Part shown: positions 1 through 64,000 of the stretch, one piece after another
How the letters are laid out: every line of letters starts with the position of its first letter
How positions within the stretch are numbered: the stretch's first letter is position 1
Source of the DNA: Argopecten irradians
Taxonomy: Eukaryota > Mollusca > Bivalvia > Pectinida > Pectinidae
Length of the DNA: 64,000 nucleotides
Reading direction: 5' to 3'
Assembly: GCF_041381155.1 (NCBI RefSeq)
Contig: NC_091142.1
Location: 28,533,963-28,597,962 of the forward strand
The notes under the pieces: generated by a model
What the model was told of the DNA's origin: nothing
Seen by the model: the letters and a program-made list of their open reading frames with translations, nothing else
Databases searched by the model: none
Position numbers and translations under genes: made by a program

Positions 1-366
1 AGTACAAGAATTACAGGCTCTGTGTCTATAATCATTAGGATGGTGTTTATAGACTTTATACTTCTATAAAGGTCAAAGGTTTGACTCCTATCATGTTGAA
101 CTGTGTGCATCAAAGACTGCACTCTTCAACCTAGGCTGTATCTATTATCACAAGTGTAGCCTGGCTAGCCTCTCTGATAGAAACGTCCAGTGTCGATGAC
201 TCTCAGCAGATTCCTATGTCCATCATCATGTTGTCCTGTAAGAACAGGAACTGTCGGGCAAGCTAGATGATTCTCAGCCAGCTCCCTAACAGAATGATTC
301 TACATGTCCATCACTGGGTTGTCCGGAGAGAGACAGATGGAATGGTCAGCTGATTTTGATGACCCC
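1..366. other. DNA downstream of PNLDC1 (3' UTR or flank)
   Basis: This stretch follows the PNLDC1 stop codon on the minus strand, so at least part should be 3' UTR. I see no further coding exon. Around 175-345 two loosely similar segments (sharing ATTCTCAGC/ACTCTCAGC, ATGTCCATCA and GTTGTCC words) suggest an old local duplication. No convincing minus-strand polyadenylation signal was identified. Confidence 0.4.
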
Positions 367-3300
367 TCAATTTTTTTTCCGACTAGACAATAATGCCAGC
401 AAGCATGCTCCACCTGACAAAATGGCTCCAGCCCTGTGTGTATACATTCAAGTATGCAGCGTTTAAAATCGTTGCATGACTAATTTACATTTCATAAAAC
501 TTTAAAATTAATTCACAATTTATCTCTGAACATATGACACAAACATTGATTTATTGTAAGCTTAAATACTTCAACAATGCAGCATTGAGTTTGAACCAAC
601 ATAAATCTATTATTTATAAATTTTAAATTGGCAATTGGCTCTTTTTGAATTGAATACTAAAAGTTAATTTCTTTCAGTAGGCCCAAAATTACAATGTTGT
701 AATTACAGTACTGTAAAAGTGGAATTATTTGTGAAGTTGAATTTTTTTTACTTATTTCACTTTCATTTACATTGTAATATCTGCAAATATATATAGGCCT
801 TTATTATATTTCCACATGAATATATCTTTAAATTCAATGTGTTACATGAAGTATTTTCTATAATTATTTGATTATTATGATTTTTCAACACCGTTGTAAC
901 TAATGTGTAACATCCATTCTTTTTTTCTTCTAAAAGAAGTTGTTGGTGACAAAGATCGATAAACTCACCATATATATCGCCTGATGACTGGGGAGTGTCT
1001 CCACTTATTGTACTTTGTTACGGTGATTTTATTGTGGTTACGAAAAGCTTTCAGAATATCCTTAGAACTGAAACGTAATTAATGGCAATGAAATAAAGAA
1101 AATGACATGTTGTTTATCATATACTAATAATATCACTTTAACCTGCAGACAATCTGATTGAAATACAGATCCTTATAACCACTTCGTCTCAACTGTACTG
1201 GTTTTGTGATTATTACTAGTAAAAGTCAAAATTGGAAGGGAAGACAACTATAAATGGGAGATAACTATTAATATCCCATATGGGGTCACATTCGGATGAC
1301 CTTTTACCACGTGTACTCCAGATCAAATACATGTTCTACACTACAATTTCTACGTAAATTGTTAACACTATGCCGTCCCAGTAAGCATACACATTGAGCA
1401 TTGTTTTGCACTTTGGGCGAGATGACTATGTACATGAAAATAATTCGGACAGCTGTTTGAAACTAGTTCGTCCCCAGTCAAGATTCTGGCAGTGCCAATT
1501 TGATTCGCCATTTCCAAAGGTCATCCTGACGTGACCCCTAATGGGATATTGTCAGATCCTCATATCAAACGTAGTGATAATAAGGATTTGTATTTTAATC
1601 AGATTGACTTGCAGAAGACTAACATTACGTACAAGAATTATACATAATGCATGTCTCAACTGTACTGGTTTTCTGACTATTACTAGTAAAGGTCAAAATT
1701 GTAAGAGAAGCCAACTATCAAGGGGAGATAACTATAAAGGGGAGACAACTATAATTATTTTTTCTCCTTGTACTGTTTGTTTTTATTTGGTATTTTGCTT
1801 TCATATCAATATTCATTATTTCTTATTCAAAGTCTTTAGCTTTAATGACACAATACTGAAATATGCCTAACTATAGGAAGAGGTGATGACTTCTAGGTGT
1901 ATCACTCTGATTGGTATGATTTTGTCACAAAACAGATTTTTTTTCAACTAATAGGAGGTTAATCACTGGAAGGTAGAACTATAATGATACTCAGCCCATG
2001 TCGTTGCATAGACAGACAACCATTACTAGACATTTTAGTTATGACAAAGGTAGGAATATTCATGCTTGTCATTGTAGTATCTCAAAACCCTGTGTTGACA
2101 GACTACCATCACTAGACACCATAGTTATGGCGAAGGTAGGAATACCACAACCCTGTTTAAACAGACTACTGTCTCTTGGCCTGTCTTGGATCAGGTAGAC
2201 TTACCAGTAGTGATTAGAGGTGGCCACCAATGCTCTGTGTGGGTCTGTTATCTGTATATCGACTGTTCCATGCTTAGAAAACCACCTCACTAACTGTTCA
2301 AGAGATATAGATATTAGGAACAAAATCCAGATACATATGTATCTGAAACATTTCTCAACTGATACCAAAATTTATATATCAGTATTGTACAAAATTTATG
2401 AAATGTTTGGTATTATATGCAAATGTATAGCTCTTGTGGAACCATTTACATGAAATATCATACAAATGACAAATGATATTACTTTAAACTTTGTTGTAGG
2501 TAATACATATATGTACCTTATCTTTAAAGAAAACCAGAGAGACATATAAGAATTATCCTCCTCTATAAACAGGTTTCCTTTATACAGAGGTTAGTTATAA
2601 AGTAAAGGAGTTTGACAATTTTTCCCCTACATATAGAGGTGTCCTTTACAGCAGGTTTGACAGTAAGTATTAAAGGGACAATTCAGTCTAAGAGTACATT
2701 AAAATTTGCATATGTATCGGAAACAGACCAGTTCTAATGGAAATTAGGTAAGTTGGTTTTACTGTGATATTCCAGAAAAGCCTACTGTAGTGAAATGTAG
2801 GTATGTGAAATGTTCAAACTCGCTTGCTGTCCGCCATTACACATTGTGGTCGGAAGTCTTGTATGCCAAACCCTCGCCCTTGACAGTGTAGTAAAGAAGT
2901 TTTTGTCTAGAACTACTCAAATCCCTTTCACAGTAGTGTGTTTATGTTATAAGGTGCACATTCTTGTCTAAATATAATTTCACCAACTCCTCAGTGGTTA
3001 TTTATTGCATCTGATTTATGAACGTGACTTTGGCTCGGGTATGGGTACAGCATACATGTTATACCTGCTTAATCGTATTGATCAATAATTTATAATTTTA
3101 ATGTTATCAATCAAAATACTTAACAATTGTCGTGGAATTTGTCTGTATTTCTTATTATACGTTTCATAAGATATGTAGAACAATACATTTTTGTCATATT
3201 TTGCTTGGTGGTTATGTAACAGAATTAGCCTCACTGAATTGTCCCTTTAATTCAATATCTTCTATCAACATGAAAAAAACATTGAAATATCATACATTAC

Positions 3301-6300
3301 CTAATATGGAAAATCATAAATTCAATATTTAACTTGTTACTGTAGATAGCAAATATTTTCGTGAAAATGACTTCATAGTTTGGCCCTTTTATCTTGTCAT
3401 TCTACAGTGGTAAATAACCTATTAAACCATCTTAATTAAAAGTTACCTGTAACACATGCAGTTCAAAAGATGAATGTTTGGATCGGACAAATAGTAAGTC
3501 AGGACGACTGGACGGCGGGTCAGGGCCATCTAAACACTTAAAACAAAGGGACATGATCTTAATAAACTACTGTAATACAACAAAAGACTAAATTTTATTA
3601 TCCAAAATGTTTGCCAAATGAAAATCTTACAATGGTAGCATATCAGCTGTCATTACTATCCATTGTCCTCTATTTTTCTGTTTGCAGGCAGACATCTACA
3701 GTGTTGCAGCACAATAACGTAGTTTCTGCTATCGCAAGGAGACACAAAACAACCATACCACAGCAAAACAACAAAATAACCAATCTAGAACTCTGCAACT
3801 ATAGGTGAGACCATTGTACATTTTACGTTGAATTTACATTAACTTGTTTTTTTTAGACATTGAAGTTTGCATAGCTCTCTGTCTAAAGCGGTAATGGTTT
3901 CTGGGCAGCTATAAAAACCACCAGTATAAGCTGTTATGGTATAATCTACGCCCTCAATGGATGACATGTGATGGGGTCTTGCTTGGCATTTAAGAGGTAG
4001 CTATCAGTCACTTCAAGGGAAGCTCACCTAACCTAAATATGACACCACAAATAGAACCACAATGTCCAGAGAACCAAAATTGTATAACAAATATAAAATT
4101 CCATATATTGACAGTACCATATAAGGACAATACCATATAAGGACAATACCATATAAGGACACACCTACCAGGTGATTAAGGTGGCCTCGGATTATATTGA
4201 TCTTGTTTCTGTATGGCTTTAATTCCACCATGTATCGACTGAACGGACAAGGTCGTACTTCTGTAGACCTGTAACCAAAAACAAAAAGGAAACATTTGAG
4301 GCCCAAATACTTGTAAGATCAGATATTCTTACTATACCCCTTACGTAAGAGATGTAGGGTTGATATTTCCGAGACCAATCCCTTTAGTATTTTCTGAAAA
4401 AAAGTGGTAATAAACTTCATCTATCCAAATCCAACATGGCTGCCTATCAGCCATCTTGTTTTCTGATTGGTCCAAAAATACAATATAAGGGCTTTAAGGA
4501 AGACTATGAAATTTGATGCAGATCTCTTTAATAGAACCTTAGAAACTGGAGAAATAGTGGTAATAAACTTCAACTATCAAATTTTAAATTGGCTGCCTGT
4601 CTGCCATCTTGTTGTCTGATCAGTCATAAAATGCGATATGAAAGGTAACTTCAGTAGGTACTTACTTTACATTAAAGAAGGTCAGAATGTGAGACAATCT
4701 CAGGAACACTGAAAAGATAAATAAAAAATGTATGTATACCCCTGCAAGAAACTGTCTGAATATTACATGGCCTTCATATGATCTTATCTTCACCAATCGA
4801 CCAAAAAGATAAGTTAATCTCAGTTTTCTATTAATTGCATAAAACTGTATTTAGACGACAATAATGAACACAGTAACTCACGACAATAATGACCACAGTA
4901 ACTCACGACAATAATGACACAGTAACTCACGACAATAATGACACACTAACTCACGACAATAATGACAACAGTAACTCACGACAATAATGACCACAGTAAC
5001 TCACGACAATAATGATCACAGTAACTCACGACAATAATGACCACACAGTAACTCACGACAATAATGACCACAGTAACTCACGACAATAATGACCACAGTA
5101 ACTCACGACAATAATGACCACAGTAACCTCCACGACAATAATGATGATCACAGTAACTCACGACAATAATGACCACAGTAACTCACGACAATAATGACCA
5201 CAGTAACTCACGACAATAATGACCACAGTAACTCACGACAATAATGACCACAGTAACTCACGACAATAATGACCACAGTAACTCACGACAATAATGATCA
5301 CAGTAACTCACGACAATAATGATCACACTAACTCACGACAATAATGATCACAGTAACTCACGACAATAATGACCACAGTAACTCACGACAATAATGACCA
5401 CAGTAACTCACGACAATAATGACCACAGTAACTCACGACAATAATGACCACAGTAACTCACGACAATAATGACCACAGTAACTCACGACAATAATGATCA
5501 CAGTAACTCACGACAATAATGACCACAGTAACTCACGACAATAATGACCACAGTAACTCACGACAATAATGACCACAGTAACTCACGACAATAATGACCA
5601 CAGTAACTCACGACAATAATGACCACAGTAACTCACGACAATAATGACCACAGTAACTCACGACAATAATGACCACAGTAACTCACGACAATAATGACCA
5701 CAGTAACTCACGACAATAATGATCACAGTAACTCACGACAATAATGACCACAGTAACTCACGACAATAATGACCACAGTAACTCACGACAATAATGACCA
5801 CAGTAACTCACGACAATAATGACCACAGTAACTCACGACAATAATGACCACAGTAACTCACGACAATAATGATCACAGTAACTCACGACAATAATGACCA
5901 CAGTAACTCACGACAATAATGACCACAGTAACTCACGACAATAATGACCACAGTAACTCACGACAATAATGACCACAGTAACTCACGACAATAATGACCA
6001 CAGTCACTCACGACAATAATGACCACAGTAACTCACGACAATAATGACCACAGTAACTCACGACAATAATGACCACAGTAACTCACGACAATAATGACCA
6101 CAGTAACTCACGACAATAATGACCACAGTAACTCACGACAATAATGACCACAGTAACTCACGACAATAATGACCACAGTAACTCACGACAATAATGATCA
6201 CAGTAACTCACGACAATAATGACCACAGTAACTCACGACAATAATGACCACAGTAACTCACGACAATAATACCACGACATAATGCACAGTAACTCACGAC

Positions 6301-9300
6301 AATAATGACCACAGTAACTCACGACAATAATGACCACAGTAACTCACGACAATAATGACCACAGTAACTCACGACAATAATGACCACAGTAACTCACGAC
6401 AATAATGACCACAGTAACTCACGACAATAATGACCACAGTAACTCACGACAATAATGACCACAGTAATCACGACAATAATGACCACAGTAACTCACGACA
6501 ATAATGACCACAGTAAACTCACGACAATAATGACCACAGTAACTCACGACAATAATGACCACAGTAACTCACGACAATAATGACCACAGTAACTCACGAC
6601 AATAATGACCACAGTAACTCACGACAATAATGACCACAGTAACTCACGACAATAATGACCACAGTAACTCACGACAATAATGACCACAGTAACTCACGAC
6701 AATAATGACCACAGTAACTCACGACAATAATGACCACAGTAACTCACGACAATAATGATCACAGTAACTCACGACAATAATGACCACAGTAACTCACGAC
6801 AATAATGACCACAGTAACTCACGACAATAATGACCACAGTAACTCACGACAATAATGACCACAGTAACTCACGACAATAATGACCACAGTAACTCACGAC
6901 AATAATGACCACAGTAACTCACGACAATAATGACCACAGTAACTCACGACAATAATGACCACAGTAACTCACGACAATAATGACCACAGTAACTCACGAC
7001 AATAATGACCACAGTAACTCACGACAATAATGACCACAGTAACTCACGACAATAATGACCACAGTAACTCACGACAATAATGACCACACTCACGTGAGTA
7101 CTCACACAAAATGACCACAGTAACTCACGACAATAATGACCACAGTAACTCACGACAATAATGATCACAGTAACTCACGACAATAATGACCACAGTAACT
7201 CACGACAATAATGACCACAGTAACTCACGACAAGTACCACCAATAATGACCACAGTAACTCACGACAATAATGACCACAGTAACTCACGACAATAATGAC
7301 CACAGTAACTCACGACAATAATGACCACAGTAACTCACGACAATAATGACCACAGTAACTCACGACAATAATGACGTAACTCACGACAATAATGACCACA
7401 TACTCACGACAATAATGACCACAGTAACTCACGACAATAATGACCACAGTAACTCACGACAATAATGACCACAGTAACTCACGACAATAATGACCACAGT
7501 AACTCACGACAATAATGACCACAGTAACTCACGACAATAATGACCACAGTAACTCACGACAATAATGACCACAGTAACTCACGACAATAATGACCACAGT
7601 AACTCACGACAATAATGACCACAGTAACTCACGACAATAATGACCACAGTAACTCACGACAATAATGACCACGTAACTGACAATAATGACCCACTCACGA
7701 CAATAAACCACAGTAACTCAACAATAATGACACAGTAACTCACGACAATAATGATCACAGTAACTCACGACAATAATGACCACAGTAACTCACGACAATA
7801 ATGACCACAGTAACTCACGACAATAATGACCACAGTAACTCACGACAATAATGACCACAGTACTCACGACAATAATGACCACAGTAACTCACGACAATAA
7901 TGACCACAGTAACTCACGACAATAATGACCACAGTAACTCACGACAATAATGACCACAGTAACTCACGACAATAATGACCACAGTAACTCACGACAATAA
8001 TGACCACAGTAACTCACGACAATAATGACCACAGTAACTCACGACAATAATGACACAGTAATGACAATAATGACCACAGTAACTCACGACAATAACTACG
8101 ACAAAATGACCCACAGTAACTCACACAATAATGACCACAGTAACTCACGACAATAATGACCACAGTAAACTCACGACAATAATGATCACAGTAACTCACG
8201 ACAATAATGACCACAGTAAACTCACGACAATAATGACCACAGTAACTCACGACAATAATGACCACAGTAACTCACGACAATAATGACCACAGTAACTCAC
8301 GACAATAATGACCACAGTAACTCACGACAATAATGACAGTAACAAGACAATAATGACCACAGTAACTCACGACAATAATGACCACAGTAACTCACGACAA
8401 TAATGACCACAGTAACTCACGACATTAATGACCACAGTAACTCACGACAATAATGACCACAGTAACTCACGACAATAATGACCACAGTAAACTCACGACA
8501 ATAATGACCACAGTAACTCACGACAATAATGACCACAGTAACTCACGACAATAATGATCACAGTAACTCACGACAATAATGACCACAGTAACTCACGACA
8601 ATAATGACCACAGTAACTCACGACAATAATGACCACAGTAACTCACGACAATAATGACCACAGTAACTCACGACAATAATGACCACAGTAACTCACGGAC
8701 AATAATGACCACAGTAAGCTAACTCACGACAATAAATGACCACAGTAACTCACGACAATAATGACCACAGTAACTCACGACAATAATGACCACAGTAACT
8801 CACGACAATAATGACCACAGTAACTCACGACAATAATGACACACAGTAACTCACGACAATATTGACCAATGACCACAGTAACTCACGACAATAATGACCA
8901 CAGTAACTCACGACAATAATGACCACAGTAACTCACGACAATAATGACCACAGTCACTCACGACCACAGTAACTCACGACAATAATGACCACAGTAACTC
9001 ACGACAATAATGATCACAGTAACTCACGACAATAATGACCACAGTAACTCACGACAATAATGACCACAGTAACTCACGACAATAATGACCACAGTAACTC
9101 ACGACAATAATGACCACAGTAACTCACGACAATAATGACCACAGTAACTCACGACAATAATGACCACAGTAACTCACGACAATAATGACCACAGTAACTC
9201 ACGACAATAATGACCACAGTAACTCACGACAATAATGACCACAGTAACTCACGACAATAATTGACCACAGTAACTCACGACAATAATGACCACAGTAACT

Positions 9301-12300
9301 CACGACAATAATGACCACAGTAACTCACGACAATAATGACCACAGTAACTCACGACAATAATGACCACAGTAACTCACACGACAATAATGACCACAGTAA
9401 CTCACGACAATAATGACCACAGTAACTCACACAATAATGACCACAGTAACTCACGACAATAATGAGACCACAGTAACTCAGACAATAATGACCACAGTAA
9501 CTCACGACAATAATGACCACAGTAACTCACGACAATAATGACCACAGTAACTCACGACAATAATGACCACAGTAACTCACGACAATAATGACCACAGTAA
9601 CTCACGACAATAATGACCACAGTAACTCACGACAATAATGACCACAGTAACTCACGACAATAATGACCACAGTAACTCACGACAATAATGACCACAGTAA
9701 CTCACGACAATAATGACCACAGTAACTCACGACAATAATGACCACAGTAACTCACGACAATAATGACCACAGTAACTCACGACAATAATGACCACAGTAA
9801 CTCACGACAATAATGACCACAGTAACTCACGACTATAATGACCACAGTAACTCACCAAATCCTGACATGTACGCATCATATCCAGCTTCATGAGGCCGAC
9901 TGTTGTCCTCTAAATAGAAACAGAACTTTACTGTTACAACATTATTCAATGCTTGAGCTGTCATCGTTACAAACGATATCGATGTATTGACATTTCTCAT
10001 CTTCCAATACGATATCAATTCCTGTTTTCTGAAATTGATACAATGACCGAAATTGTACTTGATGACCTACCTATGACCTAGTAACATTTGAATTTCAAAT
10101 GCCAACGAATTATGTATTATTTCTTACAGTATACCAATAATATATGTATTTTGTAAGGATCCTGATCATGTTAACTGTAAAAAATTTTCACAAAAATTAT
10201 ACATGAAATACACAGAGTTCCCGAGTGACATACATTGTTTTCATTCTTAAACCGATTATGTAATACACAAAACGACCGTTCCAAATTTCATCCTTTTCTC
10301 AACATATTATATATCAGTACAATACTTAAAATTTTTAGATCAATGACAGCTCTTTTCACTGCTATAAAAGAAACAAGAAGTAGGGATGATGACATTTATC
10401 AAAACAGTATCTCATACTCTCACTGTATGACAAACTCTGCTAGAGATCATACCAAGGACCCCCGAGTAACAAGATACATTACCCCCCTGGTACTTACTGT
10501 AACTTTCGCTGGCATGTACAACTGATGGTGCATCAATGACAAACTGTTGACCGGCAGGGCTGAAGAGAGAGAGTAACAATACAGAATAACAGCACATGAC
10601 TTGTATAAATATATTTATAAACTTCATTTTCTCAATTCATTGGGTTGGGGTTCTATTAAATGGAGACCAGAAATACTGTATAGTTAGTTATTTTCGCAGT
10701 TTTATGGGCTATGGCCTTGTTTGGAAAATTTTGATATTCAGAAACAATTGAATTATATAAACACTAAAGCCAAATCACTAGAATTTAATTTTCTAGATTT
10801 AGTTACAAATTGCAAAAAATTTGGCCTGCGAATATAACCAGCAATATATCTCTGTATGACTTCTGATGGGGCCAAGTGGCTATGAATCCTAATGATATGC
10901 TTTCTAGATAGAGCATATACATATATGAGAGGAAGATCGGAGGGAGGAGGGGGAGAGGGGGATGCAGTGAATTTCTGGGGTACTTATAGTTACCTTGATA
11001 GAGCCTGGTACAGCATCCCTAGTGAGGAATTTTCTAGCAAGCCTGATTCTCTGAAAAGCTAAAAAAGAAGATGTTTATTGCAATATGGTAGATATAGACC
11101 ACAAGTCCTTAACCTAAAGGTTGTGATAGAGAACTGCGACCTAGGAGGAGATAATCTCAGTTATGCAAGTCAAAAATATGATGCTAATGGTTTGAAATTC
11201 TCTAGGAGGGGGAGGGGGGGTGTGATATGTGTGTTGGTGGTGAGGATGGAGGGAGAGGGGACTATTTCCTCTTTTGTAAAAAACTTGTTTAAATTTTACT
11301 GTCGAAACAGCCTAACCATTGACAGTGACAGTGACGTACTCACCAGCAAATGCGCAGTACCTATTGCTTTCTGGGTTACAATATAATGCTAGACACAAGT
11401 TGATTGGTTGGTGGGCATGGTTTATATATCGTGAGATAAGTGTGATCAACGTGTGATAGATCCATCCTGAACTCATCGGGTATTACTGTATTCATAGAAC
11501 TGCATGGTGTGTCCATACTTTTTATTACCTGCAGTTTTTACAACAGACGCTTCTTCAAAGAAGTGCAATTGTTGTGGAATCAAGTCCATAGCTCTAGCAA
11601 TAAATGCGGTCACACAGTTTTTCATGCTGTCTGTTTAATTTCAGCCGTGATAGACTGGAAAACTTTTCAGTCATTGCTAATTTATGTGTCTCTTCTGGCC
11701 GATTGAACCATTTGCGCCACATGAACATTTCTCTCCAATAAACGGGTCATTATTTTATAACTGTTAATTGAAGGTTGCTCAACCTTCTCACTATTCTATA
11801 AACTGTAAGATTTCGTTGGTAATTTTTCTTGGGTTCCGATGAACAGGTGACGGGGTCACATGTCCCCCATGCAGTCACATTCTTTATAATCTTGTGACAA
11901 CCTCCTCTTGGCACACCAGTTTTTTTTTTACTAATCAAGAAAAGATCATCCTTTATAATACAGATCAAGTATTTCACGACGAAGTTTACCATCCGTCAGT
12001 ACCCCGTTAGCATAAGATCTTCCACACCCGTTTTTCTTATCGGGCGCAGCCATATTGCCTATCAAACTCTACAACATCGTCAGATAAACTCCGCCCACTT
12101 GTTCTATCGCCTGACGTCGGGTAGGCTATGTAAACTCCGCCCTCCAGACGATTGACAGAACCACTCGACCAGTTGATAATATCTGTCCCACAACATACCG
12201 AGGTATTGCATCATTTATTTTGTCAACGGTTGTATACTTGTAATCATCTTGGTAAAATGATGCAAGAAATGAAAGAGGCTTACATATAAAATATATATTT

Positions 12301-15300
12301 TTCAACTTGAAGGTGATGTACTAAACCCATCATAGCCTTGCTGAAAGGGGCAGAACACTAGTTTGGCTCCAGCTGCATTTGTGAAATGATAAGAATTGTC
12401 TCTGTTACACAATTGAAATGATTGCAATGGTGCCATCATGTGTCCTTAATAATCTGCCATTGAAAGACATATCACCTTTTTAAACTTGGGCAGAAAATTT
12501 CAGAAAATTAAAATCTAGGATGGGGTAGAAAATAAAATTGTCTTACAGTTTATAGAAAATTTTAAAAAATTAAAATCTATTAGCGATGGAATAGCTGTGA
12601 ATACTATGTCTTCAATCTGAGCTAAAAGAGGAAATTTATAATGGTTTATCAATGGTTTACTTACTTGTCGTGTTGTGTTACAAATGTGTTTGGTATCAAA
12701 AACACACGGGAAAATCTTATTGATGTTTTTCTTGAATTCTTCACAGGTCTCTGAAAAGATTAACAACTGTAATATTGTAAAAGGAGCGGGTTGGGATGGC
12801 TTGTACAAATGTATACCTATCATTCACTATCCTGGTAAGAAGCTCCATGATTTTCTTACTACAACAGATCGATTCTGTATAGTATTTGTAAATTCAACAT
12901 AAAACATGATTACTTTGTTTAATACTATGAGATTGTGTAAACCAACTTATTTTTCAAATTTTTCTGCCTAATAACATTGATTTAATTTCATGATTTAGAT
13001 TGAAATGGTTCTTCCTTACATGTACTCATAACAATTTCACGGTTAGTAATTTTCCTGAATTCTAACTGCCCACAAAATACACGAACTTTAATCGCACATG
13101 AAAATTTGTACGTGTTATACACGAATGTTCATGAATAAACTCATCTTCGGATAGAAGATGCTACCATGCAGTTTTCCACAAAATATTGCTTAAAAATTTG
13201 TGTAATCATAAAAATAGACGTTTCTCATGCGATGGCAAAAATGGGTACTTGGCCAGAATTGTTCGCTGACCAATAGCTGCTATGAGAAGAAGATAAAACC
13301 TCAACTTTTTTTTGTTCTGTTGGGTAAATCTTCTCTTATGAAGTTTGGCTTTATTAATGGTTTGTTTGATGATAATTTGATAAGTACAGTTCCCTTAATT
13401 ATTTGTATAATACTAAAAAACTCATAAATACCTGGTAATGGTTTATAAAACTTGTCATGTATCAGTAACAGGTCCAGCAGCATGTTATGTCCAATGATAG
13501 GCTGTAAAAGGAGAATATAATAAGATAATTAGTAATAATAGTCGAAAGTAAAACAATATCAAGAATTTCTCAGAATCCGTAACAATGTATGCTAGTCACA
13601 AGTAATACTTCATGTATAAAGTAAAAACTTTTTTAAATTGACTGCAAAGCAAGTCATACAAATCTCTTTTGAAGGCCTGGATGTAAGTGCATGAAAGGTC
13701 TTAGAATGGGAGAAACCAGAATGCCACTTTTCTTGTCTGTGCCAGGAATCAAAATCCAGCCAGCTACATGACCAGGCTTTACCACTACAACACACAACTA
13801 CCAAGTGACAATTTTAAAGTTCTATCAATTAAGCTCAGGAAAGTATTTACAAAATCTATTAGGATGGATACTACTAAATGTAATCATATTATGGATTTAT
13901 CACAGAATGAAATGTAAATTATAATATGAATTATTATCATTATAAAAAGATACATACAACACCTCCTTTTAAAAGAGTAAACACTCTTGTAAATCCTTTC
14001 AAATTTTCCAGTAATCTGAAAAAACAGTATCACAAGAATAAAGGTAAAGAATTGTCTGAGAATTTTTAATAGCTCTGAAACAGTAATTTGAAATTGTACC
14101 CAAGTCATTAAGAATACTGGAAACTAAGTGAAGTTTGTGTGTACTTGAATTTGTTACATTTTGGGGGTAATCAAAATTAGAAATTTTAAACAAGAGCTGT
14201 TTGAGAACAGCAAAGCTCACCTCTGGACTTACACCAAAATCTTAACCTGGATTATTTCGGCTCACTTGGGCCTATTTAAATTCCTAAATTCCAGTATTTT
14301 CTTCCTTTAAATGATTGTCCATACCCATCATAACAATTAAAACCAAAATTATTGTAGAAATCAATGCAAAGTATTGAAAGATTCTTTCAACACAATACAT
14401 ACACAGGCAATATTTCTTCACGTGTGTGGGGGCCGCAGTGGCCGAGTTATGAAGATGTCTCGACATATTACCACAAGCCCTCCACCTCTGGGTCACGAGT
14501 TCAAATTCCACGTGGGGCAGTTGCCAGGTACTGACCGATGGTCAGTGGTTTTTCTCTTGGTACTTCGATTTTCCTCCACCAACAAACCTGGCTCGTCCTT
14601 AAATGACCCTGGCTGTTAATAGGATGTTAAACTAATAAAACCCCTCTTCAAGTGAAGAAATATTGCCTGTGTATCAACTATGAATTCCTTAAAAAAAAAA
14701 AAACATGATAGAGTGACTTTAGCATTCTGTTTGTTCCCAATGAATTTTTCATTAGGTATATAATTAGGCTAGTACTAAACTTAAAACTTGAATAACTTTT
14801 TTATTATGGCTGGAAAGTATGTGTAGAGAGAAGTGCAGTATGTAGATAATGTATATCAGTTACCTTTCCCTATCTTCTTCAGTGTCTATAGCAAGGCTGT
14901 CACCTTTATCATTTTCCTCGGCAAACCTAGAGATCTGTAACGTCTAGAAAACACAAAAATGTTGAGCCAATGGTAAACAACTTTTTCCCCTCAAAATTAA
15001 TGATTTTAATTAAAATGTAGTTTGTTTTAACATCATTTTAATGATTTCTCCTATTCCTGGATAAAATTTAGCAACCACAACACAATAAAGTCCTGTAAAT
15101 ATGCAAAATTATAATGATCTCCAAATTGTTCAGTTAGATAATGGTGTGTGTCTCCTCATCTAATTATATATCACATGTACTACATCTTACCCTTTGTTCA
15201 TTATCCAATATATTGATCCTTAAGTTCTTAAATCTGTGTCTCAGCTCTGACCGCAGTATAAAGGATTTCATATGGCAAAGCTCTATTAAAACAAAAAGTG

Positions 15301-18300
15301 GAATCATACATATGAAAGACAAACCAATAGACAATAAGATTTAAGTACTAGCTACCACAGTATAAAAAGTCTTTTTTTTTATCTATTTTAAATTCGTTCC
15401 ATAAGTAGCTTCGCATCTTCTGTCCAATTTTTAAGAAAATTAGTATAATTATGCAAATACACAAGCATTTAAAGAATTGCTAACTAGTTGTGAGCAAGAA
15501 TAGAGGGGTTTTAAGATCCCAAAAGGACGTGGGTTAAGTACAATTTACCACCGATTAGTCCCACCATCCGGTGATTATGACGTCATCATTTGACATGAGT
15601 TTTGTGATGTCATAATCACCGGAAGGTGAGACTAATTGATGATAAATTGTACTTTACCCACGTTTTGTTGGGGTCACGAAACCCCTGTGTTGATTAATAT
15701 CTAGATGAACCTAAACTTATCCATTTATCGATTCAAAATTATTATAATAGATTAATTGTGTGACCATCTTCACCGATTATGATAAGTCATCCTTTTCCAA
15801 TTTAACGGATGGTCATTTGTAGTTTTTAGCTTATTATACAATACTACAAGCTAGTAAAGTTAGCGATGACAAAATGACTCCATGTGTATTACCAGGGATT
15901 TCCTCATCAGCCACCTCCAACATCGCACTTGGGTCGCCTTCTGATTTTACCAGCCATTCAGCTACCCTTGAGCACAATGCTTGGAGCACTTCTTCATCTA
16001 CATCATTGGACCTGAAATAATATCAACTGATGACATCACTTGTTTTACTTACACCTGAAGCACAAATACTGATGACATCATGGTTTTATGGTTTTACAGA
16101 ACACCTTGAGCACAAACACTGCTGACATCATTTGTTTTACTCGGTACTGTACTCCTGGAGCACAAACACCGATGACATCACTGGTTTTACGGTTGTTGTG
16201 GTAATGATGTTATAAATGAAAACACATAAAATAAAATATTTTATTTGGCCTTACCTTTCCTTAACTTTAAACATGGTCTTGGAGAGAAGATATTTCTCCA
16301 CTGCCTTTGTTTACAGTTGGTTGAGATGATGTTACTGGAAACACTGATGACATCACTGGTTTTACGGTCGTTGAGGTAATGATGTTATAAATGAAAACAT
16401 ATAAAATAAAATATTTTATTTGGCCTTACCTTTCCTTCCCTTTAAACATGGCCTTGGAGTGAAGATATTTTTCAACTGCTTTTGTCTGTGGTTGGTTGAG
16501 GTATGGGATCCCATCATATACAAACTGTAGAAATAAAACTGTATACTTTAGTGTATGCCTATTCTGAGGAACTCAAACTCCAACTTAAATCAAAGTACTG
16601 GCAGGTCTATGCAGCCAATTTAGTGTAACTTGTCTACATCACATGTCACTAGCATCAAACTATTTGGTCAGTATAGACAGGTTCCGGATTATACAGGTTT
16701 TAATTACTGCTGCCCCACTACTATATATAGTACAATGTAGTATATCTATATACCATAAAATATGTTTGGATCTATTAAATACTTTACTGTTATATATATC
16801 AAATATATAAACTACATGTTATTTTTAAAGAAATTTGAATCATATCTGTGTTGTTTTGAATTAATATCTACCATAGTAAACAACAATACAAACCTTATTG
16901 AAGTCAAAATCATACTTGCAGAGGAATTGAAAACTGGAGGCCTAAAAATAAGGTACCATTATATATAAATACCTGTATAACCTCTCTGTCTAGTTGAGTA
17001 GGTATATATTTAGACTAAAGAAAGGAGAAAAAAGTAAACTTATGTCTAGATTCCCAAATTATTCAACAGAAATTTGTTTTTCTAAAGATGATCTAACATG
17101 AATGCCAATTTCTTATAAATTCATGTCAGAATGGAAGAACAAATATATTATTTCCATTGATTACTTTCAAAATATATACAAACTTTTAAAATTTTATATA
17201 GATAATCTAACATGAATGCCAATTTCTTATAAATTCATGTCAGGATGGAAGAACAAATATATTATTTCCATTGATTACTTTAAAATATATAAAAACTTTT
17301 AAAATTGTCTAAATGTTAAGTATTTGCATAAAATACATTTTAGAATCTGTGCTCATTTCATACAAATTTTTATCTTTTTTTTATTTTTACACTCATTCCA
17401 AATCACATTTGCTTTGTTTAATAATTGGTTAAATTTATATTACAATTTCAGAGCTGATAATCTCATTTTCTTTTCTTTAATTAAAACATTTACCTGAACC
17501 AGAAATCTAGCATCAACAGGCCCAAAGGTAGGTGGGTAGAGGTAAAAATTAAAGGTTGTGGCGATGTAACTGTCAGAATAGAAAAATAGTAAAATTTCTA
17601 ACAGCAGCAGTTTTCATATTAACATTACAATTAAGATTGTATTAAGATATCTTGCTTGTTTTCAAAGTGCAAGTTAATCAAAAAGCAAATACAAAGTTTT
17701 ATTGAGATCTTTAATTGTCTCACAAAGAGAATAATTATTGTCATTTAATCATTAAGACAAAATCATACATGTTTAGAGGAACTAGAACATTACTTTATCT
17801 AATTATTTGAAGGGTTTCAACATTATGACATGTCTGACCAATATTTACCTATTCTTGTCTCTCCTTTTGTATGCAGATAACCCTGAACACAACAAACAAA
17901 TAAATCAAGTAATAAACAGTTTGTCAAAAGCATTTTTATAATACATATACGAAATGTAGAAATCATTCTACGGTACACATAGTAAACTAGTAACATGTAG
18001 AAACAGGACTTAATGAAATCTAAGAAAAGGTTTTTATTTCAATAATACAAATAAAATTGTGTCAGACACAGAAATATATGAGGTACATGCAGTGTACATC
18101 TTATATTTATTACATCAAACTATTTTGGTTTTGAAATTGTTTTACAAGGTATTTTGATTGTCAACATGTACATGTAGCTGTAAATAAAATAGACTTTACA
18201 ATATGAAGTGTTTGTACATAAAAGTGTTTGTACACAAACCTATTTGTGTTATTGTGAACTCAGACATGGAACTCTTCAGTTTTTGGTATCTGTCCTCTGT

Positions 18301-20129
18301 TGTATCAAACAGGCTGCGAACAGAGATCAATAAACATTCTTTGTTTTTGATAAATTGCATTATAATAATGCATTTAGGTGAAACATGATTAGTTTGGTGA
18401 ACTTAGTAATTATGAAAAATAAAATTCACAAAATGTTTTCCAAACACAAGTGGTTTGGATGGTGAATTTGGCAGAGAGTGACATAACCATTCAGAGACAA
18501 AATGGAGACATTGCAGGTATCAGTTTCTATTTATATAATTACCGATACCACACAGATAATTGGTATGCAGTAATATATCTATTTATTCAGCTCTATAACT
18601 TTTCACTCAAATATGGCTTACCTTGTTCTTTCCTTTGGACCCCTTTCCAGTCCAGTGAACTCTGTATCAATTGCTGACAAAGGAAACATATAGAATCAAT
18701 ATCCTCATCTCAACCAGACACTTTTTCATGTTTTTAATGCTATATCATTGCGGATACAGTAGTTTTTACCTTTGCTGCACAATATAAAAGAGGAGGAGGG
18801 AAAATAATAATGTTTCTTAGAAAAATTAGCAGTACATGTAATGTCATTGACTCATGTATGCTAATATGATTATTTTCTATAATATATTTTAGTCAGAATT
18901 TCAAATACTGTACCTTTGAATACATTACAAGAACACTTACTACAAATTAATGAAAAACCATAGGAGCTTGATGTTCTGTCAATAATATGTAGCATAAATA
19001 GTGTTCTTATATAGTATATAGGGATTTTTTTTTACATCTATTTATGCTATATAATATGAATTTAAGGCAAAGCCTCAGAAGAGCGCAGCTACATGTAAAC
19101 GATTATAACATCATAACTTTACATTGTCTTTAATTTTCTACGAGATTAACAATAAAATATTTCACTGACATGCACATAATATCGATAGGTAGAAATAATT
19201 CAAAATAATCCAAATGGAATAGTTCAATATACTTCAATAGTTTTTATCAGATGCAGAGAAAACTTGGCAACATGCCATGCTATAAAAATATGCGCGAATC
19301 TGTAATGTGCCGTCATCTTTGGCGTCAGGTTTTGTGACGTCACTGCTGACGGTGCCGTGCGCTTGAGAACATACATAGTGTATATTGGACCTGAATATTT
19401 CTTGCGTTGTTCTTGTATATATGTAAATTAAAACTACTTACAGTGATTTTAAAGCGTATACTGATAACACATTTAGTCTAGTACAGAAATTTCAAATCTC
19501 GTCGTGTTGATATCGAGAATTAAAACATGGCTGCCTACATGGAGGCGCGAGACTTTTCCCGCGGGACACAATTTCAAAGTCCAAGGGGTACTGGAATGTA
19601 TTGGAATCTATATGTTCACACACATGTTATGGTTAGTAGAGCTTCGCTCTACGCGGCCTTCGGCCGCGCAGAGAGCTGCGCTCTTATTATTGACAAAACG
19701 TCAAGCTCCTGTGGAATAACATTGATTATGTATCAAGAATATGTTTCACAATATTGATTATATACAGTGTGTTTCATTCCTTGGAAATTGTTTGTTATAC
19801 CTATGGTAATAATATGTACATGACAAATTAAATTTGTTGAGAAAAATGTTTATATTCTCGGTTCATAGTTTGGTGTAACAGTTTATTAATCAGATATTTA
19901 ATCACGTTCTTTTTTCCTTATATATGCATATACATTTTACAAGCACAGTATTTCATCATGCTCTACAAATTCAATTAATTTAATTAAAAAAAAAACAACT
20001 TTTGTTTGGTAAGATTAAAATATTGCATAAATGCTTAATCGGACGCTTACCAACAAAATCAGCATGTTTTATGCTGCGTTCGATAAGTGGAAAATAATCT
20101 TCAAATGTTGTTTTCAAAACTTCCACCAT
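367..20129 (-). CDS. PNLDC1: PNLDC1-like piRNA 3'-end trimmer (PARN-family DEDD exonuclease)
   Basis: PNLDC1 (Trimmer) is a 3'-5' RNA exonuclease that shortens pre-piRNAs on the mitochondrial surface. I assembled 22 exons, 541 codons, all junctions in phase: 20129-20051, 18673-18622, 18313-18240, 17882-17849, 17569-17494, 17014-16973, 16524-16430, 16011-15893, 15282-15191, 14943-14864, 14015-13958, 13501-13432, 12750-12665, 11058-10994, 10559-10498, 9909-9856, 4708-4666, 4268-4169, 3536-3447, 2293-2205, 1067-969, 433-367. Catalytic residues are visible: D29 and E31 (AIDTEFTG), D277 (GHNMLLD), H368 and D373 (HEAGYDAY). Residues about 521-536 are hydrophobic and followed by SRKKN, a tail-anchor pattern. 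That anchor and the WRHS block before it favour PNLDC1 over PARN. Human PNLDC1 is close in length (about 530). Exons 9 and 10 match the family least, and exon 11 uses a GTATGT donor. The gene is divergent from TCTN2. Confidence 0.93.
2674..3246. mobile_element. TTAA-flanked MITE (piggyBac-type target)
   Basis: The ends are inverted copies of AGGGACAATTCAGT (2674-2687) and ACTGAATTGTCCCT (3233-3246), each bordered by TTAA (2670-2673 and 3247-3250). A TTAA target duplication is typical of the piggyBac superfamily. The 573-bp interior has no transposase, so the element is non-autonomous. It lies in PNLDC1 intron 19. Confidence 0.7.
4104..4164. repeat. short tandem repeat, about 17 bp x 3
   Basis: The unit ACCATATAAGGACAAT repeats three times just downstream of PNLDC1 exon 18, within intron 18. 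It leaves the exon-18 donor (CTG|GTAGGT at 4169/4168) intact. Confidence 0.8.
4855..9855 (-). repeat. giant 25-bp minisatellite seeded at a splice donor
   Basis: About 200 head-to-tail copies of a 25-bp unit fill roughly 97% of PNLDC1 intron 16. Read on the gene strand, each unit starts GTGAGTTACTGTGGTCATT, and the first unit begins at intron base +1, directly after exon 16 (TTTG|GTGAGT). Every unit therefore carries a consensus-like 5' splice site. Most copies are identical. A recurring C/T variant (GACCAC versus GATCAC on the plus strand) and a few rearranged units near 6266-6296, 7080-7110, 7660-7740 and 8050-8120 break the pattern; some may be sequencing or assembly errors. Without the array the intron would be about 150 bp. 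Confidence 0.97.
10900..11260. other. G-rich purine tracts in PNLDC1 introns
   Basis: GA-rich stretches at about 10930-10965 and 11200-11260 flank PNLDC1 exon 14 (11058-10994). They are low-complexity sequence with no coding support on either strand apart from that exon. Confidence 0.5.
11740..12053 (-). pseudogene. broken paired-domain (HTH) gene, probably transposon-derived
   Basis: An ATG at 12053 opens a reading frame with GRSYANGVLTDGKLRREILD, resembling the start of a paired-type DNA-binding domain, then stops. Similarity resumes in a second frame (TGVPRGGCHKIIKNV, the recognition-helix region, then CSSEPKK) and in a third (KITNEILQFIE). The chain is therefore broken by at least two frameshifts and several stops. 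Short paired-domain genes of this style accompany Tc1/mariner-like elements and are common in molluscs (recalled knowledge). It sits in PNLDC1 intron 13 on the same strand. A GC-richer stretch at 12060-12180 may be its old promoter. I did not attempt to restore it. Confidence 0.6.
14427..14640 (+). mobile_element. tRNA-headed SINE in PNLDC1 intron 10
   Basis: The head holds pol III box-like motifs: an A-box-like GTGGCCGAGTTATGAAG near 14438 and a B-box-like GGTCACGAGTTCAAATTCC near 14491. The tail (CTGTTAATAGGATGTTAAAC) matches other SINE tails in this window at about 44380 (inverted) and 46930. It does not fold as a functional tRNA. It is flanked by a 22-bp inverted repeat rather than an obvious direct target duplication. 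Confidence 0.7.
15507..15686. mobile_element. palindromic MITE, copy 1
   Basis: Nearly self-complementary arms run from GGGGTTTTAAGATCCCAAAA inward through AAGTACAATTTACCA and mirror back through AAATTGTACTTTACCCACG to CGAAACCCC. The centre contains GATTATGACGTCATC. A second copy lies at 49588-49763. It is non-coding and lies in PNLDC1 intron 8. Confidence 0.7.
16040..16200. repeat. degenerate ~60-bp tandem repeat
   Basis: Three to four copies of a unit containing GAGCACAAACACTGATGACA and TGGTTTTAC lie in PNLDC1 intron 7. The motif recurs at 16338-16368, where it joins the duplicated exon-7 segment. Confidence 0.65.
16256..16330 (-). pseudogene. duplicated, broken copy of PNLDC1 exon 7
   Basis: A segment of about 172 bp covering the 3' part of exon 7 and its downstream intron is tandemly duplicated (about 16169-16330 and 16340-16510). 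The extra copy keeps the splice donor (GGAAAG|GTAAGG) but lacks the acceptor and first exon codons, and has an in-frame TAA where the real exon reads CAACCACAG. It looks like a non-functional exon relic. Confidence 0.75.
17087..17310. repeat. 116-bp tandem duplication in PNLDC1 intron 5
   Basis: Two nearly identical copies begin with GATCTAACATGAATGCCAAT or GATAATCTAACATGAATGCC and end with AAAACTTTTAAAATT. They differ at only a few bases, so the duplication is recent. No coding potential is seen. Confidence 0.85.
19527..19757 (+). other. 76-codon ORF with a triple-hairpin core, unrecognised
   Basis: A plus-strand ORF (MAAYMEARDFSRGTQ start) lies in PNLDC1 intron 1, upstream of TCTN2. I recognise no domain. 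Within it, 19638-19684 holds three hairpins in a row: AGAGCTTCGCTCT, GCGGCCTTCGGCCGC (a C-UUCG-G tetraloop if transcribed) and AGAGCTGCGCTCT. The ORF may be chance reading through a palindromic element. Confidence 0.25.
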
Positions 20130-20434
20130 TGTCGCTAATTTGGTGGGTCAAACAGTTTGAAAAATCTGCTTTTAAAACTAACTAGTCTTCATCATGACCT
20201 CTCTCAGCACGTGTGTAGATAGAGTTATTTCCCTTCCTCATCCTATTGCCGTCGAGAGAAAGAACGATATATATGATTGGCTAAGAGGGTTGCCTCGAAC
20301 CAATAGAATTCGTCTTGTCAAAAATAACTAGGAGATGGAATAGCATCGCAATGGCGGAAAATTTGATAGAAATATGAGTGTGCCTGGTGTAAATTGCTTC
20401 AAAGAGGCCTTCTAGCGTGACGTTCCAATTAGCG
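20130..20434. promoter_or_regulatory. probable bidirectional PNLDC1/TCTN2 promoter
   Basis: Only 305 bp separate the divergent start codons. The segment carries an inverted CCAAT box (ATTGG, 20276-20280) and a forward one (CCAAT, 20300-20304), arranged symmetrically around GTTGCCTCGAAC (20289-20300), which is an imperfect X-box-like motif. An E-box CACGTG lies at 20208-20213. No canonical TATA box serves either gene. Transcription start sites cannot be read from sequence alone. Confidence 0.6.
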
Positions 20435-23400
20435 ATGTTGTTGTTTTATATATTTGCATTATTTTGTGGACTCCACACAGTACAGGGACAAGGTAAACAT
20501 TGAGATTTATCTACAAACAGTAAAAACTCTTGCACCAAGGGCCATCTGTAATCGTCAGAACAACACTGGATTCGAACTTGATTGATATCTGTTTTGAGAT
20601 AATAATGACTTAAACATAAATCAGGTCTCGTTTGAGTGTTAAAGGCAAATCGAATATTTGAAGTTGTTTTGACAATCGCTTGTTGAAAATTTAAAAACAA
20701 TGGCACATACAGGTAGATTGATCAAAGACATCATGTCCGAACTTGTTTGTTGTAGTAGTATTTAACCGAAACTTGTAACCGGTCACTATCTTGCCTCTTC
20801 CCCATTTTCAGCAGGTACTAAAACAAATCCTTACATATAATTTAGGAAACAAATTCAGCTTTGTCTTTTAACAACACAATTGCTGTCTTTATTAACATTT
20901 TGCAGTTATAATTACTGGAAATGAAAAGAAGATAAACAAGTTACAATTTCAATAATAATTTTTGTTGTATTTTTAAACAGGAAGAGTGTTTATTGGCTAT
21001 GCTGGAAGCTCCGCTGTACCTGTGCTCCGGTTCTCACTTAATGATAATCCTGCAAAATATACAGTTCCTGTATATTTACGTATAATAAATGCCACAGATC
21101 CTGCTGTGGTAGAAAGCATTCCTAATGTAAGTTGTCAAGTATATACATTTGTTACAAATCGACAGTTACACATTCAATTATGATTTGATAAAGTGTTCAA
21201 TCCAGAAGAATATTTATATAAATAGAAAAATGATACCATGTTTCTTAATCTTTTAACCTGAGTTTGATGATTTGCAGACTTTTGTTTTTGTTTCTTCGTG
21301 TGATAGTAATTCATACAGATTGAGTGTATATGCTATATTAATATCTTAAATTATCTCCAAATATGGATTCAGAATAATTGATTAATGCTGTATATATACG
21401 TACTACACTGTTTTAAGAACATTCATTTGATATTTTTTCTGAACATATTTGAAACAGATGTATAGTAATTGAAATATTAAAAGTTCTAGTAAAAGAAGTA
21501 ACATTAATGATAGTTCACTCAATAGTAATTGATCCTTCAAACATATGTTTGAAACATGAGTCAGATAATCATAAACCAAGTGGGATACAATTAAGTTTCT
21601 TAAAAACAGCTTCTTAAATTTGATCCATGTATATATCGGTAATGCAAAGTATTTGGAATGTGTCTACTTGTACAGGTTCAGGTGAATTGTGAACTGAGTT
21701 ACCCTGTAGCTGGATACAGTAGAGCAACCTTTACTGGTAACAATGTCGCCAATACAAACACCAACACCACCATCTTATTTAAGTAAGATTTTAAATTTTA
21801 ACTAAAATGTTAATTGACTTCGAAATCAACAGAAGATTTTTTTTTCATCGTGGAATAATTTACAAGAATAGTTCATTCTTTGCGATAACTTTGAGAAGTA
21901 AATTTTTGATAAAGATAATGTCTCAAAATTGAAATTAAACAAAGAAACAATGTTGATGTGATGAGTAAGTAAAGGGATTTTGATATCTTTATAATTTTAT
22001 GTGTTTGTTTTTATTCAGTACTCCTATTGCTGGCCGAACCTTGGATGTCCGGTGCTTTGGTGTGTCGAACAGTGGTGGCCAGTTTACTAGAGCTGCATCC
22101 ATCAGTCCACCGGTGTAAGTCCTTTTTATAAATTGCCTATATACTACTCAGTAAGTAGGACATAGGAATCGTGTCTGATGCCTTAAATGTATAACTGTAA
22201 AAGGCAACTGAATTTGAGAACTTGTCTTTTTACTTATTGGTAAAATATCTTATGGTTTTGGAGAATTATTTGTTATGATTGTGGTTGTTAAATTATAAAC
22301 AAAAAATATAAAAGCAACACAACTTATCTATGCATCATTCATAGCACTGTGCACTAAGCAGTATTTCTGCTAATGAAATAATCTGACAGCTCCAAATCAC
22401 TAAAGAAAGTATTTACCCAAGAACCTTATGTTAAATGTAGTGATTCAGAAATAAAAAAAACACAACACTTCGATGATTTTCATGTCTTATATTATATGAT
22501 TAAGATTATATTATGTGTACTGTACTCTAAAATGATAAAATACATATTTTGTGTAGATAATATCAAAGTTTGTATAAGGAAAGAGAAATTAATTAACTAT
22601 ACATACATATATACAAAAAGAGATCTTGAGGTCAAGTGTCTGTTTATATTTCAGCTCATTTACAATTGTGACCTCACCTGTTGTCAGTATCTGTACCAAC
22701 GGAGATGTGATAGTACAGAACTCCTCAGCATCACAAACATTTCAAGTAGGATTCAGGTAGGTTACCTATATATGCATAGCAAGGGCAGGTATTTTGACAA
22801 ATGTTGTTAATAAAAATTAAAACATGGCCAAAATTTTTTATTATTTTATTACTTTTAAAGCTTTGAAGGATGGCATCATAATCATTTTGATGAAAATCTA
22901 GAAGTTTTTAGTCAGATTGTATATGATATATGATTTGATGGAACATAGCAAGTATGACTGGGATTGTTTACTGTGGTTTTTTTTCACTGAATAGAAAGTT
23001 TAAATAATGGGTGATTGAAATCTTACAGCATAATAACCCTCAATAGAGATAATAAACCTAAAAGGAGACGATAATCCCTCAAGTTAGATAATAATCCACA
23101 AGGGAGACAATAATTTCTCAAGGGAGACTATAATCCCTAAAGGGAGATAATAATTCACAAGGAAGACAATAATCTCTCAAGGGAGACGATAATCCCTAAA
23201 GGGAGATAATAATCCACAAGGGAGACAATAATCTCTCAAGGGAGACTATAATCCCTAAAGGAAGATGTATAAACACTCGATCAAGGGAGGTATTTTCAAG
23301 CTTTATTTGTCTAATTTTCGTTTGTCACCAATATGACAACCTTGATTTTATCTGTTACATTAGTGAGCCCACCTCAGCTCCTGTAGATGTTACCTGTGCA

Positions 23401-26400
23401 GCACAACCAGGTAAGAGCATTGTTTACTCTAAAGTTAATGATAAGTGATACAGTCAAACTTTCTTCAGTCAAACTCATATAAATTCAAAACCTTTTACAA
23501 ATGATTTTTTAATCACAACAATTTTCACTATATAATCCACTGGATGTGTTACTATAGTCCATCCGTCTCAAATGAACAAGATTTTGCTCTATTTGAGATT
23601 AAACAAAATGAAAGTGATATTAAACAAATTCAACCAAATTAATCTATTTAAATTTTAAACATCATTATGTTTTGGAATAGTCAATTATAATTAAACTAAA
23701 ATTCATTTTGATTTTAACAAGGGAGTGGTACAACAATACTGAACTTTACACCCATATTAGTTACTGCCAATAATAACAGGACCACGGTAAGTACTCAATG
23801 GTAGATTGGAATATTTCAAAGTAGATTTATAGTACATTTACATTAGCTTAAAATAGGAATTAATGATAAATTGATATTAGTAATAATGGTTTGAATGACT
23901 TTCTTTGTTGGAAACTGAAGATAGTCTGATCCAAATAACTACAATATTTTGCATGTCAATATTCAGAGTAATCGTGTTTCTTAAATGAGTGTTCATGTCC
24001 TATGACCTTTTGCAAAACTTGGTGAGCACAGATTAAAAAACTTCAAGACAGGTTTTATAAAACTATGAATCCTGACGTCATGTCATTGTTTATTTTATTG
24101 ATGTCATGACGTCACAATAGCGCCCCTGCCTGGCATATATAGCAAATAAAAAGTACTCCAGGTGATACTAGTGGTATATACAGAAATATTTTATTATTGA
24201 TATCAGGCAACCTATAATGTACAATATTTCCTTTACAGGTAAATTACACACTCAATAGCCCCGGCACACCTATTACAGTCAGATGTACCGGTCAGTCAAG
24301 GACAGGCACGCAATATCTAACGGCTAATTCTTCAGGTAAACACCTAACATCTGGCTCAAGGATCAAAAGGAGATCTCTGAGGAATAGATTTGAAATCATA
24401 GATATTAAAGGATAGTCCAGCCAAGAGACCAAACAGGAACGATAACAATTTGAAAAGAATGTCTTATCAAAAAATAGAAGACCATTTCTCAGTCAGCTTT
24501 GAATTCTATTTTAGTTGAACAAAAGAGAAAACTGTTGAAATTTTGCTTTTGAAAAAAAATTTGTGATTTAAAAATGTTTTTATACTATTCTCATGAACTG
24601 TCAAAGTTTGTTACATCATTGTATCAAGCATAATGATCAGAAATAAACTACTATTTGAAGCAGTTTATATTTGCGGAACTAGCTACAAGTAAGTTCCTGT
24701 ACAGATCTAAAAAACATTATTCAGATGACCTTCTACATTGTGTTTGTTCTACATTGTGTTGGATGATTTACTTTCAGGAGATCCTGTTACGTTCTCAGTC
24801 AATGAACCTCTGTTGAGGATATCACCACGGTATCTGGAATCCATTTCAACTTCCTTTAATGTAAGTAGTACCACTTAGTAGGTAGTTTATGTCATCCACA
24901 ATGGTGGTCATGTTAAGATGTGTCAGAATGTGGTGGTAAGTGAATATATAGCGTGCAAGAGAAGGTTTCTAATTCAGTGTTTCTGGGATAAATCATCAGT
25001 GACAGATTATAACAATCATACTAACTTGTTTGATAGACAAGAACTGTTTATAGATACTTTATTCCTATTTCATCAGAAATTGAATTTTTTAATGTTTTTT
25101 CGGTTTTCTGTAAAAAAAAGTTGTTAAAAAGTTGGTTGAATAGTGCCACTTTATTCTGTTAATTGAATTTAGTTACTTAATAATACATATTATACATTAT
25201 CTGTATCTGATCAATGTACAAGAGCAGTGTTTCCACTGCTTTCACAACCAAGCTAATAATGTCTGTGTTGTGCAGATATGCATATATGCCTTCAATAGAT
25301 ATAGGATTCTTAAATGAGTGTTCAGCTTTAATTCATGAAACTAGATTCTATTCTAGTGAGCCAAGGAAAGTAAGAATTAAATCTTCTAGTTTCTTTATAA
25401 GTGCTTATGAAATGAATACATCTAAGATACTTTTTAACATATAACTACAACAACCTACATATGCAAGAATGTTCGACTTCAAAATGATTTTCAAAATAAT
25501 CCTGTAGTGGCAGCCATTTGTCAAGATGTCCTCAAATCCTGACTTTATCTCATTGTTTCTGTCATAACATCACAATGGATGCCAAACATTACACAACCAA
25601 AGAAAATCGCTCAGCTAGCTCAGTCATATGAAACTATAACAGTGGCATGTAAAAATATAACGCATGTGAATTCACCAAAATATGAGTTAAATCATGTAGT
25701 AAAATGTCGTATTTTATGTTACACAGTTGTTGTTGGTGCTGGAGTCTGCTCCTGATTCAGGATCTCCCCCGCTTGGTTGTACAGCCACCACATTCAACAA
25801 TACACAGGAGGCTACACTGGCCTTGGACCCAGCCAACAGACCCGCCAACTGTCCAACAGCTTCTTCAATTACTACTACTACTTCCACAAGTATGGACAGG
25901 GGGACAACATCCTTGATACTCCAGGGGTTACTATCACTGTTGTAATATCCACCCCTGTTATGTCATGGCAACACTGAAGGCTCTGTGTGCACCAAGAGAT
26001 AAGACACAAGTAGTTTGGTCCTGTGTTGTACATCAAAGAAATCAAAAAATGATACACTGTATGGCTTTGAAGCTGGGTATCACTCTCTGTAATGATGAAA
26101 GGAAGTCCCTGTAGGCCTGTGATTGGTCAGTTTGTTTCTCCTGAATTGTATTCAGGTTTGCAATGACATAGTCCAGAGGTGGATACAATGACAGTTTATG
26201 GAGTATCGAGGATCGGAGGGGGGAGGAGGAATATTATTTCATTCTGTATAAAGAGTTAGAACCCCTTGGCATACATGATTCAGTGTATACCTTTAGGTAT
26301 AAGGTTGCATGTTCATAGTAGTATTGAGTGATCGGATGGTGTCCTTCTCTAAGACTCCATCAGGCACTTTCATCTGGGTCATAGATAGTGATTTATATAA

Positions 26401-29400
26401 GTTATACATGTATAGCTTGTTTTGTAATTCTTGTAAAATACATTAAATATTAGTATCAATAGTTTACTTTTATTTACATATTTCTTTTCTATAATTTTGC
26501 TCTAATGAAATTTTCTGTGCATTGCTGAAAGTAAACTTGTATCTGATAAATTAAATAATAATGTCAGCAATAGTTTCCATTATACACAATTATGACTGTC
26601 AATATATGAAGGAATGAAAAATTAGAATTTTAAGCTTGATATTACATGTACATTTTGTAGTACTCAGTAGTCAGTGTGGTCATCTTTATCATTGTATGGT
26701 GTGTACATTTGATAATTTATCTGTTTGTCCTTTTTACATCTGCCTTCTGTACTTTTGGATTTGTTTGATCTGGTGAGTTTCACACCCCTAGATAGTACAT
26801 ACCAGCACCCTGAAATTATCTGCACATGTGATGGGTATCTATGTTGTCCACAGATCATGGAAAAGGGTTACACTTTTATTTTTCAGCTGAAAACCTCTGG
26901 GAACTTGTAATAATTACGAAAAAACTAACTCTTATCACCTTAATCAGTATCATCATTTTAACATGAACAAAATATTACTAGGAAAGGACGATTATATCAT
27001 GATATTGGAGTTGGTATGGAGTGAGTTTAATATCAATCATTAATTTGTCTCTTCTTAATTCCGACCATAGATGTGGATCTTTTGACAGAACCTGGAATAT
27101 ACTTTTGTGTCCATTGTTTTATCTTCAATTAGAGGAGAGCAGGGCATCCATTAGAACTCTTGGGTTTTGACTCTCAAAAATCAGATTTGACTCTCGGGTT
27201 TAAAGTACATGTTTGTTTGTCATATATTTTGATTCTGATTTCTGAGAAATAGTTATTTGACTTCTGAAACTGCTAAAAGTCAAGGGTCAACTGGATGCCC
27301 TGGTAGAGTACAAGACAATATAGTATTTACTTCCTCAGTTTCCAAGGATGTGTTTGAATATTTTAGGATGTTATCAATTGTTGAGAAAAAATACTTAACC
27401 TAACTTTGTTGTTAGGTATAGCTAAATGTGCCCTAACATCCACACTTGTATAACAACCACCTGCTTATTAATAATAAGACCACTTTCCTGGGGTCCCATT
27501 CGGCCACTTTCAATTTGACCTGTGTATAATGACCACTTCACTATAAAGACGTTATTTGGTCAATAGATGGTCCTTATAGACAGGTTTGATTGTACTTGTA
27601 ACACATGTTTTGTAAAGGAAGTTCTAATGATTCAATTTCCTCCCTGGGGAAATGTGTAAACCTCTGTGTGGGTGATCCAAAATCTTTCATTACTACTCGG
27701 TTTTACAGTGACAGTGTTAACTTTATTAGAGATAGAATACTCTACAACTGGTTATTTCTACAGATCCTATGTGTTTTTTTTAAATTTCAACAAAATACGA
27801 AAATATTAGATTTAAAAAAACAACTGTGATTTGGCTTTCTGGTTTCATGATCATTTCCATGATTATTGAAATTGCGAAATATATAATTTTCACTAAAATA
27901 ACTGGCTATAACAATGCACTGGGCATGTAAATTACAAGGAAAGCTGGACAGTTAACTTTAATGCCCTATTCATGGTAAAGAAAAATGATCTAAAACATTT
28001 TCGGTTCAAGTTTTCACTTTGTTGTATTTAAGTTAAACTTCTGATAACAATCGCAAAATGAAAGCCTCTTATGATCTGTAGAAACGAGACAAGCAGAATT
28101 CATAAAACTGAAGTCATTCACCCAAAGTCTGAAGAAGCATTTGAACTGTTATAGTTCAAAGGCTGGAACATGTACAGTTCATTACAAAATATCAGGGACG
28201 AACTGGAAGTCGTTACAGATAAAAAATTACATGCATGGTCATTGTGGTAATGTTGAGTCTGGGGTGCTTTAGTTGTAAAATAGTCTGTGATCTGTATATA
28301 ATATATGTTGTCTTTGTTCATATAAGTAGGTTTAGATATATTGTTTGGTGTTGTCTGTCAATTTCAGCATTACATGTTATCAAGTCCTATTGAAGTGTGA
28401 AGATAATTGATTATCAGATATTAAGCTGTGTACTAACAATGGCCAATCAGCTTCAATCTTATAGGAGGGTTGAATTATCTTTAAAGTTGGTCATTGAAAT
28501 AGACCCATGTTTGATTGCTTTTCTTAATATAAATGTGTCATCCAAAATGCTCAGAGCATACATACATCAAAAGTACTTCCAAGATGGTTGCCAAATTTAA
28601 GAATTGATGCTTTTGTTGTTAAGTGCATATCGGCTGTCTCTGTTGTGTTAATTAAGTCTGTGATTGTCTTATGTTATAGCTACCCCTGCCACTGCTACCA
28701 CTGATTCTACTGTCTATGTTGGTCCAGCATGGGGTGCTGTTATCACGGTAAGCTCTATCTCGTCTTTACATCTTACAGAGTTACCTCTCTTATGGATAGA
28801 TATTGACTGTGATTACTTACTGATCGAAACTCACATTGTTTTCTCTCTGAAAAGTTTGAAAAGCAAACTCTTGACGTCACAATCAGTACCTACCCACAAG
28901 GAAGGTAGGGTTCTGTAATGTCCCCTATTAATGGAGTTATTACTACACTTGTGCAGGGGGGGTATAAGTCGTCCACTTTTGCAACAGATCTAGTTTTATT
29001 TTTGTTAGTTTCAATGGTTTGGTAGAGTTTGATCAGAGTAAAATGTTATTGCTGAGCATTGTATTTGTCATACATTGTCAGGAGAATACACTTGACATTA
29101 CTTGACATTCTTATCATTATTATTTCTTTGTGTAATTCATTTAAGCATTGAAGTCACTATTTCTTAATTTCATTGGGGGTATGAAAGAAATTTTGTTTGC
29201 AAACTGTGTGAATCCGCGTAGCGGATTCTCTCAAAAGTTTGCAAACAAAATTTATTTCATAACCCAATGAAATCAAAAAATAGTGACTTCAATGCTTATA
29301 ATTAATTTTCCAGGCTACTTTATAAAATTAAATACGTTTACACGTACGATTCCATTGATTTTTTCCAAGGGATTATTTTTTTTCCAAATCAATCCGCAAC

Positions 29401-32400
29401 GTCAATGTTTCTATTGTGACGTCACGATAACGTAGGGTTTCCGTGCCATTCTCTGATTTTTTTTCATCATGGAATGAAAAAAATGAATAGGCCAATCAGA
29501 AAGCCAGAAACAAAGAGAAAATTAATTATAACACCTTGTTCAAGTTAAATCTACTGTAAATGACAATTTGTATCCTAAACTTCATCTTAGTCAAGCCCAA
29601 CATAATACTTCAAATTAAATGAGGTCTTTAAGTTATACTATTTTGAGACAACAAGGTTCAACTGTGTCTAATAAGAAGAAATTTAGCACTGCTGAAGATT
29701 TTATGTATCTGTATATTATTTCCACAGGGTCCTAACTTGGTGAATGTGACACGGCGTAGTGGTGTGACGGTCCCTGTCACAGAGTATGTGGTCGTGACCT
29801 GCTGCTCTACCAGTGGCCTTGACCTTACTCCTGATGCTGTGTTAGTGGAGGTCAACCTCACACCCAATGTCACACTTGACTGGAGCAAAGCAACTGGTAA
29901 GTAGGTCAACCTAACACGCTCAATGGAGCAAAGCAGCTGGCAATAGGTTATCGTCGATCTCATGCCCAACACTAGACCCAATTAGAGTGAGGGCAACTTG
30001 CAAGTAAAGCTAAATGAATGTCTTTGTTTTTGGTGTTTCATTTTTCATAATTTTAAAAAACTTTTGTCTCATGGTCCCAAATAGTTCCAAAAGTCTCATT
30101 CATGATTTATGGTTGATAATGTTAATTTTAAGCAATGAAAAAAATACTCAAACACTCTCATATCATACAACAGAATGTACACTGTATATACAAAGTGTGA
30201 ATTTAACATTGTGTTTCAGCTAAAGCAGCTGTTAATGATGAGAGGAAGTACCAGAATCCGGCCTACGTAGACGTGGCTCCGTGTCCTTGTGACCTGACCT
30301 TCTATGTCTGTGACATCAACTGTTGTTGTGATACGGTGAGGTTCATTGTGTGATCAGCTGTCTATCACCATTAACTGTAAATCTGAAAAGTCCATTACCG
30401 TATTCAACCCAATAAGCACCTAGGGCATTAAAAAAAAATTAAAAAAAAATGAAAGGTGCTTAATAAGACAAAATTATTGCAAACCTGTACAGTTTTGGTC
30501 TTTATTTATGACCGGGCAATTGAAATTGAGAGGGGGAGCTTCTAGGGACATGGGTGTTTATTGAGTGGAATACGGTATGTTGAGTTGTAAGATTATGGAG
30601 CCATTATATGTAGTAACTTTCTACCAACTTATTTTTACAGCATCTAAGCTTTATTGTTAGGTCACCTGAGACGAAGTCTCAAGTGACCTATTCTAATCGC
30701 CTTTTGTCCGTCGTCGTCCGTCGTCCGTCGTGCGTCGTCCGTCGTGCGTCGTGCGTCGTATGTCCGTAAACAATTTACATTTTCGACTTCTTCTCCAAAA
30801 CTGCTGAAGCAATTTCAATGAAATTTTGCACAAACCTTCTAAGGCATAAGGCCAATCAAAATTGTGAATTATATGGTCCCCACCCCCCAGGGGGCTGTGG
30901 GAGGGGCCAAAAGGGGTAAAATTGAGTAAAATTTCAAAAATCTTCTTCTCTACTCACAGATGTGGTAGAATCAAATACTCTTCATAGATAGAAAGGTCTT
31001 AAGGTCCTTTACAAAAATTGTGAATTATATGACCCTGGGGTCTCTAGTTTCCCCCTGGGGAGGGGGTTAAGTTTACTATATTTTATATTGAGAAAACTCT
31101 TTTTTGCGCATTATTTGGTCATTTGTAATAGGAAATGAGTCAAATGTTGTCAGAATTATCAGTATGAGATGGCCATTTAATCCTATTAACAAATTTTCTA
31201 TGACTGACCCCCAGGGGCCTTAGGGGCGGGGTCAAAAGGGGTCAAATAGGCTAAAACTTCAAAAATCTTCTTCTGAAATTCTGGAAATGGTAGAATCAAA
31301 TACTTTTCATAAATAGAAAGGTCTTAAGGTCCTTTACAAAAATTGTGAATTATATGACCCTGGGGTCTCACGTTTCCCCCTGGGGAGGGGGTCAAGTTTA
31401 CTATAGTTTATATAGGGAAAACACATTTATGAGCATTTTTTGCTCAATTTTCATTGGAAACGAGTCAAACTTGGTTAGAATTATTAGCCTGAGATAGCAT
31501 TTTAATATCATATCCACATTGGTTCTGGCCGACCCCCTGGGGGCAGAGGGGCGGGGCTAAAAAAGGGTCAAATAGGCTAAAACTTCAAAAATCTTCTTCT
31601 GAAATTCTGGAAATGGTAGAAACAAATACTTTTCATAAATAGAAAGGTCTTAAGGTCCTTTACAAAAATTGTGAATTATATGACCCTGGGGTCTCACATT
31701 TCCCCCTGGGGAGGGGGTCAAGTTTACTATAGTTTATATAGGGAAAACACATTTATGAGCATTTTTTGCTCAATTTTCATTTGAAACGAGTCAAACTTGG
31801 TTAGAATTATTAGGCTGAGATAGCATTTTAATATCATATCCATATTGGTCCTGGCCGACCCCCTGGGGGCAGAGGGGCGGGGCCAAAAAAGGTCAAATAG
31901 GCTAAAACTTCAAAAATATTCTTTTTAAATTCTGGAAATGGTATAATCAAATACACTTTATAGATAAAAAGGTCTTAAAGTTTGTTTATAAAAATTGTAA
32001 ATTATATGACCCTGGGATCTCCTGTTTCCCCTTGGGGAGGGGGTCAAGTTTACTATAGTTTATATAGGAAAAACACATTAATGAGCATTTTTTGCTGAAT
32101 TTTCATAGGAAATGAGTCAAACTTGGTTAGAATTATTAGCCTGAGATAGCATTTTAATATCATATCCACATTGGTCCTGGCCGACCCCCTGGGGGTAGAG
32201 GGGCGGGGCAAAAAAGGGTCAAATAGGCTAAAACTTCAAAAATCTTCTAAAATTCTGGATATACAGTGGAACTTCCCAAAACCAAACCTTCTCAAAACCG
32301 ATCACCTCTAGAAACCGAACATGGATGTCATGTACGGAATTAATTCTTCTTTATTAATGGTATATAAAACTTCCCAAAACCGATCCCTCCCAATTCCGAA

Positions 32401-35400
32401 TACCGGACCGATTTCGAGATCGAAATAGTCAAATGTAACTAAAATACACTTCTGAAAACCGGCCTTACCTGAGCGACACCGATAGATTGCATTGAGGTCT
32501 GATCAACCGACCGTGAAATACACACGTACCTGTACCATAGTTGTCGCATGCCATGTCCTGGGGCATGTATACAGATGTGAAGGTTATAGGTACATGGTAA
32601 TTATACCCGAGATGGGGGTGTAATTATTTAATAATGTCTATTGTTTAGATATTTAACGAAGGTCTACCACGTGCACGCGGTTTGTTTACTGTGGGAAAAC
32701 AAGCAGAGCTAGTAATAAAGAGAAAGTTTCGTATTCAAATCACACGGGTTTTTTATTTACTTATGTAGTCGTCGGATAACGTAAATTATCTGTATGAAGA
32801 AGCCGAAGCCATGTATTGTTTTAGAAAACGACTATGTCATATAATGACCGGCATCGACTGATCATCGTGTACTTAGACCATATAATTTGATTCTTGACGT
32901 AACCGGAAGCGATCGGCCGTATGTAAACTGTAGGTTAGTGCAGACGAGAACATCCCCAAGAACATTCACGCAACTAACTAACTAAACTACGTTTATAAGC
33001 GGTAACAAAGTCAAGATTGTTGTAATCCATTCCTTTTAAACGTATGATTCTCTCTTTTGTGGTAACATTTACATTAACAATTAATATCGGTCGGTTTTAA
33101 CGAACACTAGCCATACATGCGGTACACTAGTGTAAAAACGACTTCCGATCGATTAAATTCGGATCGTAATGATCGGTATTCGGTTCACTTCTCCAAACCG
33201 AACCCTCTCTAAACCGACCGAAATTATATGCACAGATCATGATCGGTTTCGGGAGGTTCCACTGTAGTAGAATCAAATAATTATAGATGGAAAGGTCTTC
33301 AGGTGTTTTATAAAAACTGTGAATTATATGACCTTGGGGTCTTACGTTACCCCCTGGGGAGGGGTCAAGTTTACTTTAGTTTATAAGGAAAAACATATTT
33401 GTGAACATTATTTGCCCAATTTTCGTAGGAAATTAGTCAAACTTGATTAGAATTATTAGCCTAAGATATAGCATTTTAACATCCATATCCGTCCTCGATG
33501 ACCCCCTGGGGGACCAGAGGGGCAGGACCAAACAGGGTCAAATTGATTAAAATTTAAAAAAAATACCTCTAAGTTCACAGGTTTGATGGAAGCAAATACT
33601 CTTCATAGTCTAAAAAGGTCAAATTTATAAATCACTGACCAACTTCAAGGCCCAGCATATAGTGTTTATATGTCTTTAATTTGTTTTATTATTTGTTTCA
33701 TTATATATTCTAACTCAGGTGACCGTTAAGGCCCATGGGCCTCTTGTTGTGACTTAATTTCATGAGTTTGTCCTTATCATGCACTAAAGAAAGGTTGAGA
33801 GTTCTATTACAAGGGGACATAACACAAATATACCCCAGACTCCTAAAACACAATCACAATGGTATGATGCTCTATGCTCACTCCAATACAAGATCTAACA
33901 ACTTCCTGTTCGGGTTGACCTCAGCATGACCCTTCCCCTTAGAGTAGGAACACCTTATGACATACTGTAAAAATTCAATATATTTCTTAATTCATCACTA
34001 GTATGAAATTTCTATTAGAAAGTTTTATGTTACAGAACTGTACTGATGCTGAGAAGAATTCCTTTTCCTCCTGTATCCCAGGTCTGGCTGGGGGTCTGTC
34101 TGCACCTGTCGCGGAGTATGACTGTGACTCCACCCATCCTCTGAAGGCTGATTGGTTCCCTCTGATGTGTGTCTATAGAGAATACAATGCTCTCCTCGGA
34201 TACTTCTACGCTAATTCTCTCAGTATTCGTGCTTCACAGAGGTTTCAGGAGAAAATGATTGGTGAAGAATTTTACTCATACAAGTAAGTTCAGCATTTAG
34301 AATGAGCTATGTTTTAAGATAATTCAAAACAATTGCAGAAGAGATCAATTTAAACTTGTGTTTTCACTGTTGTATTACAGACCAAACATTGTGCTGATGC
34401 CTTATCTTCAGTTATTACCTCGTCAAAAATTTCAAATTAAAATGAGAAAATTAAATTACAGTAACTTAAAATTTTGTGATTAGACTTAATAATATAATGA
34501 TTTTGTAGAAATTTTCGCTTTTTTTAGTTTTATACATCATTAGAAACACTATTTCATTGCCCATCCACAAATATGTTTACACACAGAATGCTATGAAAGT
34601 ATGGACAAATATTTTGTGATAATAATACTATATTTTATATTTAGGGAGGATGAATTGAGAGTAGCTCCTGTATCATCATCAGCCTACACGTCGGGGTCCG
34701 ATGTTATGGTAAGACAGGAGGGGATAACTCAGGAGTTCTCAGTTCCTCTGGTGCTTCCTCGTCGTATCTTATCTGGCCAGTGTAACCTCGCCTCGCCTGT
34801 ACGGTACCTGGAGAACGATGAATCAGACTGCCTGATTAATCTAAACCAGGCGTTATGTTCTGCTGAGGGATCATTTAATGCCTTGTTTTACGTCGAATCC
34901 AGTGATACAAGAACACCATCTTGTCCTAAGCCTTTCGTAGTTCGTGGTAATAATGGACTTGATGGAACGACTGTAGCAGTGACGTCAGTAAATTATCACT
35001 GTACCTCAGATTTCACAGGCTACATCAAAGACACCACGACAATGTTACCGACAAGGCCGACAAACACTACAACATTTAACTATACTATGCCACCTCTCTC
35101 TGATCAAGATTCCTGTGGTAATGACATCACTACTGATTTTAACATCATTGCCACCAGTACCTCAGAGGAGACACCCCTCCCTCCGCGCTGTAGCTTTGAT
35201 AACGGTTACACACGTCCACCTATCCCGTCAGTTGTGGGAACCGACTGTAATAATGCTGTACTGGAGGTCCGTTACAAGCTATACTGGTCTGCGTCACAGG
35301 TTCTCCAGCTCAATGCTACAGTGATAATGGGCAATGTGCCTATTAATACTCCAGTCACCCAGAAATATTCCACAGAATTTGTATATGGTGGCCCTGTCAA

Positions 35401-38400
35401 CATAAGTCAGGATGATTACCTGAACCAGGGAACCAGCTTTGAAAGATCCGGTTGGCCAGGTAAGAATCCAACATTGTATGCACATTCATTGATAAGGACA
35501 TCAGGAAATGGTTGGAATGATTGGTAGATGAATATTAGAAAGTTGAATACACGTGGACGTGGATGTGGCGCAGTGGTAGAAGGCGCATGTATGTTTGGCT
35601 AGGCGATAGGGTGCTGTAGATCGGAAGTTCAATGCCCGGATAGAGCACGAGTCAATAAATTGTCATGCTTTGTTAAATTGTGTTTCTTTGATATTTAAAG
35701 TTGAATACACGATAGAGTTATATATCTCGCATTCCCTAGACTCTAGCCGCTGAACAAGAGTTTGGTCTGGTTCATATTTCAGTTTTGTGATTTCAAATGG
35801 AGGCTTATCAAAAATTCAGTGAAGCTTTTCAAGCTGATAGAAACACACCCTTAAATATGTTTGATATATAAACTTTTGAAAAGCAATGACAACCACACTT
35901 GAACAATGGAAAGATAGACTTTCAGTTAAAGAAATTACAAATCACTATTCATCCTCTCTGACTGATTATCTTATTGGATATACACGTAAATACATTTAAA
36001 AAATTTCATTTGACGTTTTTGTTTATATTTACATCAGGTTATAACAAAGGGAGACCACTTCTGACAGGATCGGAGATGACCTTACCTGGCGGGGCATTCT
36101 ATGTTAATCGGAACACAAGCAGACAACATGCTCTGTGGGGTACTGGTTAGTAATACATAGTTACTATATATATAATGTGAACATATTACTTCAAATAGTG
36201 ATATTGCACATGCATGCAATATGATGTTTTATCAGCATTTGATTTAAAACTGAGAAATTAATAAAGAGTTTCCAATTGCGTAAATGGAATGTAAATTTGA
36301 GACAATTGTTGCTTCAGACGTTAATGGACTGTGTACCAATGCTGGAAGAAGACCGATCCTGTTTGGAGAGAACTCCTTCACCAGTTGTGATATATACCTC
36401 ACTGCTAATGACCTACTGGGTGATTGTGAAGATTTGAGGTAAAATGTTATCTAGAGTTAGCGACACATTTCAGTGGTTAAGGTGTTCCACTATCCTTCCA
36501 TCTCTGAAACGCAAGTTTGAAACTCACATGGGGTAGCTAATTGCAAGGTTTTTATCCCACCATTATCAGATGGTGGGTTATTCAAATCCCCTTTCGTCTG
36601 TGGTCCGTCCGTCCTCTTGTCCGTCCTTCCGTCGATGAACAAGATGGCCGCCAAGCTGCCATCTTGGATTTTGACATTTGAAGTTTGTTACCGCTATATC
36701 TCAGAAAGTCCTGAAGGAATCTGTCTCAAATTTCATTGAGCTTACCCTAGGGTTTAGTTGTGCGTATTGCAATTTTGGACCAATCTGTGAACAAGATGGC
36801 CGCCAGGCTGCCTTCTTCGATTTTGATAGATAAGTTTGTTACCGCTTTTACTCAGAAGGTAATAAAGGGATTTGTCTCAAATTTCATCTGAATGTTCCTC
36901 CAGGGGTTTTGTTGTGCATATTGCATTTTCAGACCAATCAGTGAACAAGATGGCCGCCAGGCTGCCATCTTGGATTTTGAAAATTGAAGCTTTTACCGCC
37001 ATTGCTCAGAAAGTACTGAAGAGATATGTCTCAAATGTCATGTGCAGGTTCCCCTAGGGGTCTAGTTGGGCATAATGCATTTTTGGACCGATCAATGAAA
37101 AAGACGGCTGTCATACCACCATCTTTGATTTTGATAGTTGAAGTTTGTTACCGCTATTTCTCAGAAAATACTGAAGGGATCTGTCGCAAATTTCATGTGC
37201 TGGTTCCCCTAGGGGTCTCGTTGTGCATATTGCATTTTTGGACCCATCAGTGAACAAGATAGCGGCTTGGATTTTGATAATTGAAGTTTATTACTGCTAT
37301 ACATAGATCTCAGAAAGTAGTGAAAGGATCTTTCGTATATAGTATGAAGTTGAGGTTTAAAAAGCAGAGAAAAGATCCCTCTTTCTGTTGTCAGACATAG
37401 ATCATTCTTTGGTGGGCGCCAAGATCCCTCTGGGATCTCTTGTTTTTTTCTCTGGGTACTCCCACTTTCCTTCATCTCCTAAACCTGGCATATCTTAAAA
37501 TATTTATATTTTCACTGCAATGCCACTATGTAACCTTACCAAAAACAGTTGGCGTTCACCAATGCATTAATTGCCATCTACTTATTTTGACATCATTATC
37601 ATTGTCACATCACAATTCTCATGCCAGTGATCACAGAAATGGCCGTTGAAATGGCTACTCCATCCTTGATTTCAAAATTGAAAAGTTGTTTTTGTTTTTG
37701 CCAGAAAACTGTTAATCAATCGCCTGAATAACCTGATGGCTGCTGATAAGATTGGAAGATACGGTAACAATAACCCGTACGATAGTAGCCATTGGATCAC
37801 TGTATTAAGGTAAGGACATGGGAACAATTTCAACACATTACTTTAAATACTTATCATGTTATAAATATTGATTAGAACATCTTAGTCTGTGACTCTTTTC
37901 CGGTGTCTCCTCAGTATAAACATTCTGAAATAAGAAATCTTATTAAAAAGTACATTGTCAGATTTTGGTTTTCATCCACGGATAAGTGGCACTGGTATAT
38001 AGGTTATCCCGATGTTCAGGGGAAAAAAGTTGCAACTTTTACTCCAGAAAATTCCGTAAATGGAGTACATCGTGTATTTAACTTTGAGATGTACAAATTA
38101 TTTATCAATGAAACCTTGTGCATCCATTTGTTGTTATGTTGTCAATTAAATAGTTTTATATTGGAATTGAGGCCATGTGAATTATTATATATAGATATAT
38201 ACCAATAATATCCTCTAACCAATTTCGTTTATGTTTCAAGGACAGTACCAGTAAATTGTTTCACATTGGTCATCTTTTTATCATATTTATAGAGTAACTT
38301 GTAAAAGTGTGTAAGCATCAAAAAAAGTTCTGTCTTATGTATCATTTTAGTGGTACGGGGTGATTTTCAAAAAGTGTGTTAGAACTGATTTCTTTATATT

Positions 38401-39850
38401 TAGGGGTAATCTGTCGTATGTATGTGAGCGTCCTGTTAACTTAACCGACGCTGATGTAATTGCCCGAGAGTCGAGTGGCATGTGTACTGATGTGGTTACT
38501 GGGATCAGTCTGGAGGTAATGTATGCGGAGACAGGAAAATCAGACAACCAGCCCATCTACGAGGTGATAGGGGCGGCCATCAGGTAACACTATACACAGC
38601 TCCTGTATAGGATAGCATGTCCATTTACTATGGAGACACACATATTAATAGTTATATACTCATTAGGACAGAAATAAATTGTCCACCTTTATAATTGTTT
38701 TACTGCGGCTATCATCAATAAAAAAATATATTTTTCTTTGAAATAATGAATATTTCAGTCACTGGCAAGTGCTGATCTTATAGTATTCATATTACAGAGT
38801 TATGTGCACTTGCAGGTAGGTATTGATTGTGACGTCATGTGTTTGCGAGCGTAACGTCATATATTTAGGAGAAAATGACATGAATTGCCCTCGCAAAATA
38901 ATGACGTAACAATCAATACCTACCCGCAAGGGAGCTAACTCTGTAATATGCAAAGACGGAATAAGAATGTGAATGCTACATCATAGTATGTCAATCAAGA
39001 TAATAGATGATATATTTAATATAGTTGTGAACTTCTTGATTTCAATAGACAATTTTAATATTAATAATTTGTAACTTTATCAGCTACACCAATATCACTC
39101 TGAACCTGACCTGTGGTACGAGTGGTGACCCGGCGTGTCAGGGCTCAGGGGTACAGGCCTTCCCCATACACAGTACCGTCAACTTTGTCAAGGTGTCCGC
39201 CCAAACTCCACCAAGGATTGACAGGTAGGCATCTTTCATACGTAGGCATCTTTCATACGTCCACATATGAGCATAATTGAATTTAAATTAACAATAGCAT
39301 TGTATTTTAAATAATGTATCAAATTGATTTTAAATTTTCAAATAATTGAATTTCAAATTGCATTATGTTTCTCTCTTTTCATTAAGTACTTTAAACAAAC
39401 TACAAGTTACAGGCATTTAAATAAATTATAATTTCTGCTTGCTCTGTCATTTATTTTATTTAACTGTAACTGATTTTCATGATCTGTAATTGCCCACAAC
39501 ATATGAAGTATCATTGATAAAAATAATTTGGTCACAATATTTAGGCAACCATACAAAATCATTATCAACTGATAATAAAAATATGGTTCCACTGTGTTTC
39601 AAAGATGTATTCTGTTAACAATTATCAGACTGAGAGTGATACTATATTCTGATTGGTATACAGGTGGCTGGAATTTTACGACGAGTCTATCTGCAATAGA
39701 GACACATGCTGGGAAGAACTTATCTATCCACTGTCTAGTGCCTATGATGGAGACTCTAAAGAATTTGCTCTCTCCATGGTGCTTGTCCTTATCCTCTTCA
39801 TCATCGGTTACCTCATGCTTGTCCGTCCTTGGTGGTCCATCAACATATAA
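20435..39850 (+). CDS. TCTN2: tectonic-2-like ciliary transition-zone protein
   Basis: Tectonics are secreted or membrane-anchored glycoproteins of the MKS complex at the ciliary transition zone. I joined 21 exons, 1073 codons, all in phase: 20435-20492, 20981-21126, 21676-21782, 22019-22114, 22655-22756, 23364-23410, 23722-23786, 24239-24335, 24778-24860, 25727-25889, 28680-28747, 29728-29896, 30220-30335, 34036-34283, 34645-35459, 36038-36145, 36318-36438, 37705-37809, 38404-38583, 39084-39224, 39664-39850. A signal peptide opens the chain (residues 1-18). The cysteine signature PCPCDLTFYVCDINCCCD is at 421-438, followed by DWFPLMCVY and LLGYFY. GLCTNAGRRPILFGENSF, CWEELIYPL and a C-terminal membrane helix (about 1047-1065, then RPWW) match human TCTN2 in order. 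At 1073 residues it is much longer than human TCTN2 (about 700), through a longer N-terminal region and a Thr-rich insert in the 815-bp exon 15. TCTN1/3 orthology is less likely. Confidence 0.93.
23041..23270. repeat. AAGGGAGA-type tandem repeat in TCTN2 intron 5
   Basis: About a dozen units of 19-20 bp (AAGGGAGACAATAATCTCTC and variants) occur in a row, with a higher-order period of about 59 bp. It is a simple intronic satellite with no coding support. Confidence 0.85.
25909..26213. mobile_element. ATCCTTGATACTCC-TIR MITE, copy A
   Basis: The start ATCCTTGATACTCCAGGGG is mirrored by the end GGAGTATCGAGGAT. The 305-bp element begins 19 bp inside TCTN2 intron 10, right behind the exon-10 donor (A|GTATGG at 25889/25890). 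Other copies are at 40965-41313 and 45556-45840, with a fragment near 42830-42985. There is no transposase and no clear target duplication. Confidence 0.75.
26214..28679. other. remainder of TCTN2 intron 10
   Basis: I find no exon here. Around 27425-27600 is an interspersed repeat containing ACAACCACCTGCTTA and CTTATAGACAGGTTTGATTG. Related fragments occur at about 2540-2670 and 48455-48530. The rest is unremarkable AT-rich intron. Confidence 0.5.
28773..28918. mobile_element. TTACAGAGTTA palindromic MITE, diverged copy
   Basis: The start TTACAGAGTTACCTC pairs imperfectly with the end GTAGGGTTCTGTAA, and the inner arm contains GACGTCACAATCAGTACCTA. It begins about 25 bp inside TCTN2 intron 11. 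A cleaner copy lies at 38791-38949 and a partial one at 46455-46590. Confidence 0.6.
29141..29300. repeat. long intronic hairpin (about 65-bp arms)
   Basis: The arm from TTAAGCATTGAAGTCACTAT is the near-exact reverse complement of the arm ending ATAGTGACTTCAATGCTTAT. The loop itself holds a second hairpin, GAATCCGCGTAGCGGATTC. It lies in TCTN2 intron 11 and would fold in the pre-mRNA. It is probably a palindromic MITE. Confidence 0.85.
30660..33748. mobile_element. interspersed element of ~320-bp internal tandem units
   Basis: Beginning with a hairpin (GGTCACCTGAGACGAAGTCT and its mirror) and ending GGTGACCGTTAAGGCCCATGGGCCTC, it fills most of TCTN2 intron 13. Inside are about five imperfect units of about 320 bp sharing AAATAGGCTAAAACTTC, GAATTATATGACCCTGGGG and CCCCTGGGGAGGGGGTCAAG. 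No ORF spans it. A related fragment lies at 60690-60800. A 1-kb element has inserted into it at 32264. Confidence 0.75.
32264..33264. mobile_element. nested pogo/Tc1-like MITE with TA target site
   Basis: The termini CAGTGGAACTTCCCAAAACC and GGTTTCGGGAGGTTCCACTG are inverted, and the 1001-bp element is bounded by TA (32262-32263 and 33265-33266). Removing it restores the surrounding unit (ATTCTGGA joined to GTAGAATCAAAT), as seen in sister units. CAGTGGAACCTC-type ends with TA target sites suggest pogo/Tigger relatives. There is no transposase ORF. Confidence 0.8.
35554..35696 (+). mobile_element. tRNA-derived SINE with 15-bp target duplication
   Basis: The 143-bp insert starts with a tRNA-like head (TGGCGCAGTGGTAGAAGG, A box; GGAAGTTCAATGCCC, B-box region). 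It is flanked by perfect copies of AAAGTTGAATACACG (35539-35553 and 35697-35711), the hallmark of LINE-mediated retroposition. It lies in TCTN2 intron 15. Confidence 0.85.
36450..37500 (+). mobile_element. SINE split by a later insertion
   Basis: A tRNA-like head (CAGTGGTTAAGGTGTTCCAC; GCAAGTTTGAAACTC) runs to about 36549. The SINE body resumes after about 37440 (CTCTGGGTACTCCCACTTTC, AAACCTGGC), matching the same order in the intact SINE at 14427-14640. The intervening sequence is a separate element. Confidence 0.65.
36550..37440. mobile_element. CCCACCAT element with 148-bp internal units, copy 1
   Basis: It runs from CCCACCATTATCAGATGGTG to TTGGTGGGCGCCAAGATCCC and contains about five units of about 148 bp, each with AACAAGATGGCCGCCAGGCT, TTGAAGTTTGTTACCGC and CCCCTAGGGGTCTAGTTG. 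Short ORFs across it are by-products of the repeat. A truncated copy is at 47232-47640. It lies in TCTN2 intron 17. Confidence 0.75.
37945..38060 (-). repeat. interspersed repeat shared with 43095-43190
   Basis: GTCAGATTTTGGTTTTCATC, ACGGATAAGTGGCACTGGT and GTTCAGGGGAAAAAAGTTG align in order with the reverse complement of 43095-43190 (ACGGATAAGTCGCCCTGG, TTTCAGGGGAAAAAGTCG). It lies in TCTN2 intron 18 and is non-coding. Confidence 0.6.
38791..38949. mobile_element. TTACAGAGTTA palindromic MITE
   Basis: Long mirrored arms run from ATTACAGAGTTATGTGCACT through AGGTATTGATTGTGACGTCA and back to GACGTAACAATCAATACCTA and AACTCTGTAAT. This is the best-preserved of three copies in the window. It lies in TCTN2 intron 19. 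Confidence 0.8.
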
Positions 39851-39900
39851 CAGGTCATCACTAGTCTGTCGGCACCAGATACAGGTTACCGAGGGGATCA

Positions 39901-40076
39901 GTCGTCATGGAGACTGAATACTATTGAAAATTGATCACCTCAAAAACTGGTAACCATAAACATTGTTCACCTCAGTGAAAGATAACCATGGAAACTGTAA
40001 CTGGTAACCTTGGACATCATTGACTGGTCACCATGGAAACTAACTGGTTACCATGGCAATTTGTCACCATGGAAAC
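39901..40076 (+). promoter_or_regulatory. cluster of X-box-like (RFX) sites after TCTN2
   Basis: GTCGTCATGGAGAC (39901-39914), GTCACCATGGAAAC (40027-40040) and GTCACCATGGAAAC (40063-40076) fit the RYYNYYATRRNRAC X-box consensus at every position. GTTACCATGGCAAT (40047-40060) and ATAACCATGGAAAC (39982-39995) miss by one. RFX factors drive ciliary genes, usually from promoter X-boxes. Here the sites lie in the 3' UTR and could equally be a small degenerate tandem repeat. Confidence 0.4.
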
Positions 40077-40964
40077 TGGTCATCAAGATTCTCTTGTATC
40101 TGGATTAGGCTATCAGAATCGGCATTAAAGATTCCATTACTTCTATTTAAAGAAGCTGGAATTATCCTTGATTCTATTTTCAGATTTAGTGCTTCAGACA
40201 TGTCTCATCATTGTGGTGTTTGAAAATATATATTGGATCAGGGAGAAATGAGGAGTGTGAAAATTGTTCTCTTGTGCCAACTACACAATCTTATGTCCAT
40301 GATATAACATTCCATTATTTATATTGTCATTTTTAGTGTCTCTCGATTTGAAAAGGAATGCCAGTATCTGTATATTATAAATACTTTTGTCACTAGGTTT
40401 ATATCATAAAAAACTTCTCCAGAAAATACAGAGTTATAACTAATTTTCTATGTCTATGTTAAAGATCAGAATAGAGTTTGGTTCAGGTGCTTATTTTGTT
40501 TAATTCTTTTTTTTTCTGTTAATGACTTAATGAGATATTTATTAGCTAATCATGGAATCTAAATATCAAAGATCTTATGAATACTTATTTTCATAATATT
40601 CAAATTTTGATGATACATATAAATGTAAATGCAAACATATTAAATGCATAAACCTAATAATGGATCAAACTTCCAAGCTTTCAGACATTCTTAGTTTGGT
40701 GTTAATATATACACATATCATGACTAAAGGTTCACAGGTTTGAAATCTGAATTATGTACAAATGTATATGAAATGTACCCAGGTTTATGATATTGTGAAG
40801 AGGAAGGTAAGAAAGAGGTGATTTATAAGTTGTGAGAAGTGATGTGAATTTAAACGTGTTACTTAAAGATGTTAACGAAAACTTTATTTATTTTACAATT
40901 TGGATACCCACGATGTATCTGTTTTACTCATTGAGCTTGTTATGTCAATTGCATGCTTAGTACC

Positions 40965-41313
40965 ATCCTTGATGCTCCAGGGGTTACTATTACTGACATA
41001 ATATCCATCCTTGGACTGTATATAGTAAAATAGTGAAGGACTGTGATTAGTCAGATTTTTTCTTTTGAACTGCATTCAGAAGAAAAAATCTGGCTATCAC
41101 AGTCCTGCAAAGACTTACCTTGAAAACTACAGAGAGGATGACACCCAACTTCAAAGCCACACAGTCAACCACAAAGTATCATTATACGATTCTTATGATG
41201 TACATCAAAGGACTAAATTACAGTTTCTGCACTGTTGACTCTTAAGTTTTACTATAAGATAGTCTAGGGGTGGATATAATGATAGTAATAGTAACCCCTG
41301 GAGTATCGAGGAT
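40965..41313. mobile_element. ATCCTTGATACTCC-TIR MITE, copy B (rearranged)
   Basis: The start ATCCTTGATGCTCCAGGGG and end CCCCTGGAGTATCGAGGAT are mirrored. Compared with copies A and C, the middle is inverted: CTTCAAAGCCACACAGTC here is the reverse complement of the internal block GGCTTTGAAGTT elsewhere. AAGAAAAAATCTGGC mirrors GTCAGATTTTTTCTT nearby. Confidence 0.7.
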
Positions 41314-43094
41314 AGCTTTTACATGTACAATGTATATACTTGGGTTACTAGTACCAGATATATATATGCAAGAGATGAGTTTAAGGTGCGAGTGGTTGTG
41401 AAGAAGAAAATAAGGTTGAGAAGAGTAAATGTGATGTAAGTTAAGTGAGCTAGAGAGCTATACTGTGATATAAATCTGTTTATACTTCACGATTATGTAA
41501 AATGTTTCTTGACTCACTAGAACAGTATAAAAATAATGTCTAGAAAATGAATTCCTTTTAGGAGTCCTAGTGTTCTGGTAATCAAAATTTCGTTTGTGTC
41601 TGTTTGTAGACTGGGCTACGAGCCTACAAGTATGAAAATTTTGTTCATCAATATGGGGCTTGAATTCAGTTCGCAAATTTAAAGATTTGTTCATCACCTT
41701 TTTGACGCCTCGATTCCAATTGGCCAGGCATAGATTAAGACTACACAAAACTGTCTAGATTTGCAATAATTTCGTCTTATTAGTACCTTTTCATTTGTTT
41801 TCAATTTTTTAAACGTCCTGGGCGCTTGTTGGGTTAAATACGGTCTCCAGACATTATGCCTCAAAATTAGTTTATGTAAAATAAAATGATTAGTGTGAGA
41901 AGCAAGCTTTTCCATGTCCATACAGATATTCCAGAGAAATAGTTGGCTCTCAAATTTTTTGTAAGATAATATGAAAGTCCAGGACTTCTATTCAAATATT
42001 GCTTCACTTTCTTAAGCTTCAAATGTTATGCAAGGCAAATGTTTACTCAAACCGTCCAAATATATTAGATTTGTGATTAATGATTCTGTGTGGTTGTTCT
42101 AGAATGATCTAAGGTTTAAAAGGTGTGCAAGTAGATTTAGTTCAAATCTATTTATAACTTAATGCATTTTAATTAAAATAAATGTACATGTATACGATTC
42201 ATTTCAGAAATTATTTGTGTTTTTTCCCAATGGATATACATGTATTGAGCAATTCTTAAAATGACCGCAAATCAGCATATTCAAGATAGCAGACAAAATG
42301 TATTTTTGAGTACAGTATAACCTGTCGAAACAGGCCATTGTTTAATTGGGATCCCGATCTATTCCGACTTAATTGTATGGCATTTTCCATCATAATTTAT
42401 AGTAATTACAACCTATATAATCCAGAACCTGACTCTACTGTCCAATTATGCTGGTCCCAGAGAAATCCGGTTTTGACAAGTTACACTGTAGTATCTTTTG
42501 TATTGGTTCCTTCTGTTTCCACTTTTAATGTTTACTTTGAATTCTTGAAGATATCTTGACTTGCAGTTGCAATAATCTTTTATCACCTAAAGACAAAACA
42601 CATGCAGTTCTATCATAAAGTCACTGTAACCTTGATTTCTAAGGTCAATTGTCAATATTCTCCACTAAATTTTGTCAAGACAAAAACTTCCAAGAATATA
42701 TAAGAAGATATGGCAGTGGCACTTTACTCAGAGGTCAACATTTCAAAGAGTATGCCAATTAAGTCAATTGATCAATGCCAACTGCCCAGCACATTGTCAT
42801 AGCAAATCTAAAGGCTGTGTGTGTCACCTGTGGTATGGTTTGTTCCTTTGGTCTACACTGGCTTTGACGTTAGGCAGTGCTCTCTGTGTCATTTTTAAAA
42901 GATTGGTCACTTTTTGTTCTCGTGAACTGCCTTCGGGTTTGCCGACATATTCCAGGGGTGGATCTCACGACACTAGTATAGGTATACATTTGTACATGTA
43001 TTGAGCAATTCAAACCAGTTATAATTTCCAAATCTTGGGCTATAGCCACAATGTCATATACATTAGCAAATGTCACCCATTTAATTACCATGTT

Positions 43095-43190
43095 TTCCGG
43101 AATATAAGTCACGACTTTTTCCCCTGAAAATTGGGAGTGTGACCTATACACCAGGGCGACTTATCCGTGCAAAAAAACCCGAAATCTGAC
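43095..43190 (+). repeat. interspersed repeat, second copy
   Basis: This is the opposite-strand relative of 37945-38060, with TTCCGGAATATAAGTCACGA, CCCCTGAAAATTGGGAGTG and GGGCGACTTATCCGTGC. It is non-coding. Confidence 0.6.
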
Positions 43191-43580
43191 GATGTTGTAG
43201 TTTACACTGGGTTGTGGTTCAATATTAGCAGAGTACAGTGAAGTTTAAACACTGGTTTCCAAGAGGGCGACACATCAGGCGATGCAGGTATAATTCATTC
43301 CTAGTTATTTGAATCTGAGAATCCGTGGATAAATCCATGGTGCTTTGTTTGAAGTTTCAGACAGGTTAATATTAAATTAGAAGATACGTTTGGTGTTAAG
43401 AGTACCCTTTACCTTAAAATGCTAACATTTATTTCTAGGGTAGAGGGGCTAATTGCCTGTAGAATCTACAAGCAACTAGGAAAGACAAATAACAAAGACG
43501 GGAACAAATTTTTAATAACTTTTTTAATCCCTTCTGAATGCACATTCATGTATTATTTCATTATGTTGCTGTCAACACAG

Positions 43581-43741
43581 GATTTCAACAAAAGGCACAG
43601 CTTTATTACTTCCTCTGTATGTGGATGGCACACGATGATTTCATTGAAAACTTTGACCCAGACTTACAAGGACGAGTTGTTCATGTGTTCAGTGACAATT
43701 ATGGCGACTCTGAAATACCAGTGACCGCGGGAAATAAATAA
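43581..43741 (+). CDS. possible exon of an unrecognised gene
   Basis: After an acceptor-like GTCAACACAG|GA, a protein-like frame reads FQQKAQLYYFLCMWMAHDDF and FDPDLQGRVVHVFSDNYGDS before a stop. The composition looks natural (mixed acidic, aromatic and aliphatic residues, no repeat). I recognise no family and cannot connect it upstream. It may be an exon, a captured fragment or chance. Confidence 0.3.
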
Positions 43742-43918
43742 AATGAAAATTCTCGATATCTACAAACGGTGACTCACCGATAAAGTCATCGCTTTTTCAA
43801 TCACAGGAAACAGGAGCCATCATGAAAAAAAATACCAGCCCTTTCTATTCCACGGTTCGCTCAATTGACAGTAAGAATAGAAAACGCTTATTCACCCCCT
43901 AGACATCAATAATTGCAG

Positions 43919-44187
43919 GTGACAAGCTGGTTTTCGAAAAAGTTGACAATTCGATAAAATCCACAAGAAACCAGTCTGTGATCAGTGTGGATATGCCAGA
44001 GAAAAGTTTAGGGTTTGTTGAACAAGAGATCGAAAAGCTGATGGCGATACGGAAAACACTTTCAATAGAACTCGCCAAGAATAAGGAAGAATTGAACATG
44101 GAAAAGATGACACCTGTCCCCCCTAGGGAGACCATCCTTCTAAACATGTTATTCTTGCCACCATATCCACCTGAACAGCAGAATTAA
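43919..44187 (+). CDS. possible terminal coiled-coil exon, unrecognised
   Basis: After AATTGCAG|GT the frame reads DKLVFEKVDNSIKSTRNQSV, then a charged, heptad-like stretch (LGFVEQEIEKLMAIRKTLSI, ELAKNKEELNMEKM) and a Pro-rich end (PPYPPEQQN) before TAA at 44185-44187. The coiled-coil character makes it more credible than the exon at 43581. No known domain is recognised, and no partner exon is proven. Confidence 0.35.
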
Positions 44188-44344
44188 AAAGGATGATTGA
44201 TGGAATGAAAAAAAATTCTCGACTTGCGTACAAATTTACTGAATTTTCTGTTGTTAATTCCTTGCCAAGGACTGCTGGTATGTTAACTTTCCAAGCAGTT
44301 CACAAACTGTGGTTATATGTAAAGTTCTTTAAGATGTAACTTCA

Positions 44345-44790
44345 ATATATGGATGTTTGTTTGTTTGTTTGATTAATTAATGTCCTATTAACAGCTATGG
44401 TCATGTAAGGATGGACTCCTATGTATGCGGTGTGTTGTGTGTATGTTGTGCGAGGTGCGTGTTTTGGGAGACTGCGGTATATTCATGTAGTGTCTTCTTG
44501 TATAGTGGAACTGTTGCCCTTTTTATAGTGCTATATCACTGAAGCATGCCGCCGAAGACACCAAGCAACACACCCCATTCCATTATACTGACAACGGGCG
44601 AGCCAGTCCTCCCACTCCCTGTATGCTGAGCGCTAAGCAGGAGCAGAAACTATTACTTTTAGAGACTTTAGTGTGTCTCGTCCAGGGGACAGAACCCAGA
44701 GCCTTCCTCACAAGGGCGAACACTCAACTCAAGGCCAAAAGTGAGGCGGTGCCAAGGGAGGCATTAGGAAGGATAAAGTCAATAAGGAAG
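44345..44790 (-). mobile_element. SINE-like repeat, reverse orientation
   Basis: TTAATGTCCTATTAACAGCT followed by ATGGTCATGTAAGGATG is the mirror of the tail of the SINE at 14427-14640. The remaining 5' part (AGCATGCCGCCGAAGACACC, CCAGGGGACAGAACCCAGAG) differs, so this is either another SINE subfamily or a longer composite. Confidence 0.55.
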
Positions 44791-45555
44791 AAGAGAAAAA
44801 ATAAGATCCTAAATTTAGTCGCTTTTACGATCATGCAATAGGGGCAGCAGGTACCATTCTAAAGCCCTACCTGCAGAGCCATCAATATATGGAGCTGTTT
44901 GTTCTACACCATAACTGGTGAGAGGTCATGTAACTATGGCATCACATCACAACTGTCAGTTTTGTTTATGGAGAGGGGCTTATGAAATCAGACTTGACCA
45001 ATTGCCATGCTCATACTATTATCCCATTCATTCTGTGCCTGTAGTACTCACTCAGTTTGTCTGGGTAGTAGTACACCTTTGCTTTTCGAAGTAATCCTGT
45101 GTTGATAATAACACAAGAAAAAATCAGTAGTTCACAGAAAATAAATAAATTCAGGACTTTTCATCACTGATTGAACATGTGTACTTAAATATCAATCTCA
45201 TACAGATCTTAATTATCTTATTGGATTTTAAAATCCCAACACATATACAGCCTTTATTAAAATGCTGATTAAAAATGAAGAAAAAAAAGAGATAGTAACT
45301 GAATATAATGTTTACAACTCTTTGTTGCCAGATCCTTGATATAATAACATTCTATTTGTATATATTAAATTAGGTATATTTTCAGTGTAACTGGAAAAAA
45401 AAAAATTAAATGTCATAAAACAAGAAAAATTGACTTTCTTATTGCTGGATTATGTCAAATATTTAATACACGACTGTAAAATCTGAACCTCATTATATCA
45501 AACTGGAATAACTTGAAGACACTTCTTACAACAATTGACCAATCGCGAGGCAGTC

Positions 45556-45840
45556 ATCCTCAATACTCCAGGGGTTCCAATCATCCCTGGACTATCTCAT
45601 AGTAAAACTGGAGGCAACAAAACAAACCAGACAATTTTGTCATTTAGCGGTAAAAGGTACACTGTGGTTGGCTGTGTGGCTTTGAAGTTTGGCGTCGCTC
45701 TCTCTGTATTCTTCAAAGAAAATCTTTGTAGTTCTGTGATTGGTTCAGATTGGTTCCCCTGAGCTGCCTCCAATTTTGCTATGAGATAGTCTAGGGGTGT
45801 AGAGATCGTAAGTGATCAGAACCCATGGAGTATCTAGGAT
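45556..45840. mobile_element. ATCCTTGATACTCC-TIR MITE, copy C
   Basis: The start ATCCTCAATACTCCAGGGG and end CCCATGGAGTATCTAGGAT are mirrored. The interior shares TGGCTTTGAAGTTTGGCGTC and ATAGTCTAGGGGTG with the other copies. Confidence 0.7.
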
Positions 45841-46158
45841 GCTAGGCAGTGTGTTACCACACCTCTTGCTCACATATAACACATGTGTACCAATTCAATG
45901 TCATAGCTAGCATACAAAATACAAAATGTGATATTAACTGGATGGTTTGATTGATAGCTTCAATTATCAAATATTTCCAATTATCTAAATCCTTTAACTG
46001 AATATTCAGATAAGGAAGACTATATGTTTTCAATGTATATTAGAAAATAAATAAACAATGTTGTTTAAAACAACACATCGTCAAACTCCATCTTCATTCA
46101 GATCCTCACCAATATAACATTTCATATTAAAAATATAAATACCTAATAATACACATCA

Positions 46159-49100
46159 CTAATCCCATTTCATATCTTTGAGTCCATTGTTTCCCTTCAT
46201 GCCACACTTGGCTCCAGCTACTTTACAACCTAGAGTTATTGCCCCTTGTAGACTTTGACCTTGACAAAGGCCAAAAACGGTGGCAGCATTAAAAGTGTCT
46301 CCGGCTCCGAGAGTATCCACAAGAGTTTCTGGAGGAAATACAGGACTAGTACACAGGACTCCGTCTTTACTACTGAGGGCTGCGGCACCCTGGTCTCCCC
46401 AAGCACAGATCACCACCGCCCTATCAACAGACATTTATATATTCTGCATTTACACATTACAGAGTTATCTGCCCTTATGGGTAGGCTTTGGTTGACATTA
46501 TGATATTCGGAGTGAAAAGTCATATCTTTAAACGAAAATAACATATTTTCACTCGCAAAATAACAATGTCACAATTACTATAAACTAGCTAAAAGAGCAG
46601 ATGTATAATTCTTCTAACATGCAAAACCAGAATATATATATTAAAAACAAAAGTCCCACAGGGCCTGTATTATTCACCTTCACATATAGGTGCACAGCTT
46701 TAACAGTTAATTTAAAAACAATCTGACTTGAAATCACAGTTATATACCATCTGCACAAAAAGCAGTTGGAAGTTTTCTTTAATCCATATTTTTGTGATTT
46801 CATTAACTTTCCAGTAAAACACAGTGTATCATTAGAAAGTGTTTAAATATAATATAGAAGTTCAATGTACCACAGCCTCCCAAATTATGTGGACCCAGGG
46901 GAGGCCATCCAATAAAGGCCTTATCTGTAAATAGGACATTAAACCAAATTAACCAACCAATCTACGGGTATGTACATTAATGTATGTGCATTGTATGTAC
47001 CTACCCAGCCTTGCATTTCTTGATGTAAGTGCGGACAACATCTTCTTTAGAAAATAAACGTTCATCATCTGCCTTTTCCTTGGATATAAAAACAACATCT
47101 GCATACTGCATGAGAGTATCTGGAAATAAAATGATAAGAAAGATTAAATGGTACATACATATATATGGAAAATTAGTATACATGTATATGTATAAATCCT
47201 CAATTCACAACACTTATAAAATGTTATATTTTTAGCCCACCATCATCAGATGTGGGCTATTCAAATCACTTTTGTCCGTGGTCCGTGGTCCGTCCTTCCG
47301 TTCTTCCGTCCGTCCGTCCGTTAAAATTCTTGTTATCGCTATTTCTCAATTCACTAACACTTGGGCCAATCAACAAGATGGCCGCCAGGCAGCCATCTTG
47401 GATTTTGATAGTTAAAGTTTGTTATCGCTATTTCTCAGAAAGTGCTGAAGGGATTTTTCTCAAATTTCATATGTAGGTTTCCCTAGGGCCCTTGTTGTGC
47501 ATATTGCGTTTTGGGACCAATCAGTCAACAAGATGGCCGCCAGCAGCCATCTTGGATTTTGATAGTTAAAGATTGTTATCGCTATTTCTCACAAAGTACT
47601 GAAGGGATTTTTCTTTATATTTTTTCTAATACACTGTAATGGAAATTCACAATCAAGGGAATGATATTTCTAGTCATAAGAACAGTTTTATAGTAGTAGA
47701 TACATTTACCTGGTAGTTGTTAGCGTTATCAAAATAAACATTTTTATTATTTTTCAGATTTTAAAAACAAGAGGCCCATAGGGCCTGTATTGCTCACCTG
47801 GTTTGTAATGCTAAGTAATGTTCTGAATATAGATTCATTGTTTCTTTTTCTCTACCTCCAAGGATGGTTCTGGCTAAATTTGGTTACATTCCATTCAGAA
47901 CTCTATGACTAGAAACGATTTAAAAGATTTACCTCTATTTCCCCTACTGGCCCTGCCCCTCGGCCCCCAGGGGGTCAGAGCTAAAATTTATACAAACTCT
48001 ATTCCCCTTCCCCCAAGGATGTTTCTGGCCAAATTTGGTTAGAATCCATGCAGAACTCTATGACTTGTAGCGATTTAAAGGAAATGTTGATGGACGGAAG
48101 ACAGACGACGGATGCCGGACGCCGCACCATAACATAAGCTCACTGGTCCTTCTGGCCAGGTGAGCTAAAAATTACATAATCATTTCAGAAATTTTCGCAA
48201 AAAAAAGGTGCAGCAAGAAAAGACTAAATTATTATTAATCTTTTTCCATTTGCGTAATGTCTTAATCAAAGTAATCTTAGGAAATTCTGACAAACCTAGT
48301 TCGGGACGTCTTGGTTTCTCGAGTTCCAGGGAAATTGTAATCTTCTCACTAACTGTCTCATTGTGTTCCACTATACTACGCATGATCTGACTGTAGGAGT
48401 CAGGTGCTGGTCTCGCCTGAAGGTGTAAATTAACGTGGTAAGAATCTTAATATTCAGTCAAACATGCCTTAATTAGCAACCACCTCTGTACAAAGACTAC
48501 CTGCTTAATAAAACCATTTGCATGAAGGTTTTTTATTTACATCATTCAGCAAACTTAGAATTTTAACATGATGTCAATAATTTGACATGTCATTTTAAAA
48601 GGGCCTTACCTCAATGTGGATCCATTTGTACTGTGAAAGATCTAAGGTTTGGAAATGACTGAAGGATACCTCTGGTAAATTTCTGTAAAATGAATTGTAC
48701 ACAGTAATCTATGTTAGGTTATTCAATTACAGAATAATTCCGGTCTAATTTGAATTCTTATCAATTAGCAATAACAACTAATTTAAGGAAAATCTTCTCT
48801 TTGTAAGTATTATTAATATTATCATGTGATTTTATATGCTTCCTTCCAAGGCTAAACTTAGGGAAATTCAAAAGGACAGCATTAAAGAATTAAAAGAAGG
48901 TAACATTCCTTAACGTATATTTACTCATACAACATCAAGAGTTTTATATTTACTTGGCACAGTGAAGAATAGTTCTGGAACCATTTGATTGGTTGATAAT
49001 CACCATGGAAACGGGTGTTTTGATGTCAGACTCACACACCATAGCATTATCACACTTAACTCCATAACTCTTCAGGTTGTCTCTCAGAAAACTGAAATAA

Positions 49101-52100
49101 AAAATAATCATTACCAACTATGATTGTTAAACATTTTATAAAGGAAGCAAATAAGTCAATAAAACAATGCTATTATATGACTGGCATTTTTACCTGCACG
49201 CTTCCTGAAATATCACCTCCTTAGGTATGCATAGCTTTTGTTATTAAAAGTAAAGGTTTAGAACTGATCACAATTTAAGTATTTAGATGATCCATGAAAG
49301 ATACACACTTGCTTTCTATATCGGTTGCCATGGCTCCCACAAACTCTGACCTCTCCCCAAGCATGGCCAGTACTGTGCTAGTTGTCGAGGCATTTCCACC
49401 TCTCTGCCAATAGTAGTCTAGTACCCTGTATAACACAGAAAAGAGATCTCGCACAAAGTCACAACAATGAGAAACAAGTACCTGGTTAGCCTTTTGTAAA
49501 ACTATCTTCTTTATATATGTATAAATCTTTCAAATCTTTGGCTCCAGAATCAATCGTAGACAATAGTTTTTGCTTAGCCAATACCATGGTTTCAAGATCC
49601 CTAAACAATGTGAGTAAAGTACAATTTACGGTCGATTAGTCCCACCATCCAGTGATTATGACGTCATCATTTGGCATGATTTTTATTACGTCTTAAACAC
49701 CGGAAGGTGAGACTAATCAATGGTAAGTTGTACTTTACCCACGACGTTTTGGGATCTCCAACCCTGTATCAAAATGATATAATTTTATATGATTATCTGT
49801 AATTAGCTTATATGATCATCTGTAATTAGCAAAGTCTTAACTGAAAACAGACTCAAGACTGTTGGACCAGGAATATCTTGGTTTCTGAGTAGGTGGTCTT
49901 TATATGTATACATGTTCTAGCTTTGCATAAAGATATTTGGTCAAGGTCATCAACTTTAACAAATTTTATGGTGTGTTATCTCTGTATGCTTAAAACCCAA
50001 TAAAAGATATATGAGCTTCTGAGTAGTTGAGTTGTTTGAAGACCAAACTACACATTTTGATTTAAATGATGACCACTCGATGTCATTCATCTGAACAAAC
50101 CTGGTAGTCCCCTGACTACTACTTGGAACTACAGATCATCCAATAAATCAGACTGTGTAAAGTACCTTCCCTCACTTCATGCCAATTATTATTTGCTCTA
50201 ATATTCTTTCTGTTCAAAATTTTGTCAAAAAAATAACACAAGATTGGAGCCCTGTTTCATCACTTTAAGGGGTGTTGATGAATCTTGGGCCATAATTATG
50301 CAAAAGGATCAGCAGGAACAATTTACGTAACATTTGCGTTGAGTCCTCCTCTGGAAACGTTTCACAGTTGGCTATAAGATCTAGACAGGCTAATCCCACA
50401 CTCAGGACCCTTTTCATATTGAAACATCTGGTCCAGTTGATGCTTACCTGGAAAAAAACCCTCACATACATCTTCATTCATTTTTTTGTTCATTTTAATT
50501 TTTATTTTTTTCCCTATTTTTCATGATTATTCTAAGTGTTGTGTAGAGTAAAGCATATTGAACCTAATCATATTGCATACATGTATGTGGATAATACACT
50601 GATATGAAAATGAATCATTATTGCTCCCTCAATCAACAAATGCTTAGTCTAATACTTTAATTGTAAACCAGAGCCTAGTTTCATAAACATTTCTTAACTT
50701 TAAGAAATTCCTTAATTTGAATTTAATAAGATTTAGGATTAAGGATTTAATAAGAAAGCATTACAAAAGTTAACGAGTCATCCTTAAAATCTGTAATGCT
50801 TTCCTACGGATAATTTTAAGTTAAGGGATTCCTTAAATTCAATGAATGTTCTTGAAACTGCGCCCATGTAAATGTATATTAATCATAATGTATAACAGAT
50901 TTTCCATTGAAGAAACTTATTTTGTTTGTCTCCAGAGACTGCATGCATCTGAAAAAATGACATGGTTGATTTTTTTGGCAAAAAAAGGAAATAAACAAGA
51001 AGCCCAAGCTCACCTGACTTTTAATACAACACAGCATATAGAAGTACACATTAATAGAAAACAAATTGTGTTGTGTTTTTTCAGTTGAAATTGTCAGGTT
51101 CTGATATATTTGACCAAGTAGATCAAGGTTATTCTAGACTTCTAGTGAACAAATTTGAAGTGTTCTGTCCATGATGCTACTAGGGCCCAATTTCTAAATA
51201 CCATATTTAACTTGTTATTGAGAGATAATTTTTGAAGATATATAAAGCCTTGAAAGTAGAATACCAAGGTAATCCTTTACTCTTGAATGCCACAGACCCA
51301 ACATCAGGTCTCTTAGTTACTGACAAGAAGTTTATTAAATATTTTAGCCTGTATATGATCCAGGCTATGACCTGGAATAAAGGTCAGTCATTCATTGCCG
51401 CCCTTCATCAAAACACAATACAGGTAAAATATCTGGTCTCTAGGACTATTACTTACTGGCAAGAAATTTTAGCCTATTCGACCCCTGTAACTTAGAATGA
51501 AAGTCAAGGTTATCCATTTGAACACACTTAATTTGTTAGGACCTATAGTCCTTTATTCCAGCATGTTACAAGCCCAATATCAGGTCTCTAGGGCTCTTAT
51601 TTACAGTGTATTCACTAAAGTCATGAAAAATGTTAATCCTATTTAACTCCTATGACCTTAAATAAAGGTCGCCAAGGTCTTAATTTTAAGAAAAGTAGCT
51701 CTTTATCCCAACATGCTACAGGTCCAATATAAGATTTCTAAGACTCTTAGCTATTAACAAGAATTCATGTAAGGATTTTAGTCTATTTGTCCCCTGTGAC
51801 CTTGAATGAAGGTCAAGGTCGATTCATTTGAAGAACATTTGTAGGGCTTCATCCCAACATGTTACAGGTCCAATATCATGTCTCAAGGCCTCTTGGTTAT
51901 TAACAAGAAGTCGTGTTAAGATTTTAATCTATTTGATCCTGGTGACATTGAATGAAGGTCAAGGTCATTCATTCGAACAGACTTTGAAGCACCTTATCCC
52001 AGCATGCCAAGAAGTCATTTTCGATTACAGGTGCCCGACGAATCTAAACGTGTATAACCAAATTAATATGCACACCTTTGGTCCGTGTCTTCTTCTGGAT

Positions 52101-52179
52101 ACGAACGACACACTGTCACTATATCTAGACACATCATGCCGACGCTCAGCACCGTCTTCTGGTCGTTGTTAGCATCCAT
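46159..52179 (-). CDS. KHK: ketohexokinase (fructokinase), PfkB family
   Basis: KHK phosphorylates fructose to fructose-1-phosphate with ATP in the cytosol, the entry step of fructose use. Seven exons join in phase to 309 codons: 52179-52076, 49425-49309, 49091-48954, 48682-48610, 48416-48296, 47119-47005, 46420-46159. Human KHK has 298 residues. Seen in order: VLSVGMMCLD near the N-terminus, PEEDTDQR, WQRGGNAS (substrate-binding loop, residues 41-48), INQSNGSRTILH, KWIHIE (139-144), LELEKPR, YADVVFISK, VVICAW, then DTLGAGDTFNA with GAGD at 261-264 (anion hole and catalytic D264), and GCKVAGAKCGMKG. I see only one version of the exon that vertebrates duplicate (3A/3C). A second version of exon 1 exists at 50332-50417. 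The start at 52179 gives the best alignment with human KHK. TCTN2 is convergent. Confidence 0.94.
46455..46590. mobile_element. TTACAGAGTTA MITE, partial copy
   Basis: ACATTACAGAGTTATCTGCC and GGGTAGGCTTTGGTTGACAT match one arm of the copy at 38791-38949. Only fragments of the other arm (CTCGCAAAATAACAATGTCA) remain. It lies in KHK intron 6 directly upstream of exon 7. Confidence 0.55.
46870..46970 (+). mobile_element. SINE tail fragment
   Basis: GTAAATAGGACATTAAACCA followed by AACCAACCAAT matches the tail type of the SINE at 14427-14640. The pol III head is missing. It lies in KHK intron 6. Confidence 0.5.
47232..47640. mobile_element. CCCACCAT element, truncated copy 2
   Basis: GCCCACCATCATCAGATGTG and two units with AACAAGATGGCCGCCAG match the element at 36550-37440. 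The 3' terminus is missing. It lies in KHK intron 5. Confidence 0.7.
47770..48168. mobile_element. GGCCC-ended element with CTCACCTGG/CCAGGTGAG ends
   Basis: AGAGGCCCATAGGGCCTGTA and GCTCACCTGG at the start mirror CCAGGTGAGCT at the end. The interior has two related segments (CTGGCTAAATTTGGTTACAT; CTGGCCAAATTTGGTTAGAA). A truncated end lies at 46647-46680. Terminal words resemble those of the element at 30660-33748. It is non-coding, in KHK intron 5. Confidence 0.6.
49588..49763. mobile_element. palindromic MITE, copy 2
   Basis: GGTTTCAAGATCCCTAAAC and AAGTACAATTTACGG mirror to AAGTTGTACTTTACCCACG and TTGGGATCTCCAACCC, and the centre is GATTATGACGTCATCATTTG. It is clearly the same family as 15507-15686 and lies in KHK intron 1. 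Confidence 0.7.
50332..50417 (-). CDS. KHK: alternative (duplicated) first coding exon of KHK
   Basis: The frame from the ATG at 50417 reads MKRVLSVGLACLDLIANCET then FPEEDSTQ. It parallels exon 1 at 52179-52076 residue for residue (VLSVGMMCLD; YPEEDTDQ). Ended at the homologous position (CAAAT|GTTACG) it leaves two bases, the same phase as exon 1, and would splice in frame to exon 2, giving 303 codons. That donor fits consensus poorly. A better-looking donor five bases on (TTAC|GTAAAT) is out of frame with exon 2 unless the acceptor shifts. An acceptor-like TTTTTTTCCAG lies about 35 bases upstream of the ATG. It could be an alternative promoter/exon or a decaying duplicate. Confidence 0.6.
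51090..52030. repeat. degenerate ~150-170-bp tandem repeat in KHK intron 1
   Basis: About five units share CATGTTACAGGTCCAATATCA, TCTCTAGGACTCTTA-like words and GACCTTGAATGAAGGTCAAG. They lie between the two versions of exon 1. Two units contain TCAAGGTC followed by A or G, an orphan-nuclear-receptor-like extended half-site. Short ORFs here are repeat by-products. Confidence 0.7.
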
Positions 52180-54001
52180 GACAGCAAGTGTTCTACTTTC
52201 GTTTTTCACAATGGCCTAATGCAATTGATGAAAGTTAATATGAGTCGTGTCTGTTTAACCAGCAGTGTCATTCACACCAAAGTGAAAACAGTGTTATCAG
52301 ATATGGCACCAAGCAGTCATACGTGACCTAATTTTTCTGCGTTCATATCTTACTAGCCATGTGTCACTTTCCTAATATTTCGTCTACCGGATGTTATTGC
52401 TGATCAACGGTAGATAATTACAATCATATTTCCGGCCGCATGCTTGCCACTAAAGCGGACAAACCGTTCCAAATAATATGAAAATAATTCTATATTGAGA
52501 CATAGACAATGTATATGAAGCTATTTGCCTTTACATAAGAGTAACATCATTATAAGCGGTCAAATACATTATAGAAATTTAAGTTGTTAAAAAATATTTA
52601 CATACATGTATGTCCCTATATAGTCAATGGAAGAGAACTAAATGCGTTCTTAGCGTACGTAATCACAGGAGTTTGACGTTCTGTCAATAATATATTGTAT
52701 AAACATTCTACTTTATAAAAACACCAGGAGTGAAATGCATTGCTGACCAAATTTTTCACTACCTTCGGTAAAATTTCTGTAAAATTTGTTCTGGGCAATG
52801 TCTGCATGTGTCACGGTACTGTCACCGCGCCGATAATTAGGTATATCTAACATGTACATGTATTTCTTAAGGTTAAATAGAACACAGGGATCTGAGAATT
52901 AGTTACAGATTATATAATCATGGACCCACCAGAGTGCCGTAAGGCCATTTTTAGGCGTTTTAGGAGGTCTAGATAAGAAAAAAAAAACGATAAAAGTCAT
53001 ACTTTATGAGCAGGGTGGCAAGCCCTAATTAGACTCCAAATTTCTAACCCGCATACCTTTAGCGGCTATAAAAACACATTTCTAGCACATCTTCATAAAA
53101 ACGGTTACAACCGTTGGAAAGAGCGATAATTTTTCTTTCAAAACCATCATACACATCTATACAAACTACCCAGAACTTACCCAAACTAATTGAGGTTAAG
53201 TAGTAACATTCTATCCTAAAGCACCATTATGACAAACATTACTCTAGTCTCTTGAAAATCATCTAATCAAAATTCATAGGCTGTCTGTGTGGCGGATATA
53301 ATATGCATGAGCGATATCGATGCTTCCGCTGCAATCTCATTGGCCGGTCGCGCGGCTATAAATGTATATGTTTGAATAGTAACGGCGAAATCATTATATA
53401 GATGTACTACGTCCCGAGAAGAGAGACGTTTTTATCATAATATGTCTTGTACATAAATTTTCACATGAATGAACGAAATCAGAAGTAATATATAACTATT
53501 TTACAGTCTTAGGAATATTCGTTCATTTTAACATATACATGTAGCAGCCCAAGCTGGGAAAGAGGTTTAATTGATACTTCACTGACGAAACATTGGTATG
53601 AAACGACAATTGGAACTTTTTGTGCATCTTCTTTGTTTTATTAAAAAATAAAACCTCGGATTTTTATTATCTCTTCGAGACAGCGCCTTAAAAATCTTAC
53701 GGACTTTTTTGAAGTTTTGGAAAATTACTTACACTTGAGGTATTTTAGTCCACGTTGCCTTGGAGTCTATGTCTGTGACAGTTCTGCGCAGTCCAAACAA
53801 TTATTAATTCTTGTGTAAGTTTATACTAAATAGTACATTATTCCATCATAAGTTACATGTTGCAACCGGTGGAATTCTTCCGATGCTAATAATATCTCGA
53901 CACAACGCAATATTTTATGCCAAAAATAACGTCATTGTTTCGCGGTAAAATGGACGTCATGGAAACGTACGAGGAATAACAGGAAGTTGGATGCCGTCAA
54001 G
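52180..54001. other. upstream region of KHK
   Basis: This includes KHK 5' UTR and promoter sequence near 52180-52450, where no TATA box is evident on the minus strand. I find no further gene to about 53300. A plus-strand promoter-like segment is listed separately. Confidence 0.4.
53335..53362 (+). promoter_or_regulatory. candidate TATA promoter
   Basis: CTCATTGGCC (an inverted CCAAT box) is followed about 15 bp later by GGCTATAAATG, within a locally GC-rich patch. It could start a plus-strand transcript, possibly the one containing the short exon at 54002. Core motifs of this kind occur by chance. Confidence 0.3.
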
Positions 54002-54017
54002 ATGGGAAAGAAACTGG
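54002..54017 (+). CDS. possible first coding exon (MGKKL...)
   Basis: ATGGGAAAGAAACTGG is followed by a strong donor GTAAGT, encoding MGKKL plus one base. An upstream ATG at 53990 opens a short overlapping ORF. A partner exon could not be found in the window, since the large repeat element begins at 55181. Very short first exons are common, but 16 bases alone prove nothing. Confidence 0.25.
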
Positions 54018-54421
54018 GTAAGTCAGGCACTCTAATAATAGGCATTCTTGTTATATATGAGTTTCCAGTTACTATATTGGTAAGACATTTCGATCGTATA
54101 CATTTGTTTTTGTAGATCTACCTGTCCTAACCTCTGTTATAACCATAACATTGACGTCAATCAATCAAATTCAATCTATTCAACCTGTTTTGTGTTATTT
54201 GCTTTAGATTTTGTAATATTTCACGAGTAGTCCGAAGTGTATGACGATCTTGTTATCTCCGTTTCTTGAAATAAACTTGAGTAAAAACCGGTCTTTTTAA
54301 AAGTCATTTTTGACATATGTTACAGTTACTTCAATTGGTTGAAGTAACTGTAATACTATGTGCCGATGGTGTGAAGCTGGTATGTTCATATCGCGCAGGG
54401 TTGCATATTATTAGTTCTAGT

Positions 54422-54548
54422 CAGTTACTGACCCCCTATAAAGGCATAGAGGGTCAGTAAGATTTATAGGGGGCGAGGGCGTAGCCCGAGCCTCCTATAC
54501 TTCTTACTGACCCTCTATGCCTTTATAGGGGGTCAGTAACTGACTATA
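54422..54548. repeat. 120-bp palindrome
   Basis: TCAGTTACTGACCCCCTATA with AAGGCATAGAGGGTCAGTAAG is mirrored exactly at the other end. The centre reads GGGGGCGAGGGCGTAGCCCG. The end of the window (63962-64000) holds a related sequence, ACTGACCCCCTATAAAG. Confidence 0.85.
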
Positions 54549-55180
54549 TAACGAATTTATCGCATCGAGGACCATTTATTTGTTTCATTAGATCTTTGTT
54601 TCCTATTTGTTTTTCTCAAGAATCCGACATCAAACCTGAACCATGCTGGCGAAGTATAAAACAATCGCCGCATTTTTAAATTTTTGGCCTACAGTAGGCC
54701 TACGTATTTATTTACATGTATTACTATATAAGTAACCTGAAGAACCATACTGAGTAATTCATAAATCAACAATAATTCGACATTCCTAGTGCACAATAGG
54801 CCTAACCTCAATGCGACAACAGAATGGTTGTATATTGAAAGCATCACAAACAAAAGTGACACAAACATCAATCCAACATTTATAGCGCAGACTCATGATC
54901 ATCTCTGCATTCTCGCTGAGTTAATCACTTAAAGCAATGCCGATAAATTAGCTGTAGAGTGAGGGTTGATAGATCTAAAGATACGAACCCCTCCATTTGT
55001 TTATGGTCGCAGTCAAGAAAACGCTTGAATTCTTACGTTTGACTTTCACCGCGTCATCAACTTTCAAACTGGCGTAGGGGAAGCAACTCGTATCTAAAAA
55101 TGCGTTTCATTTAACTTGAAGTATTAAAACGATTTTAGATAAATTTTACATAAAAAAATAATAAGTAAAATATATTTTTA

Positions 55181-57487
55181 TATGGTGGCTGATTACGGCC
55201 ATCTCGTGTTGTTGTGTTGTCGCCTTGTCGTGTTGTCGCCTTGTCGAGTTGTCGCGGTCTCAAACTGCGACAACCCGAGATTTAACAGTTAAAATGTCGA
55301 CTTGTCGCGTTTCCGAACCGCGACAAGTCGACAACACGACAAGACGACAAGTCGACAACACGACAAGTCGACATTTCAAACACGCTAATTAGCGCGTACA
55401 GAATCTCGTGTTGTCGCGGTAAAATGTCGACTTGTCGTGTTGTCGAGTTGTCGACTTGTCGTGTTGTCGCCTTGTCGACTTGTCGTGTTGTCGCCTTGTC
55501 GTGTTGTCGACTTGTCGCCTTCCTGTTACACATGCGCAAACAATGGATAACACTCGCCATATTGGATTGCTAATGAAAATAATTGTGTGCATGTGTTTGT
55601 ACCTAGATGAAGAAATTTGATAGCAATTTCTTTACCGAGGGTTGTCAAAGTATTTTTCTCTGAACTATAAATTTCAATAATTTGTTTATTATATGATAAT
55701 CGTGTAATAATGGTCTGGTCATGCCGTCTGATTAGTACGCAGTAATCGTCATCTGTTAATTTTAAGGTCACTTGAACCGCTAAGGCCTAATAGTTCGAAG
55801 GCCCGTTAATCCGAAAATTGGAAAATATTGCAATTTTATGGTGGCATATTTCTGCTATCGATTTGCCGACTTACGACTTAATAATGTCGACATCGTTAAG
55901 GCATTAAGTCGAAATCATATCGGAATATGTCGACATACATGTAAACAGAAAAATATGTCGACTTACCACATGTACATGCCCACATAATGAATCCAAGATA
56001 TTTATGTAGACAGTCGGTAACTCGGCGATTAATGTGTTTATGCTCGGGTGTGACATCGACTTGTCAGTTATTGATGTCGACATCTAAACTAAAAGATGTC
56101 GACATCTGGTCTTGGAAGTGGAAATCAAAGGCCACCCTTTCATAGAGCACTGTGTATATGCAGCAAAAGCCATACAGCAGAGATCGACGTTGATTTTGTT
56201 AATTCAAGTTTTTATTCATTTGATTTCAAAAAAAAAAAATGTGATCCTGCACATCCCGGCCATGAAACTGTAGCCTGCGTGTACGTAGTTGTTAGCCCGA
56301 GCTAAGGAAGTGTACAACGAATTATAAATATATATAACCGTGGGTTGAAAATTCGTTTCAAAGCTGTGTGTGTGTTTTGTTGATTGGCATTCGTACCAAG
56401 TCCATGTAGTACATACCGTACTATACTATATTAAAAGAATGAATGAAAATAAAAATTTAAAAAAAAAAATAAAAAAAAGATTTTTTTTTATGTTGTATTT
56501 TCTTGTGAATCCCGAAAAAAAAAAAAACCAGTTACGTAATTTAAAAGCCATAAAGGTCACAGTACAGGTACACAATACACGTTGGGAAACCAGCTTTACT
56601 TGTTAGCTTGGCCTACAGATTTAAATGTAAATCTCTGCCTCGATACACTTATATAAAGGCACAACGAATTTTTGTTACGGTCTTAATGGTCAGATTCAAA
56701 CTTTGGGCTAAAAATCCTCCAGGGACGCGGTTTTAAACTCCCAACTCGCGATACATCTGCATCTATTTTTCGTAGTAAAAACATGCGTTCTTTGTAGTCA
56801 AACGTAGTAAAAAAAAGTCACGTGCTTATACCTCATTCATGCCATTGGCCGGAATATACAATTGTATTATGGGTAACTAGTGATCACGTGATTTTGTGTT
56901 TACTTCCAAATATGGTGATAGTTTGCTTGCCATTTCTTCGGAGAAATTGATTTATTTGAAAATATTTAGACTCCAAAATATTATTAATATTGCATGCTTA
57001 TCATTTGACTTGCACATATGCACTGTTTTACTATAAATAATGAACTGAAATGAGTTGTAAAACTGCCATTTTCACGTTTTGTAAATAAATGATATAATAC
57101 GAATTGACCAATTCAATAGGTCTAACCGTCTAATCTAAAATCAGCGAAGATCGGCTACTCCCGGCTAAATTCGTAGAATTCTAAATTTATATTTTATATA
57201 TATTATTACCTACTTAAGGGCTCAGAACATACATATAACACAGAGAAAATAAGGCCAAAGTATGTATAAATACCAGGTCAGAGAAATCACTCTATTTGGA
57301 AGTAAACACACACTCATGTGATCACTAGTTACCCACTAATACAATTCCATATTTATTTCGGCCAATGGCATGAATGAGGTATAATCACGTGACTTGTTTT
57401 ACTACGTTTTACTACAAAGAACGCGTGTTTTGTACAATTATGGGGAAAATCCTCCGCGGATCGTGGTTTCATTTCCACCATTTGAAA
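55181..57487 (+). repeat. left terminal inverted repeat arm
   Basis: The outer ~340 bp is built from variants of GTCGACTTGTCGTGTTGTCG. A zone at 55870-56110 is dense in the palindrome ATGTCGACAT. The inner zone (56770-57440) contains its own inverted repeat. ORFs crossing the arm (for example 55282-55560) are products of the subrepeats. Confidence 0.85.
56770..57440. repeat. inverted repeat nested in the left arm
   Basis: GCGTTCTTTGTAGTCAAACG, ACCTCATTCATGCCATTGGCC and GGGTAACTAGTGATCACGTG at 56785-56930 are mirrored at about 57290-57430. The same nested palindrome occurs in the right arm (about 61735-62400). It was probably present before the arms were duplicated. Confidence 0.8.
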
Positions 57488-57946
57488 TTGTTAGCAATAC
57501 TATCATATCATAGTTTATTTTCCATATTATTTCCAAACAAATAGTTATAAGCTTCCGCATAGCCCACTTAGCTTTTTGGGTATCAATATATATTAATCAA
57601 ACAATTTAATTTATAAATAAGGACGTTAATTATAGAATTTCTAACTGCGTTGAAAATTAACTGCGTACGGTAAACCACATACCGGTTATGTCTCATCAAT
57701 GGATAGTTCCCAGTAAAAACTGTTTTTCTTAGCTAGTGATAAGTTAGTTTAAAGATGATTTTTTTTTCGTACGCATAAAGTGATGAACCTTGCGTGGAGT
57801 AAGATTTTTAGTATAAGCAAATCGTCGCCAAAGAGATATTTTGATCGGCAAATTATTTTGATTAAAAAGAATATATTGATGGGCATAATAAAAAAGCAAG
57901 GACATATAAACATAAACAAATTAAATTCTTCATAAAATGTTTAACT

Positions 57947-58270
57947 ATGTATGTTTGGAATATAGTTTTCAAAAACGGCAAGGTGCGCGAAATAGTTTGT
58001 ATAATACGTATACATTTGCTACATGGAACCTGGCGCGTTGCGAAAAGCATTGGAAAAAATGAGAAATCGTTCATAGACGTTAAAAATCTCGGCATTAGGA
58101 AAGTACACTTTATTTCACTCAATCGATCGGAGAAACCCGTTATGCACTGGCTTAAGGATAATAGCAAAAAAATTTATCTATTCGCGGCATGTGGACTGAT
58201 CGTTAGCATCATTATCAATGTTTTTGTTCACAGGATCCGATCGCTAAAATGTAGGTTTCACTATGTCTGA
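57947..58270 (+). CDS. 107-codon ORF with one membrane segment, unrecognised
   Basis: This is the most protein-like frame inside the large element. The second half (KPVMHWLKDNSKK, then the hydrophobic IYLFAACGLIVSIIINVFVH, then basic RIRSLK) resembles the N-terminus of a type II membrane protein starting at an internal ATG near 58142. A donor-like AAAT|GTAGGT follows the basic residues. It could be a captured exon. No family is recognised. Confidence 0.3.
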   Translation: MYVWNIVFKNGKVREIVCIIRIHLLHGTWRVAKSIGKNEKSFIDVKNLGIRKVHFISLNRSEKPVMHWLKDNSKKIYLFAACGLIVSIIINVFVHRIRSLKCRFHYV

Positions 58271-60430
58271 TAAACGTAACATGACAGAATTCAAATTAAA
58301 TCCTACTTTCTACACCAGTTTAAATGTCTGATTACAGTGATGTTGATTTGTTTCTGAATTTGTCTTAGAATCTATTGTAATTCTAGAAAACCTTGATAAT
58401 TTGTCAATATCCCTTATTTTGTCCTTTCTTTTATCAAAACGCGTGATAGTTATATGATAAACAATATATATATTTGAATTGTATGGATCCATTCATGTAG
58501 TATTATTGTTCACTTAAATTTGCCTGCTCGAAAGGTAGACCCCTAGGCTAGGACTGCAGTTTGCCATGGTCACTTGGACTTCATACTGTTCCATCAACCA
58601 CACGGGGTATGATAATCTAAATTACCTAACATTGGCCAGAGTGGGACCAGGGGCCTGGGGCCTTCTTTGGGCACCCTTCAAATATGTTCAGTCAAGTGTA
58701 TCACAGACTAACAACACCTGTATACATGTAGTACCTTATCCCAACCCCAGGAGGTCCATTTATAGCATGCATGTACTTAGGTGGCAGCCTCTCTACATAC
58801 ATACATTGTACATCATCACACAAATACGTACAGTTATACAACAATGCTAGTCAATAGGGATATGTGTTTTAACTAGTAGTGCATTTTAATTTATTTGCTA
58901 ATGAAGCTTTATATATTAAAAATTAAAAATAATCTAAATACCAAGTGTATAGTTAACTAAAACATTTATTTCAAGATTATTGGAATATCATATTTCATCC
59001 AATATCTTTTCATTAATTTAATTTTTTTACACTGGTTTTTTACATATATCAGAAACCTGATTATCATGACTATGTATATAAAATACCATGTTACAATGTT
59101 GAATAAGTTCCTAATCTACATTAATTTTTGATTATAATATATATATGTATTATTGGTTAATTCAAGGTTGTGACAGACATGCATTATTTACGCATTGTAC
59201 AGCTACCGTCAGCTCCACTTCACGCCCCCCCCCCCCCCCCCCCAGGAACCGGTGTACATGTTTACCCAGGCTCTACAACAAACATGTACATGTATCTAAG
59301 AAGAATGGTACTTATGTGTTTCAAACTCATGAACATATGTGATTTTTTAAACGGTAAAGTATATTTGTTTGTCTTAACAAACTTCCATAGAAACAATTCT
59401 AAAATCACATATTATATAAGGATACTGCCCCCATTCTCATAAAGCCGTGCAAACACAGAAGGTAACGATTCTGCCCTCTGGCCATCTATCGATGGTCACC
59501 TTGAGGCACCTGTATAGCTGGATACTGTGGCTTACCTGTATGTTTGACAAGTTATAATTATTGGACCATGACGCAATATACGGTCAAGATAACTTGCGGG
59601 GTTGGGATCATAAACTTATTGTGTGTACCGGTAATTAAGAATCAAAACAAGCTGAATTGGGTACTTGTAGGTAGACTAGCCACCAATTAGTGGAGGACGT
59701 CATATAGTTTGAAGTGGATTTAATTCTGCATGATCTTTTAAAGACGTTCAGTTTTTAATAAAGAATATGTAATTAAGTTTTTTTTTACGTACAATACTTT
59801 TAGAACTTAAAATAGCAAGAAAAATATTATAAAAGTGTATATATTTTAATGAAAGACGATCTACAAGGGTATCGCTAGACAACTGATTGATAGGCACCAA
59901 ATCTTTTTGTTTTAAAAGCTATGTATTACCCGGTATATGATTGTATTACTGATAGCTTATTATAAAAGAAAAAGTGTCTCAAAAGCACATTAGGACTGGT
60001 TTTTGCTGCAATTCAAAGTTGTTTTTGACTTGTGAAAATGCTTGATGTAAATGATATATATATTTACCCATAAAACATTTACTTTTGAAAACGTAATATA
60101 GACAATTTAAGATAAGAAATGGAAACTACTGATATAATATTAAATAGACATATACTTAATGAATATAAATCAATCTTTATTACTTTTGCAGTGAAAAGGT
60201 TTTATTCATGTATACTAAAACATATTGTATTATATAGTTATATATATACTGTACATTAAATTGTAGATGTTGTAATTAAAAAAAAAATAAACACTTAAAA
60301 ATTATAATTATGTATTATTTCAAATTGAAGAACTTATTCTTCCCCGATCCCTAACTGTAAACACACCACCTTGTCTGTCTAGGTCTCAATGTACCTGGAC
60401 ACGATGTCCACCTGTAGTGGACACCGTGTT
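58271..60430. other. centre of the large element, no gene seen
   Basis: AT-rich sequence without a convincing gene. A run of about 19 C bases starts at about 59225. ORFs around 58566-58850 and 59145-59442 lack recognisable domains and cross low-complexity sequence. Confidence 0.5.
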
Positions 60431-60625
60431 CACACGTAGTGCACTCCGTGTCTACCTGTAGTCTAAATCTTGTGCACTCCGTGTCTACCTGTAGTCTAAA
60501 TCTTGTGCACTCCGTGTCTACCTGTAGTCTAAACCTCGTGCACTCCGTGTCTACCTGTAGTCTAAACCTCGTGCACTCCGTGTCTACCTGTAGTCTAAAC
60601 GTAGTGCACTCCGTGTGCACAAGGG
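60430..60625. repeat. 33-bp tandem repeat, open in several frames
   Basis: Five to six units contain GTGCACTCCGTGTCTACCTG and TAGTCTAAA. The period is a multiple of three, so ORFs persist on both strands as 11-residue repeats. No other evidence of coding. Confidence 0.85.
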
Positions 60626-60689
60626 TGTAACCTTTAGTCTACTACCAACTGTATGTACACATATACTAAGAAACACGGGCTTATGTGCT

Positions 60690-60800
60690 TACATGGCAGG
60701 TCTCAAGGCCCTCTACCAATATTGTGAATTTCATGGCCCTGGGGTCTCGGAATTTTCCCCAGGGGATAGGGTCTTTACCATACAATGTAGTTTATATAGG
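60690..60800. repeat. fragment related to the TCTN2 intron 13 element
   Basis: GGTCTCAAGGCCCTCTACCA, ATGGCCCTGGGGTCTCGG and TAGTTTATATAGGAGAC follow the same order as the ~320-bp units at 30660-33748. It lies in the centre of the large inverted-repeat element. Confidence 0.6.
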
Positions 60801-61670
60801 AGACATATTTATTTGTTTGTTTAAAAGCAAAACATTATTCATAACTGTGCATATCGGAATTCAGGTGACTGTTAGACATTCTCAACTCTCATCCATTTGT
60901 AAAAAATTCAAATTTTAACAAACTTCTTCTCCACAACACGGTTTTTCTCATTTTACAGCAAGTACAAAAACAACAACAAATTACAATCATGAATATTTTG
61001 TATTGATATTTTTTTTTTTTTTTTTTTGCAAATTTTCAGCAAAACAAACATGTTTCAAATTAAATTAATACACATATTTGATTAATATATTTGATCTGCA
61101 TTCATTATTGAATTCAAGGACTTATAAATCCTTGTTGAATTTTAAAAAAAATTTTTAAAAAACTTTATAACATAGCAAAGGTACATGGTTTGTCATTTTA
61201 ATCAAGGGAGATAAATCCGATTTGAAGGATTTTCCACAAAGTGGAAAAGTTAAAGCCGCATAATCCGTATCTTTCAGCAAGGATTTATAAGTGAGACGTC
61301 TATATACGTCCTTGCTTTCAGGGTCCGTAAATCAACTAAAGAAAATTAGGGTACATATATTATAAAAAGTTATCAACTTTCCCCTAATTACATGTACACA
61401 CCCAAAAAGTCCCGAGTTCAAAAGAAATTAATGATTAAAAATTCGATATCCAGAGTGTTTGAATAATTCACTTTCCATGCATTATTCAACCAAAACTTAG
61501 ACTGGTACATTTCCTGGTCAACATCAATTATAATTTCAAAACAAATTTATTAGATGATGTTTCAAATAATTTTCGAGTATATATACATGAACTTTGACAT
61601 CTGCCATGGCACAACATGTAATCTTCAATTTATCAATGTTTCACAATGAAAGTCTACTCTAAGCCTTCTG

Positions 61671-63867
61671 TTTCAAATGGTGGAAATGAAACCACGATCC
61701 GCGGGGGATTTTCCCAATAATGGCACAACAGCACAAAACACGCGTTCTTTGTAGTCAAACGTAGTAAAACAAGTCACGTGATTATACCTCATTCATGCCA
61801 TTGGCCGAAATAAATATGGAATTGTATTAGTGGGTAACTAGTGATCACATGAGTGTGTGTTTACTTCCAAATAGAGTGATTTCTCTGACCTGGTATTTAT
61901 ACATAATTAGGCCTTTTGAAGAAGATCTTATTTTCTCTGTGTTATATGTACATGTTTATGTTCTGAAACCTAAAGCAGGTAATAATATATATAAATATAA
62001 ATTTAGAATTCTACGAATTTAGCCGGGAGTAGCCGATCTTCGCTGATCCTAGATTAGACGGTTAGACCTATTGAATTGGTCAATTCGCATTATATCATTT
62101 ATTTACAAAACGTGAAAATGACAGTTTTATAACTCATTTCAGATCATTATTTATAGTAAAATAATACATATGTGCAAGTCAAAATGATATGCAGGCAATA
62201 TTAATAACATTTTGGAGTCTAAATATTTTCAAATAAATCAATTTCTCCGAAGAAATGGCAAGCAAACTATCACCATATTTGGAAGTAAACACACAATCAC
62301 GTGATCACTAGTTACCCATAATACAATTGTATATTCCGGCCAATGGCATGAATGAGGTATAAGCACGTGACATTTTTTACTACGTTTTTACTACAAAAAA
62401 TAGATGCAGATATATCCCGAGTTTGGAGCTAAAACCGCGTCCCGCGGGAGAATTTTTAGCCCAAAGGTTGAATCTGGCCATTAAGACCGTAACAAAAATT
62501 CGTTGTGCCTTTATATAAGTGTATCGAGGGATGTAAATATTAATGTATATATATGGACAGGGCAAGCTAACAAGTAAAGCTGGTTTCCAAATGGGTATTG
62601 CGTATCTGTACTGTGACCTTTTTGGCTTTTAAATTACGTAACTGGTATTTTTCGTGATTCAAAAAATGAAATCTTGAAAAAATAATTGTAACATAGTATA
62701 GTACGGTATGTACCACATGGACTTAGTATGAATGCTAATCCACAAAGCACACACACAGCTTTTAAACGAATTTTCAACCCACGGTTACATATATTGATAA
62801 ATGATTATGGCCAAGAGCACAGGGACCTGGCACGAAAATTTTTAACTCAATAGTATACATATATATATTATAGTACTATAATATATATATGTGTGTACTG
62901 TTAGTTTAAAAAAATCGTGCCAGGTCCCTGTGGCCAAGAGGATGGAAATTCGTTGTACAAAGCAGAGTCCTTTTGCACTCTAACTTCCTCAGCTCGGACT
63001 AACAGCTACAATGTGTGCGTACACGCAGGCTACAGCTGCATGGCCGGGATATGCAGGATCACAATTTTTAATTTTGTAATCAAATATATAAAAACTTTTC
63101 TGAATTAACAAAATCAACGTCGAACTCTGCTGTATGGCGCCTTGCTTCATATACACAGTGCCCTATGAAAGGATGGCCTTTGAATTCCACTTTCATGACC
63201 AGATGTCGACATCTTTTAGTTTAGATGTCGACATCAATAACTGACAAGTCGGTGTCACACCCGAGCATAAACACGATTAATCGCCGAGTTACCGACTTTC
63301 TACATAATTATCTTGGAATCATTATGTGGGCAGGTTCATGTGGTAAGTCGACATATTCTTCTGTTTATGTCGACATCTTCCGATATGATGTCGACTTAAT
63401 GCCTTAATTATGTCGACATCATTAAGTCGTAAGTCGGTAACTCGATGGCAGAAATATGCCACCAATATGGTCTATGGTACAAGCACTGACTTCAGTTTTC
63501 TATATTCAAAGATAGTGGCTATTTCAAATGATTTGCGCATGAGTAACAGGAAGGCGACAAGTCGACAACTCGACAACACGACAAGTCGACAACACGACAA
63601 CTCGACAACACGACAAGTCGACATTTTACCGCGACAACACGATATTCTGTACGCGCTAATTAGCGTGTTTGAAATGTCGACTTGTCGTGTTGTCGACTTG
63701 TCGTCTTGTCGTGTTGTCGACTTGTCGCGGTTCGAAAACGCGACAAGTCGACATTTTAACTGTTAAATCTCGGGTTGTCGCAGTTTGAGACCGCGACAAC
63801 TCGACAAGGCGACAACGCGACAAGGCGACAACACAACAACACGAGATGGCCGTAATCAGCCACCATA
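61671..63867 (-). repeat. right terminal inverted repeat arm
   Basis: This is the reverse complement of 55181-57487 with scattered substitutions and indels, including a 115-bp MITE insertion at 62818 that is absent from the left arm. Its outer ~340 bp again consists of GTCGAC-rich subrepeats. Confidence 0.85.
62818..62932. mobile_element. palindromic hAT-like MITE inside the right arm
   Basis: CACAGGGACCTGGCACGA and TCGTGCCAGGTCCCTGTG form exact inverted ends. The 8-bp target duplication GCCAAGAG lies at 62810-62817 and 62933-62940. An 8-bp duplication with CAGGG-type ends suggests the hAT superfamily. The AT-rich centre (ATATATAT) is non-coding. Confidence 0.85.
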
Positions 63868-63874
63868 ATTTTTA

Positions 63875-64000
63875 CGATAAAGAAATGGTATATTTAGTTG
63901 AAGAGAATGTGTTAAAATTTTGAAGCGAGGGCGACAGCCGCCATATTGCACCATAATAAAATTTACTGACCCCCTATAAAGTATTAGGGGGTCACCACGT
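63875..64000. other. right flank of the large element
   Basis: The first ~85 bp is unremarkable. From about 63962 the sequence ACTGACCCCCTATAAAG followed by AGGGGGTC resembles the 54422-54548 palindrome and runs off the window end. Confidence 0.5.

What the first reader, a model, noticed from the sequence alone, without database searches (positions are those of the whole stretch)
4709..9856. A ~200-copy minisatellite grown from the splice donor of PNLDC1 intron 16
On the gene strand the 25-bp unit begins exactly at intron base +1 (GTGAGTTACTGTGGTC...), so amplification has filled the intron with about 200 near-perfect 5' splice-site decoys differing from the real one mainly at base -1 (G in the exon, C in the repeats). 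The intron would be about 150 bp otherwise. This could titrate U1 snRNP, slow or alter splicing, or tune expression by repeat number in a gene needed for piRNA maturation. The unit start at +1 is seen directly; any effect is inference.
Basis: partly seen in the sequence, partly recalled or inferred. Interest (0 to 1): 0.8.

Follow-up and report, generated by a model that had tools for sequence, protein, structure and literature searches.

The report
Splice-donor-anchored minisatellite in PNLDC1 intron 16
The first 25 bases of one intron of a small-RNA-trimming gene, including the splice start signal, stand about 200 times in a row; the same kind of repeat is already known in the human gene ABCA7, where longer arrays alter splicing.

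Summary
On the minus strand lies a PARN/PNLDC1-type ribonuclease gene (18 exons modelled). Exon 16 ends at 9856, exon 17 starts at 4708, and 5,001 of the 5,147 intron bases are a 25-bp minisatellite of 202 units (146 perfect; 192 begin GTGAGT). Periodicity switches on exactly at intron base +1.

It is not a new kind of thing. The human ABCA7 intron-18 VNTR (PMC5954066) also has a 25-bp unit whose first bases are the exon's donor, about 12 to 427 copies, low-level retention of one unit, and length-dependent skipping of the next exon. In this same genome an ABCB1-like gene, and probably one more gene, carry arrays copied across a true donor.

The repeats are weaker U1 partners than the true donor (-5.8 against -9.2 kcal/mol). 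Either error would truncate PNLDC1 here (stop at codon 389 or 398). Most likely this is a young, largely passive minisatellite, spliced from the exon-edge donor with at most a small, length-dependent leak. No effect on splicing was tested. One result speaks against growth in place: a related 22-bp array on C2/C7 shares a 13-mer that spans the unit junction.

The parts
4855..9855 (-). 25-bp minisatellite array, 202 units, gene-strand unit GTGAGTTACTGTGGTCATTATTGTC
9831..9855 (-). first unit = true 5' splice site and first 25 bases of intron 16; carries a variant (base 22 T to A) that gives an in-frame TAG if retained
9856..9909 (-). exon 16 (DNSRPHEAGYDAYMSGF), ends ...TTG before the donor
4709..4854 (-). 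non-repeat remainder of intron 16 (146 bp) with acceptor TTATCTTTTCAG
4666..4708 (-). exon 17 (FLRLSHILTFFNV), 43 nt; skipping it shifts the frame
4169..20129 (-). PARN/PNLDC1-type CAF1-family ribonuclease gene, exons 1-18 modelled (3' end not modelled)

Best explanation
It is an intronic minisatellite anchored on a 5' splice site. A tandem duplication of the first 25 bases of PNLDC1 intron 16, starting at +1, was followed by slippage or unequal exchange to about 200 units; the exon side could not follow because it is coding. Splicing normally uses the exon-edge donor: unlike the consensus repeat it has G at -1, it pairs better with U1, and it adjoins the exon. The copies are weaker, mostly silent donors. 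The array is chiefly a passenger. By analogy with ABCA7 it probably leaks at a low level in two ways, retention of one unit (in-frame TAG in that unit) and skipping of exon 17 (frameshift), the second rising with array length, so that copy number may slightly lower full-length PNLDC1. Shown: the anatomy, the relative U1 pairing, the frame consequences, and an array over a true donor in at least one other gene of this genome. Inferred: origin in place, donor choice, any leak, any effect on dose.
For: Periodicity begins at +1, and exon tail and unit are unrelated, 4 of 25. 202 units with few substitutions. Lowest-energy duplexes with the 11-nt U1 5' end (recalled sequence): true donor -9.2, repeat donor -5.8; 2 of the 18 modelled donors of this gene are weaker than the repeat donor. 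Retention of one unit stops at codon 389 and exon 17 skipping at codon 398. The human ABCA7 intron-18 VNTR has the same layout with measured unit retention and length-dependent exon skipping. Another array over a true donor in this genome: an ABCB1-like gene; a further probable one in a perlecan-like exon.
Against: A 22-bp array on C2 and C7 aligns to the 25-mer with score 64 (500 shuffles: maximum 43; 12 of 13,830,356 random units reach 64), and the shared ATTATTGTCGTGA spans the unit junction, which in-place duplication should have created anew. In the ABCB1-like gene 23 of the 27 GTAAGTAC sites seen (true one included) have the true donor's TCG before them, so weaker copies are not a general condition for such arrays to persist. 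No related species, cDNA or RNA-seq was available.
Confidence: 0.68

Rival explanations
1. The array did not start from the donor: a pre-existing minisatellite (relative of the 22-bp C2/C7 array) reached intron 16, and one of its GTGAGT-bearing units came to serve as the donor after the original start of the intron was lost.
For: Related 22-bp unit on C2 and C7, same sense orientation in an intron, sharing the junction-spanning 13-mer. About 9e-7 of random units are as similar, so perhaps 0.02-0.2 expected if the genome holds 20,000-200,000 arrays (my assumption). Two other array units used as controls found only their own locus. Among 276 pairs of 24 units in hand this pair scored 64 and the next 29, but the C2 unit had been picked by a search for similarity.
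Against: The 22-bp consensus has no GTGAGT (its GTGATA site pairs with U1 at only -1.8); chance is not excluded; it needs an extra loss of the original donor at exactly the exon edge.
Confidence: 0.17
2. The repeats are a selected U1 platform: many donor-like sites just inside the intron recruit U1 and strengthen definition of the 54-nt exon 16, tuning PNLDC1 by copy number.
For: U1 binding downstream of a natural donor enhances exon definition in PAH exon 11 (PMC5933811, abstract); repeat sites pair better than 2 of 18 natural donors here.
Against: No conservation data; the true donor is already the fourth strongest of 18 in the gene; tandem arrays with and without donor-like hexamers are common in this genome, so no special cause is needed.
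Confidence: 0.08
3. The copy number, or part of the array, is an assembly artefact.
For: 126 inserted or deleted positions against 24 substitutions, clumped in some units between perfect ones, looks like long-read consensus error (inference).
Against: Both array ends run into unique flanking sequence, 146 perfect units are present, and the first unit carries its own variant.
Confidence: 0.05

Closest known systems
Human ABCA7 intron 18 VNTR (PMC5954066; passages and section 21 seen)
   Same: 25-bp unit; the first GT of the array is the exon's splice donor; immediately flanks the exon; about 12-427 copies; a copied donor can retain one unit, out of frame
   Different: Other gene and organism, unit in a C-rich region and of other sequence; there length polymorphism and exon 19 skipping were measured, here nothing is measured; skipping is in frame there (44 aa) and out of frame here
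Human IFI6 (6-16/G1P3) minisatellite with multiple splice donors (Turri 1995, not read; described in a passage of PMC4526556)
   Same: Tandem repeat units used as splice donor sites
   Different: Units there are used in alternative mRNAs; much shorter array (recalled)
Array over a true donor in an ABCB1-like gene of the same genome (C1, about 2762375 to 2765530; L073, L082; the middle part was not fetched)
   Same: Tandem array over a true splice donor inside one intron; 27 GTAAGTAC sites in the fetched parts
   Different: Unit of about 37 bp carries 19 exonic bases as well, so most copied donors seen equal the true one from -3 to +8

Membership tests
Donor-anchored intronic VNTR (ABCA7 type) | Array immediately flanks an exon and its first unit contains the natural splice donor | tested here: met
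Donor-anchored intronic VNTR (ABCA7 type) | Unit begins with the donor GT, so exon sequence is not copied | tested here: met
   edge offset 0; exon tail 4 of 25 identical to unit
Donor-anchored intronic VNTR (ABCA7 type) | Copy number varies between individuals | not testable with these tools
   one assembly only
Donor-anchored intronic VNTR (ABCA7 type) | Length-dependent mis-splicing | not testable with these tools
   no RNA data; frame consequences computed
PNLDC1 (piRNA 3'-end trimmer) | CAF1/PARN-type nuclease domain | tested here: met
   PF04857 E 7.2e-85; PARN structures 3d45 and 2a1r E 2.9e-48 and 5.9e-48
PNLDC1 (piRNA 3'-end trimmer) | Distinct from PARN | tested here: inconclusive
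   a second locus on C5 has a PARN-like exon fragment, 54% over 24 aa to this protein; 3' end not modelled, no tree built
IFI6-type minisatellite providing alternative donors | Repeat donors are joined to the next exon in mature mRNA | not testable with these tools
   no transcripts available

The most novel reading that the evidence does not exclude
This genome carries a whole class of minisatellites anchored on or spanning true splice donors (PNLDC1, an ABCB1-like gene, probably a perlecan-like gene and more), fast-changing in length, which act as evolvable dials on the splicing of many genes; in PNLDC1 the dial would set piRNA trimming and so transposon control.
Probability: 0.12. Interest if true: 0.72.

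Novelty: new member of a known kind. Interest (0 to 1): 0.42.

Why it matters
It shows that the ABCA7-type layout, known as a human disease VNTR, also exists in another genome and another gene, and that arrays over true donors occur more than once within that genome. That makes a comparative test possible: does array length at a donor predict skipping of the next exon across unrelated genes? For PNLDC1 both error modes would truncate the protein, so the locus would be a clean natural reporter of the effect.

Tried and rejected
Genome-wide enrichment of donor-like arrays: GTRAGT three times at array spacing gave 57,370 matches against 32,896 for the reversed pattern, but counted by array in the first 5.5 Mb of C1 there are 11 against 15 (my count from the listed rows, which stop near 5.5 Mb in both), so no enrichment by locus is claimed. 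The stricter AGGTRAGTAT gave 1,014 matches against 191; the listed rows come from only a few long arrays. A rule that such arrays start at +1 was rejected: of 10 C1 arrays tested (of 11; a5 was dropped because the piece I looked at lay inside the array) only a11 gave offset 0, and there repeats continue to the left. How many of the 10 lie over true donors stays open: a8 does (ABCB1-like); a mechanical test (open frame plus pyrimidine-rich AG upstream) leaves a3, a4 and a9 undecided, finds no such acceptor for a1, a2, a6, a7, a11, and none for a10 either, which I had first taken for a probable donor. The idea that arrays persist only if copied donors are weaker was rejected by the ABCB1-like array. 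A GTMGTRAGTAG array pattern was a dead end: 69 matches against 325 for its reversed control. The exact 25-mer has no match in viral contigs or genome contigs, which hold viral and bacterial or archaeal sequence. In one search all 96 forward matches but only 4 of the 164 reverse ones were listed, so further relatives of the unit may exist. An extra exon at 17014-16973 was tried and dropped in favour of an acceptor at 16941 giving ASSFQFL. Paper searches (listings only) showed nothing on a mollusc PNLDC1 or on such an array in a bivalve. The first paper search did not surface ABCA7; one search did.

Full report
What is there. The window lies in an 845.8-Mb genome of unnamed species at C9:28533963-28597962; I take it for a bivalve mollusc from recall only, untested. 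On the minus strand I modelled 18 exons from 20129 to 4169 with GT-AG introns and one open frame of 429 codons. The product matches Pfam CAF1 (E 7.2e-85) and PARN structures 3d45 and 2a1r (E 2.9e-48 and 5.9e-48). A separate PARN-like exon fragment on C5 makes PNLDC1 the likelier name for this gene, but I built no tree and did not model the 3' end. The alignment to PARN runs unbroken across the exon 16-17 junction, so the exon 16 donor at 9855/9856 is well supported without cDNA.

The array. TRF gives a 25-bp array from 4855 to 9855; 146 exact copies are on the minus strand, 0 expected. My wraparound alignment finds 202 units, 146 perfect, 192 starting GTGAGT. The array begins exactly at +1: identity with the base 25 positions on holds at +1 to +8 and fails in 11 of the last 12 exon bases. 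The first unit has a private variant at base 22. Substitutions are few (24 in 5,001 bases, 15 of them one recurrent variant), while 126 positions are inserted or deleted, clumped in some units, so part of these are probably consensus errors and the copy number is approximate. Without the array the intron would be 146 bp; the other 16 modelled introns are 247-1,606 bp.

Are the copies plausible donors? Using the 11-nt U1 5' end (recalled), the true donor scores -9.2 kcal/mol and the repeat donor -5.8; the 18 modelled donors range from -3.5 to -10.7, the true donor is fourth strongest, and 2 of 18 are weaker than the repeat donor. So the copies are weaker than the real site but within the range of sites this gene uses. 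The consensus unit's only AG lies inside GTGAGT, and intron 16 has no AATAAA or ATTAAA on the gene strand. If a repeat donor is used, the added sequence starts with the first unit, which reads into TAG at codon 389 (1 to 7 added units computed); if exon 17 is skipped, a stop follows at codon 398.

Precedent. The human ABCA7 intron-18 VNTR has a 25-bp unit whose first two bases are the exon 18 donor, immediately flanks the exon, and ranges from about 12 to about 427 copies (PMC5954066, passages). In that gene, use of a donor one unit on retains 25 bp; I read the level as about 2%, and it was not affected by VNTR size, whereas skipping of the downstream exon rises strongly with length, 4.1-fold for a 9,711-bp allele over an 837-bp allele in one person (section 21). 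IFI6 uses repeat units as alternative donors (passage of PMC4526556 citing Turri 1995; the 1995 paper itself not read). U1 bound downstream of a natural donor can promote exon definition (PMC5933811, abstract). The layout here is therefore a new member of a known kind, with the ABCA7 behaviour as the best guide to what it does.

Not alone in this genome. A pattern of three donor-like hexamers at array spacing listed 11 arrays in the first 5.5 Mb of C1. I examined the 5' edge of 10 of them. One (a8, C1:2762945) lies over the true donor of an ABCB1-like gene: the exons on either side, joined, match ABCB1 at E 3.8e-33. Its unit carries 19 exonic bases, and 23 of the 27 GTAAGTAC sites seen in the fetched parts have the true donor's TCG before them. 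Of the other nine, a mechanical test for an open frame with a pyrimidine-rich acceptor leaves a3, a4 and a9 undecided and finds none for a1, a2, a6, a7, a10 and a11; a10 ends an open stretch after a pyrimidine-poor AG and its peptide had no Pfam match. From a stricter pattern I looked at four stretches on C1. One (C1:10612571) starts inside an open exon with a good acceptor; its peptide's best structural match is perlecan, weakly (E 0.22), and its only Pfam match is a sub-threshold one to another family (CILP_8th, E 0.077), so the gene name is a guess. Two lie in a related repeat cluster without a visible exon, and in the fourth the array fills the fetched piece, so its edge was not seen. The same PNLDC1 gene also has a 175-bp duplication of the end of exon 7 with its donor (149 of 175 identical). 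Counts by locus show no excess of donor-like over reversed-hexamer arrays (11 against 15), so I claim recurrence, not enrichment. None of the others shows the clean +1 start of PNLDC1; a11 gave offset 0 but repeats continue upstream of it.

Result against in-place origin. A 75-base query of the unit found one other place, on C2. That is a 22-bp array of about 202 copies ending about 20 bases before the acceptor of a long open exon; nearly the same exon and array recur on C7, so it is probably a gene pair (the C2 protein had no Pfam match). Its unit aligns to the 25-mer with score 64; 500 shuffles reached at most 43, and 12 of 13,830,356 random units reached 64. Two control units found only their own loci. 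With tens to hundreds of thousands of arrays in the genome (assumed), chance is unlikely but not excluded. The shared 13-mer spans the join between units, which a fresh duplication of the donor region should have made for the first time in PNLDC1. Either the C2/C7 array descends from the PNLDC1 one, or both from an older repeat, or it is chance. A search with the 22-bp unit did not complete. I leave this open and give the foreign-origin reading 0.17.

Verdict. The simplest reading is a young minisatellite anchored on a donor, largely passive, with a possible small length-dependent loss of full-length PNLDC1.

Noticed in passing
window 16164-16500 (minus-strand intron 7): 175-bp duplication (1.9 units, 149 of 175 identical) of the 3' part of exon 7 with its donor, followed by a 50-bp repeat of about three units: a second duplicated donor in the same gene.
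   Followed up: partly
L009 2289-6736 (C2:50235288-50239735) and L077 1-1303 (C7, from 15510900): 22-bp minisatellite before nearly the same long open exon on two chromosomes; unit resembles the PNLDC1 25-mer; on C2 it ends about 20 bases before the acceptor.
   Followed up: partly
L073 and L082 (C1, about 2762375 to 2765530): ABCB1-like gene with an array of about 37-bp units spanning exon end, donor and intron start; 23 of 27 GTAAGTAC sites seen carry the true donor's TCG.
   Followed up: yes
L086 (C1:10612500-10613900, minus strand): Array spanning the end of an open exon with a good acceptor and its donor (CACAG|GTAAGTAA repeated); perhaps perlecan-like, weak evidence.
   Followed up: partly
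L075 (C1:3591500-3593100, minus strand): Array after an open stretch ending TTTACCT|GTAAGTATAGG; a pyrimidine-poor AG precedes it, so a true donor is possible but unsupported.
   Followed up: partly
window 17078-17285: 94-nt direct duplication, 95% identical, in intron 5 of the same gene.
   Followed up: no
window 30884-32248 and 36636-37260: Satellite-like arrays of 326 bp (4.2 copies) and 154/309 bp.
   Followed up: no
window 55204-55521 and 63551-63844: Two similar clusters of 8/16/24-bp repeats built on TGTCGACT/CGACAAGA, on both strands; perhaps parts of one dispersed element.
   Followed up: no
L080 (C5, around 5783109-5783195): PARN-like exon fragment with a long tandem repeat beside it, seen in the translations.
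   Followed up: no
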